A stretch of 64,000 bases of DNA from Pseudorhodoferax soli (GTDB taxonomy: Bacteria > Pseudomonadota > Gammaproteobacteria > Burkholderiales > Burkholderiaceae_C): the NCBI RefSeq assembly GCF_003337555.1, contig NZ_QPJK01000013.1, positions 124,001 to 188,000 of the forward strand. Reading direction: 5' to 3'. Within the stretch, counting starts at the first letter, position 1; every line of letters starts with the position of its first letter. The notes below the pieces were generated by a model. That model saw only the letters and a program-made list of their open reading frames with translations, did no database searches and was not told the origin of the DNA. A program made the translations under genes and the position numbers. Shown in pieces: positions 1-64,000 of the stretch.

Positions 1-654
1 GACTCGATAGATGGCTCCATCGAACGGCAACGGGGCCAGCGGTGTGCCGGCCTTCTCAAGCGTCTCGTGCGTCCTGTAGTGGCTGCCGAACATCGATTTG
101 ATGTGCTCGGCGTCTGCAACCGCAAGCGAGGCGGGCAATTTGTAGAGGTCCGTTCTGATGACGAGACTCGACCCGCAAGTCCTGTTGAAGTGCGGCATGT
201 GCATCAACATACGTGAGCCTTCGCCCCACATGAACCCGTTGTACACCAACCACCCGTTTCCACCCTCGTTCTCCTTCACGTGCGCTACTAAGCGCCGGCT
301 GATCAGGTCGTCGTCGTCCACCACCATCAGGTAGCGGCTGTCACGCGCGCGCAGCATGCCGGCCATCACCCGGCGACCTTTGTCCAGCCGCACGGCGTCG
401 AAGAACTCCTCTTGCGACACGCCTTCGCGTTTCTCGTGGACTGGGTTTGGCGCGAAGTCCACCCACTCGACCGTGAAGCCACCCGGCAGTGACGGCAGGT
501 TGGCACCTCGGTTGGCGACGATCACGCAGCTCCAATCCGCGCACGTTTGGGCACTGATGGACGCGATGGTGGCCATCAACCGCCGCGTCAATGCGCCCCA
601 GTCCAAGGCATTGGCCGGGTGACGGATCGGAATCACGAAGGTCAGGAGTGCCAT
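1..654 (-). CDS. Glycosyltransferase family 2-like protein, cut off by window edge
   Basis: The frame is open from the ATG at 654 to the window edge (218 codons, no stop), so the C-terminus lies outside. The protein begins MALLTFVIPIRHP, the typical first beta-strand of a GT-A nucleotide-sugar-binding fold. An acidic run VVDDDD at residues 111-116 sits where GT2 enzymes carry the DxD metal/nucleotide-sugar motif. There is no signal peptide, so it should act in the cytoplasm. It is the outermost visible gene of the presumed island and has lower GC than the chromosome further right. A transferred surface-glycan gene is the simplest reading; donor and acceptor cannot be told. Confidence 0.7.
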   Translation of the reverse strand, partial: MALLTFVIPIRHPANALDWGALTRRLMATIASISAQTCADWSCVIVANRGANLPSLPGGFTVEWVDFAPNPVHEKREGVSQEEFFDAVRLDKGRRVMAGMLRARDSRYLMVVDDDDLISRRLVAHVKENEGGNGWLVYNGFMWGEGSRMLMHMPHFNRTCGSSLVIRTDLYKLPASLAVADAEHIKSMFGSHYRTHETLEKAGTPLAPLPFDGAIYRV

Positions 655-898
655 GTTGCAAACGTAATATTTCGTTGCACGAGCATAAGCCGCACGGACG
701 GGGAGCGCGTCCGCAAAATTAATGAGTCGCGGGGCCGCGCTGTTCGTTGCTGGCTGAGCAGTTGCCGCAGCGACTCCAGCCTGTGTTGCCAGAAAAACTT
801 ACGCAACTTGGTGGAAGGATGCGGTGGCCGCGCCTTACATCAACAACACACTTTGCGGGCCACCCCGGCAGGCTGTGATGCCGGTAGCAGGAGACGAG

Positions 899-1483
899 AT
901 GAATAAATCAGTAGTGGCGTTTGTGCTCGCAGGCGCAGCGCTCGGTGCGAACGCGGCCACAGTCGGCTGGACTTTCAAGGGGACGACGTACGACTCCGAC
1001 GACCGCTTGGTGCCGTTTTGGGCGTACATCGAAGTCGACACTGGGACGCTCAACAACGGCCCCTACTTCGAAGGCCCGGGCACTGGCATCGGCAAGACGG
1101 GGGCGGAGTGGTGGGTAGACGGAAAGTACGGCTGCTATGGCGGCGGTGAATACGGCTATTCGCGCTACAGCACGTCCAGCGCCGGCTTCGCTATAAGTTC
1201 TCTTGACGCTGGGAATGACTGCGGCGTCGTCGCGTGGGTCACGGGCTCGGGCACAAGCAGGTTCGAAGTCGCTGGCGACCAGCTCACTCAGTGGTTTGAT
1301 TTGTCGGGGCTCGGCACTGACTTTCAGATTTACATGTCTAGTTCCGCCCGCGCTTTTCAGGCGGTCACGGTGGACTTCACCTACCAGATGATTCCGGAGC
1401 CATCCCCCGTCGCGCTGATCGGCGCCGGCTTGGCCGGGCTGATCTGGGTGCGCCGGCGCAAGGACGCGCGCGAGCAGGCATAG
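899..1483 (+). CDS. PEP-CTERM sorting-domain protein
   Basis: Secreted protein of 194 residues. The ATG at 899 is preceded by AGGAGA about seven bases upstream and gives a clear signal peptide ending near GANAA. The C-terminus has the PEP-CTERM layout: a PEP-like motif (IPEPSP), a hydrophobic helix (ALIGAGLAGLIWV) and a basic tail (RRRKDAR). In the family this is recognised by an exosortase, which processes the protein at the cell envelope. The middle is rich in Gly, Tyr and Ser and resembles nothing I can name. No exosortase gene is visible here. It sits inside the presumed island between the glycosyltransferase and an excisionase-like gene. Confidence 0.8.
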   Translation: MNKSVVAFVLAGAALGANAATVGWTFKGTTYDSDDRLVPFWAYIEVDTGTLNNGPYFEGPGTGIGKTGAEWWVDGKYGCYGGGEYGYSRYSTSSAGFAISSLDAGNDCGVVAWVTGSGTSRFEVAGDQLTQWFDLSGLGTDFQIYMSSSARAFQAVTVDFTYQMIPEPSPVALIGAGLAGLIWVRRRKDAREQA

Positions 1484-1545
1484 CCGGGCGAAATCACGGG
1501 GTTTGTTATGTACTCGCATCTCCCGTGGGGTGTCGAAAAAATCGT

Positions 1546-1872
1546 CTAGCCGCTGTTCGATGCCCAAGCCTCATATCCCCGCATGTCGATCAGGATGCGA
1601 CCGTCACGCCTCACCCAAAGACGGCCCTCTAGCCAGTCGCCGCGATAGATCTTCGACTCAATGGCTTTTCGGGTGAAGCCGGTGAGAGTAGACGCCAGTT
1701 CGATAGTCACAAACCTGGCGCTTACGACAGGGGCACTCGAAGTGGCTCCGGCGAAGGCCGGGCCACAGCTTCGCAGCTCGTCCGCGGCTGATTCGAGCAA
1801 CCGAGCGGCGTGCTCAATGCTCATGAGCGCTCGGGACAGCCGTTCTGTTGGGTGATGCGGTTTTCTAGCCAT
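1546..1872 (-). CDS. Excisionase-like DNA-binding protein
   Basis: Protein of 108 residues. The C-terminal half (LTGFTRKAIESKIYRGDW, then a stretch ending ILIDMRGYEAW) matches the layout of short phage/ICE excisionases: a winged helix in which a residue pair selects the element's own sites, then a conserved ILIDxxGYExW tail. The N-terminal half is an amphipathic extension of unknown role. In the family, such proteins bend attachment-site DNA and direct the integrase toward excision. It supports the reading of this region as a mobile element, together with the tRNA-Lys fragment at 5373-5417. No integrase gene is seen in the window. Confidence 0.65.
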   Translation of the reverse strand: MARKPHHPTERLSRALMSIEHAARLLESAADELRSCGPAFAGATSSAPVVSARFVTIELASTLTGFTRKAIESKIYRGDWLEGRLWVRRDGRILIDMRGYEAWASNSG

Positions 1873-2063
1873 GGCTTAGCCTGCCCGCATTGGGTCTACT
1901 TGACCAGGTCCAGGCGGATGCCAACGGCAAGATCTTGCCCCAGCGTGCCGATGCCCTCCACAATCGTCGGGGTTGGCCTGGGCATCCTGGTGCGGCACAT
2001 CGTGCAGCTCAGCGAGCGCATCGAGAAGCTGGAGGCGAAGTAAATGCTGAGCAACTTTCCGAG

Positions 2064-2810
2064 CTACATCGCTGGGCGGGGATCGGGCTTGAACACGTTG
2101 CTCAACGGATCGAAGACAAGATATAGATGCTCGTCCTCATCAGACGCCTCACGCGCCATGAAACTTTGCGCTTGTTCGACGCCGTCTTCGTCTGTGTAGC
2201 TCACCACAAATGCTCTGACACCGACTGTTTTGTCGGTATCGATTGCAAGGTCGTGGGTTTCGTCATGACGGAGCAGCGGTAGCAGCAAAGTTTTCGAGCT
2301 CGACCCTTCTCCGCCCAAATTGGCCATCTGAAACTGGGTGCAGTGCCGACCAGCGTTGTGGACTGTCAAACACCATGTGACCACGTTCTCATGGTCCCCT
2401 TCGTAGGCGCCATGTATGGTGAGCCTTGGCTGAATTGCATCGCTCTGGCGCTTCCGCTCCGCTGCGTGCCGCGAACTCTCCACCTCGATCCGCTTGAGCT
2501 CCACTTCAACCAACTGCTGCTGTGCTTTCACAGAGGCTGCCAACTCTTGAGCCTGCAGGGCAAGCGCATCCGTGCTGTGCTTTAGCTCCTCGCCCTGCTG
2601 AAAGTAGCCCAGCACAAGCCATAGGAACGCGAGCGGTCCGAACACGCCCGCAAGGAAGTCGCCCAACTCGTTGAGATCAAGCTTGAGTGGGTTGCTACCG
2701 CTCATGTACACGTGGGCTGCAAGACCGAACAGGTACAGGCCCGTCAGTGGCAGGCCGATCCACGCACGTCGGTTTCGGAACTTCAATTGCGCTTGCGGCT
2801 GTTCGCTCAT
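2064..2810 (-). CDS. Membrane-anchored coiled-coil protein, function unknown
   Basis: Protein of 248 residues starting MSEQPQ at 2810; an upstream extension in the same frame would run into the divergent neighbour and is not chosen. Residues 17-35 and about 50-70 are hydrophobic and likely span the membrane. Residues 72-120 form an amphipathic, Glu/Gln-rich coiled coil (for example ALALQAQELAASVKAQQQL). The last 120 residues look beta-rich and end in an acidic segment. I do not recognise a named family. It is transcribed away from the gene at 2848 with only 37 bases between the two starts, which suggests shared control or a joint function. Confidence 0.7.
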   Translation of the reverse strand: MSEQPQAQLKFRNRRAWIGLPLTGLYLFGLAAHVYMSGSNPLKLDLNELGDFLAGVFGPLAFLWLVLGYFQQGEELKHSTDALALQAQELAASVKAQQQLVEVELKRIEVESSRHAAERKRQSDAIQPRLTIHGAYEGDHENVVTWCLTVHNAGRHCTQFQMANLGGEGSSSKTLLLPLLRHDETHDLAIDTDKTVGVRAFVVSYTDEDGVEQAQSFMAREASDEDEHLYLVFDPLSNVFKPDPRPAM

Positions 2811-2847
2811 TCCGGAAGGATATCCTCGCCGCCTAGGAGGAACAACG

Positions 2848-3495
2848 ATGGCATGGGAATGGATCTGGAGCATGCTGGGCAGCGGTGCCATGGCGGCGGC
2901 ATTGGTCGGCATTGCTGGCTACATGGGCAGAGCTCAACTCGCGCACTGGCTGAATCGGGATCTTGAGCAAGTCAAAGCTGACCACCAGCACGAGCTGGCT
3001 CAGCGGCGCGCCCAATATGAACGCGAACTGGAAGCCTATCGGACCTCGCTGATCGCTCAAGTTGAGTCAGTGAAGGCAGGACAGGAAGTAAAAAAATCGT
3101 TGGCACTGCTAGTTGCGCAGAAGCGCTTTGCGGCCCTGGACAAGCTGCATCAAATCGTTTCGAGGCATCCAAGCAATGTGACCTCCGTCATTGTTGTGTC
3201 TGCGCTGAGGAAGGTGCCGGCCGATGCATCCAAGATGCGGAACATGCGTGAGGGACAGCGCGAGTTGAGTGAGGCGATCAGCCTTATCACCCCATTTGTG
3301 TCCGAAGGCGAAGTACGTGCTCTCGAGGAGCTTTCCTCTAAGTGCATGCAGGCCATCTTCAGTGCAGCAACCTCTGACGCTGAACAGTTTTATTCGCGCG
3401 TTCAAGAGTTTGAGAGGGCAATCAACGACACAAGCAACAAGGTTCAGCAGATAGTCAACGGCTACTTCGCCAAGCTTCACGCCATGACGCTCTAA
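2848..3495 (+). CDS. Membrane-anchored helical protein, function unknown
   Basis: Protein of 215 residues. The ATG at 2848 follows AGGAGG at 2835-2840. Residues about 5-27 form one N-terminal membrane helix (AMAAALVGIAGYMG); residues 35-75 are strongly charged and coiled-coil-like (RRAQYERELEAYRTSL). The rest is predicted helical and has no motif I can name. It lies head-to-head with the gene ending at 2064, which also has membrane helices plus a coiled coil. Both have clearly lower GC than the chromosomal genes further right, consistent with transfer on the island. Confidence 0.7.
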   Translation: MAWEWIWSMLGSGAMAAALVGIAGYMGRAQLAHWLNRDLEQVKADHQHELAQRRAQYERELEAYRTSLIAQVESVKAGQEVKKSLALLVAQKRFAALDKLHQIVSRHPSNVTSVIVVSALRKVPADASKMRNMREGQRELSEAISLITPFVSEGEVRALEELSSKCMQAIFSAATSDAEQFYSRVQEFERAINDTSNKVQQIVNGYFAKLHAMTL

Positions 3496-3628
3496 CAGTC
3501 CACGGCTGGACATACCGACTTGGCGGCCCCAGGTCGGTTACAACCGTCTCACGCTCACAAGCCCTTGATCTGCCAGCAGAACGCGAAATCGCGCTCTGCA
3601 AAATGCCGCTTCAGGTGCCGCCTCGGCT

Positions 3629-3883
3629 TCATTCGCTAGCCTGTGCCTGCTCGCGGGCAGCCGTCGCGCGCAGCTTGCTCACTGCATCCTCTAGGCCGGG
3701 CACCAGTTCCAGGCTCTGCAGCGCAAGTAGGAGGATCTGGGGATTGAGCCGCCCGTCTGCATGCATGGCTAGCAGATGGCAGATCAGATCGCTGCCCAGC
3801 TGCCGTAGCTCGTCGTTCACGTCGGCACTTGCCACGACAGCGCGACATTCCTCCAGACAAGCTCGGGTGCCCGGTGTAAGCAT
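3629..3883 (-). CDS. Small hypothetical protein
   Basis: Candidate of 84 residues, mostly helical, with a Leu-rich middle (LNPQILLLALQSLELVPG). Codon choice is reasonable but not diagnostic, and there is no homology I recognise. It lies between the membrane-protein pair and the repeat array at 3974-4108, on the opposite strand to the genes right of that array. It could be an accessory gene of the island or a chance reading frame. Confidence 0.45.
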   Translation of the reverse strand: MLTPGTRACLEECRAVVASADVNDELRQLGSDLICHLLAMHADGRLNPQILLLALQSLELVPGLEDAVSKLRATAAREQAQASE

Positions 3884-3973
3884 GGGGCGGACTATAGGCG
3901 CCCTGTGCGGTTCTGTGAGCGTTGTCCTACCTGGGGCTTTGTGAAAACGCGGTCCCTGTGCAGCAACGCGTTT

Positions 3974-4108
3974 GTTCGCTACTTCGCATAGTTCGCGAAC
4001 TTAGGAATCAGGCTGCAGGCCGCGCCAGTGCTCATTGTTCGCTAGTTCGCTTTGTTCGCGGCCTCGCTTAGCCACGGTAGCCAAGTTAGCCGCATTAGCC
4101 GGGTAGCC
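3974..4108. repeat. Phased direct repeats (TTCGC triplets and TAGCC array)
   Basis: Two imperfect 24-base copies, GTTCGCTACTTCGCATAG (start at 3974) and GTTCGCTAGTTCGCTTTG (start at 4037), each carry three TTCGC cores spaced 8 and 9 bases. The copies are 63 bases apart. They are followed by five TAGCC units starting at 4069, 4078, 4087, 4096 and 4104, that is, a spacing of 9, 9, 9 and 8. Such short phased repeats are typical of protein-binding arrays: replication iterons, partition sites, or excisionase/integrase sites. They lie in the roughly 300-base gene-free stretch 3884-4185 inside the island. Which protein binds them is not visible. Confidence 0.75.
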
Positions 4109-4147
4109 ACCCCTGCGGCAAGGACATCGGTCACGCGCCCGCAAAAA

Positions 4148-4177
4148 AGTACCCCAATTCAGATGAATTGGGGTACT
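4148..4177. promoter_or_regulatory. Perfect 13-base inverted repeat before a small gene
   Basis: AGTACCCCAATTC at 4148-4160 and its exact complement at 4165-4177 flank AGAT. An A-run precedes and ATTTCTTT follows. The right arm ends eight bases before the ATG at 4186, so an mRNA hairpin would cover the ribosome-binding region. As DNA it could be an operator; as RNA it could block translation, or act as a bidirectional intrinsic terminator for upstream genes. The sequence alone does not decide between these. Confidence 0.7.
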
Positions 4178-4185
4178 ATTTCTTT

Positions 4186-4374
4186 ATGCAAGAGAAAAAG
4201 ACCCTTGGCGGCGCCCGACCTGGTGCTGGCCGCAAGCCAAAGGTAGCGGGCGCGCCGGCTACCCAGTCAGTCACGGTGAAGCTGTCGGACATGCAGAAAG
4301 AGAAGCTGCAGCGGCTCGGCGGTGCACCATGGGTGCGTCAGAAGATCGACAAGGCGCCCGAGCCGAAGGAATGA
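4186..4374 (+). CDS. Small basic protein with GARPGAGRKPK motif
   Basis: Protein of 62 residues starting MQEKKTLGG. The segment GGARPGAGRKPK is a recurrent N-terminal motif of small basic proteins in phages, plasmids and ICEs and resembles an AT-hook-like arm. The remainder (VTVKLSDMQKEKLQRLGG) looks like a short ribbon-helix-helix-type region: a strand followed by helices. An autoregulatory DNA-binding role is therefore plausible, and the palindrome at 4148-4177 directly upstream would be the natural target. An ATG at 4168 in the same frame lies inside the palindrome and is less likely. Function is inferred, not shown. Confidence 0.6.
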   Translation: MQEKKTLGGARPGAGRKPKVAGAPATQSVTVKLSDMQKEKLQRLGGAPWVRQKIDKAPEPKE

Positions 4375-4381
4375 CCGCCGC

Positions 4382-4427
4382 GCCTCAGGGTGGCCGATGT
4401 CGGAAATCCGGCATCGGGATCTGAGGC
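4382..4427. other. Strong stem-loop between small island genes
   Basis: GCCTCAG (4382-4388) pairs with CTGAGGC (4421-4427). Inside it, CCGATGTCGG pairs with CCGGCATCGG through a single G-U pair around an AAAT loop. It directly follows the stop at 4374. The following run is A, not T, so it is not a standard intrinsic terminator for the plus strand. It may be an RNA processing or stabilising element, or a protein-binding site. Confidence 0.55.
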
Positions 4428-4506
4428 AAAAAAGACGACGGCCGAGGTGATTGGACCCACCCCGACCGTCTGACCACAACGCACACACCGTGAAAGGACG
4501 TGCACC

Positions 4507-4851
4507 ATGGCTACCCGCATTGTCGCCCCGGGAGGGGCACCCACGCATCCGCAATCCGTTGGACAGGTGTTGAGCACGCCAGCAGCAGGCCCGACGCCCG
4601 AAGAGCGCCTCCTTCTCTCCACAGAGGCGATCGAGTACATCGACCTGCTGGGCTGGATCTCCGACGCTCAGATCGCGCTGATGGGTCTCCGCCTGGTGGC
4701 GGATACCACACCTTCCGTGGCAGAGGCCTTGAGGACCAACGCAGTCCCCTACCGTAGCCCCGACCTGCTGGACGGCGGCATGAGCCGCGCCGTGGGGCAC
4801 GTGCGCGAGCGCCTGATCCACATCGTAGGCGAGTTGGGAGGTGCAGCATGA
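4507..4851 (+). CDS. Island protein of unknown function
   Basis: Protein of 114 residues. The ATG at 4507 follows AAAGGA at a normal distance. The N-terminal 35 residues are Pro/Ala/Gly-rich and probably disordered; the rest is helical (EAIEYIDLLGWISDAQIALM). I do not recognise a family. The stop codon overlaps the next start as ATGA at 4848-4851, so the two genes are translationally coupled and probably work together. This kind of small coupled pair is common in prophages and ICEs of this group. Confidence 0.65.
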   Translation: MATRIVAPGGAPTHPQSVGQVLSTPAAGPTPEERLLLSTEAIEYIDLLGWISDAQIALMGLRLVADTTPSVAEALRTNAVPYRSPDLLDGGMSRAVGHVRERLIHIVGELGGAA

Positions 4852-5162
4852 GTGCCGCCACCGTCCTGCAGTTTCCGGCCAGACCTGCACCGAAGAAACC
4901 CCGAGCCAAGCGCGCGGCCCGCCCCGCCAACGTCGTGATGCTGCCGGTTCGTCCGGTCTGGCGCGATCAAGAGAACGTGCTGGAAGTCCTGACCAACATC
5001 CGCAGCCGGGCGATCCGTGGCGAGTTCACTGGCGCGATGCTCGTGATGCGCGATACCGCTGGCGAGTACTCCTGCATCAGGGCGGGCTGCATCGACGGCA
5101 TGCAGAAGGAGGCCATCGTGCCCGGGATCATTGGCATCCTGAAGCTCTGCGATGCGAACTGA
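4848..5162 (+). CDS. Island protein of unknown function
   Basis: Protein of 104 residues. The N-terminus is rich in Ala, Pro, Lys and Arg (PKKPRAKRAARPANVV) and probably disordered or nucleic-acid binding. Residues about 40-104 form a small alpha/beta domain (EFTGAMLVMRDTAGEYSC). It starts in an ATGA overlap with the preceding gene, and its own stop overlaps the following short frame (TGATG at 5160-5164). Family not recognised; the setting suggests an accessory gene of the integrated element. Confidence 0.65.
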   Translation: MSAATVLQFPARPAPKKPRAKRAARPANVVMLPVRPVWRDQENVLEVLTNIRSRAIRGEFTGAMLVMRDTAGEYSCIRAGCIDGMQKEAIVPGIIGILKLCDAN

Positions 5163-5242
5163 TGGCCAACGGTCGCAACCCCAAGAAGCGCGGCCACGAC
5201 AGCAGAAACGGCAGGGCGGTCTTTCGTGTAGTTCTCGTGTAA
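5162..5242 (+). pseudogene. Short frame, probable N-terminal remnant of an element gene
   Basis: 26 codons, coupled to the preceding gene through TGATG. The start MANGRNPKKRGHD resembles the N-terminus of a larger protein often found in prophages and plasmids of Burkholderiales, but the frame stops after RVVLV, about 130 bases before the tRNA-Lys fragment. The rest of such a gene is absent, so I read it as cut short near the element end. A genuine tiny protein cannot be excluded. Confidence 0.35.
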
Positions 5243-5374
5243 TCCTGCCGAGAAAATTACACAAAAGAAGGGAACGCGCGAGAAGGTCGAGAAGGGCGTT
5301 TTTGCTTACAAGTAGTTGATGCAAAAGAGTTTTCGCACATTTGATCATGTTCGAGAAGCACCGCATCAACTACT
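5225..5374. other. Probable integrase arm and core sites at element end
   Basis: CGTGTA occurs at 5225-5230 and 5236-5241, spaced 11 bases, and the inverse TTACAC follows at 5257-5262; GTGTAAT and ATTACAC form a 7-base inverted pair. Further on, AGTAGTTGATGC (5311-5322) is repeated exactly in inverse as GCATCAACTACT (5363-5374), ending at the tRNA-derived core. Arm-type plus inverted core-type sites next to a tRNA end are the usual layout of tyrosine-recombinase attachment sites. The assignment is inference; no integrase is present in the window. Confidence 0.5.
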
Positions 5375-5417
5375 CTTAATCCGTAGGTCGAGTGTTCGAG
5401 TCACTCAGGGCCCACCA
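5373..5417 (+). other. Attachment site: 3' half of tRNA-Lys(CTT)
   Basis: The sequence reads as a tRNA from the anticodon loop onward: loop CTCTTAA (anticodon CTT) at 5373-5379, stem TCCGT, variable AGGTC, T-stem GAGTG, T-loop TTCGAGT, CACTC, acceptor strand AGGGCCC, discriminator A and encoded CCA at 5415-5417. The expected 5' half (an acceptor strand complementary to AGGGCCC, a D-arm, and ACGGA before the loop) is missing. This is the footprint left by an element that recombined into the anticodon loop of a tRNA-Lys gene; the intact copy should be at the other end. Confidence 0.8.
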
Positions 5418-5434
5418 AAATTAAGTCGTGAAAC

Positions 5435-5471
5435 AAGCACCTTGCGAGAAATCGCCAGGTGCTTTTTTCTT
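5435..5471 (+). terminator. Intrinsic terminator after the tRNA-Lys fragment
   Basis: AAGCACCT and AGGTGCTT form a stem, extended by GCGA/TCGC around a GAAA loop, followed by TTTTTTCTTTT. It is well placed to end transcription of the original tRNA-Lys gene and now marks the start of the resident chromosome. Confidence 0.8.
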
Positions 5472-5511
5472 TTCTGCGCCGGTGCCAGTTTCGGGTGCCA
5501 CGCCGCAGTCT

Positions 5512-5539
5512 TGTCCGCTGTCCGCTGTCCGCTGTCCGC
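5512..5539. repeat. Four tandem TGTCCGC units
   Basis: Four exact, contiguous 7-base copies just inside the chromosome from the tRNA-Lys terminator. There is no gene across 5243-5661 apart from the attachment site and terminator. A slippage-prone short repeat; no function evident. Confidence 0.7.
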
Positions 5540-5661
5540 TGCCTGTGCGTCAGCGCAGCACCGTAGACTGCCGACCAGGTTGTGCCCGCGCGCACCTCAG
5601 CCAGTCATGGCCAAATTCGCTCACGTGCCTGCGGCGTACTGCACACGCCAGCGTCACGCCA

Positions 5662-6234
5662 TCACCAGCTCAGAGTGACCTGCAGCGTGTCGACGTAGGT
5701 GCCCGCTGGCATGGCGCCGGCCGCGGTCTTGTTGACGCGGGCGAAGACCGGCAACGCGAAGGCGCCGCCGTTGGGCGCCACCGAGACGCCGACAGCGCCG
5801 CCGCTGGTGGGGTAGGCCTTGGTCATGGCCACGTCGCTGTAGATCTCGTACGGCAGGTAGCTCGATGCGCCCTGGCGCATGGCGCGCGTGCCGGCGCCGA
5901 TGCTGCTGCCCTGACCCGGGTTGTTGCCCGCGTTCACGCTGACGGACATGGCCGACACGTCGGGCGAGCAGACGATCTGCGTGCTGCCTGCGCCAGCGGC
6001 GCCGCGGGTGGGCGTGGCCAGCAGCACGCCGGTGAAGGAGGAAGGCTGCACGCCGAAATCCAGCATGCCGAAGTTGGCGCCGGCCGCGGTGCCCGCGCCG
6101 CCGCCCGAAACGGCACAGCCGCCCGTCAACGTCATCTGCGCCATGAGCTGGCCGCCGACGTCTCCCGCTTGGGCAGCGTTAGCAGCAATCAGCAAGATTG
6201 AAACGAGAAATAAGGCGAACTTCAGGGTCTTCAT
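5662..6234 (-). CDS. Spore coat U domain pilin (trailing paralogue)
   Basis: Protein of 190 residues with a clear signal peptide (FALFLVSILLIAANAAQAG) and one spore-coat-U (SCPU) domain. It has the family's Cys pair (GGCAVSG, IVCSPDV) and the pilin-type C-terminal strand ending VDTLQVTLSW. In archaic chaperone-usher systems such domains are pilus subunits completed by donor strands in the periplasm. It is much closer to the first gene of the cluster (11187-11771) than to the others, sharing TRAM/SRAM, SSYLPYEVYSD-like and KTxxxxxxxGTYxDxLQVTL blocks. It lies 186 bases after the adhesin gene, so it may have its own expression signals. Possibly an alternative major pilin. Confidence 0.85.
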   Translation of the reverse strand: MKTLKFALFLVSILLIAANAAQAGDVGGQLMAQMTLTGGCAVSGGGAGTAAGANFGMLDFGVQPSSFTGVLLATPTRGAAGAGSTQIVCSPDVSAMSVSVNAGNNPGQGSSIGAGTRAMRQGASSYLPYEIYSDVAMTKAYPTSGGAVGVSVAPNGGAFALPVFARVNKTAAGAMPAGTYVDTLQVTLSW

Positions 6235-6420
6235 GCTGCTTTGTCGCCGCACTTGTTCGGCTAGCGGGCTATTCTCCGCCGCTGTTGTATCAAGCGGAGC
6301 GCAAGTTGTCACATTTTTCGATGGCGCTGTGACGACAAGCGGCTCGGCGTGCGCCAACACCGCACCGCTGCCAGCAGTCCGGACCTTCAGGAGCTTTTCG
6401 GCGCGCCCAGTTTGGGCGGT

Positions 6421-7380
6421 TCAGAAACTCACGTCGACAACGACGTTGTCGGTGTAGGTGCCCGGCGCGGGGTTGGCCTGGTCCTGGTAGATGCGCGCGC
6501 TGTACGGAATGGTCTGCACGCTGTTGCCCGTGGCCGGCGCCGGTCCCGGCGCGCGCGTGGCGGGGTCGGCACTGCCCCAGACCGTGTTGTCCACCTTGAA
6601 GATGTCGTAGGCCAGCCGCGAGGTGCCCGACGCCATGCGGCGCCGGCCGCCGCTGGCGTAGCTGCCTGGCGACATGCCGACCGTGTAGACCATGTTGCGG
6701 CTGCACTGCAGGCTGACGTTTTGCGACACCGTGGGAAAGCCGGCAAGCAGCGGTGCGCTGCCGAACGCGACAGGGGGCGCCGTGATGGTGCAGTCGTTGC
6801 TGACGGTCATCGAGATCGTCAGGTTCCGCACGCTGGTGCCGGTGTTGGCGATGCCCACGCACAGGCCGAGTGCGCCGATCAGGCCTTCGCAGATGTTGGC
6901 GTAGGTCCAGGTCACCTGCACGGTGTCGGTGTACACGCCCGCCGGGATGTTCGGCCCCGGCGTGGTGGCGATGTACAGCGGCACGTTGGTGCTGCTGCCC
7001 GAGGCCAGCAGGCCGACCAGGTTGGCGCCGTTCAGATCCACCACCAGCGCGCCGCTGCTGTAGCCGGTGCTGTACCCGGTGTTGCTGTAGATCTGGTAGG
7101 GGATCTGGTAGCTGCTGTTGGTGGTGTTCTTGAGCGTCAGGCCGGTGGTGGCCGCCTGCAGCTGACCCTTGAGCGTGGGCGTGCCGTTCAGCAGGGCCAG
7201 CACCACGCCCGTGCAGCTGAAGTTGAAGAGGGCCGATGTCGTCACCGTGGGGCCGCCCGCCACGCGCTGCGTGGCCACGCTGGGCAGCAGCCCGCCGGTT
7301 TCTGCCATGGTGCAGGCCCGCGCGCCAAGCGGGCTGAGTGCAGCCAGCGCCAGGAGCAGGGCCACAGGCGGGCGTCGCAT
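6421..7380 (-). CDS. Two-domain SCPU tip adhesin, CsuE-like
   Basis: Protein of 319 residues beginning MRRPPVALLLALAAL, a signal peptide cleaved near GARA. Two SCPU domains follow, roughly residues 25-165 and 175-319; each ends in a strand of the form GxYTDxVxVxxxx. Archaic pili (Csu of Acinetobacter) carry one two-domain subunit at the tip, encoded after the usher, as here. The N-terminal domain would bind the surface and the C-terminal domain would join the fibre. It starts 23 bases after the usher stop, so it is cotranscribed. The ligand is unknown. Confidence 0.8.
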   Translation of the reverse strand: MRRPPVALLLALAALSPLGARACTMAETGGLLPSVATQRVAGGPTVTTSALFNFSCTGVVLALLNGTPTLKGQLQAATTGLTLKNTTNSSYQIPYQIYSNTGYSTGYSSGALVVDLNGANLVGLLASGSSTNVPLYIATTPGPNIPAGVYTDTVQVTWTYANICEGLIGALGLCVGIANTGTSVRNLTISMTVSNDCTITAPPVAFGSAPLLAGFPTVSQNVSLQCSRNMVYTVGMSPGSYASGGRRRMASGTSRLAYDIFKVDNTVWGSADPATRAPGPAPATGNSVQTIPYSARIYQDQANPAPGTYTDNVVVDVSF

Positions 7381-7403
7381 GGTGGGGTGCAGCTGGTTCA
7401 AGG

Positions 7404-9770
7404 TCAGCGCCCTTGCTGCGCGTTGGGCGGCAGGGGGCGGCACACCAGCGGGCCGAGCCGGGCCACCCCCGTGGCCTGCTCCGCCAGCGTGAAACGCGCG
7501 CGGCAGCTCGGCACGCCCGCACCACGCACCAGCAGCTCGTTGTCCTGGGCCAGGCCCTCCAGGTACACCTGGCCGTCCCAGCCCAGCGTGGCGCTGCGGC
7601 CCGAGCCCAGCAGCTGCACCGACATGCCCACCGGCAGCGGCTGGCCGGCGGAATCCACCAGCGTGATGCTGGCCGCACGCACCTGCTGGATCGGAAAGCG
7701 CAGCAGCGCGCCGCTGCCCGCGCCCAGCAGCACCCGCTGCTCGGATTGGGCGACCTGCAGGTCCTCGGGCAGGTCCAGCAGATCGATCTCGAAGCGCGCC
7801 GGGTAGTAGGCGTTGACGCCGGGCACCAGCAGGTGGCCGCGCGCGTCGGTGCGGCCGATCACCTGGTTCTCGAAGCGCACCGGCACATCGCCCACCCCGG
7901 TGGCGACCAGCGCGAAGGCGTCGTTGATGCGGTTGGCGGCGAACCAGCCGCCGTCCATGGCCACGAGGGAGCCACTGGCACCGGCCCAGGTGGCGCTGCG
8001 CCCGCCCTGGGCGTAGGCGCCGCCCTGCAGTTGCAGGTGGTCGCCGCGCCAGGTCATGCTGCCCTGGCGGTAGTCGTCCGGGCCGGCGCCGTTGGCGTAC
8101 GAGAGGTTCCACCCCAGGCCACCGGCCGGAGGCGGCGTGCGGCTGTACTGCAGCTGGCGGCCGAAGCCGTTGCGGTCGCGCGTGCCCACCACGCTCATCG
8201 CGCCGCGATCGCCGAGCAGCAGCGTCCATTGCAGCTGCACCAGGTAGTCGTCCGTGCCCAGCGCCTTGTTCAGGTTCATCGACACGAAGCTGCTGCTGCC
8301 CAGCGCACGCGAATAGCTGGCCGTGGCCACGCGGCTGCGCGCGCCGTCACGCGCCCGCGCGTCGAAGTAGCCGATGGCCACCGCGCCGAGCGCTCCCAGC
8401 GAGAGGCTGGTGGTCAGCTGGGTGTTGCTGCGGCCCGCGCTGGCGCCGGCGTCCCGGTCGAGGTCGGCCAGGTCGCGCCAGCCGGCGCTGCGCTGCGTGT
8501 GCTGCAGGGCCAGGCCGAAGCGCTGGGCGTTGTACTGGTAGCCCGCCGTCCATTGCACGCCGTTGCCACCGTGCGCCAGCGCGCCGTTGAGCACGCCGTA
8601 GCGGCCCAGCGTGGCCACCGCGCCGCCACCGCCCACGGTGAGCCCACGCGCCAGTTCGCCGCGCGCCTCCAGCGTCAGTGCATCGCTCCAGCCGTAGCGC
8701 CAGCTGCCGCTGGCCACGGCACGGCCATAGCCGAAGCTGTCCTCGCCGTAGCCGCGCCGCAGCGCCCCGGCCGACACCGCGTAGTCGTCCGTGCCCCGCT
8801 TGAGCAAGGTGCTGGCCACGTAGAACGGCACCGTGGTCAGCACCTGGCGGCCGAGCGCGTCGGTGGTCACCACGGCCGCCTCGCCCGCGCCCGTGATGAA
8901 GGGCATGGTGTTGAGCGTGAAAGGCCCCGGCAGCACGTTCTCGCGGCCCGCCCGCTGGCCGTTGATGAACAGGTCCACGGCCGAGGGCACGGCGGCCTGT
9001 CCCGAGAAGGTGGGCAGCGGATAGGGCACGAGGTCGGGCCGGATCGCGAAGTTGCGCGCCACCTGGATGCCGCCGATGCGCACGGCGCTGCCCCAGGGCA
9101 GCGTGGCCGTGATGAGGTCGCCGGCGGTGACGGTGCGCACGGCGTCGGTGTCCGAGTAGCGCCAGCTGGTGTCGTAGCGCAGGTAGCCCTGGCTGCCGGA
9201 GAAGTTGCCACTGGCGCCGGACCGTGTGTGACGGGCCACGCCGGTGTTGGACCACAGGCCCGAGCGGCCGAACCAGCGCTGCTCCGTCCACAGCGCGGTG
9301 CTGGATTCGGCGCGGCCCGGGTTGCTGGCGTACAGCTCGTAGTTCAGCAGGAAGCCGCGGCCCACCAGCGGGCGCAGCCGGTCGACCGGGCCGCCTGCGC
9401 CCAGCTGCTGCTCGGGCAGCCAGGTGGGCGGCAGCATCAGCTCCAGCCGCTGGGCCACGCTGTCGTAGCGCACACCCAGGCCGTCGATGCGGTCCACCGC
9501 CACCAGCTCGGCACCGGTCGCGGGCGTGCGCACATGCAGCGCGCGCAGCGTGTCGGCGGCCACGTGGTAGCTGCCGTTCTTCACCAACACGGGCACGACC
9601 TGGCCGGTGGCCTGCTGGTTGACCACGAGCTCCAGATACAGCGTCGCCCCGCCCAGCGTGGCTGCGGCGCCGGGCTGCGGCGGCGGTGGCAGCCCCTGGG
9701 CCCGGGCGCAGGCACAGGCGCAAGCCGTCACCGCAGCCGCCAGAGCGATGGAGGGCGCCAGTCCATGCAT
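7404..9770 (-). CDS. Outer-membrane fimbrial usher, CsuD-like
   Basis: Protein of 788 residues, the normal length for ushers of archaic systems. Start MHGLAPSIALAAAV gives a signal peptide rich in Ala and Cys. Then come an N-terminal chaperone-binding region, a long Tyr/Gly/Ser-rich beta-barrel with a plug (for example DLFINGQRAGRENVLPGPF), and C-terminal domains ending in the Cys pair region VPSCRARF and LVCRPLP. Ushers form the outer-membrane pore through which chaperone-subunit complexes are assembled into a pilus. It starts seven bases after the chaperone stop and precedes the tip adhesin, the fixed gene order of the family. Confidence 0.9.
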   Translation of the reverse strand: MHGLAPSIALAAAVTACACACARAQGLPPPPQPGAAATLGGATLYLELVVNQQATGQVVPVLVKNGSYHVAADTLRALHVRTPATGAELVAVDRIDGLGVRYDSVAQRLELMLPPTWLPEQQLGAGGPVDRLRPLVGRGFLLNYELYASNPGRAESSTALWTEQRWFGRSGLWSNTGVARHTRSGASGNFSGSQGYLRYDTSWRYSDTDAVRTVTAGDLITATLPWGSAVRIGGIQVARNFAIRPDLVPYPLPTFSGQAAVPSAVDLFINGQRAGRENVLPGPFTLNTMPFITGAGEAAVVTTDALGRQVLTTVPFYVASTLLKRGTDDYAVSAGALRRGYGEDSFGYGRAVASGSWRYGWSDALTLEARGELARGLTVGGGGAVATLGRYGVLNGALAHGGNGVQWTAGYQYNAQRFGLALQHTQRSAGWRDLADLDRDAGASAGRSNTQLTTSLSLGALGAVAIGYFDARARDGARSRVATASYSRALGSSSFVSMNLNKALGTDDYLVQLQWTLLLGDRGAMSVVGTRDRNGFGRQLQYSRTPPPAGGLGWNLSYANGAGPDDYRQGSMTWRGDHLQLQGGAYAQGGRSATWAGASGSLVAMDGGWFAANRINDAFALVATGVGDVPVRFENQVIGRTDARGHLLVPGVNAYYPARFEIDLLDLPEDLQVAQSEQRVLLGAGSGALLRFPIQQVRAASITLVDSAGQPLPVGMSVQLLGSGRSATLGWDGQVYLEGLAQDNELLVRGAGVPSCRARFTLAEQATGVARLGPLVCRPLPPNAQQGR

Positions 9771-9777
9771 CGTGCCG

Positions 9778-10551
9778 CTACTGCGCCACGAAGGCGGTGG
9801 CGGCTTCGGCGTTGTTGACGCGCGCCTGCGGGACATGGCCGGGCGGCGGTGCCTGGTCGAGCTTCCAGCGCATCTCGGCGCCCGGCAGCACATAGCCGAG
9901 CAGGCCGGGGTTGACGGTGACCACGCTGTCGCCGCGCACCCACTGCACGGCCGTGAGGCGCGCATGGGCGCGTCCGTCGTTGCGCACGAACAGGTAGTGC
10001 CCGTCCATGCCGCGCTCGGTGCGCCAGCGCAACTCGGCCCTGGCGGCCGTCGCAGGGTCGCGTGGCTTGTCGGCACGCGGCTTGGTCCAGTGGTTCTTGC
10101 CCGAGACGAACAGCGGCACCGAGTAGCGGATCTGCAGCTTGATGCCCATGGCGCTGCCTTGGCGCTGGCCATCCTCGGCGCCGTCGGCGTTCGGCAGTTC
10201 GTCCACCAGCACGCGGTACGCGAGTTCGGTGCCGTCGGGCGCAGGCCGGGTGTTCATGAGCCGCACCAGCTGGCGCTGGCCGGCCGGCACCACGGCCATG
10301 GGCGGGCTGGCGATCACGGTTTCCTGCGGCGCGTAGCCGTCGATCCGGTCGGCCTGGCTCCAGGCCAGCACCCGGATCTGCAGCGACATCGGCTGCTGGC
10401 CGCGGTTCTCCAGCCACAGGGCCGCGGCGCGCTGGTCCTCCTCGATGACCGGGTCGAGCGGCCAGATCATCAGCGAGGACTGGGCCTGTGCCTGGGCCGT
10501 GGCCAGGCAGCCCGCCAGGGCCAGCGCTTGCAGGCGGTGGGGGCGCGACAT
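9778..10551 (-). CDS. Periplasmic pilus chaperone, CsuC-like
   Basis: Protein of 257 residues starting MSRPHRLQALALAG with a signal peptide ending AQAQAQS. It has the PapD-like two-immunoglobulin layout: an N-terminal domain with LWLENRGQQPMSLQIRV and a G1-like strand near YSVPLFV, then a C-terminal domain with VRNDGRAHARLTAVQW. Chaperones of this family hold pilus subunits in the periplasm by donating a strand. It is eight bases downstream of a pilin gene and seven bases upstream of the usher. Its N-terminal arm (SLMIWPLDPVIEE) resembles that of archaic-type chaperones. Confidence 0.9.
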   Translation of the reverse strand: MSRPHRLQALALAGCLATAQAQAQSSLMIWPLDPVIEEDQRAAALWLENRGQQPMSLQIRVLAWSQADRIDGYAPQETVIASPPMAVVPAGQRQLVRLMNTRPAPDGTELAYRVLVDELPNADGAEDGQRQGSAMGIKLQIRYSVPLFVSGKNHWTKPRADKPRDPATAARAELRWRTERGMDGHYLFVRNDGRAHARLTAVQWVRGDSVVTVNPGLLGYVLPGAEMRWKLDQAPPPGHVPQARVNNAEAATAFVAQ

Positions 10552-10559
10552 CGGCTTTC

Positions 10560-11123
10560 CTACCAACTGAAGATGACCTGCAGCGTGTCGGTGTAGTTGC
10601 CCGCCGGCAAGCCGGCGCCCGGTGCGCTCGCGCGGCCGTAGACCGGCACCAGCGTGGGCCCGGCGCTGGCATCCACAGACACTCCCACGCCCGGCGCCAC
10701 GACGGCGCCGCCACCGGGCTGGGTGGTCAGCATGTAAGGAAGGTAAGAGCTGCCGTAGCGCATGCGGCGCTGGCCGCCCACGGCGTTCTGGCCGCCGTCG
10801 ATGGTCATCGTGACCGTGGCGCCCGGCGTGCACTGCACCTGCGCGGGGCTGGCCGCCATGCCGATGGCGGCGTCGTAGTTGCCCGCCTGCACGGCCGGGT
10901 GGCTGCCGAAATCGAGCTTGCCGAAGCCGATGCCGCTCGTCTGGGAGACGTTGCCCACCACCCAGCAGCCCGACGAGACGGTCGCGCTAACCAGGAAGTT
11001 GGCGGTGGTGGGCACCTTCGTGCTGGCGCGCGACGGGCCACTGCCCGTGAGGGCCAGCACTGCGCCACAACCCAGCGCGGCAAGCCGCATCGCCATCTGC
11101 ACGGAATCCATTCCTTGCAACAT
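10560..11123 (-). CDS. Spore coat U domain pilin, CsuA/CsuB-like
   Basis: One SCPU domain with signal peptide (LGCGAVLALTG) and Cys pair (SSGCWVVG, VQCTPG), ending TDTLQVIFSW. The start is uncertain: ATGs at 11123, 11111 and 11096 are in frame, none with a well-spaced ribosome site; the signal peptide is kept in all. It differs clearly from the pilins at 11187-11771 and 5662-6234, so it is probably an adaptor or minor subunit like CsuA or CsuB. It sits between the first pilin and the chaperone and is cotranscribed with them. Confidence 0.85.
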   Translation of the reverse strand: MLQGMDSVQMAMRLAALGCGAVLALTGSGPSRASTKVPTTANFLVSATVSSGCWVVGNVSQTSGIGFGKLDFGSHPAVQAGNYDAAIGMAASPAQVQCTPGATVTMTIDGGQNAVGGQRRMRYGSSYLPYMLTTQPGGGAVVAPGVGVSVDASAGPTLVPVYGRASAPGAGLPAGNYTDTLQVIFSW

Positions 11124-11186
11124 GGCCGAATTTTGAACCAATCCCCCCTAATTTCGTGCTAGGGATCGCCCGAATGTGTGAATACG

Positions 11187-11771
11187 TCACCAAGCCAGTG
11201 TGACCTGCAGCACATCGGTGTAGGTGCCGGACACGAGTGCGGCCGGGCTCGTCTTGTTGATGCGGCCATAGATCGGCAGTGGCAGGGCCACGCCAGTGCC
11301 CGGCAGCGTCACGCCGACAGCGCTGGCGCTGGTCGGGTAGGCGCTGGTCATGCCGGCGTCGCTGTAGACCTCGTAGGGCAGGTAGCTGGAGGTGCCCAGC
11401 TTCATGGCACGCGAGCCGATGCCGACCGAGCCGCCCTGGCCCGCGTTGTTGCCGCCGCTGACGGTGATGGACAGGGAGGTCACGTCGGGCGAGCACAGGA
11501 TCTGGGTGGCACCGGCGCCGCCGGCACCGCCCGAGGAGGTCGCGGCCAGGATGCCGGTGAAGGTGGCCGGCTGGGTGCCGAAGTCCAGGGTGCCGAAGTT
11601 CACGCCGGTGGCGCCGGCGCCGGGAGCGCCGGAAACGATGCAGCCGGCTTGCAGGGTCATCTGGGCGTTGAGCTGGCCGGCCAGCGAGCCGGCGGCGATC
11701 ACATTGGACGAAGCCAGCACCGCCAGGGCGGACAGGGCAGCCAGGGAGATCTTGGTGGCGGTGCGTTGCAT
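11187..11771 (-). CDS. Spore coat U domain major pilin, CsuA/B-like
   Basis: Protein of 194 residues. The ATG at 11771 follows GAGG at a normal distance; the signal peptide ends near SNVIAAG. One SCPU domain with Cys pair (AGCIVSG, ILCSPDV) and C-terminal TDVLQVTLAW. As the first gene of the cluster it occupies the position of the major pilin CsuA/B in the Acinetobacter csu operon. A close paralogue ends the cluster at 5662-6234. The upstream region 11772-12145 carries two palindromes and should hold the operon promoter. Confidence 0.85.
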   Translation of the reverse strand: MQRTATKISLAALSALAVLASSNVIAAGSLAGQLNAQMTLQAGCIVSGAPGAGATGVNFGTLDFGTQPATFTGILAATSSGGAGGAGATQILCSPDVTSLSITVSGGNNAGQGGSVGIGSRAMKLGTSSYLPYEVYSDAGMTSAYPTSASAVGVTLPGTGVALPLPIYGRINKTSPAALVSGTYTDVLQVTLAW

Positions 11772-11804
11772 GGTGAACCTCGTTGCGGTGGGTTGTGGGG
11801 GTGG

Positions 11805-11842
11805 CGGATCGCTGTGATCCGATGGGTTGAATTGTTCAACCC
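11805..11842. promoter_or_regulatory. Two adjacent palindromes upstream of the pilus operon
   Basis: CGGATC-GCTGT-GATCCG (11805-11821) is followed directly by GGGTTGAA-TTG-TTCAACCC (11824-11842), whose arms match perfectly over eight bases. They lie 34-71 bases before the first pilin start, in its promoter or leader, and could be operators or leader hairpins. The rest of the gap 11843-12145 shows only the ribosome site AAAGGAG of the gene at 12146. Confidence 0.6.
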
Positions 11843-12145
11843 GGGTGCCCTGCAACCGTGGAGCAACGGTGGCGCTTTGTGGCGCAGTACGACACAGTCG
11901 CGCCACATTTGGCCGGTCCGGCGTGCGGCCCGGCGGGTGGCCTGGGGGTCCTTCGCGCCCCCGTGCAAGGCCGCGGCGCCGTGCCAGCGCCATGCGCTGC
12001 TGGTGCCACGCTGACCGCTTGAGAGAGACCGGCGACCGCTCGCCTGCGGCTTCACGCGTGCAGCGGGCCGCACTCGCGCACTGCCGCGGGCGGGAACGCC
12101 CTTTGCCCTGGCAGCCAGGTCTTTCAATCCAAAGGAGCAACACGC

Positions 12146-12775
12146 ATGACAGGCATCATCCGCAAGACACCGCTGGCACTGCGCCTGGGCATGGGCGGCA
12201 CCGCCCTGTGCCTGGCGCTGGCGGCGGCGGCACAGACCGGCCCAGCCACACAGGGCGGCACCGCGGCCGGGCAGGGCGCCGGCAGCGAACGCGCGGGCCG
12301 TGCGGCGTCGCAGCTGTCGCGCGCCGACACCGCCTTCATGAAGCAGGCGGCCGAGAACAACCACGCCGAGATCGAGAGCAGCAAGCTGGCCATGCAGAAG
12401 GCCAGCGATCCGGCGGTCAAGGGCTTTGCCCAGCAGATGGTGGCCGACCACGGCAAGACCGGCCAGGAACTCGCCGCCCTGGCCAGTGCCAAGGGTGTGG
12501 AGCTGCCGGACGGGCCCTCGCTGATGCAGAAGGCCAAGCTCAAGCTGCTCGAGGCGGCCGACGGTGCCGACTTCGACCGCCGCTATGCCGAGACCATGGG
12601 CCTGGCCGCCCACCGCGACACCATCGCGCTGTTCCAGAAGGCGGCCAAGGAGGCGCGCGACCCCGAAGTCAAGGCCTTCGCCACCAAGACGCTTCCAGCG
12701 CTGCAGGGCCACCTGGACATGGCGCAAAAGCTGCCGGCCGCCCATGACGCCGGCAAAGGCCACGGCAAGCGTTGA
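12146..12775 (+). CDS. DUF4142 ferritin-like periplasmic protein
   Basis: Protein of 209 residues with an N-terminal signal peptide (ALCLALAAAAQTG), an Ala/Gly/Gln-rich linker, and a DUF4142 domain from about residue 55 to 195. Typical family features are seen: DTAFMKQAAENNHAEIE, VKGFAQQMVADHGKT and a closing HLDMAQKL. DUF4142 has a ferritin-like four-helix fold; its role is unproven, but it is often found among envelope and stress genes. The start is set by AAAGGAG at 12131-12137. It is transcribed divergently from the pilus operon and convergently with malQ. Confidence 0.85.
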   Translation: MTGIIRKTPLALRLGMGGTALCLALAAAAQTGPATQGGTAAGQGAGSERAGRAASQLSRADTAFMKQAAENNHAEIESSKLAMQKASDPAVKGFAQQMVADHGKTGQELAALASAKGVELPDGPSLMQKAKLKLLEAADGADFDRRYAETMGLAAHRDTIALFQKAAKEARDPEVKAFATKTLPALQGHLDMAQKLPAAHDAGKGHGKR

Positions 12776-12807
12776 GCGTGTAGAAACGGCGGCAACTTCT
12801 GCCGGCC

Positions 12808-12831
12808 GGCGCGCCCTTCAGGGGGCGCGCC
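12808..12831. terminator. GC-rich stem-loop between convergent genes
   Basis: GGCGCGCCC and GGGCGCGCC pair perfectly over nine bases around a six-base loop, between the DUF4142 stop and the malQ stop; the loop contains the malQ stop codon. No T-run follows on either strand, so termination here, if any, is not of the classic intrinsic kind. Confidence 0.4.
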
Positions 12832-14914
12832 AGCTGCGCCGGGCCAGTGCCTGGACCACCGCCTGCAGGCCAGGGTGGTCGGCCAGCGCCTCCAGCGCCG
12901 GGCCCAGCTTGCGGCGCCAGTTCGGGAACTGGTCTTCGCGCGTGCCGGGCAGGTTGACCTGCAGCGGCTGCAGCGTGGCGTCCTCCAGCTGCACGCCGAG
13001 CAGCCAGCACGGCGTGCCCGCAAGGTAGGCGTGGACGGCCGCCAGCAGCGCGGTGTCCACCTGCGCCGGCGCATCGGCAGCGGCCGGCCACAGCCCGGCC
13101 TGGGCCAGCGCCTGCAGCAGGGCCTGGCGCACGGCGGCGCGCTGGCGTTGGGCGGCCGGCAGGTCCACGTGCTGCCCCAGCTGCTGTTGCAGCTGCAGGT
13201 CCAGGCCCTGCCAGAAGCCGGCCAGCGTGGGCAGGTCGTGTGTGCCGAAAGCCGCAAAGGCCTGGGCCGGGAAGCCGGCCGGCGCCGTGAAGCGGCCCTG
13301 CGCGTCCTGCGCGAACATCAGCGGCCGGTACGACAGCACGCAGCCCTGCTGCATGGCCGTCTGCATCTCGGCCGGCACCGTGCCCAGGTCTTCGCCCACC
13401 ACCAGGCAGCGCTGGCGGTGGCTCTCCAGCGCCAGCAGGCCCATCAGGTCCTCGGCGGGATAGCGCACGTAGACGCCGCCATCGGCGCCGGTCCAGAACA
13501 GCCGCATCAGCACCATCACATGGTCCAGCCGCAGCGCACCGGCGCTGCGCATGTTGGCGCGCAGCGTGTCGATGAAGGGCTGGTAGCCGGTCGCGCGCAG
13601 GGCCGGTGGGGTGGGCGGCGCCAGGCCCCAGTCCTGCCCCGAGGGCTGCAGCAGGTCTGGCGGCGCACCGATGCGCATGTCCAGTGCGTACAGCTGCGGC
13701 CGCAGCCAGGTTTCCGAGCCGCCGGGGTCCACGCCGACCGCCAGGTCGCGGTACAGGCCGATCGGCATGCCGGCGCGGCGTGCATGCGCCTGCACATCGG
13801 CCAGCTGCTGCTCGGCCAGGAACTGCAGCCACATGCGGTAGCGCACGCTGTCCGCATGCATGGCGCAGAAGGCCTGCACGGCCGCGCCCTGCGGGTCGCG
13901 GTAGTCCTCGGGCCAGTCCTGCCAGCCGCCGATGCCGCTGTGGCGCTGTGCCAGGTGCGCCTGCAGCGCCTCATAGATTGCGTGCATGCCCAGCCGCGCG
14001 CGCTGCTCCAGCAGGAAGGCACGGAAGGCGCGGCTGCCGGCCGCAGGCCAGGCGTGCTGCGCATCGACATGGCGCCAGACCACGGCCAGCAGCTCCTCCT
14101 TGGCGGCGGCCACGGCGGCGTAGTCCACGAGTTCGCCGTCGCGCAGGGCCTGCAGGCGCTGCTGGTAGGCCGCATCGTTCCAGAGCACGCGGGCCTCGGC
14201 GCAATCGCTGGCGGCCACCACGGCCTCCAGGTCCAGGTACAGCGGGTTCAGCGCCAGCCGGCTGGAGGGGCTGTAGGGGCTCGCACGCTCCGGCTGGTGC
14301 GGGAACAGCGCATGCAGCGGATTCAGCCCGATGAAGGCCGCGCCTTGGGCGGCCGCCAGGTCCACCAGCCGGCGCAGGTCGCCGAAGTCGCCGATGCCGC
14401 AGTTGTGCGCCGAGCGCAGCGCGTACAGCTGCACCGTGTAGCCCCACCAGCGCGCGCCGTGCTGCAGCGCTGCCGGTGCCCAGCAGCGCGCGGGCGCCAC
14501 GGCCACGCGGCATTGCTGGCGGCCCGCGGCCGTGCGCACGCGCAGCCGGTAGTAGCCCGGCGCCAGCGCGGCAGAGTGGGCGATGCTGGCCGTGCCAGCA
14601 GCGAAGGCCACGGCGCCGTGCGCCAGTGCCGGGGCGCCGACCAGTTCTTCGTCCTGCAGCTCCCATTGCGCGGGCGTGTCGTCGGTGGCCTGCCAGCGCA
14701 GCTGCAAGGGCTGGCCTTCGCGCAGCACGTGGCAGGCCGGCAGGCCGGCCGGCGTGCCGGGCCCGTCCGGCGCCATGCCCATGGCGGCCAGCGCACGCCG
14801 CAGCGCCGCCTCGGGCACCCGGCGCTCGCTGCCGTCGAAGGCCTCGTAGCGCTCCAGCACGCCGGCGGCGGCGGCGCAGCGGGCCCAGTCCTCGGGCGAT
14901 GCGCCGGCGCTCAC
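12818..14914 (-). CDS. malQ: 4-alpha-glucanotransferase (amylomaltase)
   Basis: Cytoplasmic GH77 enzyme of 698 residues that moves glucan segments between maltodextrins or onto glucose. GH77 marks are clear: NCGIGDFGDLRRLVDLAA, SPYSPSSRLALNPLYLDLE, the nucleophile Asp in LRLDHVM, the acid/base Glu in VVGEDLGTVP, and the third Asp in FGTHDLPTL. The start is taken as the GTG at 14914, which overlaps the stop of the treZ remnant (GTGA). In related genomes malQ sits between treZ and treY of the maltooligosyl-trehalose route; here no treY is seen and treZ is reduced, so MalQ probably serves glycogen/maltodextrin turnover alone. Confidence 0.92.
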   Translation of the reverse strand: MSAGASPEDWARCAAAAGVLERYEAFDGSERRVPEAALRRALAAMGMAPDGPGTPAGLPACHVLREGQPLQLRWQATDDTPAQWELQDEELVGAPALAHGAVAFAAGTASIAHSAALAPGYYRLRVRTAAGRQQCRVAVAPARCWAPAALQHGARWWGYTVQLYALRSAHNCGIGDFGDLRRLVDLAAAQGAAFIGLNPLHALFPHQPERASPYSPSSRLALNPLYLDLEAVVAASDCAEARVLWNDAAYQQRLQALRDGELVDYAAVAAAKEELLAVVWRHVDAQHAWPAAGSRAFRAFLLEQRARLGMHAIYEALQAHLAQRHSGIGGWQDWPEDYRDPQGAAVQAFCAMHADSVRYRMWLQFLAEQQLADVQAHARRAGMPIGLYRDLAVGVDPGGSETWLRPQLYALDMRIGAPPDLLQPSGQDWGLAPPTPPALRATGYQPFIDTLRANMRSAGALRLDHVMVLMRLFWTGADGGVYVRYPAEDLMGLLALESHRQRCLVVGEDLGTVPAEMQTAMQQGCVLSYRPLMFAQDAQGRFTAPAGFPAQAFAAFGTHDLPTLAGFWQGLDLQLQQQLGQHVDLPAAQRQRAAVRQALLQALAQAGLWPAAADAPAQVDTALLAAVHAYLAGTPCWLLGVQLEDATLQPLQVNLPGTREDQFPNWRRKLGPALEALADHPGLQAVVQALARRSWRAP

Positions 14915-15061
14915 AGCGCGGTCTCCCGGCCGATCGGCGAGCGCGCGGCCAGGCCGCGGCAGGCCGCGCCGCTGCGCGCCGCTGGCGCCCACCGCCGCAA
15001 GCCCGCGCCGCCCTCGCAGCGGACCGGAAGGCCGAAGGGCATGGGATGGCTGGCGTGCATG
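14911..15061 (-). pseudogene. treZ: Remnant of treZ (maltooligosyltrehalose trehalohydrolase)
   Basis: A 49-codon frame starting MHASHPMPFGLPV, preceded by GAGGAA at good spacing. HPMPFG followed by LRRWAPAARS matches the N-terminus of TreZ proteins (MPFGxxxx...FRLWAPAARSVEL). After about 30 residues the similarity stops, and the frame ends in an overlap with the malQ start. The catalytic GH13 domain of about 550 residues is absent, so the gene is dead. The in-frame overlap with malQ suggests an internal deletion that kept translational coupling. The family call rests on a short stretch. Confidence 0.5.
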
Positions 15062-15122
15062 GCGGATTCCTCTGGTGGGCGCGGTGTGGCGGTGCGCTGG
15101 CCGGCAAACGCCGTGCCCGGGT

Positions 15123-16886
15123 TCATCCCGTCTCCAGGCCTTCGGCCTGCATCGCCCACAGCTGGGCGTACAGGCCGCCGGCCCCGCGCAGCTGCTGGGG
15201 CGGGCCGTCCTCGACGATGCGGCCCTCGGCCATCACGAGGATGCGGTCGAAGCCGGCCACGGTGGACAGCCGGTGCGCCACGGCCAGCACGGTGCGGCCC
15301 CGCATGAGCCGGTCCAGCGCGCGCTGGATCTCGCCTTCCGAGCGGCTGTCCAGTGCCGAGGTGGCCTCGTCCAGCAGCAGGATGGGGGCGTTCTTGAGCA
15401 TGGCCCTGGCGATGCCGATGCGCTGGCGCTGCCCGCCCGACAGCCGCGCGCCGCGCTCGCCGACCACGGTGGCATAGCCCTGGGCCAGCGCGCGGACGAA
15501 GCCGTCGCAATGCGCGTCGCGCGCCGCCTGCAGCACCTCTGCGTCCGTGGCCTGCGGCCGGCCGTAGCGCAGGTTCTCCATGACCGAGCGGTGCAGCAGG
15601 CTGACGTCCTGCGGCACCACGCCGATGGCCGCCCGCAGCGAGGCCTGCTGCACCTGCGCAATCGGCTGCCCGTCCACCAGGATGCGGCCCGCGTCCGGAT
15701 CGGCCGTGCGGGTGATCAGCCGCAGCAGCGTGGACTTGCCCGCGCCCGAAGGCCCGACGATGCCCACGCGCTGCCCGGCCGGGATGTGCAGGTCCAGGCC
15801 GCGAAACACCGCCGGCTGGCCCGGATAGGCGAAGCGCAGCGCCTCGATGCGGATCTCCCCGGGCCCGGCGGCCAGCGGCGCGGCGCCGGCGCCATCGGCC
15901 ACCTCGTGCGGCACGGCCACGGCCTGCAGCATGTCGGCGATCACGCCGAACTGCTGCGACGCATCCACCAGCGACAGCGCCAGGTCGCGCGAGCCATGCA
16001 GGATGCGGAAGGTCAGCGCGCTGACCACCACCACGTCGCCGGGCATGGCCTCGCCGGCCCGCCAGGCCTGCACCACCCAGGCCAGCATGCCGCCGGCCAT
16101 CAGCCACAGGCACAGGTCGTGCGCGGCACGCACCTTTTCCAGGTAGAGCCAGCTGCGCCGCTGCGCCTGCGCCTCCAGGCCGAAGGCCGCCTGCAGGCGG
16201 CGGTGCTCGCGTGCGCGGGCACCGAAGGCCTGCACCGTCCAGATGTTGGCCACCACGTCCACCAGTTCGCCGCCGACCTGCGCGGCCTGCTCGGCGAACC
16301 GCTGCTGCAGCGGCCGGGCGCGCCGCCCGAAGCGCGCCAGCACCACCCCCATGACGGCGACGAAGCCCGCCAGGGCCAGGGCCATGCGCACATCCACCGT
16401 CCACAGCACCACCACCGCGCCCACGAAATCCACGCAGGGCGGCAGGATCTTCCACACCAGCGTGCCGAGGATGGAGCCGGTCGCGCCCGCCGTGGCCGTG
16501 ACGCGGTTGCCCAGCGATCCGGCCATGTGCCGCGAGAAGTAGTCCTGCGAGTGGCCCGAGAGGTGGCGGAACATGTCCAGCCGCACGTCCACGCCGGTGG
16601 CCACCACCGCGTGGCAGCCGAGCCAGCCGCCGAGCCGCCAGCACAGGCTCTCGGCCGCGATCAGCACGATGAACAGGGCCAGCCAGACCCAGATCGCGCG
16701 GCTGTGCCGATCGCCCAGCGCCATCGCGTCGACGATGAGCTTCATGCCGTACTGCACGCCGACCGAGCAGGCCGCGCCGGCCACGATCAGCAGGCCCAGC
16801 GTGCCGAACAGCAGCGGGCGCCGCCGCACGTAGTGCCACAGGAAGGCCGCCGGGCGCGCCGGCAGCAGCGCCTCAGCCGCCGGCAA
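15123..16886 (-). CDS. ABC exporter, fused membrane and ATPase domains
   Basis: About 587 residues: a six-helix type I exporter membrane domain (roughly residues 15-310), then an ATPase domain with Walker A GPSGAGKST, signature LSGGQRQRIGIARAML, Walker B ILLLDEATSALD and switch His in VAHRLST. Such half-transporters act as homodimers in the inner membrane, exporting lipids, lipid-linked glycans or drugs. No ATG fits; a TTG at 16886, overlapping the glf stop by 14 bases, is the likely start. Coupling to glf suggests it flips or exports a lipid-linked, galactofuranose-containing glycan. The substrate is inferred. Confidence 0.85.
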   Translation of the reverse strand: MPAAEALLPARPAAFLWHYVRRRPLLFGTLGLLIVAGAACSVGVQYGMKLIVDAMALGDRHSRAIWVWLALFIVLIAAESLCWRLGGWLGCHAVVATGVDVRLDMFRHLSGHSQDYFSRHMAGSLGNRVTATAGATGSILGTLVWKILPPCVDFVGAVVVLWTVDVRMALALAGFVAVMGVVLARFGRRARPLQQRFAEQAAQVGGELVDVVANIWTVQAFGARAREHRRLQAAFGLEAQAQRRSWLYLEKVRAAHDLCLWLMAGGMLAWVVQAWRAGEAMPGDVVVVSALTFRILHGSRDLALSLVDASQQFGVIADMLQAVAVPHEVADGAGAAPLAAGPGEIRIEALRFAYPGQPAVFRGLDLHIPAGQRVGIVGPSGAGKSTLLRLITRTADPDAGRILVDGQPIAQVQQASLRAAIGVVPQDVSLLHRSVMENLRYGRPQATDAEVLQAARDAHCDGFVRALAQGYATVVGERGARLSGGQRQRIGIARAMLKNAPILLLDEATSALDSRSEGEIQRALDRLMRGRTVLAVAHRLSTVAGFDRILVMAEGRIVEDGPPQQLRGAGGLYAQLWAMQAEGLETG

Positions 16887-18090
16887 CGGCGGGCAGCTGC
16901 GGCGGCAGCAAGCTGGGCAGCAAGGCCTGCTGCCCGCAGGGGTCGGCCGTGCAGTCGGCGCTGCGCTGGGCTGCCTGGGCGATGCGCGCGAACAGCGCCA
17001 GGCTCTGCGCCACCACCTGGTCCATGTTGTAGTAGCGGTAGGTGCCCAGGCGGCCGGTGAAGGTGACGCCGGGCGTCTGCTCGGCCAACTGGGCATAGCG
17101 CTGGTAGAGGGCGGCGTTCTCGGGCGCGGGGATGGGGTAGTACGGGTCGCCCTTGTCGGTGGGGTACTCGTGCGTGATGCTGGTACGCGGGTGGCGCTGG
17201 CCGGTCAGGTGCTTGTACTCGGTGATGCGCGTGTAAGGCACCTCGGGCGCGGGGTAGTTCACCACCGCCACCGGCTGCAGCCATTCCTGGTCCAGCGTGC
17301 GGTGCTCGAAGCGCAGCGAACGGTAGGGCAGCGGGCCGTAGCAGCAGCCGAAGTACTCGTCGACCGGGCCGGTGTAGACCAGGTGGCGCCAGCGCACGGC
17401 GCCGCCCAGGTCGGCGTGGTCCGTGCCCGGCAGGAAGTGGATGTTCGGGTGGTCCACCATGCGCTCGAACATGCGCGTGTAGCCCTCCAGCGGCATGCAC
17501 TGGAAACGGTCCTGGAAGTAGCGGTCGTCCGCGTCGGTGCGCGTGGGCACGCGGGCGGTGACCGACTTGTCCAGCTGCGTCGCGTCGCGGCCCCACTGCT
17601 TGCGCGTGTAGCCCTCGAAGAAGGTGCGGTACAGCTCCTCGCCGACCTGGCTGACCACCACATCGCGCGCACTGCGCAGCTCGGGCAGTGCTGTAGCCCG
17701 TGCGGCAAGAAATGCCGCCACGCCGGCGCTGTCCAGCGACAGGCCGTAGAGCCGGTTGATGGTCGTGAGGTTGATCGGCATCGGCAGCTGCTGGCCCTGC
17801 ACGTCGGCCAGCACGCGGTGCTCGTAGGGCCGCCAGCGCGTGAACTGCGAGAGATAGTCCAGCACCTTCTGCGCGTTGGTGTGGAAGATGTGCGGCCCGT
17901 AGCGGTGGACCAGCACGCCGGCCGCATCGTGGAAATCGTAGGCGTTGCCACCCAGGTGGTCGCGCCGGTCGATCAGCAGCACCCGCAGGCCCAGCTGGCT
18001 GGCCAGCCGTTCGGCGAGCACGCATCCGGCGAAGCCGGCACCCACGATCAGGTAGTCGAAGGTCTCGGGGGCGTGGGACGTGGCGGGCAT
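16873..18090 (-). CDS. glf: UDP-galactopyranose mutase
   Basis: Protein of 405 residues that converts UDP-galactopyranose to UDP-galactofuranose using reduced FAD. It has the N-terminal dinucleotide motif GAGFAG at residues 17-22, then DRRDHLGGNAYD and YGPHIFHTN, and the central region FFEGYTRKQWG and YFQDRFQCMPLEGYTRMFE, all typical of bacterial Glf. It heads a minus-strand pair with the ABC exporter and is divergent from a glycosyltransferase at 18425. Galactofuranose is found in bacterial surface glycans, so this gene marks the locus as glycan biosynthesis. The ATG at 18090 is chosen because the sequence aligns with family N-termini from there. Confidence 0.93.
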   Translation of the reverse strand: MPATSHAPETFDYLIVGAGFAGCVLAERLASQLGLRVLLIDRRDHLGGNAYDFHDAAGVLVHRYGPHIFHTNAQKVLDYLSQFTRWRPYEHRVLADVQGQQLPMPINLTTINRLYGLSLDSAGVAAFLAARATALPELRSARDVVVSQVGEELYRTFFEGYTRKQWGRDATQLDKSVTARVPTRTDADDRYFQDRFQCMPLEGYTRMFERMVDHPNIHFLPGTDHADLGGAVRWRHLVYTGPVDEYFGCCYGPLPYRSLRFEHRTLDQEWLQPVAVVNYPAPEVPYTRITEYKHLTGQRHPRTSITHEYPTDKGDPYYPIPAPENAALYQRYAQLAEQTPGVTFTGRLGTYRYYNMDQVVAQSLALFARIAQAAQRSADCTADPCGQQALLPSLLPPQLPAVAGG

Positions 18091-18424
18091 GGTGTTCCTT
18101 GTGGAGGGGAGAGGGGGGACCCCCTGCCAAGGGCAACCGGCATGCCCGCTTCCCGCGCGGCTGGCGCGCCCATGGCCCGGCCACGATCCACCGGTGGCGA
18201 CGCGCATGGCGTTCGCCGTGGTGGCCGGTGGCGGGCGCAGCCGACCGGCCGGCCGATGGCGGAACCAGGCCGGGCAAGCCGTTTGCCCCAGGCACCGCGA
18301 TGGCAGCCACCAGCTTCACCGCACCACCACCGGCCCCCGGGCCAGCGCACGGCCGACCCGCGCGCACGGCGGCCGGCCGCCCAGGTTCGACCTCTTCCCA
18401 TCCACCCCGTCACAAGGACACGCC
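18091..18424. other. Divergent promoter region of the glf locus
   Basis: This 334-base gap separates glf from the divergent glycosyltransferase gene. Apart from AAGGA at about 18413, the ribosome site of the latter, I see no convincing hairpin, operator or RNA. Both transcripts must start here. Confidence 0.4.
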
Positions 18425-19561
18425 GTGCTCCCCTTGCTCGTCTTCTCGCACCTGCGCTGGCAGTTCGTCTACCAGCGGCCGCAGCACCTGCTGTCTCGGC
18501 TGGCCGCGCGCCGGCCGGTGCTGTTCTTCGAGGAGCCCGTCACCGGGGCCGAGCGGCCCTGGCTCGCGCATGCGCAGACGCCCGAGGGCGTGACGGTGTT
18601 GCGCCCGCACGTGTGCGGCCAGGCGCCCGGCTTCGACGACGCGCACCTGCAAGTCCTGCGGCAAATGGTGCAGGAGGCCGTGCAGGACCATGCGCTGCGC
18701 ACGCACCTGCTGTGGTTCTACACGCCCATGGCGCTGGGGCTGGCCGCCGACCTGCGGCCGCGCGGCGTGGTGTACGACTGCATGGACGAGCTGTCGGCCT
18801 TCGACGGGGCGCCGCCGCAGATGCTGGAGCGCGAGAGCGCCCTGCTGCAGGTGGCCGATGTGGTGCTGACCGGCGGGCGGAGCCTGTACGAGGCCAAGCG
18901 CGAGCGCCATGCCGAGGTGCATTGCCTGCCCAGCAGCGTGGACGCCGCGCACTTCGCGCAGCAACCGCCGGAGCATCCCAGCCAGGCGGCCCTGCCGCAT
19001 CCGCGCCTGGGCTACTACGGCGTGATCGACGAGCGGCTGGACCTGGGCCTGGTCGCCGCACTGGCCGATGCCCATGCCGACTGGCAGATCGTGATGGTCG
19101 GCCCGGTGGTCAAGATCGACGCGGCCACGCTGCCGCGCCGGCCCAACCTGCACTGGCTGGGCGCACGCAGCTATGCCGAGTTGCCGGCGCACCTGGTCGG
19201 CTGGGACGTGGCGCTGCTGCCGTTCGCGCTCAATGCCTCCACCCGTTTCATCAGCCCGACCAAGACGTTCGAGTACCTCGCGGCGGGGCGGCCCTGCGTC
19301 AGCACGCGCATCCGGGACGTGGCCCGCGCCTATGGCCCCGAGGTGGCCATCGCCGACGGGCCGGCGGCCTTCGTCGCGGCGTGCGAGCGCATCCTCGCCT
19401 GGTCGGCGGCCGAGCGCGCGGCCTTCGCCGCGGCCGCCCGCGCCCGGGTGGCCAGCACCTCGTGGGACCGCCAGGTCGAGCGCATCGAGGCCTTGCTGGC
19501 GCGCTTCGAGCCGCAGGAAGGCCTGGAGCAGGTCGATGCGTCGCCCGCGCTCACGTCCTGA
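18425..19561 (+). CDS. GT-B family glycosyltransferase
   Basis: Protein of 378 residues from a GTG preceded by AAGGA. The N-terminus (LLVFSHLRWQFVYQRPQHLL) and the C-terminal nucleotide-sugar region (HWLGARSYAELPAHL, then ISPTKTFEYLAAGRP) are typical of GT4-like enzymes that act on surface glycans. There is no membrane segment. The C-terminal half of the fusion protein at 20415-22790 is a clear paralogue (both have RPNLHWLGA preceded by WQIVxxGPV). Given its place opposite glf, a galactofuranosyl or similar transfer is plausible, but donor and acceptor are not shown. Confidence 0.85.
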   Translation: MLPLLVFSHLRWQFVYQRPQHLLSRLAARRPVLFFEEPVTGAERPWLAHAQTPEGVTVLRPHVCGQAPGFDDAHLQVLRQMVQEAVQDHALRTHLLWFYTPMALGLAADLRPRGVVYDCMDELSAFDGAPPQMLERESALLQVADVVLTGGRSLYEAKRERHAEVHCLPSSVDAAHFAQQPPEHPSQAALPHPRLGYYGVIDERLDLGLVAALADAHADWQIVMVGPVVKIDAATLPRRPNLHWLGARSYAELPAHLVGWDVALLPFALNASTRFISPTKTFEYLAAGRPCVSTRIRDVARAYGPEVAIADGPAAFVAACERILAWSAAERAAFAAAARARVASTSWDRQVERIEALLARFEPQEGLEQVDASPALTS

Positions 19562-19577
19562 GGGGTCGGCAGCTGTG

Positions 19578-20402
19578 ATGGATGCACGCCCTTCCCAGGC
19601 CCAGGTGCTGCAGGAACTGCAGGTCCTGCGCGACTTCGACCCCGGCCCGGAGCTCGAGCGCCGCGTGGCCTTCCTCGCCGAGGACCTGCGCGCCAGCGGC
19701 CGGCGCGCGCTGGTGCTGGGCATCAGCGGCGGTGTCGATTCGCTGGTGGCCGGCGCCATGGCGCAGCGCGCCGTCTCGCGGCTGCGCGCGGCCGGCACGC
19801 GCGCGGAGTTCGTCGCCATGCGCCTGCCCTACGGACGGCAGCATGACGCGGCCGAGGCGGCACGCTGCATCGCCTTCATCGCGCCCGACCGCGTGCACGA
19901 GGTGGACGTGCAATGCACGGTGGACGCACTGCGCGCTGCGCTGCTGGCGGCCGGCGTGGACCTGGGCGATGCCGGCACGGCGGACTTCCTGGTCGGCAAC
20001 ATCAAGGCCCGCGCGCGCATGGTGGCGCAGTACGCCGCGGCCGGCGCATGCGACGGGCTGGTCATCGGCACCGACCACGCGGCCGAGGCCTTGATGGGCT
20101 TCTTCACCAAGCACGGCGACGGCGCGGCCGACGTCCTGCCGCTGGCCGGGCTCTCCAAGCGCCGCGTGCGTGCGCTGGGCCTGGCGCTGGGTGCGCCGGC
20201 AGAGCTGGTCATGAAGGTGCCCACGGCCGACCTGGAAAGCCTGGCGCCGCTCAAGCCGGACGAGCAGGCCTTCGGTGTCTCCTACGACACCATCGACGAC
20301 TACCTCGAAGGGCTGCCCATCGATCCTGCGGCCGAGCGGCGCATCGTCGCGCAGTACCTGGCGACGGCGCACAAGCGGGCGCCGGCGCGCCGGCCGGCGT
20401 AG
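19578..20402 (+). CDS. nadE: NH3-dependent NAD+ synthetase
   Basis: Protein of 274 residues that amidates nicotinic acid adenine dinucleotide to NAD+. The ATP-pyrophosphatase P-loop SGGVDS lies at residues 50-55; GTDHAAEALMGFFTKHGDG and DVLPLAGLSKRRVRAL are classic NadE motifs. The length fits the short, ammonia-dependent form; there is no nitrilase (glutaminase) domain. It follows the glycosyltransferase by 16 bases and precedes the glycosidase-transferase fusion by 12, so it belongs to that operon. That is an odd place for NAD synthesis, and it may be a second NadE of the genome. Confidence 0.9.
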   Translation: MDARPSQAQVLQELQVLRDFDPGPELERRVAFLAEDLRASGRRALVLGISGGVDSLVAGAMAQRAVSRLRAAGTRAEFVAMRLPYGRQHDAAEAARCIAFIAPDRVHEVDVQCTVDALRAALLAAGVDLGDAGTADFLVGNIKARARMVAQYAAAGACDGLVIGTDHAAEALMGFFTKHGDGAADVLPLAGLSKRRVRALGLALGAPAELVMKVPTADLESLAPLKPDEQAFGVSYDTIDDYLEGLPIDPAAERRIVAQYLATAHKRAPARRPA

Positions 20403-20414
20403 CGGGGCGCCCGC

Positions 20415-22790
20415 ATGCAGGAGACCTGGGGCAGGGAGGCTGCCGGCGGAAGCTTCCCACAGTGCGGGCCGTGGCAGCCGGTGGCGCTGCGCTCGTTCTG
20501 GATGGGCGGCTTCGAGGGGGCCGACCACCTGGACCCGCAGAACCGCCCGCTCGACATGGCCCGCGCGCACGGCCACCTGGCGCATCTGGAAGAAGACTAT
20601 GCCCGCGCCGCTGCGGCCGGCCTGCGCACCGTGCGCGAGAGCATCGGCTGGCGCCTGAGCGAGCCGCGGCCCGGCGTGTTCGATCTGGCACGCCCGCTGC
20701 AGATGGCGCGTTGCGCCCGCCGCCATGGCCTGCAGATCCTGTGGACCGTGATGCACTACGGCACGCCGCCCGACGTGGACCTGCGCGACGACGCACTGAT
20801 CGACCGCTTTGCCGCCTTCGCCGCGGCGGTGGCGCGCGCGCTGGGCGGGCAGGGCGAGGAGCCGCCCGTCTACACCCTGGTCAACGAGATCAGCTTCCTG
20901 GCCTGGGCCGCGGCGCACACCAACATGCTCGGGGGCTACCGGGGCGGCGACGCGCGCGAGCCCGGCGGCGGCGCCAGCGGCTACGAGATCAAGCGCCGCC
21001 TGGTGCGCGCCACGCTCGCGGCCACCGAGGCCGTGCGCCGCATCGATCCGCAGGCGCGCTTCCTGCAGATCGAGCCGCTGGTGCATGTGGTGGCGCCGCA
21101 TGGCCGGCCCGAGCTGGCGCCGCAGGCCGCGCTGGTGGCAGGCTACCAGTGGCAGGCCTGGGACCTGCTGTCCGGCCGCGCCGAACCAGGCCTGGGCGGT
21201 GGTCCCGAGATGCTGGACCTGCTGGGCGCCAACCACTACCACAGCGGCCAGTGGGAGGTGGAGACCGAGCAGCGGCTGTGGTGGCATGCGCGCGACCCGC
21301 GCCGCCGCGGCCTGGATGCACTGCTGCACGACGCCTGGCAGCGCTACGGCCGGCCACTGCTGGTGACCGAGACCAGCCACGTGGGCGCAGGCCGCGCCGC
21401 CTGGCTCAGCGACGTGGCCTGCCAGGCGCTGCACGCCCGCACCGCCGGCGTGCCGCTGCTGGGCCTGTGCCTGTACCCGCTGGTCGATCGGCCGGACTGG
21501 AACGATGCGCGCGCCTGGCACCACAGCGGCCTGTGGGACGTGGCGCAGCCGCCGCAGGCGCACCAGCCGTTCGAGCGTCTGCTGCACCGCCCGTATGCGC
21601 GCGCGCTGGCGCTGTGGCAGCAGCGCCTGCCGGCGCCGGCCGCCGTGCCCGGGCGGCCGACGCTGGCCGTGTTCTCGCACCGCCCCTGGGACCTGCTGCA
21701 GCACCGCACGCTGCACCTCATGACGGAGCTGGCGGCCGACCACCGCATCCTGTTCATCGACCCGCCCGTGCACGCCGAAGGGCCGGCGCGGCTGCTGTGC
21801 AGCTGCCCCTGGCCGGGCGTGCAGGTGCTGCAGCCGCTCGTGCCCGGCAGCACCGGAAGCTTCGACGGCGCACCGCCGCACGCCATGGCCGCGCTGCTGG
21901 CCAGGACGCTGGGGCCCGATGCGCTGGCCTGGGCCTGCACGCCCCTGGCCCTGCCGCTGCTGCGCGCCCTGCGGCTGCGCCCGGCCGTCTACGACTGCGC
22001 CGAGGGCCCGCCCCTGGGCGCCGCTGCGCCGCGCTGGCGCTTGCTGCAGGCGCGGCTGCTGCGCGAGGCAGCGCTGGTCTGCGCGGCCGGCCCGGCGCTG
22101 GCGCGTGCACTGGCGCCGCATGGCCGGCGCGTGGACCACCTGTTCCAGGCCGTGGATGCCGCGCACTTCGCCCCGGCGGCAGTGGCGCCCGGCGCCAGCG
22201 AGGCGCAGGAGGCGGCGCGCCTGTTGGGCGGGCTTTCCGGCCCGCGCATCGGCCATGTCGGGCGCATCGGCACGCACGTGGACCTGGCGCTGCTGGCCGC
22301 CATCGCGGACGCGCGGCCGCACTGGCAGATCGTGCTGATCGGTCCGGTGGCGCTGGCGGACGGCACGCCGCTGCCGCAACGGCCCAACCTGCACTGGCTG
22401 GGGGCGCAGCCCTACAGCCTGCTGCCGGCCCTGCTGGCGCGCCTCGACGTGGGCCTGCTCGCCTGGCGCCGCGATGCGCACACCGTGCTGGCGCATCCGC
22501 CGCAGCTGCTGGAATTCCTGGCCGCGGGCAAGCCGCTGGTCAGCGTGCCCTTGCCCGATGTGCAGGCGCTCTACGCCGGCATGGTGGACACCGCCGAAGA
22601 TGCTGCCGGCTTCGTGCGCGCCTGCGAGGCGGCGTTGCAGCGCTCGGGCGCATGCGAGCCGCACGCGCGGGCGCGCATCCAGGCCATGCTGGCGGGCTGC
22701 AGCTGGGAAGGCCGCGCGCAGGCTGTGCGCGCTCTGCTGCGGGGCCTGCCGGCGACGCGGACGCCGCAGCCCGCGGCGGACCTGGCTTAG
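20415..22790 (+). CDS. GH1-like glycosidase fused to GT4-like glycosyltransferase
   Basis: A single 791-residue frame with two enzyme domains. Residues about 25-405 resemble family 1 beta-glycosidases: SFWMGGFEGADH, ESIGWRLSEPRPGVFD, acid/base Glu158 in TLVNEIS and nucleophile Glu319 in LLVTETS. Residues about 415-780 are a GT-B glycosyltransferase (LAVFSHRPWDLLQHRTLHL; RPNLHWLGAQPYSLLPALL), paralogous to the enzyme at 18425. No signal peptide or membrane helix, so it should act in the cytoplasm. A joint trimming/transfer or transglycosylase-plus-transferase role in glycan assembly is inferred from the glf neighbourhood. Both catalytic Glu residues are kept, which argues that the glycosidase half is active. 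Confidence 0.85.
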   Translation: MQETWGREAAGGSFPQCGPWQPVALRSFWMGGFEGADHLDPQNRPLDMARAHGHLAHLEEDYARAAAAGLRTVRESIGWRLSEPRPGVFDLARPLQMARCARRHGLQILWTVMHYGTPPDVDLRDDALIDRFAAFAAAVARALGGQGEEPPVYTLVNEISFLAWAAAHTNMLGGYRGGDAREPGGGASGYEIKRRLVRATLAATEAVRRIDPQARFLQIEPLVHVVAPHGRPELAPQAALVAGYQWQAWDLLSGRAEPGLGGGPEMLDLLGANHYHSGQWEVETEQRLWWHARDPRRRGLDALLHDAWQRYGRPLLVTETSHVGAGRAAWLSDVACQALHARTAGVPLLGLCLYPLVDRPDWNDARAWHHSGLWDVAQPPQAHQPFERLLHRPYARALALWQQRLPAPAAVPGRPTLAVFSHRPWDLLQHRTLHLMTELAADHRILFIDPPVHAEGPARLLCSCPWPGVQVLQPLVPGSTGSFDGAPPHAMAALLARTLGPDALAWACTPLALPLLRALRLRPAVYDCAEGPPLGAAAPRWRLLQARLLREAALVCAAGPALARALAPHGRRVDHLFQAVDAAHFAPAAVAPGASEAQEAARLLGGLSGPRIGHVGRIGTHVDLALLAAIADARPHWQIVLIGPVALADGTPLPQRPNLHWLGAQPYSLLPALLARLDVGLLAWRRDAHTVLAHPPQLLEFLAAGKPLVSVPLPDVQALYAGMVDTAEDAAGFVRACEAALQRSGACEPHARARIQAMLAGCSWEGRAQAVRALLRGLPATRTPQPAADLA

Positions 22791-23362
22791 GGCGCGCTGT
22801 TGCCGCCGCCGTCGATCTGGCGTTCGGCCTGCAGCCAGTCGTCGACCTCGCGGCCGGGCGCAAAGCCGCGTTCAGCCGCCAGCGCGTAGGCGGCCGCGCG
22901 AACCCGTTCCTCGCGGCCGTCGGCCTGGCCGTCGGAGGCGCCTGCGCCGTCCCCGGTCTGGCCCTGCGCGGCCTCGTGCTCGTGCAGGCTGGGCGCCACA
23001 TTGGGGCCATCCGGCAGCGTCGCCGGGGCGTCCTGCAGGTCGGCAGGTGTGGGAGAGGGGTTGGATGTCGGCATGGCGTCTCCGTGTGGTTCGTTGGCTG
23101 GCAGGGCGGTGGGGCTGCGGCGGGGCTGGCCGCGCGCGGCGTCGTCGCGCGAGGGGCCGCTCAGCGCTTCGCGCTGCATGCGCTCGTGCTGGGCTGCGGG
23201 GGCGCCGCGCTCGCCCGCCGGGTACTCGTAGGCGGTGGTCGGCGCGTCGGCAGGTGCACGGCGCGCCGGCTGCCCTGCGCCTGGCGCGGGCGCCGGTGTC
23301 AGATCGCCTGGCCCGAGAGGCTGTGGCGCATGGCTGGGCTGCGGCTTGCTTGGCTTTTTCAT
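22787..23362 (-). CDS. DUF2934 protein with long disordered N-terminus
   Basis: Protein of 191 residues. The first 145 are Pro/Ala/Gly/Asp-rich and probably disordered. The last 40 (RAAAYALAAERGFAPGREVDDWLQAE) are a DUF2934 domain, a short helical unit common in stress-related clusters of Burkholderiales and rhizobia; its function is unknown. The stop overlaps the stop of the fusion gene on the other strand by four bases. AGGAC lies upstream of the ATG at 23362. Confidence 0.75.
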   Translation of the reverse strand: MKKPSKPQPSHAPQPLGPGDLTPAPAPGAGQPARRAPADAPTTAYEYPAGERGAPAAQHERMQREALSGPSRDDAARGQPRRSPTALPANEPHGDAMPTSNPSPTPADLQDAPATLPDGPNVAPSLHEHEAAQGQTGDGAGASDGQADGREERVRAAAYALAAERGFAPGREVDDWLQAERQIDGGGNSAP

Positions 23363-23506
23363 TCGTTTGTCCTGGTGGTCGCGGGAGCGCGATGGTCATG
23401 GCCTGGGGGCAAGGCGCGTGCCCGGGCTCTGCGGGTGGAATCCGAGGCCGTGTCTTTCGAGCGGGCCGGACTTGCGCGGCTGGCAGCGGTGTGCACCGGG
23501 CGCGCC

Positions 23507-24394
23507 TCAGCCGGAGAGTTCGCGCAGGGCGCCCGGCAGCGCATCGCAGATCTCGCTGGCCAGGTAGCCCAGCGTGCCGTGCCGCGCGGCCAGGTGGGTC
23601 CCGGCCCGCGCGTGCGCCGCCACGGCCCAGGCCGCCGCCTGCTCGGGCGATGCGCCCTGTGCCGCCAGCCCGGCCAATGCCCCCGCGAGCACGTCGCCCG
23701 AACCCGAGGTGGCCAGGCCCGGCACGCGGCACTGGTGCCGCCAGGCGCGCCCGTCGGCGGCCGCAATGCAGGTCGTCGATCCCTTGAGCACGACGAGTGC
23801 GCCCCAGCGGCGGGCGCCAGCGTCGGCATGCCGGGCCGGGTCGGCCGCGATGGTCTCCTTGTCGATGCCGGTCAGGCCGGCCATCTCGCCCGCATGGGGG
23901 GTCAGCACGATGGGTTGGCTGAAACCGCGGCCGCTGCCCACCGCTTCCATCGCCAGCGCGTCCAGCACCACGACCGCCTGCGGAACATGCGCGAGCGCTG
24001 CAGCGAGGAAGTCCGGCACGCTGGCGGCATCCAGCATGCCGGGCCCGACCAGCACGGCGGACGTGCGCTGCGCCACGGCTTCGAGCAGCTCGGCGCCATG
24101 CGGTGCGAGACCGCCTGCGTCGGTTTCGGGCAACGCGACCACACGCGCCTCAGGCAACCGGAGTGCGATGCCCTGGGAGACGCTCTGCGGCACGGCCATC
24201 GACAACTTGCCGGCACCGGCGCGCAGCGCTGCCCGCGCCGCCAGCAGGGCCGCGCCCGGCATCTCGCGGCTGCCGGCGATCACCAGCACTTGCCCGCGCG
24301 ACTCCTTGTCGCCCTCGGCGTCAGGGGACGGCAGCGCCCAGCCGCGCAGCAGCTCTGCACTGAGATCGACGGGCTCTGGCGGCTGCCGGCTCAT
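23507..24394 (-). CDS. nnrD: ADP-dependent NAD(P)H-hydrate dehydratase
   Basis: Protein of 295 residues of the ribokinase-like YjeF C-terminal family, which dehydrates damaged S-NAD(P)HX back to NAD(P)H with ADP. Motifs: GQVLVIAGSREMPGAALLAA, LVGPGML, IVLTPHAGEMAGL and the nucleotide/catalytic loop GLATSGSGDVLAGALAG. The N-terminal epimerase domain (NnrE) found in E. coli YjeF is absent, so this is a stand-alone dehydratase. The start overlaps the stop of the upstream phosphatase-like gene (ATGA), meaning the two are coupled. Confidence 0.9.
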   Translation of the reverse strand: MSRQPPEPVDLSAELLRGWALPSPDAEGDKESRGQVLVIAGSREMPGAALLAARAALRAGAGKLSMAVPQSVSQGIALRLPEARVVALPETDAGGLAPHGAELLEAVAQRTSAVLVGPGMLDAASVPDFLAAALAHVPQAVVVLDALAMEAVGSGRGFSQPIVLTPHAGEMAGLTGIDKETIAADPARHADAGARRWGALVVLKGSTTCIAAADGRAWRHQCRVPGLATSGSGDVLAGALAGLAAQGASPEQAAAWAVAAHARAGTHLAARHGTLGYLASEICDALPGALRELSG

Positions 24395-25158
24395 GGTTTC
24401 GGCGCGGCCGGCGTGTCCGGCGCGACGGTGGCCTGGACGCCGGCCGCCTCGAGCGGCGCCAGGAAGTTCACGAGGTCCAGCTCCAGCCGCTGCTCGTCCT
24501 GGCTCAGCCGGTAGGAGGTGACGGAGCAGTTGGGCACGTCGCCCTCGGCATCGATGGCCAGGATCTGGCGCTCGTCCAGGCCTTCGATCAGGTAGCGCAT
24601 GCAGTTGACCACCACCTGGTGCGCCACGATCAGCACGCGCTGGCCGCTGTACTCGCGGGTCACCATCTCGGTCAGGCTGCGCAGGCGCAGGATCACGTCG
24701 CACCAGCTCTCTCCGCCGGGCGGGCGGAAGTAGAACTTGCCCACATGCGCGCGCTGTTCGCTCAACGCCGGATGCTGCTGCGTGATGCCCAGGTGCGTCA
24801 GCCGGTCCAGGATGCCGAACTCCTTCTCGCGCAGGCGTTCGTCCTGGCGGGTCTGTACCGAGCGATCCCAGCCCTCGGCCGCCTCGGCCAGGATGCGCGC
24901 CGTCTCCATGGCGCGCAGGTAGGGCGAGCAGAGCACGACCTGAGGGCGCTGCTCCGGCGCCATGCGGCCGAACCACCGGCCCAGCGCACGCGACTGCGCC
25001 AGGCCCAGGTCGGACAGCGGCGTGTCGATGTCGCGGAAACGGATGTCGATGACGGGCAGCCCTGCGGCTTCGGCCTGGTCGCGCGCGACGTTGCCCGCAC
25101 TCTGCCCGTGGCGCACGACCCAGAGAGTTTGCGGCCACGCCGGTGTCGTTGGTGTCAT
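24391..25158 (-). CDS. Histidine phosphatase / phosphoglycerate mutase-like protein
   Basis: Protein of 255 residues. The catalytic RHG motif is at residues 16-18 (LWVVRHGQSAGN), followed by SPYLRAMETARI with the second Arg, REKEFGILDRL, and a second His in VLIVAHQVVV. All core residues of the histidine phosphatase superfamily are kept. The protein is somewhat long, with a low-complexity tail rich in Ala and Pro. Whether it is a mutase or a phosphatase on another small phosphate ester cannot be told. It is coupled to nnrD through an ATGA overlap. Confidence 0.85.
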   Translation of the reverse strand: MTPTTPAWPQTLWVVRHGQSAGNVARDQAEAAGLPVIDIRFRDIDTPLSDLGLAQSRALGRWFGRMAPEQRPQVVLCSPYLRAMETARILAEAAEGWDRSVQTRQDERLREKEFGILDRLTHLGITQQHPALSEQRAHVGKFYFRPPGGESWCDVILRLRSLTEMVTREYSGQRVLIVAHQVVVNCMRYLIEGLDERQILAIDAEGDVPNCSVTSYRLSQDEQRLELDLVNFLAPLEAAGVQATVAPDTPAAPKP

Positions 25159-25410
25159 GCGGGCGATGTTCCGAGCGCAGCAGGGTGGGCGTTGTAGGTT
25201 CAGGACGCATCGTCGTGGCGGCTCCTGGCGCAGGGCGCGACCGGCCTGGCGCCCAGGGCGCGATGGCGTGGCGGCGACCCTGCTGGCCATGCAGTGAAGC
25301 GGCGGGAGCCAGGGAAGCGGGAATGCGGTTTGCCGGTCGGTCCGGCCGGTGGGCCGCCTCGGCGGCTGCCTCTGCGCACTTTCCCCCAACCCATTTGACG
25401 AAGGACTGCC

Positions 25411-25923
25411 ATGACCACCCGAGCCGAAGAGAACCTGATGGACTGGTTGCGCGATGCGCACGCGATGGAAGAGCAGGCGGAGAAGATGCTGGCCGCCACG
25501 GCCGCCAGGCTGGAGAACTACCCGGTGCTGAAGCAGCGCATCGAGCAGCACCTGGAAGAGACGCGCCGCCAGGCGACGCTGGTGCGTGGCTGCATCGAAC
25601 GGCGCGGCGGCGACACCTCCGCAGTGAAGGACTTGACCGGCCGCATCGTCGCCATGGCCCAGGGCATGAGCGGCATGTTCGTCACCGACGAGGTGGTCAA
25701 GGCCAGCATGAGCAGCTACGCGTTCGAGCACATGGAGATCGCCAGCTACCGCATCCTGGCGGCCGCTGCGGCCGTCTGCAACGATGCCGAAACGCAGCGC
25801 GTGTGCGAGCAGATCCTGCAGGAAGAGGTGGCCATGGCGGACTGGCTCGCCGCGCAGATGCCGGAGATCACCCGCGAGTTCCTGCTGCGCGACGAGACGC
25901 CCAACGTGACCGCGAAGCACTGA
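25411..25923 (+). CDS. DUF892 ferritin-like protein (YciE/YciF family)
   Basis: Protein of 170 residues with the DUF892 layout of paired helices: ENLMDWLRDAHAMEEQAEKML, HLEETRRQATLVRGCIERRG, then YAFEHMEIASYRILAAAA and EEVAMADWL. Conserved Glu and His residues match the putative di-metal site of the family. Such proteins are induced by osmotic, oxidative or stationary-phase stress in enterics; the exact role is open. GAAGGA lies before the ATG. It is flanked by other stress genes, including the manganese catalase on the opposite strand. Confidence 0.85.
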   Translation: MTTRAEENLMDWLRDAHAMEEQAEKMLAATAARLENYPVLKQRIEQHLEETRRQATLVRGCIERRGGDTSAVKDLTGRIVAMAQGMSGMFVTDEVVKASMSSYAFEHMEIASYRILAAAAAVCNDAETQRVCEQILQEEVAMADWLAAQMPEITREFLLRDETPNVTAKH

Positions 25924-26005
25924 CGCAGAGCCCCGCGCCGCCCGCACCCGGCGGCGGCGCTGCGCCGCAGCCCGGGCGACCGGGCGCGGCGCACCGTGCA
26001 GGCCG

Positions 26006-26969
26006 TCAGAGGCCGGCGGATGCCGGGGGCGTGGGGTCGGTGCTGCCGCCGGCCGGGGTCGGCTTGACGGCCCGCGTGATGTCGTTCAGGGCCGCGTCCT
26101 CGCCCATGCCCAATTCGGCACCGGTGAGCGGGTCGCCGGTCGTCACCGACGCAGTGCGCGAGGCCATCTGCTGCACCACGGTTTCCTCCGCCGCAGCGAG
26201 CGCCACGGTGGGCAGGCCCGTGCCGCCGTCCACCGCGGCCTGCTGGTCGCGGTCCGAGACGAACTGCCAGCGCTCGCCCGCGTTCCACGGGCCGCGCACC
26301 GCGTCGCCTTCGCCCTGCGACATGTTGAAGTACACGCTGGTGAAGCGCGGATCGCCTGGCGTCTTGCCGGGCGGAAAGTTCGGCGCGATGCTGTACAGCG
26401 CCTTCTCGAAGGACTTCTGGTGTGCGATCTCGCGCGTCATCAAGAAGCCCAGCGCCTCCTTCACGCCCGGGTCGTCGGTCAGGTTGATCAGCCGCTCGTA
26501 GACGATCTTGGCGCGCGCCTCGGCGGCGATGTTGGAGCGCAGGTCGGCCGTGGGCTCGCCGATGGTGTCGATGTAGGCCGCTGTCCAGGGCACGCCGGCG
26601 GAGTTGACCAGCGGCGGGCCGCCGCCGTAGAGCACCTGGGTCACGTGGCTGTCGTTGCCCGCGCCCGAGATCGCGCGGTACAGCTCGGCCTCGGTCTCCA
26701 CGCCTTCGGCCAGCCGGCCCTTGGCGCCCTTGTTGAGCATGGCGACGATGGTGCCGATCACCTCCAGGTGGCTCAGCCTCGGTGGCGATGTCCATCAGCA
26801 TGTCCTTGCGGCCCGGGTCGTCCTCGCCCAGGGCCTGGGTGAAGTAGCGGCAGGCTGCGGCCAGCTCGCCCTGCGGGCCGCCGAACTGCTCGAGCATGAG
26901 GTTGGCGAGGCCCGGATTGGTCTCGGTCACGCGGACCGTGTACTGCAGACGTTTGTTGTGCGAAAACAT
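26006..26969 (-). pseudogene. Manganese catalase, frameshifted
   Basis: The start at 26969 follows AGGAG and reads MFSHNKRLQYTVRVTETNP, then LEQFGGPQGELAAACRYFTQ, a perfect manganese-catalase N-terminus. After MDIATE the frame shifts at about 26776-26779: the expected EELSHLEVIGTIVAMLN becomes EAEPPGGDR, and the correct reading resumes in another frame from IGTIVAMLN to the stop at 26006. Two bases are missing relative to the expected GAGGAGCTGAGC. The lost segment carries a Glu and a His of the di-manganese site, so the product should be inactive. If the shift is a sequencing error, the gene encodes a normal catalase of about 320 residues. Confidence 0.8.
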
Positions 26970-27045
26970 GGGTGAGAACTCCTGGTTGGTGGGGTGCAGC
27001 AAGCCGGCAATCGGCATGCCGCAAGGCGCGCACCGCGATGCCGTC

Positions 27046-27999
27046 TCAGCCCCCGCGCAACAGCGACCGGTGGATGGCCGTGGCGGCGATGGCCGCATTG
27101 CCGGCGGCCACCGCGACCTGGTTCAGGCCCTCGGCCACATCGCCCGCGGCATACAGGCCCTGCACGGTGGTGGCGCCGTGGCCGTCCACCCGCACGTAGC
27201 CGTCTTCGCCGCAGGCCGCGCCGAGCTGCAGCGCCAGCCCGTGGTGGACCTGCAGGCCGAGGGCGCAGTACAGCGAATCGCAGGTCGAGCGGGCCGGGCC
27301 ATGGGTGACGGTGATGCGGCCGTCGCGGTAGTCGATCGCGTCGACCGCACCGGCGGCCAGGCGGACGCCGGCCTGCTGCAACCGGCCGGCGTCTTCGGGG
27401 CCGAGCGTGGCGCTTCCACCGTCGAGGAACAGCGTGACGTGCGGCGTGAAATGCCGCAGGAACAGCGCCTCGCCCACGCCGGCCGCGCCGTCGGCGTAGA
27501 CGCCGACCGTCCGGTCGCGCACCTCGTAGCCGTCGCACACCGGGCAGTAGCGCAGTGCGCCGCGCGCCAGCGCATCGCGCATGTGCGGCGCGCGCGGCGC
27601 GATGTCGCGCACGCCGGTGGCCAGCAGCAGCCGCCTGCTGCGCACGGTGCCGCTGGCGCAGCGGACGACGAAGCCTTCGTCCGTGCGCTGTGCGGCCTGC
27701 GCCGTGTCGTGCAGCCAGGCCACGGGGTAGGGCGTGAGCTGGGCGCGCAGCGCGCCCAGCAGGTCGGCACCGGCAATGCCCTGCGGGAAGCCCGGGTAGT
27801 TGTGGCTCAGCGGCACCGCGGCCAGGCGGCTCTGCTGCGCATCGACCAGCACCACCGACCGCCGGAAGCGGGCGAGGTACAGCGCGGCCGTCATGCCGGC
27901 GGGCCCGCCGCCGACGATGGCGACGTCGGCGGCCAGGGCCGTGGGCGCTTCGCCGTGGGGCGTCGATCGGGCGGTGGGCAGGGCGGGGAATTCAGGCAT
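27046..27999 (-). CDS. Thioredoxin-reductase-like FAD oxidoreductase
   Basis: Protein of 317 residues with FAD motif GGGPAG at residues 30-35, a redox Cys pair CPVC at 152-155 in the position of the TrxB CATC motif, and the second FAD motif LYAAGDVAEG near the C-terminus. Fold and length fit low-molecular-weight thioredoxin reductases. However, the NADPH-binding glycine motif is weak (VGVYADGAAGVGEALFL), so the electron donor or partner may differ. No thioredoxin gene is adjacent. It follows the CheB-like gene on the same strand and precedes the broken manganese catalase, so a redox-stress role is likely. Confidence 0.8.
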   Translation of the reverse strand: MPEFPALPTARSTPHGEAPTALAADVAIVGGGPAGMTAALYLARFRRSVVLVDAQQSRLAAVPLSHNYPGFPQGIAGADLLGALRAQLTPYPVAWLHDTAQAAQRTDEGFVVRCASGTVRSRRLLLATGVRDIAPRAPHMRDALARGALRYCPVCDGYEVRDRTVGVYADGAAGVGEALFLRHFTPHVTLFLDGGSATLGPEDAGRLQQAGVRLAAGAVDAIDYRDGRITVTHGPARSTCDSLYCALGLQVHHGLALQLGAACGEDGYVRVDGHGATTVQGLYAAGDVAEGLNQVAVAAGNAAIAATAIHRSLLRGG

Positions 28000-28092
28000 C
28001 CCGCCGCCCGGCAAAACACGGTCCCGGGCCGTGCGGTCCAGGGGGCGGCAGCCACGTGGTGCGTCGTCCCGGCGCGGTCCTTCGCGCCGCGC

Positions 28093-29088
28093 TCAGGCCA
28101 CCGGTGCGCGGGGCGGCCCTTCGACGAACCGACGCAACACCTGGATCGCGTGGGCCAGCTCTTGCGCTTCGCCCAGCGCCGCCTGTCCGCTGGCCGGCAT
28201 CCGCGCCTCCTGGACCTCCGCCAGGCGGCGCAGGATCGCCTCCTTTTCCTGCAGCGCCCTCAGGCTGGCCCACAGCGCCGAGTCGGTGGTCTCCTCGCGT
28301 GCCGCGGCCAGGGTCCGCAGCGAGTAGGCATGGCCGGTGTGGCATGCAAACCGCACCGGCCGTTGGTCCTTCAGCTCGAACAACGAGCCGCCGCAATCGG
28401 GACAGGTGAAGACCGACGGCGCACCGATGGCTTTCAGGTGCCGCATGTCCGCGCCGCCGAAGCTGGCAGCGTGCTCGTCGCGCAACGCCTGGGTCGGTCC
28501 GCTGGCCGTCCGCCGTGGCTTGGCAAGGGCCAGTGTGCCCAGCAGGGCGGGCATGTCGTCCAGCGTTGCGAGGTGGTCCACCTCGACGTAGGCCAGCGCG
28601 CTCAGAGGCATGCTGGGCTCACGCGCGTCGTCGGGGTCCTGCACGACGGCCAGGCCCCCGCATTCCTTGATGGCCTTGAGGCCGGCGGTGCCATCGTCCA
28701 GCGTGCCCGTGAGCACCACACCGACGGCTCGCGCGCCGTATTCCATGGCGGCCGATCGGAACAGGGGGTCGATGGCCGGCCGGGTGTGATGGATCTTGGG
28801 ACCTTTCCAGACGCGGATCCTTCCATGCTCGATCAGCATGTGGCTGTCCGATGGTGCGACGTAGATGACGCCAGGCTCCGGTACCTCGCCTGGTTCGCCG
28901 AACTTCGCGCGGTTCGGCCCCTTGTACGCCAGCAGATCGGGCAGGGCGCTGGGGTGTGCGCCAAGGTGTTGCACCAGGAGGATCGGCGCTGGAAAGTTGG
29001 CGGGAAGGTGGCCGGCGATCTTGAGCATCGCATCGACACCGCCGGCGGAGGCTCCGACGACGATCACGTTGTAGGCGGCAGGGGACAC
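28093..29088 (-). CDS. CheB-type methylesterase domain protein with C-terminal zinc ribbon
   Basis: Protein of 331 residues from a GTG at 29088. Residues 1-190 are a CheB methylesterase domain with the expected triad Ser14 (VGASAGG), His41 (VQHLG) and Asp132 (TGTLDDGTAGL). No receiver domain precedes it, unlike chemotaxis CheB. After about residue 225 there is a zinc-ribbon-like segment (FTCPDCGGSLFEL, then FACHTGHAYS) followed by a helical tail. No chemotaxis genes are near. Such stand-alone CheB-like proteins with a Cys ribbon occur in stress clusters of soil bacteria; their substrate is unknown. Confidence 0.8.
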   Translation of the reverse strand: MSPAAYNVIVVGASAGGVDAMLKIAGHLPANFPAPILLVQHLGAHPSALPDLLAYKGPNRAKFGEPGEVPEPGVIYVAPSDSHMLIEHGRIRVWKGPKIHHTRPAIDPLFRSAAMEYGARAVGVVLTGTLDDGTAGLKAIKECGGLAVVQDPDDAREPSMPLSALAYVEVDHLATLDDMPALLGTLALAKPRRTASGPTQALRDEHAASFGGADMRHLKAIGAPSVFTCPDCGGSLFELKDQRPVRFACHTGHAYSLRTLAAAREETTDSALWASLRALQEKEAILRRLAEVQEARMPASGQAALGEAQELAHAIQVLRRFVEGPPRAPVA

Positions 29089-29353
29089 GGCAAGGACCTT
29101 TAGAAACTTGCGGCAAGCCTAGGGGCCGCGCGCTGCAGCGCGTGTAGGAATCCATGTGGCGACCTTGGGAGACGGAACCAGCAAGGGCGGGCTGCTGGCG
29201 ATCGAGCCCGAAGTGCCGTGCAGTGGGCCCGCATCCATGCCCGCTGCCACGGGCAGGCGCAGACGCAAAAGTTGCGGCAATTCCTGCCGTCCGGGCCTGC
29301 GCCGGCGGCAGGCCGGCCGACGGACCCAGCTGGCGCCGCGAGCGCTCAGCCAT

Positions 29354-29388
29354 AAGGAAAGGGCCGGCGCCCCACGGAGGCCCGGCCC
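29354..29388 (-). terminator. Probable intrinsic terminator of the KGG gene
   Basis: On the minus strand GGGCCGG pairs with CCGGCCC (29361-29367 and 29382-29388) and is followed by TTTCCTT. It lies about 40 bases after the KGG stop. Otherwise the 341-base gap 29089-29429 shows nothing. Confidence 0.5.
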
Positions 29389-29429
29389 GGCGCCAGCGGC
29401 CGCATCAGCGCGGCCTGGCGGTTGCACCC

Positions 29430-29825
29430 TCAGCGCTTGTCGTTCTTGTGGCTCTGCCGGCCGGCAGCGGCATGCTGTTCGCTGCTGCCACCGCGTGTGC
29501 CGCTCGAAGACCGGTCCGACGAACCGCTGTTGCTGCTGGCCTGGCCGCGCCCACCCGTTTGGTTGCCGCCGCCTTGGCTGCTTTCATTGCCTTGGCTGCC
29601 TTGGCCGCCATGGCTCCTGGAGCCTGCCTCGCGTGCCTCCGCGGAAGAGAACTCGTGTGCGTTGCCGCTGGCATGGGCCGCCTTGCCGCCCTGGCTTGCG
29701 ATCTCGCGCTGTTTGTTCTCGTCCATCGATGCGAAACCCCGGTTGGACGTGCCGCCGCCTTGGTCGCCGCCCTGGTTGCCGCTGCCGTTGTTGTTGCCTT
29801 GGTTGGTGTTCTGGTTCGAAGCCAT
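29430..29825 (-). CDS. KGG-repeat general stress protein
   Basis: Protein of 131 residues, very rich in Gly, Ser, Gln and Asn. It contains GFASMDENKQREIASQGGKA and a second related unit (EFSSAEAREAGSRSHGGQG), the con-10/GsiB-type KGG motif of hydrophilin-like stress proteins. These are small, soluble and disordered, and accumulate in desiccation, heat or stationary phase. AGGAGA precedes the ATG. It is single-gene, with its own downstream hairpin at 29354-29388. Confidence 0.85.
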   Translation of the reverse strand: MASNQNTNQGNNNGSGNQGGDQGGGTSNRGFASMDENKQREIASQGGKAAHASGNAHEFSSAEAREAGSRSHGGQGSQGNESSQGGGNQTGGRGQASSNSGSSDRSSSGTRGGSSEQHAAAGRQSHKNDKR

Positions 29826-30048
29826 GCATTTCTCCTGAGGAAGTTGAAAGATCCCGGCGTTCGATGCGCCGGAGAAAGCACCTTATGCCTGGCCGTTTGC
29901 CTCGCCGATCCGAACATTCCTTGTCCGCGGGTCAGCATGGTCCGACGCGCGGTACCAGCGTCGTCGCGCCGGTGTCCGTGGCCGATCGGCGCGACCGGGC
30001 GTGCCCCGCCATGCGGTCGTGCCCCTGGTGCCGAGCGGCCGCCTCCCG

Positions 30049-30981
30049 TCAGCGGCGTTGCGTTGGCATGGCGCGGCCAGACCAGGTCGGGAGCCACTGC
30101 GCGAGATGCTCGGCGAACCCGTCCGCTGCCGGCGAGCCGGAACGCGCGGTGGGGCGGTAGAGGCACACGGTGCGCATGGCTTCGGGATCGATGACCCGCC
30201 GCATCACGAGGCCGAAGCGCTCCGCCATCACACCGACGTAGGCCGGCGCCAGCGTCGCGGCGATGCCCTCGGCTGCGATGCCGAATGCCGTCGAGATGTT
30301 GTCGACGATGTCCACCGGCGTGACGCGCTCGCCCTCGGGCGCGCTCAGATGCATCTGCGCCACGCTGCGTTCGTGGTCGCGGCCCGCGGCCACGAGTGCC
30401 ACGCTGTGCAGATCGACCCAGCGCAGCACGCGGCGACGCGCCAACGGATGGTTCCTGGCGCACCACAGCACCCATTGGCTCTCGAACAGGACCTGCCGCG
30501 ATACGTCGCTGCCGAAGGCCCGGTCCGGGCCGACCGCAAGGTCGACGTCGCCCGCAGCGACCGCATCGACGAGTGCGTCCACCGGGATGTCGCGGACATG
30601 CACCACCACCTTCGGGTGCGTGGCCTGGTGGCTGCGGATCGCGCCCGGCACCGCCGAGCTGGCCAGCACCAGGGGCGCACCGATGCGCACGATGCCGGCG
30701 GCGCGGTTGCGCACGTCGGCCGCGGCATGCTCGGCCGCCTGCACGTGGCGCAGCATGGTCTGGGCCGAGCCCAGGAAGTCGCGCCCCGCACTGGACAGGT
30801 CGACGCGCCGCGTCGTGCGGTCGAACAGCCGAAAGCCGAGCAGGGCCTCCAGTTCGGACACCAACTGGCTGACGGCCTGCGTCGTCATGCCCAGTTGCTC
30901 CGCTGCAGCGCCGAAGTTGCGCGTCTCGTTGACGGCGGCGAAGGCTTCGACCTGGCGCAGCGTGAACCGGATGAGGGGCAT
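30049..30981 (-). CDS. LysR-type regulator of the hpa operon
   Basis: Protein of 310 residues. The N-terminal winged helix is typical ([20 protein letters not shown], then [19 protein letters not shown]), followed by the two-lobed effector domain. It is divergent from the hpa genes, with 135 bases between starts and a TTATCAA palindrome in between, the classic LysR arrangement. It therefore probably activates the homoprotocatechuate operon in response to a pathway intermediate. This differs from E. coli, where HpaR is a MarR-type repressor. Confidence 0.88.
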
Positions 30982-30991
30982 GGTGTTTCGA

Positions 30992-31012
30992 TTATCAAGC
31001 GCTGGTTGATAA
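30992..31012. promoter_or_regulatory. Probable LysR operator, TTATCAA-N7-TTGATAA
   Basis: Perfect 7-base inverted repeat with a 7-base spacer, starting 11 bases upstream of the LysR start and about 105 before hpaH. The position fits an activator and autoregulation site for the divergent pair. Confidence 0.65.
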
Positions 31013-31116
31013 CTGTCGCGAATCCATTGATTGTTGTCTCGCTGCACCCCCTGGACACTGCGGCTCCTTGCATGGATGAAACGCCTGGCAGCGGCTGCCG
31101 GGCCAGGAGACGAACA

Positions 31117-31920
31117 GTGCTTGACACAGACACCCACGCCGCGCTGGCGCATGAACTCGCGGAGTCCGAACGCAGCCGCGTGCAGCTCGCGCAGTTCTCG
31201 CTGCGCCACCCGACCATGGAGATCGCCGACAGCTACGCGATCCAGCGCGCGTGGGTGCGCCTGCAGGTGGCGCAGGGGCGCCGTGCCATCGGCCACAAGA
31301 TCGGGCTGACCTCGCGGGCGATGCAGATCGCCTCGCAGATCACCGAGCCGGACTACGGCACCCTGCTCGACAGCATGCTGCTGCGCGACGGCAGCGAGGT
31401 CGAGGCCTCCCGCTTCATCGTGCCGCGGCTGGAGGTGGAGTTCGCCTTCATGCTGGGCCGCCCGTTGAAGGGCCCGAACGTGAGCCTCGTGGATGTGCTG
31501 AACGCCACCGACTACGTGATGCCCGCGCTGGAGCTGATCGACGCGCGCATCGAGCAGTTCGACCGGAACACCAAGGCGCCGCGCAAGGTGCTCGACACGA
31601 TCGCCGACAACGCCGCCAACGCTGGCATCGTGCTGGGCGGCCGGCCGATGCGGCCCGACCAGGTCGATTGGCGCTGGGCCGGCGCGCTGCTGTTCAAGAA
31701 CGGCGTGATCGAAGAGTCGGGCCTGGGCGCGGCGGTGCTGAACCACCCGGGCAACGGCGTGGCCTGGCTGGCCAACAAGCTGGCACCCCATGGCGAGAGC
31801 CTGGCGGCGGGCGAGATCGTGCTGGGCGGCTCCTTCACGCGGCCGGTCGCCTGCGCCGCGGGAGACACCTTCCATGCCGACTACGGCCCGCTCGGTTCGA
31901 TCTCGCTGAGGTTCGTGTGA
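31117..31920 (+). CDS. hpaH: 2-oxo-hept-4-ene-1,7-dioate hydratase
   Basis: Protein of 267 residues, the family's usual length, from a GTG preceded by AGGAGA. It hydrates 2-oxohept-4-ene-1,7-dioate in the homoprotocatechuate meta-cleavage pathway. Motifs of the MhpD/HpaH/FAH-like fold are present: [31 protein letters not shown] and the metal-site region [14 protein letters not shown]. It is the first gene of the operon and overlaps the hpaI remnant by one base (TGATG). The next enzyme in the route, HpaI, is not intact here. Confidence 0.9.
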
Positions 31921-32108
31921 TGGGCGGGGCCACCAACGCATTCAAGTCGGCGCTGGCGCAGCCCCAGGCCCTGATCGGCCTGTGGCTCGGGCTGGCAGAC
32001 CCCTACACCGCGGAGCTGTGCGCCACCGCCGGCGCGCGGGCCCTGGCCGGCCTCTCCGTGCGCTGGGGCCCCATCGTCAAGCAGATCGGCTTCACCGCAG
32101 ATTCCTGA
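31920..32108 (+). pseudogene. hpaI: hpaI remnant fused to the tail of a Bug/TctC receptor gene
   Basis: A 62-codon frame. Residues 5-38 (NAFKSALAQPQALIGLWLGL, then PYTAELCATAG) match the N-terminus of HpaI, the 2,4-dihydroxyhept-2-ene-1,7-dioate aldolase. The last 17 residues (VRWGPIVKQIGFTADS) instead match the C-terminus of Bug-family periplasmic receptors. The missing parts total about 220 residues of HpaI and about 300 of the receptor. A deletion joining both genes in frame explains this. The aldolase active site is gone, so the product should be inactive. The ancestral operon probably ran hpaH-hpaI-bug-hpaE. Confidence 0.7.
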
Positions 32109-32119
32109 GCACCCACCCC

Positions 32120-33610
32120 ATGGCCACCTCCACATCCACCTCCACCCCCATCGTCATCGACGACCTGTCCGTCTCGCCGGACCACTACATCGGCGGGCGC
32201 CGCGTGCCGTCCGCAAGCGGCTTCGAGCTGCACAGTCCCATCGACCAACGCCTGCTGGGCCGTGTCGCCGAGGGCCTGGACGAGCATGTCGAGGCCGCCA
32301 TCGTCGCCGCGCAGCAGGCCTTCCCGGCCTGGAGCGCGCTGACGGCGGCAGAGCGCAAGCCGGTGCTGGACCGCTTCGCCGAGGAAATCGGCCAGCGCGC
32401 CGACGCCTTCTGCCGGCTGGAGAGCAACGACGCCGGCGTGCTGCTCTCGCGCATGCGCCACGGCGTGGTGCCGCGCGCCATGCTCAACATCAGCTGGTTC
32501 GCCCAGCATGCGCTGGACCTGCAGAACCGGCCCATCGAGACCGAGCAGGCGCGGCACATCGTCAGGCACGACCCGGCCGGCGTGGTGGTCATCATCACGC
32601 CGTGGAATGCGCCGCTGATGCTGTCCACCTGGAAGCTCGGCCCGGCCCTCGCGGCCGGCAACACCTGCATCCTGAAACCGCCGGAATGGGCGCCGCTGAC
32701 GTGCTCGCTGCTGGCCGATGCCGGGCATGCGGCGGGCCTGCCGCCCGGCGTCTTCAACGTGGTGCAGGGCACCGGCGCCAAGACCGGTGCCAAGCTGGTA
32801 GGCGATGCGCGCATCGCCCGTATCTCGTTCACCGGCAGCGTGCCCACGGCCAAGTGGATCGCGCAGGCGGCCGGCGCCAACCTCTTGCCGTGCAGCCTGG
32901 AGCTGGGCGGCAAGAGCCCGTTCATCGTGCTGGAAGACGCCGACCTGGACAACGCCGCTGCCACCGGCGCGCTGATGTACCGCAATGCCGGCCAGGTGTG
33001 CCTGGCGGGCACGCGCTTCCTGGTGCACGCGAACATCGCCAAGCAGTTCGTCGCCGCCATGCGCGGCCATGTGGACAAGCTGGTGGTCGGCGACCCGCGC
33101 GAGGAGGCCACCGAAGTCGGCCCCATCGTCCACCCGCGCCAGGTGGAACGCGTGCATGGCTTCGTGCAGCGCGCCGTGGCCGGCGGTGCCAGGCTGCTGT
33201 GGGGCGGCGGGCCGCACCCGTTCGGCGCGCAGTACTTCCAGCCGACCATGGTCACCGGGCTGCAGCAGAGCGACGAGATCGTGCAGAACGAGGTGTTCGG
33301 CCCGGTGCTGACGCTGCAGACCTTCGGCAGCGACGAGGAAGCCATCGCACTGGCCAACGGCACGGACTACGGCCTGGGCGGTGTCTGCTACGGCGAGACC
33401 GCCCACGCCACGGCGGTGGCCGAGCGCGTGCGCACCGGCTTCATCTGGGTCAACAGCTTCGGCATCCGCGACCTGGCCGCGCCCTTCGGCGGCATCAAGC
33501 GCAGCGGCATCGGCCGCGAGGGCGGCGACTGGAGCTTCGAGTTCTTCTGCGACGTCAAGGACGTCGTGGTGCCGAAGAAGCCCTTCCGCGCCAGTTTCAG
33601 CCAGCGATGA
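32120..33610 (+). CDS. hpaE: 5-carboxymethyl-2-hydroxymuconate semialdehyde dehydrogenase
   Basis: Aldehyde dehydrogenase of 496 residues. The cofactor region ITPWNAPLML and ISFTGSVPTAKWI, the general-base Glu in LELGGKSP and the catalytic Cys in GQVCLAGTR are all present. Within the ALDH superfamily the operon context points to HpaE, which oxidises the ring-cleavage product of homoprotocatechuate with NAD+. The start ATG at 32120 is followed by a Ser/Thr-rich leader with an unusual run of alternating residues (TSTSTST), probably disordered. It lies 11 bases after the hpaI remnant and just before hpaD. Confidence 0.88.
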   Translation: MATSTSTSTPIVIDDLSVSPDHYIGGRRVPSASGFELHSPIDQRLLGRVAEGLDEHVEAAIVAAQQAFPAWSALTAAERKPVLDRFAEEIGQRADAFCRLESNDAGVLLSRMRHGVVPRAMLNISWFAQHALDLQNRPIETEQARHIVRHDPAGVVVIITPWNAPLMLSTWKLGPALAAGNTCILKPPEWAPLTCSLLADAGHAAGLPPGVFNVVQGTGAKTGAKLVGDARIARISFTGSVPTAKWIAQAAGANLLPCSLELGGKSPFIVLEDADLDNAAATGALMYRNAGQVCLAGTRFLVHANIAKQFVAAMRGHVDKLVVGDPREEATEVGPIVHPRQVERVHGFVQRAVAGGARLLWGGGPHPFGAQYFQPTMVTGLQQSDEIVQNEVFGPVLTLQTFGSDEEAIALANGTDYGLGGVCYGETAHATAVAERVRTGFIWVNSFGIRDLAAPFGGIKRSGIGREGGDWSFEFFCDVKDVVVPKKPFRASFSQR

Positions 33611-33624
33611 ACAGGAGCCACACC

Positions 33625-34500
33625 ATGGGACAGATCGTCGGCGCGGCCCTTGTGTCGCACCACCCCGGCCTGATGCAGTGCGAGGAGTTCCGCCGTGCGA
33701 TGGGCGCGGGCGAGGACTCCGACCTGATCGCCGGCTACGCGCGGCTGCGCCAGCAGCTCGAGGGGCTGAAGCCCGATGTCGTGGTGGTCTTCGACAGCCA
33801 CTGGTTCACCACCGGCTACCACCTGGTGGACGGCGGCACCCGCTACACCGGCACGTACCTCTCCGACGAGATGCCCTGGTACCTGCACGGCGTGCCGTAC
33901 GACTACCGCGGCCACCCGCAGCTGGCGCTGGACATCGAGGCCGTCTCGCGCGAGCGCGGCGGCTACAACCGCGCCATCCAGCACCCCGACCTGGGCCGCC
34001 ACTACGCCACCGTGAACCTGGTCAAGCACCTGCGGCTGGAGATGTCGGACACGCCCGTCGTCACCGTCAGCTCCTGCCAGAACTGCAGCTGGCAGCATTT
34101 CCTGGAATCCGGCGAGACCATCGGCGAGGCCATCCGCCGCAGCGGCCTGCGCGTCGTGCTGCTGGGCTCCGGCGCGTTGAGCCACAAGTTCAACGGCATC
34201 GACTGGAAGCCGAACCACCCGCGCATCTTCCACGAGAGCAATGTGTCCTCGCCCGAGAACATCGCGAGCGACAAGCGGGCCATCGCGCTGATGGAGGAGG
34301 GCCGGCACGACCAGATCCTGGCGCGCTGGGACGAGGACTACCGGCGCAAGCCCTGGGAGGCCTTCGGCGCCCACTACCTGCAGATGCTGGGCGCCATGGG
34401 TGGCGCCGCATGCCGGGCCAAAGGCACCGCGTTGTCGGCCTACGAGAACGCGCGTGGCACCGGCAACATCCACATCTGGTTCGACACGGAGGCCGCATGA
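33625..34500 (+). CDS. hpaD: 3,4-dihydroxyphenylacetate 2,3-dioxygenase
   Basis: Protein of 291 residues of the class III (LigB-type) extradiol dioxygenases, which open homoprotocatechuate next to the hydroxyls using Fe(II). Seen: ALVSHHPGLM with the first metal His pair, VVVFDSHWF with the next His, and a conserved Glu-rich tail region. The ATG at 33625 follows AGGAG; an ATG at 33607 is a possible alternative. The stop overlaps the hpaG start (ATGA). The gene makes homoprotocatechuate the probable substrate of the operon; the hydroxylase HpaBC that would supply it from 4-hydroxyphenylacetate is not in the window. Confidence 0.88.
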   Translation: MGQIVGAALVSHHPGLMQCEEFRRAMGAGEDSDLIAGYARLRQQLEGLKPDVVVVFDSHWFTTGYHLVDGGTRYTGTYLSDEMPWYLHGVPYDYRGHPQLALDIEAVSRERGGYNRAIQHPDLGRHYATVNLVKHLRLEMSDTPVVTVSSCQNCSWQHFLESGETIGEAIRRSGLRVVLLGSGALSHKFNGIDWKPNHPRIFHESNVSSPENIASDKRAIALMEEGRHDQILARWDEDYRRKPWEAFGAHYLQMLGAMGGAACRAKGTALSAYENARGTGNIHIWFDTEAA

Positions 34501-35441
34501 ACTTCGAATTTCCCCTCCGGCAGTTGCCCGCGGTGATGGTCGGCCCGCGCGTCGAGCGCCGCCGCGTGCTGGTGGGTGGCAGCGCCTACTGGGGCACCAT
34601 CGTCGAGGAGGGCGCCGACGCGGGCCAGCTGCGGCTGGACGATGGCCGCCTGCTGGATGCCGATGCGCAGGCCTACCTGCCACCGGTCAGCCCGAGCAAG
34701 ATCATCGCGGTGCACATCAGCTACAGCTCCCGTAGCGTCGAGACGCGCAACAAGCCCAAGCCGACCGAGACGCCGACCTACTTCACCAAGCCGCCCACGG
34801 CGCTCAATGGCCACAAGGGCCAGATCCTGAAGCCGGCCGACTGCAAGTACCTCAACTACGAGGGCGAGTACGCCGTGGTGATCGGCCGCACCTGCCGCAA
34901 CGTGACGCCAGACGAGGCCTGGGACTGCATCGAAGGTTTCTGCCCCGCGCTGGACATGGGCCTGCAGGATTTCCGCGACACCGACCAGGGCAGCATGCTG
35001 CGCGTGAAGGGAGCCGACACGCTGCTGCCCATCGGCCCCGGCATCGTGCGCGGCGTGAACCTGTTCGAGCAGACGCTGCGCACCTATGTCGATGGCCTGG
35101 TCGTGCAGGAAGCGCAGATCGGCGAGGAGACCATCTGGGGGCCGCACTACGTCATTGCCGACATTGCGCGCCACATCACGCTGGTGCCGGGCGACGTGAT
35201 CCTGATGGGCACGCCCTGCCATTCACGCAGCGTGGACCCGGGGCATTTCGTGGAGTGCGAGATCACGGGCATCGGCCGTGTCGGCGGCACCGTGGTGGCC
35301 ATCGAGGCGCCGCGGGCCGCGGCGCTCGGCGTGGGCCACATGCCGGCCGACACGCCCGAGGTGCGCCGCGTGGCGCTGGGCTTCGACGAGCGCGTGCCCG
35401 AGCGCTTCAAGGACAACCTGCGCAAGACGCGTCGGCCCTGA
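34497..35441 (+). CDS. hpaG: Fumarylacetoacetate hydrolase-fold isomerase/decarboxylase
   Basis: Protein of 314 residues. The FAH fold is clear: KIIAVHISYSSR, metal-binding NYEGEYAVVIGR, DMGLQDFRDTDQGSMLRVKG and GDVILMGTPCHS. In the pathway HpaG first decarboxylates 5-oxopent-3-ene-1,2,5-tricarboxylate and then isomerises the product. E. coli HpaG is a two-domain duplication of about 430 residues; here there is one catalytic domain, so it may do both steps as an oligomer or only one. It is coupled to hpaD by ATGA and is the last gene of the operon. Confidence 0.82.
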   Translation: MNFEFPLRQLPAVMVGPRVERRRVLVGGSAYWGTIVEEGADAGQLRLDDGRLLDADAQAYLPPVSPSKIIAVHISYSSRSVETRNKPKPTETPTYFTKPPTALNGHKGQILKPADCKYLNYEGEYAVVIGRTCRNVTPDEAWDCIEGFCPALDMGLQDFRDTDQGSMLRVKGADTLLPIGPGIVRGVNLFEQTLRTYVDGLVVQEAQIGEETIWGPHYVIADIARHITLVPGDVILMGTPCHSRSVDPGHFVECEITGIGRVGGTVVAIEAPRAAALGVGHMPADTPEVRRVALGFDERVPERFKDNLRKTRRP

Positions 35442-35458
35442 CGCCTGCCACGCAGGCG
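35442..35458. terminator. Stem-loop between convergent hpaG and PEP-CTERM gene
   Basis: CGCCTGC-CAC-GCAGGCG follows the hpaG stop immediately. The 7-base stem is perfect and serves both strands, but no T-run follows. Confidence 0.45.
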
Positions 35459-35466
35459 CCCTGGCC

Positions 35467-36132
35467 TCAGCGGGCCCGGCGGCGTGCCCAGCCCAGGGCG
35501 CCCAGGCTCAGCAGCAGCAGCGAGGCCATGCCCGGCTCGGGCACTTCGCTTGCGGGCGCCTGCAGCACGAAGGCCAGGTTGTCGGCATAGCCATCGTTGT
35601 CGCCACCGCCGTTGCGCTCCATCGACAGCCAGAACGCCAGCGAACTCGTGCCCACCGGCAGCAGGCCGTCGGTCTCGCGGTAGAACAGGCCGGTCTGGTT
35701 GTTGCGGTCGGCGGCCGTCACGGCGCCGATCGCCGCGCCGCCGATCTCGGCGCCGAACGCATCGAGGAACTGCACGTAGAACAGCGCGTTGTCCGTCTGG
35801 TTGCTCCAGCCGCCGAGCCAGCCGCTCAGCGAGTAGCTGATGGACTGGGTGGTGGCCATGCCGAAGTCCAGCGCCTGGTAGCCGACAGCGTACGCGCCGG
35901 TGCCCGTGAACATCTTGGCGCCGCGGTCGTCCGGCCCTGGCTGCGTGGGCAGCACCCAGTTGCTGCCGTAGCTCACGGACTGGATGTTGCCGTAGGCGTC
36001 GTAGCCGCTCCATCCGGCGGTGCCGGCCTCGGCGCCGCCGTTGACGACCAGGTTGCTGCCATAGACGGCAGCCGCCTGGCTGCTGCAGGCCACGGCCAGC
36101 AGGGCCGTGGCAAGAAGGTGTCGAAAGTTCAT
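35467..36132 (-). CDS. PEP-CTERM sorting-domain protein
   Basis: Protein of 221 residues with signal peptide (LLATALLAVACSSQAAA) and the canonical PEP-CTERM end: VPEPGMASLLLLSLGALGW then ARRRAR. The body (LVVNGGAEAGTAGWSGYD, then a beta-rich domain) resembles secreted carbohydrate-binding-like modules of this class. An exosortase elsewhere in the genome is needed to process it. It is separated from the phospholipase C gene by only 20 bases and lies downstream of it on the same strand, so the two may be cotranscribed. Confidence 0.85.
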   Translation of the reverse strand: MNFRHLLATALLAVACSSQAAAVYGSNLVVNGGAEAGTAGWSGYDAYGNIQSVSYGSNWVLPTQPGPDDRGAKMFTGTGAYAVGYQALDFGMATTQSISYSLSGWLGGWSNQTDNALFYVQFLDAFGAEIGGAAIGAVTAADRNNQTGLFYRETDGLLPVGTSSLAFWLSMERNGGGDNDGYADNLAFVLQAPASEVPEPGMASLLLLSLGALGWARRRAR

Positions 36133-36152
36133 TGCAGAAAAGTCCTCGTGGT

Positions 36153-38324
36153 TCAGTTGATGCGGTACTGGTCCAGCTGGGCGGCGCCTTGCATCGCGGG
36201 GTCGCTGATGGAAGGCAGGCCGTTCTCCAGGTGGCCGGCGAAGCGGCGCAGCCAGGTCGGCGCGCCGTTCACGCGCAGGCTGTAGTCGTACCAGTGCGAA
36301 CTCGTGCCCAGCGGCAGCCGCATGCTGCTGCGCGAGCGCGCCACCACGCGCACCTCTGGCAAGGTGTTCGTGTAGTACTTGTTGGCCGTCAGCTGGAAGG
36401 TGCAGGGCTGGCCGCCGTTGTTGACGAGCTCGAGCACGAGCTCGCCCGTCGCGCGCTCGGCCCGCACGATCACTTCCGGCACGGCCGCGCCACTGGCGCG
36501 GCGCACGTCGCCCGTGATGTGGCGGTGAAAGCCGTTGGGCCCCAGCACCCAGAGGTCGTAGGCGGCGGCCGTGGCCCAGCGGCCCTGCAGCTGCTTGCCG
36601 GCTTCCACCGTGTAGCGGCGCGGCACCTGGTCCAGCGCCAGGCGGTCGTAGACGTGGAACACGGCGCCGGCTTCACCGGCGTTCTCGAACGTCAGCAGCA
36701 CCGCGCCGGTCTCGACCTGGGCCTGCACCTGCAGCTCGTAGGGCAGGGCGCGCGCGGGGCGCACGCCTGCGGCCTGCACGGGTGCCGCGAGCGTGGTCGG
36801 CGTGGCGGGCACCTTGGTGTTGGGCAGCGCCAGCGACTGCGCGCGGCGCGCGGCCGTGGCGGGCAGCAGCTGCAGGAAGCCGCTGTCCTCGGGGTTCACG
36901 AAGTCGAAGCACGACAGCAGGTTGCCCGAGACGGCACGGCGCCAGGGGCTGACCAGCGGCTCCTGCACGCCGAAGCGCGCTTCGATGAAGCGCAGCACGG
37001 AGCTGTGGTCGGCCACCTGGGAGTTGACCCAGCCACCCTTGGTCCAGGGCGAGACCACGTACATGGGCACGCGCGGGCCCAGGCCGTAGGGGCGGTTGAT
37101 GGTGCGGGGGTCCGCGCCGTTGAGCACGTTGTGGTATTCGCCCGTGGTGTCCACGGTGGAGGCGCCGGCCAGCTGGGCCTGCGCCGGATTGCTGCTGTAG
37201 GCCGTGTACGAGGGCACGGCCGGCGGCGGCATGTGGTCGAAGAAGCCGTCGTTCTCGTCGAAGTTGACGAGCAGCACGGTCTTGCTCCAGACCTCGGGAT
37301 TGGACGTCAGGGCGTCCAGCACGCGGGCCGTGTAGTCGGCGCCCGAGGCCGGGCTCGACGGGCCAGGGTGCTCGGAGCCTTCGGCCGTGGCGACGATCCA
37401 GCTGACCTGCGGCAGCCGGTCGGCCAGCACGTCGGCCTTGAGCAGGTCCAGGTCGCGCGTGCTCACGCCGCGATCGCGCAGCGCCTGCGAGTAGCCCGGG
37501 CGCAGGTACCAGGCGTTGCGGAAGTTGCGGAAACCGGCCAGCGGGTTGTCGGTGAAGTTGTCCGCCATGTTCTGGTAGACCTGCCAGCTGATGCCGGCGG
37601 CCTGCAGGCGCTCGGCGTAGGTGGTCCAGCGGTAGTCGGTGCTCTGGTCCGGGTTGAAGCTGTCGCGGCTGTTGTCGGTCGACGGGCCGCCCGCCTGGGC
37701 CAGCGGGTCGTTGTGGCCGGTCCACAGGAACAGGCGGTTGGTGTTGGTGCCGGTCTGCGTCGCGCAGTGGTAGTGGTCGCACAGCGTGAAGGCGCGGGCC
37801 AGTGCGAACTGGAACGGCAGGTCGCCCTCGGCGTAGTGGCCCAGCGAATGGTTCTGCTTGGCCGCGCACCAGTCGTTCATGCGGCCGTGGTCCCAGGCGA
37901 GCTGCGCGTCCAGCCAGGAATGCGGCGTACCGGCCACGCGCATGACGGGGAAGTCCTGTTCGGTGTTGAGGCGGAACGGTGCGATGGGCTTGCTGGTCGG
38001 CCAGTTGGGCCGGCCCGGCACGGGTGCGCCGCCGACGCTGGGCTGCACGAACACGGTCTTGCCGCTGTACAGGTTCTGGCGGTCCTTCACCGGGATCGGG
38101 AACGGGTCGCCGAAGCCGCGCACGCCTTCGAGCGTGCCGAAGTAGTGGTCGAAGCTGCGGTTCTCCTGCGTCAGCACGACGATGTGCTCGACATCCTGCA
38201 GGGTGCGCGTGCGCTGGTTGGCGGGCAGGGCCAGCGCGCGCTGGATGGCCGGCGGAAAGCTGGCCAGCACGGCGCTGGCGCCGCCGGCCTGGGCCAGGGT
38301 GCGCAGGAAATCGCGGCGGCTCAT
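36153..38324 (-). CDS. Phosphocholine-specific phospholipase C, Tat-exported
   Basis: Protein of 723 residues starting MSRRDFLRTLAQAGGAS, a twin-arginine signal. The N-terminal 500 residues are a phosphoesterase domain: VEHIVVLTQENRSFDHYFGT, LFLWTGHNDP, VNFDENDGFFDHMPPP and the metal-site DHSSVLRFIEARFG. The last 200 are two C-terminal beta domains typical of the PlcC/PlcN and acid phosphatase A family. It would fold with its cofactor in the cytoplasm and be exported to cleave phospholipid head groups, for phosphate or choline supply or as a virulence factor. Substrate preference cannot be read from sequence here. Confidence 0.87.
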   Translation of the reverse strand: MSRRDFLRTLAQAGGASAVLASFPPAIQRALALPANQRTRTLQDVEHIVVLTQENRSFDHYFGTLEGVRGFGDPFPIPVKDRQNLYSGKTVFVQPSVGGAPVPGRPNWPTSKPIAPFRLNTEQDFPVMRVAGTPHSWLDAQLAWDHGRMNDWCAAKQNHSLGHYAEGDLPFQFALARAFTLCDHYHCATQTGTNTNRLFLWTGHNDPLAQAGGPSTDNSRDSFNPDQSTDYRWTTYAERLQAAGISWQVYQNMADNFTDNPLAGFRNFRNAWYLRPGYSQALRDRGVSTRDLDLLKADVLADRLPQVSWIVATAEGSEHPGPSSPASGADYTARVLDALTSNPEVWSKTVLLVNFDENDGFFDHMPPPAVPSYTAYSSNPAQAQLAGASTVDTTGEYHNVLNGADPRTINRPYGLGPRVPMYVVSPWTKGGWVNSQVADHSSVLRFIEARFGVQEPLVSPWRRAVSGNLLSCFDFVNPEDSGFLQLLPATAARRAQSLALPNTKVPATPTTLAAPVQAAGVRPARALPYELQVQAQVETGAVLLTFENAGEAGAVFHVYDRLALDQVPRRYTVEAGKQLQGRWATAAAYDLWVLGPNGFHRHITGDVRRASGAAVPEVIVRAERATGELVLELVNNGGQPCTFQLTANKYYTNTLPEVRVVARSRSSMRLPLGTSSHWYDYSLRVNGAPTWLRRFAGHLENGLPSISDPAMQGAAQLDQYRIN

Positions 38325-38767
38325 GGCTGCGCCTTCGTGCGCGGGAACGCAAAGTTGTTGGAGTGCATTTGTGGAGGTTCCAGTCGATGGGGGTGCCGAC
38401 AGGCGCATTCGCCGGTCAGGGCGAGAGCAATGTAGGCATCGACCGTGAACACCCGATGACATGCGCCGCGCACAGGCGCGCAGGCGCCCCTGGCGGCCTG
38501 GGCGCTACGGCCGCCGCGGTGCGGGCCTGGCGCGACAGGCAGCGCCGCCTGCCGGCGCCGCTGGCGATGTCGGCGCCTTGTCCTACGCAGCGGCTGCGGT
38601 CCGCGGCGCGCGCTGGTCCGTATCAGGCACTGATCGGGTGTGCTGACTGCGACGCCGAGCGGCGGGGACCAGGCAGGCATCCGGTTGCGCCTGCGCAGCC
38701 GCGCCGGTGCCCACCCACGGTGGCGCCCTGCCGATGGCGGCGCGCGAACACCCTACACGGGCAAGCC
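38325..38767. other. Gene-free region upstream of the phospholipase C
   Basis: Mostly GC-rich sequence without a coding-like frame. It must contain the phospholipase promoter on the minus strand. I see no clear repeat, RNA or terminator. Confidence 0.35.
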
Positions 38768-39154
38768 ATGCGGGGTCACTTTCTGACGGGGGAGCAGGTC
38801 GGCCGCACCATGGGCTTGCCGCACAGACCCCATGCGCCGCAGACTGCCGCGCTGCCGCCCGCCGGCGGGCTGCACTGGCGTTGGCGCCATCTCAGCGGGC
38901 TGGCCACCGTGCTCGGCGCGCTGGCGGCCCGGGCGCAGCAGTTGCCGCAGAGCCGCTGGCTGCAGGGCGCCGGCGTCTCGGGCGCCCTCATGGGCGGCAG
39001 CATGGCGGCCCGGGCGACGGCGCTGGGCACCGTGCCGGTGCCGTTGCTGTCGCAGAAGTTCTCGCAGCGCAGCCACCACGCCATGCCGGGCTTCGGCGCT
39101 GGCGCCATGCTGGCCGCCAGTTCCTTCGCGCGGTTCATCCCGGTGCTGGCCTAG
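38768..39154 (+). CDS. Hypothetical protein upstream of the ECF sigma factor
   Basis: Frame of 128 residues. Third codon positions are almost all G or C from about codon 25 onward, as expected for a real gene of this genome; the antisense frame lacks that pattern. It is rich in Ala, Gly, Gln and His, with a moderately hydrophobic C-terminus (FGAGAMLAASSFARFIPVLA). No known family. The start is uncertain; an ATG at 38810 is also possible. It sits 36 bases before the sigma factor gene and may be cotranscribed with it. Confidence 0.45.
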   Translation: MRGHFLTGEQVGRTMGLPHRPHAPQTAALPPAGGLHWRWRHLSGLATVLGALAARAQQLPQSRWLQGAGVSGALMGGSMAARATALGTVPVPLLSQKFSQRSHHAMPGFGAGAMLAASSFARFIPVLA

Positions 39155-39190
39155 CGCCCCGCTGGCCCACCTGCGCTGCGGTATTCGCCC

Positions 39191-39838
39191 ATGGCCGACG
39201 CGCATCCCGATGGTTCACCACGCCAGCCGCCAGCGGCGCGGGCCCACCTGCATGTCGTGCCGCAGGAGGGGCCGGCCGCGCCGCAGCAGATCCTGGCATG
39301 GATGCAGGCGGTGGCCGAGCTGGCCGACCGCCAGGCATTCGCCCAGCTGTTCGCGTTCTACGCGCCGCGTGTGAAGGCCTACCTCGTCCGCTCCGGGACC
39401 GAGCCCTGCCTGGCCGAGGAGATCGCCCAGGATGCGCTGCTGCTGCTGTGGCGCAAGGCGGCGCTGTTCGATGCCAAGCGGGCCAGCGTGGGCACGTGGC
39501 TGTTCACCATCGCACGCAACCTGCGCGTGGACCGCCTGCGCGGCCAGGGCGCCGCGCTCGTGCATGCCGATGCCACCGAGCTGGACGATGTGGCGGACGA
39601 CACCCCGCCGGTGGACGAGCGCCTGCACACGGCGCAACTCTGCGCCCGCATGCGCGTGGTGCTGCGCACGATGCCGGCGGAGCAGGCGCGCGTGCTGCGC
39701 CTGTGCTACTTCGAGGACCAGCCCCACACCCGCATCGCCAGCACGCTCGGCCTGCCGCTGGGCACCGTGAAGTCGCGCATGCGCGCGGCGCTTGCGCATC
39801 TGCGCCGCGCCCTGCAGGATGGCGGGCCCGCGCCATGA
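39191..39838 (+). CDS. ECF sigma factor (RpoE/SigK-like, ChrR-associated)
   Basis: Protein of 215 residues. Region 2 spans about residues 45-115 (LFAFYAPRVKAYLVRSG, LAEEIAQDALLLLWRKA, VGTWLFTIARNLRVDRLR), and region 4 about 150-205 with a helix-turn-helix (TLGLPLGTVKSRMRAALAHL). The next gene is a zinc anti-sigma factor of the ChrR type, overlapping by ATGA, so this belongs to the ECF group that answers singlet oxygen and organic peroxides in Rhodobacter. Its targets are unknown; no copy of a known binding site was searched. Confidence 0.9.
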   Translation: MADAHPDGSPRQPPAARAHLHVVPQEGPAAPQQILAWMQAVAELADRQAFAQLFAFYAPRVKAYLVRSGTEPCLAEEIAQDALLLLWRKAALFDAKRASVGTWLFTIARNLRVDRLRGQGAALVHADATELDDVADDTPPVDERLHTAQLCARMRVVLRTMPAEQARVLRLCYFEDQPHTRIASTLGLPLGTVKSRMRAALAHLRRALQDGGPAP

Positions 39839-40503
39839 CACGCATCACCCACCACCCTTCCGACGCGCTGCTGCTTTCGCATGCAGCAGGGCGGCTGCCG
39901 GCAGGGCTGGCGCTGGTCGTGGCCGTCCACATGGAAGCTTGCACACGGTGCGCGGCCTATGTCGGGGCGCTGGAGGCCGCGGGGGGCGCATTGCTCGAAG
40001 AGACGCCGCCGGCCGCCATGCACGCCCAGGCGCTGGACCAGGCCCTGGCTGCCCTGGACGCACCGCCTGCCGATGCGGCGCGGCAAGCGCCGCTGCAAGG
40101 CCCGCCGCCGCTGCCGCAGGGCGCCGCCTGGCCACTGGCGTTGGCGCTGGCCGGCAGCCAGATCGCGCCCTGGCGATGGATCGGTCGTGGCATGCGCTAC
40201 AGCCGTGTGCGGCTGGCTGGCGACGACGCTGTCGCCGTGTTCCTGCTGCGGCTGGCGCCTGGCAAGTACCTGCCGCAGCATGCGCACAGCGGGCGCGAGT
40301 TCACCCAGGTGCTGTGCGGGGGGTTCCACGACGGCCGGGCGCAGTTCCACGCGGGGGATTTCGACGCCCCCGGACGCGGCGTGCACCACCTGCCCGTGGT
40401 CCAGTCCGCAGGCGAGTGCGTCTGCCTGACGGCCGTGCAGGGACGGCTGCAGTTCGACTCTGTCTATGGCCGGCTGCTGGGGCAGCTGGCCGGTTTGGCT
40501 TGA
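39835..40503 (+). CDS. chrR: ChrR-family anti-sigma factor (zinc, cupin)
   Basis: Protein of 222 residues. The N-terminal zinc anti-sigma domain has the H-x3-C-x2-C motif with His32, Cys36 and Cys39 (HMEACTRCAAY) that holds ECF sigma factors. The C-terminal half is a cupin with HAHSGREFTQVL and HAGDFDAPGRG, in ChrR a second metal site needed for the response to singlet oxygen. Coupled to the sigma gene by ATGA. Loss of zinc or oxidation of this protein would free the sigma factor. Confidence 0.88.
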   Translation: MTRITHHPSDALLLSHAAGRLPAGLALVVAVHMEACTRCAAYVGALEAAGGALLEETPPAAMHAQALDQALAALDAPPADAARQAPLQGPPPLPQGAAWPLALALAGSQIAPWRWIGRGMRYSRVRLAGDDAVAVFLLRLAPGKYLPQHAHSGREFTQVLCGGFHDGRAQFHAGDFDAPGRGVHHLPVVQSAGECVCLTAVQGRLQFDSVYGRLLGQLAGLA

Positions 40504-40548
40504 TATAGGCAAGGCACCACCGGCTCGTGGCACCACACGCGGGGCCGC

Positions 40549-41235
40549 TCAGGCCTCGCGCATCCGCGCATTCAGCCATTCGACCAGCACGTTGTGGTAC
40601 TCCCGCTGCCAGGCGGGCTGGGTCAACGCGTGGTCGGCGTCGGCCAGCGTGTAGCGGGTCAGCGAGCGCACGCGACGGAATGCGCCGGCATAGCTGGCGA
40701 TCAGCTGCGGTGGAATGGTCTCGTCCTGGCCGGAGTCGACGAGCAGCACGTCGCCGGTGAACTGGCTGCAACACCAGAGCGCGCGGTTGTGCTCGGGCCC
40801 CAGCGGGCCGGAGCGGTAGGCCCGCAGCTCCTGCGCGTCCAGCTGCTCCTTGGGCGTGTTCCAGTCGCTGTCGGGGTAGAGGGCCGGCGAGCGCAGCACC
40901 AGCAGCCGCGCCGGCTTGGCCGCGGCCAGGAAGGTGGCCATGTAGGCGCCGAAGCTGAACCCCAACAAGGCGAGCCGGCTGCGCGCGACACCGCGCACGG
41001 CGGCGAGGTTCATGTAGTCCTCCAGCACCCGTTGCAGGGCCTGGTCGCGGGTGATGCGGGCGCGCTGGTCGGCGGGCCAGCCGGCATCCGGAATGTCGGC
41101 GCGCCGGCACAGCCAACCCGACGGTGCGAGCTGCGACTGCAAGGCGTCGAACTGCCGCCGGCCATCGTCGTCCCAGCCGGGCAGCACCAGCAGTGCCGGC
41201 GATTTCGTTGGGCTTCGTTCTGCAGGCCTGGGCAC
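40549..41235 (-). CDS. Alpha/beta hydrolase
   Basis: Protein of 228 residues from a GTG at 41235. The nucleophile elbow GFSFGAY gives the catalytic Ser; VDSGQDETIPP and DADHALTQPAWQREYHN carry the probable Asp and His. There is no signal peptide, so it is cytoplasmic. It resembles small serine esterases/dienelactone-hydrolase-like proteins, without a specific substrate. It is convergent with chrR, 45 bases apart. Confidence 0.8.
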   Translation of the reverse strand: MPRPAERSPTKSPALLVLPGWDDDGRRQFDALQSQLAPSGWLCRRADIPDAGWPADQRARITRDQALQRVLEDYMNLAAVRGVARSRLALLGFSFGAYMATFLAAAKPARLLVLRSPALYPDSDWNTPKEQLDAQELRAYRSGPLGPEHNRALWCCSQFTGDVLLVDSGQDETIPPQLIASYAGAFRRVRSLTRYTLADADHALTQPAWQREYHNVLVEWLNARMREA

Positions 41236-41620
41236 GGGTCAGCCAGGTTGGGCAACGGGCGGCGCGATGTTGCGCAATGGCTGGGCGGCGCGTGGTCTCT
41301 GCATGAAGGCCCCTCGTGGTGGTCGGCCGCCGCACACCGGCGGCCGTGTCTGGTTGTACGGAGCGCGTGCACGGGCGGCGTGTGGGAGAGGGGCTGTGCC
41401 GCGCGTCGTCAAGATGCGAACAGCCTCCGTCGGCGGCAGGCTGCGGGATGTCACGATGGCGCGATGGCGCCGCCGCCGACGCACGGCGCATGCGGTTTCC
41501 GACATCCGGCCCGCCCCCTTGCTGCGTACAACGGGTGACAGTGGGTTGTCATGCATCCATCGGCGTGCCAGCCCCCTGCCTGCCCTGAACGGGCAGCTCA
41601 CCAACTTGAGGAAACACGAC
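41236..41620. other. Gene-free region between hydrolase and stress genes
   Basis: A 385-base gap between divergent genes. Apart from the ribosome site GAGGAAA before 41621, I see no repeat, hairpin with T-run or RNA. Promoters for both directions must lie here. Confidence 0.35.
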
Positions 41621-41860
41621 ATGGCGCAATCCAATGGCCTGGGCATCCGCAGCAAGCAGCCCGACGGACCGGAAGTCGACGAGGCGGAGCGCAAGGTCGG
41701 CGCAGTGCTCCGCGACCTGGAGGACAAGACCGACGTGGACGTCAAGGACATCGACCTGGAGGAGGTCGTGGACAGGGACGCGCAGGACCGGCCCGTCGTC
41801 AAGAAGGCGGTGGACATCCAGGCCCAGGAGCGGCCGAAGAAGAAGGGCTGGGCCAGCTGA
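41621..41860 (+). CDS. Small charged protein, function unknown
   Basis: Protein of 79 residues, very rich in Asp, Glu, Lys and Arg (LEDKTDVDVKDIDLEEVVDR), ending in a basic tail (RPKKKGWAS). GAGGAAA precedes the ATG and third positions are GC-rich, so it is a real gene. No known family; probably soluble and partly disordered. It is followed after 23 bases by the DUF1003 membrane protein and probably shares its transcript. Confidence 0.65.
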   Translation: MAQSNGLGIRSKQPDGPEVDEAERKVGAVLRDLEDKTDVDVKDIDLEEVVDRDAQDRPVVKKAVDIQAQERPKKKGWAS

Positions 41861-41883
41861 GGGCAGCGGCGCTGCCGACCGCG

Positions 41884-42414
41884 ATGTCCAAGTCCAGCTA
41901 CCGCGATCCGGGCACGGCCGAGGAGCTCACCGAGCACAACGTGCGCGCCATGCGGCATCTGGACGATGCAGCGGCACGCCATGAAACCCCCGCGGACCGG
42001 GCTGCCGCGCGCATCGCCAACTGGTGCGGGAGGATCCAGTTCGTCTGGCTCCACGTGGCCTGGTTCGGCGGCTGGATCGCGTTCAACAGCCTGCCCATGC
42101 TGCCGCATTTCGATCCCTATCCGTTCACCTTCCTGGTGCTGGTGGTGTCGCTCGAGGCGATCTTCCTCTCCACCTTCGTGCTGATGAGCCAGAACCACGA
42201 GGCGCGCATCACCGAGCGCCGCAACAAGCTCGACCTGCAGATCAACCTGCTGACCGAGCAGGAGAACACCAAGGCGCTGCAGCTGCTCGCGCGCATCGCC
42301 GACAAGCTCGGCGTCGAGGACGCTTCCGGCGGCCTCGCCGCGCTGGAGCAGGCCACCCGGCCCGAGAGCCTGGCCCGCCAGATCGACCAGGCCTACCCCG
42401 AAGAGCGCAGGTGA
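41884..42414 (+). CDS. DUF1003 membrane protein
   Basis: Protein of 176 residues. Two membrane helices lie at about residues 52-72 (FVWLHVAWFGGWIAFN) and 84-104 (FTFLVLVVSLEAIFLSTFVL), followed by the family signature SQNHEARITERRNKLDLQINL and a helical C-terminus. DUF1003 proteins are inner-membrane proteins of unknown role, often found near stress or metal-resistance genes. Next to catalase HPII on the other strand. Confidence 0.85.
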   Translation: MSKSSYRDPGTAEELTEHNVRAMRHLDDAAARHETPADRAAARIANWCGRIQFVWLHVAWFGGWIAFNSLPMLPHFDPYPFTFLVLVVSLEAIFLSTFVLMSQNHEARITERRNKLDLQINLLTEQENTKALQLLARIADKLGVEDASGGLAALEQATRPESLARQIDQAYPEERR

Positions 42415-42456
42415 AGCGCCAGCCGCACCCGGCGGTGCGGCGGCGCGGTGGCGGTG

Positions 42457-44892
42457 TCAGACCCGCGGCGGATCGGTCTCGCGTTCGGGATGCCGGTGCC
42501 GCGCCACGGCCTGTGCGAAGGCCTTGAGCGCCGTCTCGCCGTTGCCGTCTCCGGGCACCAGGCCGGGGTCGGCGCTGCCGTCGGGCAGCTCCCATGGAAT
42601 GCCGGCCTGCTCCAGCAGCACGCGTGCGTCGGCCGGTACCAGCAGCGTCTTGCCGTGGCGGTACTGCTCCTTGACGAACTCCAGCGCCAGGCCATTCGTG
42701 GCCAGCGCGGCGATGGCGCCCTGGCCCTGCGGCAGCACCACTGCGTCGAACAGGAAGCCGGGTTCGTTCTCGAGCGAGGCATCGGCCTGCAGCATGCCGC
42801 CGTCGGCCTCTGCAATGCCGCCCACGTGGGGGCCCACGATGCGCGGTGCCGCACCCTGGTCGGCCAGCGCCGCGGCCTGGGCCTGCAGCAGCGCTCCGTC
42901 CACGCCATCGGCCGCGAGCAGGGCGATCATGCGGGCGCGGATGCCCATCTCGCCCGGGCGCGCCAGCAGCGACAGCGCGGGCGAGTTGCGCACCTCCGGC
43001 TTGGCCGGCTTGGCCAGGGCGCGGGGCAGCGGCTCGGGCAGTTCGCGCATGCCCAGGCCCGCGGCCACCTGGCGGGCCAGCGGCTCGGACACGTTGCGCA
43101 GCGAGGCGACCATGCGCTCACGCACCGCGGGCACCGTGAGCTTGGACAGCTCGAAGCGGAAGGCGGCCGCGATGTGCGCCTGCTCCACCGGGGTCTGGCT
43201 CTCGTAGAACAGCGTGGCCTGGGTGTAGTGGTCGGCGAACTTCTCCGGCTTGGCGCGCACCTTGCCCTGTTCCTCCTTGGCCGCGATGCGCGCCGGCACC
43301 GAGACGAAGCCCTGCACCGCACCGGCCTGGAAGGGGCAGCCGCCGGCCAGCGAGTTGGGCTCGTAGGACACGCGGCCGCGGTGGATGGCCTGGCGGTGCA
43401 TGCCGTCGCGCTGGTTGTTGTGCACCGGCGCGATGGGCGCGTTGATCGGGATCTCGTGGAAGTTGGGCCCGCCCAGGCGCGAGATCTGGGTGTCCACATA
43501 CGAGTGGATGCGGCCGGCCAGCAGCGGGTCGTTGGAGAAGTCGATGCCGGGCACCACATGGGCCGTGCAGAAGGCCACCTGCTCGGTCTCGGCGAAGAAG
43601 TTGTCGGGGTTGCGGTTCAGCACCATGCGGCCCACGGGCTGCACCGGCACCAGCTCCTCGGGGATGATCTTGGTGGCGTCCAGGATGTCGAAGCTGAAGC
43701 GCTCGGCGTCCTCTTCCGTGAAGACCTGCACGCCGAGTTCCCACTCAGGGTAGTTGCCCGATTCGATGCGTTCCCACAGGTCGCGCCGGTGGTAGTCGGG
43801 GTCGGCGCCGGAGATCTTCACGGCTTCGTCCCAGACCAGCGAATGCGTGCCGGCCTTGGGCGACCAGTGGAACTTGACGAACACCGAGTCGCCGTCTTCG
43901 TTGACGAAGCGGTAGCTGTGCACGCCGAAGCCCTGCATGGTGGCGTAGCTGCGCGGTATGGCGCGGTCGGACATCACCCACATCAGCATGTGGGTGGATT
44001 CGGGCATCAGCGAGACGAAGTCCCAGAAGGTGTCGTGCGCGCTGGCCGCCTGCGGCATCGCATGGTGCGGCTCGGGCTTGACGGCGTGCACCAGGTCGGG
44101 GAACTTCATCGCGTCCTGGATGAAGAACACCGGGATGTTGTTGCCCACCAGGTCCCAGTTGCCCTCGTCGGTGTAGAACTTCACGGCGAAGCCGCGCACG
44201 TCGCGCGCCGTGTCCTTGGAGCCGCGCTCGCCCTGCACGGTGGAAAAGCGCACGAACACCGGCGTGGTCTTGCCGGCCTCGCGGAACGGCGCCGCCTTGG
44301 TGTACTGCGTGAGGGGCTCGTAGCACTCGAAGAAGCCGTGCGCGCCGGAGCCGCGCGCATGCACGATGCGCTCGGGGATGCGCTCGTGGTCGAAGTGCGT
44401 GAGCTTCTCGCGCAGGATGAAGTCTTCCAGCAGCACGGGCCCGCGCAGGCCGTACTTGAGCGAGTTCTGGTTGTCCGCGATGGGAACGCCCTGGTTGGTC
44501 GTCAGGCGCTGGCCGGTGGAGTCCACCCGCACGCGGTCCAGCGGGGCGACCGTCGGGTTGCCGCCCTCGGGCGCCACGCCCCCGGTTTTCTCCGAGGCGT
44601 TGGCTTCGGACAGCGTGCTGGCGCCGGGCAGGCGCGAAGGCGGGGCGATGCTCACGCCAGGCTTGGGCGCCACGCCGTTCACGAAGCCGTGCTCGTCCGG
44701 CTTGGTCGGGTTGGACGGCATGCCCGCCGCCAGCGCCTGCACCTCGGCCTTCTGCCGGGCCGCGGGATCGGCGGGGTCGCCCGCCGGGCCCTGCGCGGGG
44801 CCGCTGTCGGTGTGGTGGGCTGCGGCCGGGGCGGTGCGGCCGCGGGCAGGGGTGGCCCGGGCGGGGGCGGCAGACTTGGGAGATTTGGCCAT
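42457..44892 (-). CDS. katE: Catalase HPII, large-subunit clade 2
   Basis: Protein of 811 residues that splits hydrogen peroxide in the cytoplasm. Seen: the His-containing region [18 protein letters not shown], the Asn region [20 protein letters not shown], the proximal heme Tyr in [18 protein letters not shown], and a C-terminal flavodoxin/GATase-like domain (residues about 640-800), the mark of the large-subunit clade. The N-terminus has about 60 extra Ala/Pro-rich residues. In related bacteria katE is a stationary-phase and stress gene, which fits its neighbours. Confidence 0.95.
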
Positions 44893-45047
44893 GGTGTTGT
44901 GCGTGGGGTCCTGGGTTGCAGCGGCGACATTGCCGAAACAGACACGCTACGAACACTGGGTGTGCCGTGGTGTAGGACATGGCGACAGCCTCGGATGCGG
45001 GGACCGCCGACGGACGCCCATCGGCGGCGCCGCCTAGGCTGCGCCCC

Positions 45048-45686
45048 ATGCCGCGACACACACCACCGGCGGACGCCGAACCCGCCCTGCGTGCCACGCC
45101 GCTGCCGCGCGCCGAGCGCGTGCTGGTGCTCGTGGACTTCATCAACCCGCTCGACTTTCCCGGCGCCGAACGCCTCGTGCCCGGGGCGCTGCGCGCCGCC
45201 CGCGCGACGGCCCGGCTCAAGGCACGCCTGGCCCAGGCCGGCGTGCCGGCCATCTATGCCAACGACCACTACGGCACCTGGCATGCCGAGTTCAGCGACG
45301 TGCTGCGCGCCTGCCAGGCGCTGCCAGGCCCCCGCGGCCAGATCGCCCGGCTGCTGGCCCCTGCACCGCAGGACCTGACCATCCTCAAGCCGCGCCATTC
45401 GGCCTTCTTCGCAACGCCGCTGGACCTGCTGCTGCGCCAGATGCAGGCCCGCGAAATCGTGCTGGTGGGCCTGGCCACCGACATGTGCGTGCAGCTGACC
45501 ACCGCCGAGGCCTACATGCACGGCTACAGCGTCTGGGTGCCGTCGGACTGCACGGCCGCCGAGACCCCCGAGGCCAAGCGCCGCGCGCTGCGCCACATGG
45601 CCACCGTTATGAAGTGCGCGGTGCGCGCCTCCACGGCGGGCGCCGGCCCGTCGCGTGCGGGCCGTGTAGCCGCACAGCCTGGCTGA
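45048..45686 (+). CDS. Isochorismatase-like cysteine hydrolase
   Basis: Protein of 212 residues. The catalytic triad of the family is kept: Asp30 (LVLVDFINPL), Lys114 (LKPRHSAF) and Cys147 (GLATDMCVQLT). An ATG at 44979 would add 23 Ala-rich residues and is less likely. Members hydrolyse isochorismate, nicotinamide, ureidoacrylate or similar compounds; the substrate cannot be named. Divergent from katE, with no clear operon partner. Confidence 0.85.
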   Translation: MPRHTPPADAEPALRATPLPRAERVLVLVDFINPLDFPGAERLVPGALRAARATARLKARLAQAGVPAIYANDHYGTWHAEFSDVLRACQALPGPRGQIARLLAPAPQDLTILKPRHSAFFATPLDLLLRQMQAREIVLVGLATDMCVQLTTAEAYMHGYSVWVPSDCTAAETPEAKRRALRHMATVMKCAVRASTAGAGPSRAGRVAAQPG

Positions 45687-45771
45687 GACGCGCTGCAGGC
45701 GACATCGTCTGCAAGGGCATTGCGCTCCCGTCCGACGCGCAGGGCCTTCGCCGCCTGCCAAGCTATGCGGC

Positions 45772-45906
45772 ATGAATGCACCCAAGAACTCCCCCGGCGC
45801 CGTGCCCACCTCGTCCAGCCGCAACCGCTACGCCAGCAAGCGCACCCTGGTGGTGGGAGGCGTCATCGTCGCCTTCCTGTTGTTCGCGGTGTTCTTTCCC
45901 TGGTGA
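45772..45906 (+). CDS. 44-residue single-pass membrane protein
   Basis: A short frame, MNAPKNSPGAVPTSSSR followed by a basic segment and one membrane helix (VGGVIVAFLLFAVFFPW) at the very C-terminus. Third positions are GC-rich. The stop overlaps the GTG of the following receiver-domain gene (GTGA at 45903-45906), so both are translated together. No known family. A C-terminal helix with a positively charged N-terminal side predicts an N-in orientation with the soluble part in the cytoplasm, where the receiver is. Confidence 0.6.
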   Translation: MNAPKNSPGAVPTSSSRNRYASKRTLVVGGVIVAFLLFAVFFPW

Positions 45907-46295
45907 CGGCGCCGGTGCAGCGGGTGCTGCTGGTGGAAGACAACCCGCACTGGCGAGCGCAGCTGCGGCGCTGGGCCGGCGCCGCTGGCCACGCCGTGGT
46001 GCACGAGGCCGCGACGGCCGACGAGGCCATCGCCTGGCTCCAGGCCCATGCCGACGGCTGGGACTTGGCCGTGGTCGATGCCTTCCTCGCGGGTGGCAAC
46101 GGCTACACCGTGCTCAAGCATTGCCAGCGCCAGCACTCGCACCAGCGCGTGGTGATGCTCTCCAACTACGCGCGGGTCGAGGCCCGGCAGCAGGCCTTGC
46201 GCCTCGGGGCAGACCGGTTCTTCGACAAGGACACCGAGCTCGACGCCTGCCTGGGCTACTGCTTCGCCCGGCCAGAGCCCGCCGCGGCTGTGTGA
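45903..46295 (+). CDS. Stand-alone response-regulator receiver domain
   Basis: Protein of 130 residues. The phospho-acceptor Asp59 (LAVVDAFLAGGNGY), the acidic pair Glu12-Asp13 (VLLVEDNP), Ser87 (VVMLSNYA) and Lys109 (RFFDKDTELD) are in place, so phosphorylation should work. No output domain and no histidine kinase nearby; it could act like CheY or Spo0F, passing phosphate or binding a target. It starts in an overlap with the small membrane protein, which may be its partner. Confidence 0.85.
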   Translation: MTAPVQRVLLVEDNPHWRAQLRRWAGAAGHAVVHEAATADEAIAWLQAHADGWDLAVVDAFLAGGNGYTVLKHCQRQHSHQRVVMLSNYARVEARQQALRLGADRFFDKDTELDACLGYCFARPEPAAAV

Positions 46296-46426
46296 GCGCG
46301 GCGGCGGCGCAGCTGCCGTGTCGCAGCCGGTCGGACATTGCCGTGCCGCCGACGCGCCGCACGCCGACAGGGCGGCCGCCGGGCACCGCCCAGACTGCGG
46401 CGATTGACTCCACCCTGCTTCCCCCC

Positions 46427-48223
46427 ATGACCTTTCCCGCTTTCCGCCCCTTGCGTGCCGCCGTGCTGGCTTTGGGCGCGCTCTGCGCCCTGGCCGCCTC
46501 CGCCCAACAAGGCGACGGCACCGACGTGCCGATCCGCACCCATGTGTTCAAGCCCGCCAAGGTCGCGCTGACGCAGGCCGGGGTGCAGGCCCTGCGAGCG
46601 CCGCCGGGATTTGCGGTCTCGGTGTTCGCGGCCGGCCTCAAGAACGCGCGCATCCTCGCGGTCGCGCCCGACGGCACGGTCTACCTGAGCCGGCGCGACC
46701 AGGGCGACGTGGTCATGCTGCGCGACGCCGATGGCGACGGCCAGGCCGACGGCCCCGGCGTGATCGTGGCCAACCGTGCCGGCGCCCACGGCCTGGCCAT
46801 CCACGCGGGCCATCTGTACATCGCCACCGTCCGGGAGTTGTTCCGGGCACCGATCCTGGCCGACGGCCTGCTGGGCCCGCTGGAGATGCTGCTCGGCGAC
46901 CTGCCCGACGCGGGCCAGCACCCCAACCGCACCATGGCCTTCGGGCCCGACGGCATGCTGTACCTGAGCGTGGGCTCGACCTGCAATGCCTGCAACGAAT
47001 CCAACCACGAGAACGCAGCGCTGCTGCGCATCGCGCCCGACGGCAAGAGCCGCACCATCTTCGCCAGCGGCCTGCGCAACACCATCGGCTTCGACTGGGA
47101 GCCGCGCACCGGCGCGCTGTGGGGCATGGACCATGGCATCGACTTCCTGGGCGACGACGTGCAGCCGGAGGAACTCAACCGCATCGAGCGGGGCAAGCAG
47201 TACGGCTGGCCGCACATCTGGGGCCAGGACGGCGTCAACCCGCAGAGCACACCCGTGGGCGAAGTCAGCAAGGCACAGTGGGCGGCGCTCAGCACACCCA
47301 TGGTGATGGGCTACACGGCCCATGCCGCGCCCATGCAGATGCTGTTCTACACGGGCGGCGCCTTCCCGGCGGAGTACCAGGGCGATGCCTTCGTCACCAT
47401 GCGCGGCTCGTGGAACCGCAAGCCGGCTTCGGGCTACGAGATCGTGCGCATCCGCTTCGCCGATGGCCGGCCGCAGAGGTTCGAGCCCTTCGTGACGGGC
47501 TTCCTGACCGACGGCGGCAGCACGCATGTGGCGCGGCCCGTGGGCCTGGCGATGGCCCGGGACGGCGCTTTGCTGATGGCCGACGACGCGAACGGCGTGG
47601 TCTACCGCATCGCCTACACGGGCCAGGGCGCCGGTGGCAGCGCCGGTGCGCCGCCGGCCGAGCCCATGCGCGCGCAGGCCATGCGCGGCAGTGGCGTGCC
47701 GCTGGCCATGGAGCGCGAGGAGACGCGCGCGGCCGGCACGCTGCAGGTCGGCTCCGCCAGCATCGCGCCGCAGGGCACGATCCCGCTGCGCCACAGCGAG
47801 TACGCGGACGGCGTGTCGCCGCAGTTGCGCTGGACGCCCGTGGCCGGCGCGAAGTCCTATGCGCTCATCATGGAAGACCCCGACGCCCGGCCCGTGACGC
47901 CCTTCGTGCACTGGCTGGCCTGGAACATCCCGGCCGGCGTGACACAGTTGCCCGAGGGCCTGCAGGAGCAGCTGCGCCTGACCGAGCCCGAAGGCGTGCT
48001 GCAGGGCACGACGACGCGCGGCGCGCCGGGCTACTACGGCCCCAAGCCTCCTGTGATGGACCCGCCGCACCGCTACCACTTCCAGGTCTTCGCGCTCGAC
48101 CGCACGCTGGAGTTGCCGCCCGCCGCCGACCGCGACCAACTGCTGGCCGCCATGCGTGGCCATGTGCTGGCCAAGGGCGTGCTGGTCGGCAGCTTCCAGC
48201 AGCTGACCGCACCGCTGAAGTAG
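46427..48223 (+). CDS. PQQ-dependent sugar dehydrogenase fused to PEBP (YbhB) domain
   Basis: Protein of 598 residues with a signal peptide (AALRA-type, ending ALAASAQQ). Residues about 30-425 are a six-blade sugar/sorbosone dehydrogenase propeller: GFAVSVFAAGLKNARILAVA, QHPNRTMAFGPDGMLYLSVG, GLRNTIGFDWEP, QYGWPHIWG. It carries a Cys cluster (STCNACNESNHE) seen in periplasmic members. Residues about 440-598 are a YbhB/YbcL phosphatidylethanolamine-binding domain (SPQLRWTPVAGAKSYAL, MEDPDAR, VHWLAWNIP, HRYHFQVFALD). The two folds are normally separate proteins. The fused protein should work in the periplasm, oxidising a sugar or similar alcohol. Confidence 0.85.
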   Translation: MTFPAFRPLRAAVLALGALCALAASAQQGDGTDVPIRTHVFKPAKVALTQAGVQALRAPPGFAVSVFAAGLKNARILAVAPDGTVYLSRRDQGDVVMLRDADGDGQADGPGVIVANRAGAHGLAIHAGHLYIATVRELFRAPILADGLLGPLEMLLGDLPDAGQHPNRTMAFGPDGMLYLSVGSTCNACNESNHENAALLRIAPDGKSRTIFASGLRNTIGFDWEPRTGALWGMDHGIDFLGDDVQPEELNRIERGKQYGWPHIWGQDGVNPQSTPVGEVSKAQWAALSTPMVMGYTAHAAPMQMLFYTGGAFPAEYQGDAFVTMRGSWNRKPASGYEIVRIRFADGRPQRFEPFVTGFLTDGGSTHVARPVGLAMARDGALLMADDANGVVYRIAYTGQGAGGSAGAPPAEPMRAQAMRGSGVPLAMEREETRAAGTLQVGSASIAPQGTIPLRHSEYADGVSPQLRWTPVAGAKSYALIMEDPDARPVTPFVHWLAWNIPAGVTQLPEGLQEQLRLTEPEGVLQGTTTRGAPGYYGPKPPVMDPPHRYHFQVFALDRTLELPPAADRDQLLAAMRGHVLAKGVLVGSFQQLTAPLK

Positions 48224-48596
48224 GGCAGGGCAGAGGTCCTGTTCTGAACCAGCCTGTCGGCGGCGGCGACCTGCCCGACAGAGCAACAGAAGCGAGAGCG
48301 CCGAACGCGCCGGCGCATGCGTCGAGCGCACCTCGGCAGCCTTGCCGCAGTGCCCGAGCGCCGCATGGCCGGCAAGGGCCGCGACGCTGAACACGGCAGA
48401 CACCGGACCTGGGTGACAAGCCAGGCTGCCCCGCCCATGGAGGGGTCTTGGTCTCGCCCTCGCCATGCAACGGACTGCACCGCACCGGGGCCGCCACGCG
48501 GCGCCCGCCCTGCAGGCACCCGGACCGCCCGGCCTGCAGAGCCTTTCCCCATCGCCCCGCCACTCCGCTGACCGGCAACAAGGGTTAACCCCCAAG
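48224..48596. other. Upstream region of the transporter-oxygenase operon
   Basis: GC-rich sequence without a coding-like frame. The operator pair at 48597-48630 follows at its right end, where GC drops sharply, as expected at a promoter. Confidence 0.4.
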
Positions 48597-48630
48597 TAGT
48601 TGTGATTGCAACTAGTTGGTAATTCAACCA
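48597..48630 (+). promoter_or_regulatory. Two tandem TAGTTG-N6-CAACnA palindromes (MarR-type operators)
   Basis: TAGTTG-TGATTG-CAACTA (48597-48614) and TAGTTG-GTAATT-CAACCA (48613-48630) overlap by two bases, so their centres are 16 bases apart. The first is a perfect palindrome, the second has one mismatch. Size and spacing suit MarR dimers, and the operon itself encodes a MarR protein (53188) with a paralogue at 55829. They lie 57-90 bases before the first gene. Which MarR protein binds is inferred. Confidence 0.65.
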
Positions 48631-48686
48631 AAATCGCGCTCCGATGGCCGCACCCCCCGAGCGGCACGACAACCAAGGAGGCAAAC

Positions 48687-49865
48687 ATGCCACTGACCCG
48701 ACGTGTTCTGTGCGGCGCAGCGCTGGCCGCTATGGCTCTCATTCCCCACCTCGCGCTGGCGCAGGATTCCACCGTCAAGATCGGCATCATCGGGCCGTTC
48801 TCGGGCCCGTTCGCCCACTACGGCACGCTGTTCAAGGCGGGGGCAGAGGCCTATGTCGCCAGCCAGGGCGGCAAGCTCGCGGGCAAGAGCGTCGAGCTCA
48901 TCTACCGCGACACGGGCGGCCCGAATCCCGCGCAGACCAAGGTCATGGCGCAGGAGCTCATCGTCAAGAACAAGGTCGACTACCTGGGGGGCTTCGTGTT
49001 CACGCCGAACGCGATGGCGGTGGCACCGTTGATCCAGCAGTCCAGGACGCCGACGGTCATCTTCAACGCCGCGACCTCGTCCATCACCGAGAAGTCCGAG
49101 TACTTCATCCGCACCAGCTACACGCTGTGGCAGGTCACCGTGCCGCTGGCCCAATGGGCGGCGAAGCAGGGCATGCAGAAGGTCGTCACGGCCGTGACCG
49201 ACTACGGTCCGGGCATCGACGCCGAGGCGGCGTTCAAGAGCGAGTTCGCCAAGCATGGCGGCGTGGTGGTCGAGAGCATCCGCATGCCGATCGCCACGAC
49301 CGACTTCGGCCCCTTCGCGCAGCGCATCCGCGCCAGCGGCGCGCAGGCCGTCTACACCTTCCTGCCCGGCGGCCCGCCGAACCTGGGCTTCGTGAAGGCC
49401 TACAACGAGAACGGACTGGCCCGTGCCGGCATCCAGTTCCTGGGCACGGCCGAGACCGACGAGTTCGACCTGCAGAAGTTCGGCGACAGCGCGCTGGGCC
49501 TGACCACGGCCTTCCATTACTCCGGCGCGCACGACTCGCCGCAGAACAAGGCCTTCGTGGCCGCGCTCAGGAAGCAGGACCCGGCGGCCGTGGCGAACTA
49601 CGCATCGGTGGGCGCCTGGGACGGCATGTACGTCATCCACAAGATGATCGAGGCGACCGGCGGCGCCAGGGACGGTGCCAAGGCGCTGGCCGCCGCCCGC
49701 GAACTGCAGTGGGAGAGCCCGCGCGGGCCCGTGCGCATCGACGGCAAGTCGCGCCACATCACGCAGAACGTCTACCTGCGCAAGGTGGAGAAGCAGGGCG
49801 GTGCGCTGGTCAACACGGAGACGCTGAGCTTCGGGCCGCAGGTCGACTTCGGTCTGGGCCAGTGA
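48687..49865 (+). CDS. ABC transporter substrate-binding protein, branched-chain/aromatic type
   Basis: Protein of 392 residues with signal peptide (LCGAALAAMALIPHLALAQ) and the Leu/Ile/Val-receptor fold: VKIGIIGPFSGPFAHYGTLF, NPAQTKVMAQELIVKN, YTFLPGGPPNLGFVKAYNE. The ATG follows AAGGAGG at 48674-48680. It captures the substrate in the periplasm for the permeases encoded next. Because the operon continues into an oxygenase and its reductase, the ligand is more likely an aromatic acid than an amino acid. Confidence 0.9.
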   Translation: MPLTRRVLCGAALAAMALIPHLALAQDSTVKIGIIGPFSGPFAHYGTLFKAGAEAYVASQGGKLAGKSVELIYRDTGGPNPAQTKVMAQELIVKNKVDYLGGFVFTPNAMAVAPLIQQSRTPTVIFNAATSSITEKSEYFIRTSYTLWQVTVPLAQWAAKQGMQKVVTAVTDYGPGIDAEAAFKSEFAKHGGVVVESIRMPIATTDFGPFAQRIRASGAQAVYTFLPGGPPNLGFVKAYNENGLARAGIQFLGTAETDEFDLQKFGDSALGLTTAFHYSGAHDSPQNKAFVAALRKQDPAAVANYASVGAWDGMYVIHKMIEATGGARDGAKALAAARELQWESPRGPVRIDGKSRHITQNVYLRKVEKQGGALVNTETLSFGPQVDFGLGQ

Positions 49866-49878
49866 CGCGCGAGGCCAC

Positions 49879-50736
49879 GTGAACACGCTCTCCAACATCC
49901 TCATCGACGGACTCGCGTACGGCATGGTGCTGTTCGTGATCGCCGTCGGGCTGTCGGTCACGCTGGGACTGATGCGCTTCGTCAACCTGAGCCACGGCGC
50001 CTTCGCCATGGTCGGGGGCTACTGCGCGGCGCTGCTCACGCGGGAGCTGCAATGGAGCTTCTGGCTCGCCGTGCCGCTGGCCGTGCTGGCCACCGGGTGC
50101 CTGGGTGCCGTGCTCGAAGCCACCGTGCTGCGCCACCTCTACCAGCGCAAGGAGCTCGACCAGGTGCTGTTCACCATCGGCCTGACCTTCGTGCTGATCG
50201 CCACGACGAACGCGCTGGCCGGGCCGCAGGTGCAGATGGTGCAGCTGCCGCCCTCGCTGGCCGGCTCCATCGACCTCGGGTTCCGCACCATGCCGGCGCA
50301 GCGCCTGCTGGTGATCGCGGTGGGCGTCGCCGTCGCGCTGGCCGCGGCGTTGACCGTGACCCGCACGCGCTTCGGCATCTGGCTGCGCGCCACCGTGGAC
50401 CACCCGGGCACGGCGTCGTCCCTGGGCATTCCCATCCGCACCGTGCAGTGCCTGACCTTCGCCGCCGGCGCCGCCCTTGCGGGCCTGGGTGGCGTGCTCG
50501 GCGCCGAGGTCATGCCGCTCGAGCCGTACTACGCGCTCAAGTACCTGGTGCTGGTGCTGGTGGTCGTGGCCGTGGGCGGCATGGGCAGCATCGCCGGCTC
50601 GCTGTGCGCGGCCATCTTGCTGGGCCTCATCGAGACGGCGAGCAAGTACCTCGCATCCGACTGGGGCAGCCTCTTCTTCTTCGCGGCGATGGCCATCGTG
50701 CTGGCGTGGCGCCCGAACGGATTGCTGAAGCGATGA
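49879..50736 (+). CDS. Branched-chain-type ABC permease, LivH-like
   Basis: Protein of 285 residues from a GTG, with about eight membrane helices and the LivH signature GLMRFVNLSHGAFAMVGGY. It forms, with the LivM-like protein, the inner-membrane channel. It starts 13 bases after the receptor gene and its stop overlaps the next start (ATGA). Confidence 0.9.
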   Translation: MNTLSNILIDGLAYGMVLFVIAVGLSVTLGLMRFVNLSHGAFAMVGGYCAALLTRELQWSFWLAVPLAVLATGCLGAVLEATVLRHLYQRKELDQVLFTIGLTFVLIATTNALAGPQVQMVQLPPSLAGSIDLGFRTMPAQRLLVIAVGVAVALAAALTVTRTRFGIWLRATVDHPGTASSLGIPIRTVQCLTFAAGAALAGLGGVLGAEVMPLEPYYALKYLVLVLVVVAVGGMGSIAGSLCAAILLGLIETASKYLASDWGSLFFFAAMAIVLAWRPNGLLKR

Positions 50737-51734
50737 ACACGATCTCCCTTACCGAACCCGCAGCGGCCACCGCCGGGGCCGCTGCAGCCGGCCCACGCTG
50801 CGCGCCCGCCTGGCGTGCGCCGGCCCTGACCCTGGCACTGGGCCTGGCGGCCTGCGCCGGCATGCCCGACCAGTTGGGCCTGCTGACGCGCATCTTCATC
50901 GTCGGCCTGTTCGTGCTGTCGCTCGACCTGGTCGTGGGCATCGCCGGGCTGGCGACACTGGGCCATGCCGCGATGTTCGGCATGGGCGCCTACGCGGCCG
51001 GCGTGTTCGCGCTCCGCGTCGCACCCGATCCGCTGGTCGGGCTGGGCGTGGGCCTGCTGGCAGGCGCATTGCTGGCCGGTCTGAGCGGCGCTTTCCTGCT
51101 GCGCTACCAGGGCTTCACCTTCCTGATGCTGACGGTGGCGGTGTCGCAGCTGGTGCTGTCGGCGGCCCACAAGGCCCGGGCCTGGACCGGCGGTGACGAC
51201 GGGCTGTCGGGCTTCAGCATGGGTCCGCTGCTGGGCCGGTTCGCATTCGACCTGGAAGGCCGCGTCGCTGCCTGCTACACGCTGGGCGTGCTCGTGCTGG
51301 GCTTCTACGCGGCCCGGCGCCTGGTCGACTCGCCCTTCGGCCTGGCGGTACGGGGCATCCACGAGAGCCGGGCCCGCATGGCCGCGTTGGGCACGCCTGT
51401 CTACCGGCGGCTGCTGGGCATCTACACCGCGGCCGGTGCACTGGCCGGCGCCGCGGGCGCCCTGTCTGCGCAGACCACGGCCGTGGTTGGCCTGGACAGC
51501 CTGTCGTTCGCGCTGTCCGCCGAGGCGCTGGTCATGCTCATCCTGGGCGGGGCGGGGCGGTTGACGGGAGCGCTCATCGGCGCTGCCGTCTTCCTGGTGC
51601 TGCACCACACGGCCTCGTCCATCAATCCCTACCACTGGCTGTTCATCGTCGGTGGCCTGCTCATGCTGGTGGTGCTGGTCCCGCCGGCCAAGGCCACGGC
51701 CTGGCTGCGCGCCCGCCTCGGAGGTGCGCCATGA
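50733..51734 (+). CDS. Branched-chain-type ABC permease, LivM-like
   Basis: Protein of 333 residues with about nine membrane helices and the LivM signature VVGIAGLATLGHAAMFGMGA. An Ala-rich N-terminal 25 residues precede the first helix. It is coupled to the genes on both sides by ATGA overlaps, so the permease and ATPase are made in step. Confidence 0.9.
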   Translation: MNTISLTEPAAATAGAAAAGPRCAPAWRAPALTLALGLAACAGMPDQLGLLTRIFIVGLFVLSLDLVVGIAGLATLGHAAMFGMGAYAAGVFALRVAPDPLVGLGVGLLAGALLAGLSGAFLLRYQGFTFLMLTVAVSQLVLSAAHKARAWTGGDDGLSGFSMGPLLGRFAFDLEGRVAACYTLGVLVLGFYAARRLVDSPFGLAVRGIHESRARMAALGTPVYRRLLGIYTAAGALAGAAGALSAQTTAVVGLDSLSFALSAEALVMLILGGAGRLTGALIGAAVFLVLHHTASSINPYHWLFIVGGLLMLVVLVPPAKATAWLRARLGGAP

Positions 51735-52471
51735 GCCCCTTGCTGCAATTGCGCCAGGTCGACAAGCGCTACGGCGGCCTGCACGTCACGCGCCAGGTGT
51801 CGTTCCGCCTGGACGCCGGCGACCGCCTCGCACTGATCGGCCCCAACGGCGCCGGCAAGACGACGCTGGTGCACCAGATCAGCGGCGTCGTGCCCTCGGA
51901 CAGCGGCGAGGTCTGGCTGCGCGGCGAGAACGTCACGCGGCTGCCGCAGGCCAGGCGGGTCCGGCACGGGCTGGCCCGCACCTTCCAGATCACCACGCTG
52001 GCGCCGCACCTGCCCGTGCAGCGGCAGATCGAGATGGCGCTGTTCGAGCGCGAAGGCCTGAGCGCCAGCGCCTGGCGCAGCGTGGACAGCTACCCGGCGC
52101 TGACCGCCGAGGCGCAGGAGCTGCTGGGACGCTTCGGCCTGCGCGCCCATGCCGCGACCGCCACCGAAGACCTGGCCTACGGCGAGCAGCGCCTCATCGA
52201 GATGGCGCTGGCCATGGCGCTGCGGCCCAAGGTGCTGCTGCTGGACGAGCCCATGGCGGGCGTGCCCAAGGGCGACGGCGCCCGGCTGCTCTCTGCGCTG
52301 GATGCGCTGCCCAAAGACCTGGGCGTGCTCATCATCGAGCACGACATGGACCTGGTGTTCCGCTTCGCCAACCGCATCGTGGTGCTGTGCGAAGGCGCGG
52401 TGCTGGCCGAAGGCAGCCCGGACGACATCCGGCGCGACCCCCGGGTGCGCGCCGCCTACCTCGGAAACTGA
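51731..52471 (+). CDS. ABC transporter ATPase, LivG-like
   Basis: Protein of 246 residues. Walker A GPNGAGKTT, signature LAYGEQRLIEMALAMAL, Walker B VLLLDEPMAGV and the His switch IIEHDMDLVF are present; the GEQR form of the signature is typical of LivG. It powers the importer from the cytoplasmic side. Follows the permease by ATGA; the LivF-like gene starts one base after its stop codon. Confidence 0.9.
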   Translation: MSPLLQLRQVDKRYGGLHVTRQVSFRLDAGDRLALIGPNGAGKTTLVHQISGVVPSDSGEVWLRGENVTRLPQARRVRHGLARTFQITTLAPHLPVQRQIEMALFEREGLSASAWRSVDSYPALTAEAQELLGRFGLRAHAATATEDLAYGEQRLIEMALAMALRPKVLLLDEPMAGVPKGDGARLLSALDALPKDLGVLIIEHDMDLVFRFANRIVVLCEGAVLAEGSPDDIRRDPRVRAAYLGN

Positions 52472-52472
52472 C

Positions 52473-53186
52473 ATGTCTGCCCTGATGCTCGAAGTGAAAT
52501 CCGTCCAGGCCGGCTACGGTCCGATGACGGTGCTCGATGGCCTGTCCTTCCAGGTCGCGCGCGGCGAGCGGCTCGCCATGATCGGCCGCAACGGCGTTGG
52601 CAAGACAACGGCCTTGCGTGCGGTCATGGGCGTGGTGCCGTTGCGCGGTGGCTCCATCCTCTTCGCCGGTGAGGACGTGTCGCGGCTGTCGGCCCACCAG
52701 CGCGCGGAGCGCGGGCTGGGCCTGGTGCCGCAGACGCGCGACGTGTTCCCCTCGCTCACGGTGGAAGAGAACCTGCTGGCCGGTCTGAAGCGCCGGCCCA
52801 AGGCCGCGCTCAGCGAGGCCTACGACCTGTTCCCGCGCCTGGCGGAGCGGCGCCACAACGGCGGCAACCAGCTGTCGGGCGGCGAGCAGCAGATGCTGTC
52901 CGTTGCGCGTGCCTTGCTGGGCCAGCCCAGGCTGCTGCTCATGGACGAGCCGCTCGAAGGCCTGGCGCCGCTGATCCGCCAGGAGTTGCTGGCGGCCTTT
53001 CGCCACATGGGCCAGCAGACCGGCATCAGCGTCGTCATCGTGGAGCAGCAGGTCGACGAGGCCCTGGCCTACGCGGGCCGTGCCGTGATCCTCGACCACG
53101 GGGCCGTGGTGCACGAGGACGATGCCGCGAAGCTGGCGAAAGACACCGACACGCTGGAACGCTGGGTCGGCATGGCGGTGCATTGA
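52473..53186 (+). CDS. ABC transporter ATPase, LivF-like
   Basis: Protein of 237 residues with Walker A GRNGVGKTT, signature LSGGEQQMLSVARAL, Walker B LLLMDEPLEGLAP and switch region VIVEQQVDEAL. LivF-type proteins carry VEQ instead of the usual His at the switch, as here. It completes the five-part importer. The MarR gene starts immediately after its stop. Confidence 0.9.
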   Translation: MSALMLEVKSVQAGYGPMTVLDGLSFQVARGERLAMIGRNGVGKTTALRAVMGVVPLRGGSILFAGEDVSRLSAHQRAERGLGLVPQTRDVFPSLTVEENLLAGLKRRPKAALSEAYDLFPRLAERRHNGGNQLSGGEQQMLSVARALLGQPRLLLMDEPLEGLAPLIRQELLAAFRHMGQQTGISVVIVEQQVDEALAYAGRAVILDHGAVVHEDDAAKLAKDTDTLERWVGMAVH

Positions 53187-53187
53187 G

Positions 53188-53766
53188 ATGCACGCCGAGA
53201 ACCGCGATCTGCGGGCAGGCCGGCCGCGGGCAGGCCAACGCGGCACGCACATCGACCTGGAGCGCTATGTCCCGGCGTACCTGACCTGGACCGCGAACAA
53301 GCTGTCGCGTGGCGCCTCCGGCTTCTACCTCAGGCACTTCGGCGTCGGCATCGAGGTCTGGCGCTGCCTGGTGCTGCTGGCGGTGGACGGTGCCTGCTCG
53401 GCCCACCAGGTCTCGCGCGTGATCGGCATGGACAAGGCCTCGGTCAGCCGCTGCTTCAAGAGCATGCAGCAGGGCGGCCTCATCCGCATTGCGCTCGACC
53501 AGAACGACGGCCGTGCGCGCATCGCGGTGCTCACGGAGAAGGGACGGTCCCTGCACGACGCCATCCGCGGCGTGGCGCTGGAGCGCGAGCGGGCGCTGCT
53601 GAAGGTGCTCACCGACGAAGAGGCGAAGTCCTTGCTGTCGCTGCTCCAGCGCGTGCACGAGAACCTGCCCCATGTGGAGGAAGCGACCGAGCGGTTTCTC
53701 TCCGCCCGGGAACCCAAGAGCCGCCCAGGTCGGGGCGGCACGGAGAGAGGTAGACGAGATGGTTGA
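53188..53766 (+). CDS. MarR-family regulator, first of two paralogues
   Basis: Protein of 192 residues with a winged helix (SAHQVSRVIGMDKASVSRCFKS) framed by dimerisation helices (RYVPAYLTWTANKLSRGAS). Regulators of this type usually repress aromatic catabolic genes until the substrate or its CoA ester binds. It lies inside the operon, between the importer and the reductase, and its end overlaps the reductase start by eight bases. Autoregulation through the palindromes at 48597-48630 is likely. A close paralogue lies at 55829-56392. Confidence 0.85.
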   Translation: MHAENRDLRAGRPRAGQRGTHIDLERYVPAYLTWTANKLSRGASGFYLRHFGVGIEVWRCLVLLAVDGACSAHQVSRVIGMDKASVSRCFKSMQQGGLIRIALDQNDGRARIAVLTEKGRSLHDAIRGVALERERALLKVLTDEEAKSLLSLLQRVHENLPHVEEATERFLSAREPKSRPGRGGTERGRRDG

Positions 53767-54712
53767 ACTGGATGTCAGGGTGCGTGCGCGCCGTGTCGAG
53801 GCGGACGGCATCTGCAGCTTCGAGCTCGAGCGCGCAGGGGGCGCATCGCTCCCGGCCTTCCGCGCGGGCGCGCACATCGACGTGCGTGTGCCGTCGGGCC
53901 AGGTGCGCCAGTATTCGCTGTGCAGCGACCCGGGGGACGCCAGCTTCTGGCGCATCGGCGTGTTGCGCGAGCCGGCGTCGCGCGGCGGGTCGTCGGGCAT
54001 GCACGAGCTCGTGCAGGTCGGCTCGCGGCTGCAGGTCAGCGCACCGAAGAACCTGTTCGCGCTGTGCGATGCGCCGCACAGCGTGCTGGTCGCCGGCGGC
54101 ATCGGGGTGACGCCCATCCTGGCCATGGCGCGGCAGCTGCACCGGGACGGCAAGCCCTTCGAACTGCACTACTGCGCGCGTTCACCTGCGCGCATGGCGT
54201 TCCGCGACGAGATTGCGCTGGGGGCCTTCGGCAACCGGTCCCGCCTGTACTTCAGCGAGGCGGCCACCCGGCAGTTCGATGCCGTGGCGGCGTTGTGCGC
54301 GGCGCCGCCGGGTGCGCACCTCTACGTCTGCGGCCCGGCCGGGTTCATGGACCACGTGCTCGCCTCGGCCGCGACCGCTGGCTGGGCGCAGGAGCGCCTG
54401 CACCGCGAGCATTTCGCGGGCACCGCCCCAGATGCCTCGAGCGACCGGCCGTTCCAGCTGCGGCTGGCCAGGTCTGGCGCCACGCTCGATGTGCCCGCCG
54501 GCACGACGGCCCTGCAGGTGCTGCTGGACGCCGGCATCGACGTAAATTATTCATGCGAGTCCGGCGTGTGCGGGACCTGCACCACCGCCGTGCTCGAGGG
54601 AACGCCCGAGCACCGCGACAGCTGCCTGATGGACGCCGAGCGCGCGGACAACCGGCTCTTCACGCCGTGCTGTTCGCGCGCCAGGACAGCCGCCCTTGTT
54701 CTAGACCTGTGA
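53759..54712 (+). CDS. Oxygenase reductase, FMN/NAD and plant-type 2Fe-2S (VanB-like)
   Basis: Protein of 317 residues. Order of domains: flavin-binding (VRQYSLCSDP), NAD-binding (VLVAGGIGVTPILAMA, LYVCGPAGFMDHVL), and a C-terminal plant-type ferredoxin domain with the cluster Cys in CESGVCGTC plus a further Cys in HRDSC. This is the phthalate-dioxygenase-reductase/VanB layout, which passes electrons from NAD(P)H to a Rieske oxygenase, encoded 30 bases downstream. Confidence 0.9.
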   Translation: MVELDVRVRARRVEADGICSFELERAGGASLPAFRAGAHIDVRVPSGQVRQYSLCSDPGDASFWRIGVLREPASRGGSSGMHELVQVGSRLQVSAPKNLFALCDAPHSVLVAGGIGVTPILAMARQLHRDGKPFELHYCARSPARMAFRDEIALGAFGNRSRLYFSEAATRQFDAVAALCAAPPGAHLYVCGPAGFMDHVLASAATAGWAQERLHREHFAGTAPDASSDRPFQLRLARSGATLDVPAGTTALQVLLDAGIDVNYSCESGVCGTCTTAVLEGTPEHRDSCLMDAERADNRLFTPCCSRARTAALVLDL

Positions 54713-54742
54713 GCCACAGCCCACGCCCTTGAAGGAGAACCC

Positions 54743-55819
54743 ATGACCGCCCAGTGCATTCCCATCCAGCCGGTGTCGGCGACCCCGGCCGCCCCCAAGT
54801 TCCCGCTCGACCAGTGGTACATGGCCGGCTTTTCCACCGACGTGGTGGACAAGCCGGTCGGCCGCACGTTCCTGGAGCAGCGCGTGGTGATGTTCCGCAC
54901 CGCCGACGGCCAGGTGGCGGCGCTGGAAGACCGCTGCTGCCACCGTTCGCTGCCGTTGTCCTGCGGCACGGTGGAGGAGAAGGGCGTGCGCTGCGGCTAC
55001 CACGGCATGCTGTACGCACCCAACGGCCAGTGCCTGGAGATACCGGGCCAGGAGCGCGTTCCGAGCAAGGCCAAGGTGCGGGCGTACCACATCGCCGAGA
55101 AGAACCACATCCTGTGGATCTGGATGCCCAGGGAGGCCGGCGGTGCGCCGACCTGCGAGGCGCCGGACTATCCCTGGCACAACGACCCCCGCTACACCTT
55201 CGGAACGGGCGCATACCACTACAAGGCACCGTGGCAGCTCATCCACGACAACCTGCTGGACCTGAGCCACCTGGGCTACGTGCACCTGCAGACCATCGGC
55301 GGCGATGCGCGGCTGCACATGAACGCGGGCATGCAGGTCACGCAGGACGGCGACACCGTCAAGGTGGTGCGGCAGATGCCGGGCTCGCGGCCGCCGCCCA
55401 CCTACAAGGCGGCCTGGCCGTTCGGCGACACCTGCGACCGATGGCAGGAGATCGAGTTCGCGCTGTCGCACCTGAGGATCTGGACGGGAGCCATCGAGCC
55501 CGGCACGGATTCCATCGACGATCCGCAGCGCGGCGGTTTCCACATGCGCGGCCTGCACGGCATCACGCCCGAGACCGAGGACACCTGCCACTACTTCTGG
55601 AGCATGTCCAGCACGCGCCACCCGGACAAGCCGGACAACAGCCAGGCGGTCATCCAGCAGACCGCGTTCACCTTCGACGAGGACCGCCTCGTCATCGAGG
55701 AGCAGTACCGCAACATCCGGCAGTTCGGCGGCAAGCCCGAGTGGATCGACATCCATGTCGACGCGGGCGGGAACCGGGCCCGCCGGGTGGTCCAGCGCCT
55801 GCTGGCCGCGTCGGCCTGA
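54743..55819 (+). CDS. Rieske non-heme iron oxygenase (VanA-like)
   Basis: Protein of 358 residues. The Rieske 2Fe-2S site is formed by Cys65-x-His67 and Cys84-x2-His87 (DRCCHRSL, RCGYHGM). The mononuclear iron site is NLLDLSHLGYVH with Asp173, His176 and His181. The C-terminal NRARRVVQRLLA is the usual end of the VanA group, which hydroxylates or demethylates aromatic acids such as vanillate. With its reductase and importer it forms a complete uptake-and-attack unit. The exact substrate is not readable from sequence. Confidence 0.92.
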   Translation: MTAQCIPIQPVSATPAAPKFPLDQWYMAGFSTDVVDKPVGRTFLEQRVVMFRTADGQVAALEDRCCHRSLPLSCGTVEEKGVRCGYHGMLYAPNGQCLEIPGQERVPSKAKVRAYHIAEKNHILWIWMPREAGGAPTCEAPDYPWHNDPRYTFGTGAYHYKAPWQLIHDNLLDLSHLGYVHLQTIGGDARLHMNAGMQVTQDGDTVKVVRQMPGSRPPPTYKAAWPFGDTCDRWQEIEFALSHLRIWTGAIEPGTDSIDDPQRGGFHMRGLHGITPETEDTCHYFWSMSSTRHPDKPDNSQAVIQQTAFTFDEDRLVIEEQYRNIRQFGGKPEWIDIHVDAGGNRARRVVQRLLAASA

Positions 55820-55828
55820 GCGTGCGCG

Positions 55829-56392
55829 TCAGCCGCGCGGCCGGCGTGTGGCGGCCGCGGGGTAGTGCTGTTCGAGAAAGGCCGAGGTGGCCTTCTCCAC
55901 GGCAGGAAGGTTGTCGTGCAGCCGGCGCAGCAGGTCCAGCAGGGTGCCCTGCTCCGAAGGGGAGAGCACCGACAGGAACACGCGCTCGCGCTCGCGTGCC
56001 AGCGCCAGGATCTGGTTGTGCAGCGTGCGGCCCTTCTCCGTGATGGTCGCCAGCCGCAGCCGGCCATCCTTGTCGTCCAGGCCGAACGTGAGCAGGCCGT
56101 CGGCCTGCATGGTCTTGAAGACCCGGCTCACGGAGGCCTTGTCCATGCCGAGCGTCCTGGAGATGGATTGCGCGGTGAGCTCATCCTCGATGGCCAGCAG
56201 GACGAGGATGCGCCAGGTCTCGATGCCGACCTCGAACGCGCGCAGGTAGGCGCTGGATGCGCCCCCGGACAGCTTGTTCGCGATCCAGGTGAGGTAAGCC
56301 GGCGCGTAGTGGTCGAGGTCGACGGTCGGATGGGGCTTCTTCTGCGCGCCCGGTGTGCGGGCCGGGGCGCGGGGCTGCGGTGCTTTGGTCAT
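55829..56392 (-). CDS. MarR-family regulator, second paralogue
   Basis: Protein of 187 residues. It shares long blocks with the MarR protein at 53188, for example YAPAYLTWIANKLSGGAS and LGMDKASVSRVFK, so the two arose by duplication. Its N-terminus is Pro/Lys-rich and longer. It is transcribed convergently with the oxygenase, nine bases apart. It could compete with or complement the first regulator at the shared operators, or control the tannase gene region. Confidence 0.85.
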   Translation of the reverse strand: MTKAPQPRAPARTPGAQKKPHPTVDLDHYAPAYLTWIANKLSGGASSAYLRAFEVGIETWRILVLLAIEDELTAQSISRTLGMDKASVSRVFKTMQADGLLTFGLDDKDGRLRLATITEKGRTLHNQILALARERERVFLSVLSPSEQGTLLDLLRRLHDNLPAVEKATSAFLEQHYPAAATRRPRG

Positions 56393-56500
56393 GCTCCAGC
56401 GGGTGATTCTGCTGGCTGGATTGTGGCCGACCGCGGTGCGCCGGCCCAGGCCTCGGGCATGCCGGTAGGGCAGCGGCCCGGCAAGGCCGGGCCGGGGCGC

Positions 56501-58249
56501 TCAGCCCCCCAGCGGGTCGCTGCGGGTGGTGCAGGTGAAGCTTGCCGCGAGCTTCTGGTCGCCGCCCACATAGCGTGGGTAGGCGGGGTAGCGGCAGGCC
56601 GGCATGGCGCGGATGGTGCTGGCATCGGCCACGCTCTTGTAGTAGGCCACCGGGGCATCCGGCGGCGCCTCGCCCTTCAGGACCCAGTTCTCCAGCAGCG
56701 TCAGCGCGTCGATCTGCGTGACGCCGCCGACGTTGTGGCTGCCGCCGGGACCGACGTACAGGCGCATGGCGCGGTCCGCCGCCTCCTGCCCCATCGTGGC
56801 GACCACGCTGCGGTAGTACTGGCCCGACATCGTCAGCGGTGCCGCGTTGTCCGCAGAAGGATGGACCACGATGAGCCGGCCGCCGCGCGCGGAGAACGCG
56901 GCGAGGTCGGGGTTGGTCGCGTCGAACAGCCTGGACAGGTACTGGATGCGGGCCGCATAGGGCGCGGGGTCGAAGCCGTAGGGGTTGAAGCTGTCGTCCT
57001 GCACGATGGCGTGCCGGATCCAGTAGGTCGCGAAGTTCAGGACCGCGCCGCGGCCGGCCTCGTTGCCGCGCCCCGGCGGCAGATCCAGCGACGGAGCCAC
57101 GCTGCCGACGGGATAGAAGGGCCACTGGAAGCCCGTGCCGTCCTCGTCGCCCGTGACCGCATAGCCGGGGAAGCGGCTGCTGCCGTTGGCCAGCGTGACG
57201 CCGAGTTCGGCGGGCTCGCGCAGCGCGTTGACCGAGGCGATCTGCGCGTCGGACAGGCAGCCTGTGCCGGTGTTGCCGTCCGGACAGCGCAGCGTCGCCA
57301 CGTCGTTGCTGCAAGCAAGGTACTGCGCGACCACGCCGTCGGCCAGCCCGTCGGCCAGGTCGCAGCTGGCGCGTGTCCTGTCGGCGACGAGCCGGATGGC
57401 CGCCGCGTCCAGGAAACCCGTGGCCAGCCGGTCGCGCAGCCGGTTGTCGAACAGGTGGATGCCGTTCCACTGGATCACCGGCGAGGTGGCGATCACGCCG
57501 TCGTAGTCGTTGGGGTACTTCTGGGCCACCATCAGCGCCTCGCGCCCGCCGGCCGATTCGCCGCTGAAGAACACCTTCTGCGCGGCTTCGCCATAGGCCC
57601 GCCGGACCACGGCCAGCGCCACATCGCGCGTCTTCTTCAGGTGCTCGGAAGCCCAGTTGCGCATGGCCTCGTCGCTGCGCGTGAACGCATAGTCGGCCGA
57701 GCCGCTGTGGCCGCCGTCGCTGCCGAAGGTCACGTAGCCCAGCGTGATCGGGTAGGGCGCGTCCACCGGCATCGGGTCGAAACGGCCCGATGCCTTCTGG
57801 CCCGGGGCCGTGACGACGGCCCCGCCCAGGCCGCCGCCGCCCGACTGCAGTGCACGGCGGTTCCAGTTCTCCAGCGGCAGGTTGATGGCGAAGTTGACCG
57901 GCGGCGCCGCCGGATCGACGGAGGCGATCTGGCCCAGCACCAGGCAGCGCGCCGGCGTGGTCAGCAGGTGTTCGCCCTCTGCATCGGCATAGGGCGCCAC
58001 GGCCGCTGCGCGCGTCGCCGAGGTGATGGTCGCGCCGCCGCTGGGCAGGCCGATCTCCGCGGCCGCGACGCTCTGGCCCTGCAGGCCTTCGCAGGTCTTG
58101 ATGGCCAGCGGTGCCGCGGCCGGCGGTGGCGCGGCGGTGTCGTCGTCGCCACCGCCGCCGCAGGCCGCGATGAGTCCGATGGTGGCCGTGGCCAGCGCGG
58201 CATGGCCGGCGTGCTTCCAGCGCGGGCTGGGTCCCTGGTGTGCTTGCAT
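56501..58249 (-). CDS. Tannase/feruloyl esterase family lipoprotein
   Basis: Protein of 582 residues. The signal ends in a lipobox (TIGLIAAC then GGGG), so it is probably anchored in the outer membrane. The tannase-family nucleophile elbow is SGESAGGREAL; a late Asp (VVHPSADNAAPL) and His (PGGSHNVGG) complete the triad. The family's paired Cys residues are present (SCDLADG, LRCPDG). Such enzymes release aromatic acids (ferulate, gallate or phthalate half-esters) outside the cell. AGGAGA precedes the ATG. It may feed the neighbouring uptake and Rieske system; that link is inference. Confidence 0.87.
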   Translation of the reverse strand: MQAHQGPSPRWKHAGHAALATATIGLIAACGGGGDDDTAAPPPAAAPLAIKTCEGLQGQSVAAAEIGLPSGGATITSATRAAAVAPYADAEGEHLLTTPARCLVLGQIASVDPAAPPVNFAINLPLENWNRRALQSGGGGLGGAVVTAPGQKASGRFDPMPVDAPYPITLGYVTFGSDGGHSGSADYAFTRSDEAMRNWASEHLKKTRDVALAVVRRAYGEAAQKVFFSGESAGGREALMVAQKYPNDYDGVIATSPVIQWNGIHLFDNRLRDRLATGFLDAAAIRLVADRTRASCDLADGLADGVVAQYLACSNDVATLRCPDGNTGTGCLSDAQIASVNALREPAELGVTLANGSSRFPGYAVTGDEDGTGFQWPFYPVGSVAPSLDLPPGRGNEAGRGAVLNFATYWIRHAIVQDDSFNPYGFDPAPYAARIQYLSRLFDATNPDLAAFSARGGRLIVVHPSADNAAPLTMSGQYYRSVVATMGQEAADRAMRLYVGPGGSHNVGGVTQIDALTLLENWVLKGEAPPDAPVAYYKSVADASTIRAMPACRYPAYPRYVGGDQKLAASFTCTTRSDPLGG

Positions 58250-58408
58250 GTTGTCTCCTGTAGGAATCCGGTCGGTTCCGGCGAGCGCAACCTTAGCGAT
58301 GCAGCGGGCAGCTGAACAATGGTTTGCCGCCATGGGACACATCGGCGGCGCCGATACCTGACGTAAGCCCCGATCCGGCGCACGGGCCCTGCTGCCTATA
58401 GTCAGCGC

Positions 58409-59350
58409 ATGCGATTGCACGGACTGGACCTGAACCTGCTGCTGGCGCTGGATGCATTGCTCCAGACCGAGCGCGTCACCGCTGCGGCAGAGCGCCTGCA
58501 CGTGACCCAGTCGACCATGAGCGGATCACTGGCCCGGCTGCGCGAGCACTTCAACGATCCACTGCTGGTGCCGGCAGGGCGCGTGCTGATGCTCACGCCC
58601 CTGGGCCAGGTGCTGCGCACGCCAGTCCGCGCCTTGCTGCAGCAGGTCGAGGAGACGGTATCGCTGCGGCCCACCTTCGAGCCGCTGCGCGACCGGCGGC
58701 GCTTCGTGCTGTGCGCATCGCACATGACGCTGCTGGTGCTGGGTGCACCCCTGGTGCAGCACCTGCGCAAGGCGGCGCCTGGCGTCACGCTCGAGTGGAT
58801 GGAAACCTCGCCGGACCGCATCGGCGACCATCTGCGGCGCGGCGACATCGACCTGGCGTTTGCAGGCGAACCGTTCGCCAGCCCCGCGTTCCCGAGCGTC
58901 CCCGTCATCGAGGATGAGTACGTCTGCATCGCCTGGAAAGGCAACCGCCGTGTGGCGCGCGGCCTGAGCCGGCGCACCTACCAGGCCCTGGGCCACGTGG
59001 GCACGCGCTACGGCCCGCAGGGCCTGCCGGGCGGCGAGCAGCATGCGGTGGACAGGCTGCAGATCGTGCGCCGTGTGGAGGTGGTCTGCGCGAGCCCGGC
59101 GATGCTGGCGGCGTTCGTCGTCGGCACCGACCGGATCGCGACCGTGGCCTCCAAGCTGGCGCGGCGCCAGGCCGAGGAACTGCCCCTGCAGATCCTCCCC
59201 ACGCCGTGGCGCCTGTCGCCGGTGCGCATGCTGATGCAGTGGAGCCAGCACCGTGAGGGCGACGGCGGGCTGGACTGGATGCGCCAGACCGTGCGCAGCG
59301 TGGCCGCGCGCTGCGGCTGCCTCGTGCCGCCCGCCGGAGCGCCCGCATGA
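58409..59350 (+). CDS. LysR-type regulator
   Basis: Protein of 313 residues with the winged helix LQTERVTAAAERLHVTQSTM and a NodD/nahR-like start (MRLHGLDLNLLLALDALL). That subgroup often responds to aromatic compounds. It is divergent from the tannase gene (about 160 bases between starts) and coupled by ATGA to a Bug receptor gene, so it probably controls both. Confidence 0.88.
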   Translation: MRLHGLDLNLLLALDALLQTERVTAAAERLHVTQSTMSGSLARLREHFNDPLLVPAGRVLMLTPLGQVLRTPVRALLQQVEETVSLRPTFEPLRDRRRFVLCASHMTLLVLGAPLVQHLRKAAPGVTLEWMETSPDRIGDHLRRGDIDLAFAGEPFASPAFPSVPVIEDEYVCIAWKGNRRVARGLSRRTYQALGHVGTRYGPQGLPGGEQHAVDRLQIVRRVEVVCASPAMLAAFVVGTDRIATVASKLARRQAEELPLQILPTPWRLSPVRMLMQWSQHREGDGGLDWMRQTVRSVAARCGCLVPPAGAPA

Positions 59351-60312
59351 GGCGGCGCACGGCCTGCATGGGCGCGGCCTGCCTGGTGCTGCGGCCGGCG
59401 GCGGCGCTGGCGGCCGTCGAGGCGGCCACGCCGTGGGTCCAGCTGGTGGTGCCGGCGGCGGCCGGCGGTGCTTCCTACAAGCTGGCCCACGCGCTCGCGT
59501 CGGCGTGGCCCACCTATGCCGGGCAGGCCATGGTCGCGCTCGAGCGGCCCGGTGGCGCGGGTGCGATTGCGCTGCAGACCATCGCGCAGGGTCCGACCAA
59601 TGGCTCCATGCTGCTGCTCGGCAACACCGGCACCCAGGTGGTGCGGCCGGCGATCCGCCAGTCGCCCGATCCGGACCGGCTCGTTCCCGTTGCCAAGCTG
59701 GCTTCCACCGCCGCGGTGCTGATGGCATCGGCCAGCGTGCCCGCGGCGCAGCTTGCCGATGTGCTCGCATTGGCGCGCGCCAGGCCGGGTGCCCTGGCCT
59801 ATGGCTCCACCGGCGAGGCAAGCCTGCCGCACCTGGTGATGGAGGCAGTGTGCGCGCAGGCTGGCGTCTCCTTGCTGCATGTGCCGTACAAGTCCGTCGC
59901 GGCCTCGTTGCCCGATCTGGTGGCCGGGCGTCTGCACCTGAACCTGGTCAACGTCGGCACGGCCCTCACGCTGCAGCGCGAGGGGCGCGTGCGGCCGCTT
60001 GCGGTCAGCTCGGCATCGCGGTTGCCGTCCCTGCCCGCGGTCCCGACGTTGCGGGAGGCCGGCATGCCCGGCGTGGACATCGAGAACTGGCACGGCCTGT
60101 TCGTCCACCGGCGCGTGCCGGCCGTGCGCCTGCGCGCGCTGGTGGCGGCCGCGGCCAGCGTGGTGATGGATCCGGACTTCAGGACGGCGCTGGGGCGTGA
60201 GCACCTGACGGTCGACAGCGATCCGGCACCGGGCGGACTGCAAGACCTGATCCGCACCGGGGCCGGGCAGGTCGAGCGGCTGATCTCCACCAGGAAGCTG
60301 AAGCTGGGCTGA
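59347..60312 (+). CDS. Bug-family (TctC-like) periplasmic receptor
   Basis: Protein of 321 residues with an Ala-rich signal region and the Bug fold: VVPAAAGGASYKLAHALA, PGGAGAIALQTI, YGSTGEASLPHL, HVPYKSVAASLPDLVAG. Receptors of this family bind carboxylates in the periplasm; in Burkholderiales they exist in great numbers, often without TctAB permeases, as here. The coupling to a LysR gene suggests it senses or delivers the product of the neighbouring esterase. The binding-site Asp seen in some members is not obvious. Confidence 0.87.
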   Translation: MRRRTACMGAACLVLRPAAALAAVEAATPWVQLVVPAAAGGASYKLAHALASAWPTYAGQAMVALERPGGAGAIALQTIAQGPTNGSMLLLGNTGTQVVRPAIRQSPDPDRLVPVAKLASTAAVLMASASVPAAQLADVLALARARPGALAYGSTGEASLPHLVMEAVCAQAGVSLLHVPYKSVAASLPDLVAGRLHLNLVNVGTALTLQREGRVRPLAVSSASRLPSLPAVPTLREAGMPGVDIENWHGLFVHRRVPAVRLRALVAAAASVVMDPDFRTALGREHLTVDSDPAPGGLQDLIRTGAGQVERLISTRKLKLG

Positions 60313-60344
60313 CCGCCGGGCAACAACGGGGCAGGCCGGTCGGC

Positions 60345-61073
60345 TCAGCGCCAGGCCGCCGCCAGCAGCGCCAGCCCCGAGAGCAGCAGCAGCGCGTCCA
60401 GCAGGCGCTGGAACAGCGTCCCCGGCAGGCGCAGCACGAAGGCCTTGCCGGCGAAGGTGCCGGCCATCAGCGCCGCGCCCACGATGAGGCCCTTGGCCAG
60501 CACCTCCGGGGGCAGGCCGCCGAGCTGCGCGAAGGCCAGCGACTTGGCCACGTACAGCAGCAGTGCGCTGGCGGCTTCCGTGCCGATGAAGGCGCCCTTG
60601 ACCAGGCCGTAGGCCGAGAAGGCCGGCACGCTGAGCGGCCCGGTCGACAGCACCAGCCCGGTCAGGTAGCCGATGAAGGCACCGGCCACGGCCAGCTGCC
60701 ACAGCTGCAGGCGCCACTGGCGCTGCTGCAGCCAGTGGCGCAGCGGCACCACGAGCAGGAAGAACAGGCCTAGCGCGATGTCGACGGCGTGCGCGGGCAT
60801 GGCCCACAGCGTGCGCGCGCCGAGCGCTGCGGCCGGCGCGCCCGGCAGCGCGTAGGCGCAGACGGCCCGCCAATCCACCAGGCGCCACCAGGCCAGCACG
60901 CGTGCCGCATTGCCGACGACGGCGGCCACCGCCATGACGGGAACCGCCTGCTTGGGCCCGAAGGCGTGGACCAGCACCGGCAGCAGCATCACCGACGAGC
61001 CCGTGCCGATCACCCCGCTGACCGCACCCGCGAGCAGCCCCACCAGCAGCACCGCTGCGTAGCCTTCCAGCAT
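60345..61073 (-). CDS. TauE/SafE-family sulfite/anion permease
   Basis: Protein of 242 residues with about eight membrane helices and the family's repeated glycine motifs (LLAGAVSGVIGTGSSVMLLP, then STGPLSVPAFSAYGL). Such inner-membrane proteins export sulfite, sulfoacetate or organic anions. The gene is convergent with the Bug receptor gene. The substrate is unknown. Confidence 0.85.
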   Translation of the reverse strand: MLEGYAAVLLVGLLAGAVSGVIGTGSSVMLLPVLVHAFGPKQAVPVMAVAAVVGNAARVLAWWRLVDWRAVCAYALPGAPAAALGARTLWAMPAHAVDIALGLFFLLVVPLRHWLQQRQWRLQLWQLAVAGAFIGYLTGLVLSTGPLSVPAFSAYGLVKGAFIGTEAASALLLYVAKSLAFAQLGGLPPEVLAKGLIVGAALMAGTFAGKAFVLRLPGTLFQRLLDALLLLSGLALLAAAWR

Positions 61074-61255
61074 CCTGTGCGCCTCCCTTGCCGGCGATTG
61101 TGGCGCGCGGGCGCCGGCAGCTTGCCCCCAGGTCCTGTGGACAACACTGTGAAGAACGGCTGGGCAGTGGGCGCAGGCCCAGCAACGGCGCGGCCTGCAC
61201 ACGGATTGCCCAATCGCTGGGCAGTGGCCCGCCGCCGGCCGGCGTTGGCGTGGCG

Positions 61256-62446
61256 CTAACGAGCGCCGACGTTGTCGCAGCGGGGCGGGTTGGGGCTGTC
61301 CACCACCCGCCCCTTGACCAGGAGAGGCGCGCTGGCGGCGCTTCTGTAGGCCAGTGCGGACGGGTGGAGCGTGGCACCGTCGGGCACCGCGCGGTCGATG
61401 CATTCGCTCAACGCATTGCCCGGTGCATCGGCCATGGACCAATGGGCCGGCTGCGCGGGCGCCGCGCCGGGGAAGTCCGCGATCGCTGCGCTCAGGTGCG
61501 GGCGCAGCAGCCCGACCATCCAGTTCAGCGCAGCGAGGTGCATCGTCGACACGGCATAGCCGCCCCCGACGTCCGAGTGCGCGCCCGCGAACCACTGTTC
61601 GTCGGTGCGGGTGAGGTGGCCCGCCACCGGCTGGCACAGGGCGATGGGGGCGAACTTGCTGCGCTTTTCGTCCAGCGCCACGGCGTGGGCGATGTGCCTG
61701 ATCAGCGGATACGAACCCACCTTGTACCGGTCGCCTTCGCGGCCGTCGGCCACCTCGCGGCAGTCCTTGTAGTCCTTGAAGGACGAGCCCGGCACCGTGT
61801 CCCACAGGCCCAGGAATTCGACGGGCGCCACGACGTTGGACATGCCCAGCCTGGACGCGACGACGCCGAGCAGGGGCGGCGTCTCGGGATGCGCCTGCAT
61901 CGGGGCGCTGGTGGCGATGTCGTCGTACTGCTTGGTGAGTTCCAGAACCCTGTTGCCGCGGGTGCGCAACTGCGATGCGCTGTACTGGCCGGCGTTGCCG
62001 ATCAGGCCCGCATAGGCGATGAGTCCGGCCAGCGCGCGCGCCTGGTGCGCGCCGCGGCTGAATCCGAAGATGAAGATCCGGTCGCCAGGGCGGTAGGTGC
62101 TGGACAGATAGGCGTAGCCCCGCAGGATCCGCGCCTCCATGCCCACACCCCAGGCGGCGCCCAGCAGCGGCGTCTCTGCGGAGCCGACGCCTTCGATGTA
62201 GATGGCGTGCCGCCCGGCGCGGCTGACCGCTTCGTACAGCCGCCACACGTTCGTGGCGCTCGAGGGGTCGTTGCGCGTGCCGTCCAGGAACACGAAGATG
62301 TCCCGCGGCGCGGCCGCATCCTCGGTGTCCGGTGTGCTGATCTTCTCCTGGACGGGTGGCAAGGCGCCGCAGCCTGCAGACAGGGCCATCGACAGCGCGA
62401 GGCACACGGCGCCGAGAAGCTTCATCGGGGAATGGACCGTGCTCAT
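61256..62446 (-). CDS. DUF2235 alpha/beta hydrolase lipoprotein
   Basis: Protein of 396 residues with a lipobox (LALSMALSAGCG). DUF2235 marks: IFVFLDGTRNDP, the nucleophile elbow IFGFSRGAHQARALAG, a central FLGLWDTV and WFAGAHSDVGGGY with the Asp/His. The fold is shared with Tle1-type phospholipases delivered by type VI secretion, but here the protein is a lipoprotein. The start overlaps the stop of the lipase gene (ATGA), so both are made together. Confidence 0.85.
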   Translation of the reverse strand: MSTVHSPMKLLGAVCLALSMALSAGCGALPPVQEKISTPDTEDAAAPRDIFVFLDGTRNDPSSATNVWRLYEAVSRAGRHAIYIEGVGSAETPLLGAAWGVGMEARILRGYAYLSSTYRPGDRIFIFGFSRGAHQARALAGLIAYAGLIGNAGQYSASQLRTRGNRVLELTKQYDDIATSAPMQAHPETPPLLGVVASRLGMSNVVAPVEFLGLWDTVPGSSFKDYKDCREVADGREGDRYKVGSYPLIRHIAHAVALDEKRSKFAPIALCQPVAGHLTRTDEQWFAGAHSDVGGGYAVSTMHLAALNWMVGLLRPHLSAAIADFPGAAPAQPAHWSMADAPGNALSECIDRAVPDGATLHPSALAYRSAASAPLLVKGRVVDSPNPPRCDNVGAR

Positions 62447-63870
62447 GGCTGAACTCCTGCAAGTTGGGAAGGCTGGGGGTGGCGCGCCGATGCGGCCAGG
62501 CCGCAGACCAGCGGCCCCATCTCATGCTGGCGCAGCGAATTGCCCACCTGGTAGTTGACCGCGTCGCAGGCCACCACCGGGCCGGTGCCGGCGGACCACA
62601 TGGCACCGCGCGCACAGGGGAACAAGCCCGTCAGGATCTCCCCGCGTTCGTACAGCAGGAAGATGGCCGCATCGGTGTGCCCGGGCTCGGCCAGGCGGGC
62701 GATGTGCTTGCGCAGCGGTGCCGCCGTCGGGCGGGGATCTGCGTCGATGGTCCTGGGGCCGGCCTCTTCCGACGCCTTGTCCAGCCGGCGCAGCATCTCA
62801 GCGTTGTACGCGCCCTCGCTGTCGTCGCGGTTCGGATGGGCGGGCGCCCGGAGGTTGACCGGACGCCCGCTGTTGACGTTGGCCCGCTCGGAGACGGGAA
62901 TGGTCGAGGCGCCATTGACCGGTGAGGGATTGAAGCCCACCACGCGGGTGATCTGCGGGTTGGTCAGGTAGGCGTACTGCGCCAGGCCGCCGCCCAGCGA
63001 ATGGCCGACGGCGGTGATGAGGACCTTGTCGTCCGGCTTGCCGAGGATCCTGGCCTTGAGCCTGTGGGTGAAGACGATCTGCTGGATGATGTCCTCGGTC
63101 GACTTGCGCGCCTGCAGATAGTGGTCGTAGATGAACGGCGTCACGATCGAGACGCCACGCAGGTTCGACAGCCAGCCGCCCGAGCCGGCGGTTCCACGGA
63201 AGACGATGGCGTACTCCGTGATGGGTGCATCCTTTTCCGTCAGCCGAGTCCGGTACCAGACGTCGATCTTCAGATGCGGCACGAAGACGGCCCAACTCCT
63301 GGCGCGGGCGTACTTCTGCAGCTCCGGCACATACCGCCATTGCATCTCGGGCGCTGGGGCGTACAGCGCGGGCGCCACATCCTTCAGGCCGCAGTCGCGG
63401 CCGGCCTGTCGGCTCCGCGGCTCGGTGTTGCCTCCATGCCGGCGCCGTGCCTCCGCGCAGCCCATGGTCTGGATGTCCTGCACCAGCGAGGCGAGGTCTT
63501 CCTCCTGGTGCAGCAGCTCGACCGAGGTCGGGTCCGCGTCCCGGCAGCCGTCCGAGATGGCCTTCAGATAGCCCGCCAGCAGGTTGGCGGCATAGGCGTC
63601 CGTCCCGAAGTTCTTGATCTTCTCGGCCACCTCGGCATCCTGGGCGATCAGCGGGGAACTCAGCGAGCGCACCACCTGCATCTGCAGCTCCATCTCCGAG
63701 GTGTAGACATCGGCCGCGAGCACCGCGTACTGGAGATAGAAGGCGGCGGTCGCCTGTTCCTCGGCGGTGGCAGGCCGGCTCTGCGGCGCGGGCGGCGGCG
63801 CGGTGTCCATGCTGGCGCAGGCACCGAGCAGCAGGGTGATTCCCAGAAGCACTGCGTTGGCGTGTTGCAT
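62443..63870 (-). CDS. Class 3 lipase-like lipoprotein
   Basis: Protein of 475 residues with a lipobox (VLLGITLLLGAC). The lipase class 3 domain is centred on TAVGHSLGGGLAQYA with the catalytic Ser; YAIVFRGT is the oxyanion strand. About 180 residues before it are helical (LIAQDAEVAEKIKNFGTDAY). The C-terminal part (YERGEILTGLF and beyond) is unassigned. First gene of a two-gene operon with the DUF2235 lipoprotein. Both may degrade lipids at the outer membrane. Confidence 0.85.
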   Translation of the reverse strand: MQHANAVLLGITLLLGACASMDTAPPPAPQSRPATAEEQATAAFYLQYAVLAADVYTSEMELQMQVVRSLSSPLIAQDAEVAEKIKNFGTDAYAANLLAGYLKAISDGCRDADPTSVELLHQEEDLASLVQDIQTMGCAEARRRHGGNTEPRSRQAGRDCGLKDVAPALYAPAPEMQWRYVPELQKYARARSWAVFVPHLKIDVWYRTRLTEKDAPITEYAIVFRGTAGSGGWLSNLRGVSIVTPFIYDHYLQARKSTEDIIQQIVFTHRLKARILGKPDDKVLITAVGHSLGGGLAQYAYLTNPQITRVVGFNPSPVNGASTIPVSERANVNSGRPVNLRAPAHPNRDDSEGAYNAEMLRRLDKASEEAGPRTIDADPRPTAAPLRKHIARLAEPGHTDAAIFLLYERGEILTGLFPCARGAMWSAGTGPVVACDAVNYQVGNSLRQHEMGPLVCGLAASARHPQPSQLAGVQP

Positions 63871-64000
63871 TGCGACTCCCCAGGCCCCGGCCGATGTGCG
63901 GGGCGGCGGGTGGATGCTAGGACGGGGTGGGGCCGCCGCACATCCCCCATTCACGTGACGGCGCGTCGCATGGCGTGCTTGCTCGGAAAACGCATAAGCA

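Follow-up and report, generated by a model that had tools for sequence, protein, structure and literature searches.

In Kingella kingae, the pamABCDE genes provide a UDP-galactopyranose mutase (UGM) together with galactofuranose (Galf) transferases of families GT2 and GT111, which make galactofuranose polymers (PMC12269835). The main text of that article does not contain the term "glycoside hydrolase", and a review calls the role of a galactofuranose-degrading enzyme unclear (PMC7278926). A building role is described for a plant member of glycoside hydrolase family 1 (GH1), SFR2, which builds galactolipid sugar chains by transgalactosylation (PMC4011751, PMC8065580).

Here we describe a locus in which a GH1-like glycosidase accompanies Galf genes. 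The window, i.e. the whole stretch of DNA that was analysed, comprises 64,000 nucleotides of Pseudorhodoferax soli (contig NZ_QPJK01000013.1, positions 124,001 to 188,000), from a genome of 8.16 Mb. The original prediction saw in one frame a glycosidase joined to a glycosyltransferase (GT), and regarded the system as one without known characterisation. This agrees with our literature search, which covered titles and the starts of abstracts, with subscription papers mostly outside its coverage: with queries that extended to GH1 enzymes in Galf loci and to GH1-RmlD or UGM fusions, it yielded no paper on the triad of glycosidase (GH), GT and UGM or its fusions.

Results

The stop-free frame at 20415-22790 (+ strand) encodes a single protein of 791 residues, which combines a GH1-like glycosidase with a decayed TuaH-like GT domain. 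As predicted, this is one gene: the frame is kept unsplit in two related species (G003 with the P. aquiterrae record L015, and G004 with L029). An artefact of GC-rich sequence is ruled out by the identical frame in these other species. The GH domains of the same-genus genome G003 and of the P. aquiterrae record (L015) are at least 98.5% alike.

Upstream on the + strand lie a separate TuaH-like GT with intact motifs, a candidate galactofuranosyltransferase (18425-19561), and NadE, an NAD+ synthase (19578-20402). The spacing is 16 bases from GT to NadE and 12 bases from NadE to the fusion, and the free GT terminates 0.85 kb upstream of the fusion start. Oriented opposite to these three genes, on the - strand, are an MsbA-like ABC exporter (15123-16886; ABC_membrane plus ABC_tran) and glf, which encodes UGM (16873-18090; TIGR00031 379 bits, cut-off 303.75). 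At E up to 1e-30 the source genome has no second TIGR00031 match. The fusion had been grouped with glf, the exporter and NadE. The Galf genes do recur with the GH elsewhere, but among the loci fetched NadE was found at such a position only in the genus of the window, and it probably stands outside the triad. An exporter homologue adjoins other GH/GT/UGM operons, though near some loci only. In genome G002, also of the genus Pseudorhodoferax, neither the fusion nor bacterial-type UGM was matched.

Further away, malQ (4-alpha-glucanotransferase, GH77; 12818-14992) directly adjoins the exporter, and a cluster of the chaperone-usher type occupies 5662-11771, with an outer-membrane usher at 7407-9770 and a spore coat U protein at 11190-11771. 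The window also encodes a DUF4142 protein (12146-12775), a DUF2934 protein (22787-23362), an NAD(P)HX dehydratase (23507-24394), a DUF892 protein (25411-25923) and a Mn-catalase (26006-26761). In Rhizobium leguminosarum WSM1325 the triad has genes annotated as DUF892, ferritin-like and DUF4142 at its flanks, and in Mesorhizobium ciceri a Mn-catalase stands beside it. As a yardstick, 13 proteins from the window and the loci were searched with phmmer at 43 loci of at least 9 kb. The DUF892, Mn-catalase and DUF4142 proteins of the window matched at 0/43 and DUF2934 at 2/43. Because such stress-type genes are almost nowhere in this yardstick, a stress-related use is a hint at most. The paralogue locus L004 (G000:C14:50001-69000) carries at 6939-13457 a NodU-like carbamoyltransferase, an amidohydrolase and an EpsE/stp2-like GT; relatives of these genes were found at 5/43, 12/43 and 12/43 loci, respectively, L004 included.

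Fold comparison places a GH1-type (beta/alpha)8 barrel in the N-terminal half of the fusion (residues 20-405, 20472-21629, + strand). The prediction of a GH1 active site with both catalytic glutamates was borne out. Glu158 (20886-20888), the acid/base candidate, and Glu319 (21369-21371), the nucleophile candidate, both on the + strand, align with the NEP and ENG positions of 6z1h. Together with R74, W79, H114, N157, N273, Y275 and W330, they are invariant in all 31 aligned GH domains, and the same site residues are kept in 7/7 distant ones. The GH half of the window protein keeps 65 of the 66 near-invariant columns. The fusion protein has no match to Pfam PF00232, which matches 19 of the 31 domains at E up to 0.05 (best 7.5e-14). 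The alignment of 31 domains (A1) omits the near-identical loci L001, L003, L004, L006, L012, L013, L015 and L029, as well as L038, whose GH falls in two frames, the partial L045, the GH1-RmlD proteins and all loci that lack a GH.

In GH1 enzymes, whose substrates are beta-pyranosides, a Glu-Trp pair reads O4 and O6 of the pyranose. The window protein keeps the tryptophan (Trp362), next to which D361 stands at the position of the sugar-binding glutamate of GH1. Relatives show D, E, G, L or N here, and this variability suggests that the substrate may differ between lineages.

Besides its fused forms, the GH domain is also free-standing, e.g. in L037, L040 and L043. A quick tree groups the GH of the window with those of L005 and L002, followed by the Rhizobacter type (support only 87). 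Searches with the Azospirillum GH gave matches in 106 plasmid records at E<=1e-15, including Sinorhizobium, Rhizobium, Pantoea and Deinococcus. In Deinococcus radiodurans (L093, 6932-9271) a protein that carries the annotation acyl-CoA dehydrogenase family and adjoins a PIG-L deacetylase has the GH as its N-terminal half. At L038 (5986-7126) the GH region is split over two frames, and at L070 a spacing of 16 bases separates the GH from a gene that adjoins a large protein, presumably maltooligosyl-trehalose synthase-like. The GH domains are apparently an undescribed set across several bacterial phyla, accompanying the galactofuranose machinery.

The two GT domains of the locus differ strongly in conservation. 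In the fused domain (residues 414-776, 21654-22742, + strand) the family motifs DCMDEL, GVIDER, GPVxK and SPTKTxEY are absent; DCMDEL has become DCAEGP, GVIDERLD has become GRIGTHVD and SPTKTxEY has become HPPQLLEF. Measured against the 98 columns that are at least 95% identical among 23 intact-type GTs, it keeps 55 near-invariant positions (21 of the 47 polar ones), compared with 66 in the paralogue L002, 53 in L005 and 54 in L015. Intact-type GTs kept about 85 to 100% in a leave-one-out comparison, the free GT at 18425 keeping 98/101. Both GT domains score far below the 550-bit cut-off of NF047676 (TuaH), with 66.4 bits for the fusion and 79.5 bits for 18425. Motif loss and the 55/98 positions led us to reject a plain active paralogue. 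Judging from these residues, the fused domain is a probable pseudo-glycosyltransferase and the active GT is likely the separate gene at 18425.

Selection has nevertheless acted on the decayed half. Within the genus, dN/dS is about 0.25 in both halves of the fusion, versus about 0.15 in the free GT, which indicates that selection, perhaps on structure, continues to act on the decayed half. As its value resembles that of the GH half, it may still have some undetected function. In the GT tree, 18425 groups with the GTs of GH-GT fusions from Comamonadaceae and Xylophilus (98/93), and the fused GT falls in a separate long-branched group with L002, L005 and L015 (99/100). Taken with the GH tree, these placements suggest that the window combines the fusion of one lineage with the free GT of another.

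Decayed or remnant GT parts after the GH were also found in L025, L046, L031, L033, L034, L057, L059 and L063/L081; for L031, L033 and L034, taken as one alignment, hhalign recovered the remnant with 95% probability over 318 columns. GT decay goes together with an intact-type GT elsewhere in the genome in 11 genomes (G000, G003, G004, G267, G279, G305, G307, G357, G359, G360 and G369), which include that of the window and its two relatives; "intact-type" was judged here by E-value and by identity to 18425 (55-57%; 90-91% in the genus). As each of the 11 has such a copy, the GT seems to be kept in the genome and the fused copy free to decay. This points to a recurring evolutionary pattern, in which the fused transferase degenerates in genomes that have an intact-type copy elsewhere, and the glycosidase is preserved.

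The domain order of the window was also sought in other genomes, as the prediction had invited, and GH-GT fusions were found, with an intact-type GT in L007, L008 and L016-L024. The fusions extend to the mutase. GH, GT and a UGM of the eukaryotic type are joined in L016, L017, L021 and Pantoea soli, where they form one protein of 1242 residues annotated as FAD-dependent oxidoreductase, and GT and this UGM type are joined in L027, L028 and L032. The eukaryotic-type UGM was assigned by sequence search: a profile matched the UGMs of A. fumigatus (E 1e-62) and T. cruzi (1.2e-62), followed by protoporphyrinogen oxidase (1.5e-8), and the single-sequence UGM match was 6.5e-53; an AlphaFold model built on 9 sequences (pLDDT 66.7) was left unused.

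Fusions of the GT to bacterial-type UGM occur in L078, L079, Azospirillum, Sinorhizobium meliloti and R. leguminosarum, and the gene is annotated simply as glf in Azospirillum, Sinorhizobium and Rhizobium. Among Proteobacteria, Azospirillum, L078 and L079 share a compact operon with the order GT-UGM, GH, ABC exporter. The Bacteroidota arrangement, seen in Chryseobacterium oryzae and L080, has GT, glf and GH as consecutive genes, and in M. ciceri the GH lies opposite glf and GT. The GH of S. meliloti and R. leguminosarum makes up the C-terminal region of a protein that carries the annotation glycosyltransferase family 4. Two rhizobial loci (L090, 3628-6867; L091, 3631-6870) carry between GT-UGM and the GH-bearing protein an annotated glycosyltransferase of 1079 residues, which matched none of the GH, GT or UGM models. 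Fusions of a GH1-like domain to RmlD were seen in L036 (1435-3741), L044 (9184-11463) and L046 (3720-5918). A. thermophilum has two GH1-RmlD-like frames annotated as family 1 glycosylhydrolase, one of which adjoins the GT.

Co-occurrence was examined in 200 genomes of the same family (GH by A1 at E<=1e-60, UGM by TIGR00031 at E<=1e-30, GT at E<=1e-40). The GH was present in 19 genomes from 14 genera, bacterial-type UGM in 33 and the GT in 27. All 19 GH-bearing genomes had both UGM and GT, compared with 14/181 (UGM, bacterial type only) and 8/181 (GT) of those without the GH (Fisher 5e-18 and 1e-20, respectively, in tests that ignore relatedness). With the genus of the window removed, UGM was found in 16/16 GH genomes versus 14/181 others. 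Among 150 genomes of the order, that of the window included, five others carried the GH (G049, G064, G081, G120 and G121); four of them had UGM (three bacterial, one eukaryotic type) and four the GT. In G049 the eukaryotic-type UGM is fused to the GT. Weak matches in two more, G079 and G164 (best E 1e-27 and 4e-29), resemble those given by GH1-RmlD proteins and were not counted; that of G164 lies in a frame of 797 residues, 1.2 kb from glf.

Twenty further GH genomes were reached through the loci and the query protein, and 12 of these have bacterial UGM and seven the eukaryotic type only (G350, G353, G354, G355 and G358, from the loci, plus G356 and G368). The GH genomes without a TIGR00031 match are therefore not exceptions as such, as 7/8 carry the eukaryotic type (PRK07208 in NCBIfam). 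Altogether, UGM and GT were each present in 42 of the 44 GH genomes checked, a set made up of 19/200 from the family sample, 5/149 from the order sample and the further 20, whose recovery through the query protein biases them in its favour. From the 24 genomes outside the samples four were left uncounted: G002 (no query match) and, with the GH judged from the loci, G364 and G365 (L041 and L042, GT only) and G367 (L044, GT-UGM with a GH1-RmlD protein). G364 has no UGM match of either type. The GH occurs in G120 and in G361, a Methylococcaceae assembly, without a match to GT or to either type of UGM. Two genomes of Chloroflexota, G363 and G366, have the GT next to glf, and their fetched GH loci (8 and 13 kb) contain neither. 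G021, G250 and G347, for example, have GT and UGM without the GH, hence GT and UGM can occur without it.

Discussion

The reading that we favour, and hold to be probable if only just, is a four-part module for a small Galf-containing glycoconjugate, in which the GH remodels a cytoplasmic Galf product before export. UGM (16873-18090) would provide UDP-Galf, from which the TuaH-like GT at 18425 would transfer what is presumably Galf onto an acceptor in the cytoplasm. Still on the cytoplasmic side, this product would next meet the GH1-like domain of 20415-22790, working as a retaining glycosidase or, more probably, a transglycosidase, and the MsbA-like ABC protein may export the result. The fused GT half would be a presumably inactive, folded and selected partner domain, serving as a tether or scaffold, with GT catalysis moved to the free copy.

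Computation established which domains are present, that the GH site is intact and the GT motifs are lost, and that GH, GT and UGM co-occur, share operons and are fused to one another. From this we infer what the GH acts on, in which direction it works and what kind of acceptor is used. The fusion of the GT to two kinds of UGM makes it a good candidate Galf transferase. Since the smallest operons consist of one GT, UGM, GH and an exporter, the GH likely acts on the GT product and not in nutrition. Remodelling by transglycosylation or trimming is, in our view, the most likely reading of the GH step, and the editing or transglycosylation role first proposed for the fusion is plausible.

A hydrolytic proofreading step is a possible, though not probable, explanation of the same triad. 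The GH1-like domain would remove beta-galactopyranose that the GT has misadded from the much more abundant UDP-galactopyranose (UDP-Galp), so that only galactofuranose stays. This would suit a domain with an intact GH site from a family acting on beta-pyranosides, and the co-occurrence and fusion of GH, GT and UGM fit it too; however, the residue which in GH1 reads O4 and O6 of the pyranose is not kept. The UGM equilibrium, at about 11:1 in favour of UDP-Galp (PMC7278926), makes proofreading a serious rival. Against it, some genomes carry GT and UGM without the GH.

That both halves of 20415-22790 are active, giving a bifunctional enzyme that builds and degrades, is unlikely. Of this original proposal, the glycosidase with its intact catalytic pair and its tie to the Galf genes found support, and activity of the building half did not, with its motifs lost and its near-invariant positions reduced to 55/98 (21/47 of the polar ones); moreover, an intact-type GT is available 0.85 kb upstream. 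The conservation of the GT half within the genus (dN/dS about 0.25) does speak for two active halves, as do the fusions of L007, L008 and L016-L024 with their intact-type GT half. The idea of degrading plus building therefore fits the family better than its member in the window.

We consider it very unlikely that the GH1-like domain has no catalytic role and serves the GT and the mutase as a scaffold or by binding sugar. Its fusion to several biosynthetic partners (GT and UGM, the GT4-annotated protein in rhizobia, and RmlD for a related GH1-like domain) would be in line with such a role, yet a pure scaffold would have no need of a catalytic Glu pair and surrounding site invariant in 31/31 and 7/7 domains, and the GH domain also stands alone. 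Chance or a shared ecology, whereby large genomes of soil bacteria simply carry more glycan genes, is hardly credible, for although the sampled genomes share ancestry and, in the family sample, 18 of the 19 genomes with the GH exceed 4 Mb, UGM was found in 19/19 versus 14/181 genomes within one family, and fusions or adjacency recur in Burkholderiales, alpha- and gamma-Proteobacteria and Bacteroidota.

Returning to the remodelling module, a more specific version of it is tentative and, for now, rather doubtful: that a GH1-derived retaining transglycosidase acting on cytoplasmic galactofuranosides forms, with a Galf transferase and UGM, a route not described before and spread over several phyla, by which a small galactofuranose glycoconjugate is made for export. 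If this is true, some of the building falls to a "hydrolase" fold, and in some bacteria all three activities reside in one polypeptide. Galf pathways have been described as a mutase plus a transferase, to which the GH would add a third core activity. Searches for the product would then have a defined set of enzymes to start from, and the GH-GT-UGM proteins are testable directly in one tube.

Comparison with known systems

Compared with known GH1 enzymes, such as SGR_2426 of griseus (8kap), the GH of the window is 13-25% identical among the fold alignments listed. It further differs from them in having an aspartate for the sugar-reading glutamate, in the absence of a Pfam match and of a visible signal peptide, and in sharing a polypeptide or a locus with Galf biosynthesis. 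SFR2 resembles it as a GH1 member that builds, a likeness by description only, and differs in being an enzyme of the plant chloroplast envelope; we know of no UGM or GT partner of SFR2.

The GH1-RmlD proteins of L036, L044 and L046 likewise fuse a related GH1-like domain to a nucleotide-sugar enzyme, and they adjoin the GH of the triad (L036 and L046) or the GT-UGM protein (L044). They differ from the triad GH in forming a separate deep branch and in having an RmlD-like partner instead of GT or UGM. For both GT domains of the window the best NCBIfam match is TuaH, the teichuronic acid GT (NF047676). Unlike TuaH, they fall far under its cut-off, motifs are lost from the fused copy, and their partner is UGM and not the teichuronic acid genes. 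The K. kingae system shares with the window a UGM that works alongside GTs, and the difference lies in the transferases, which belong there to GT2 and GT111.
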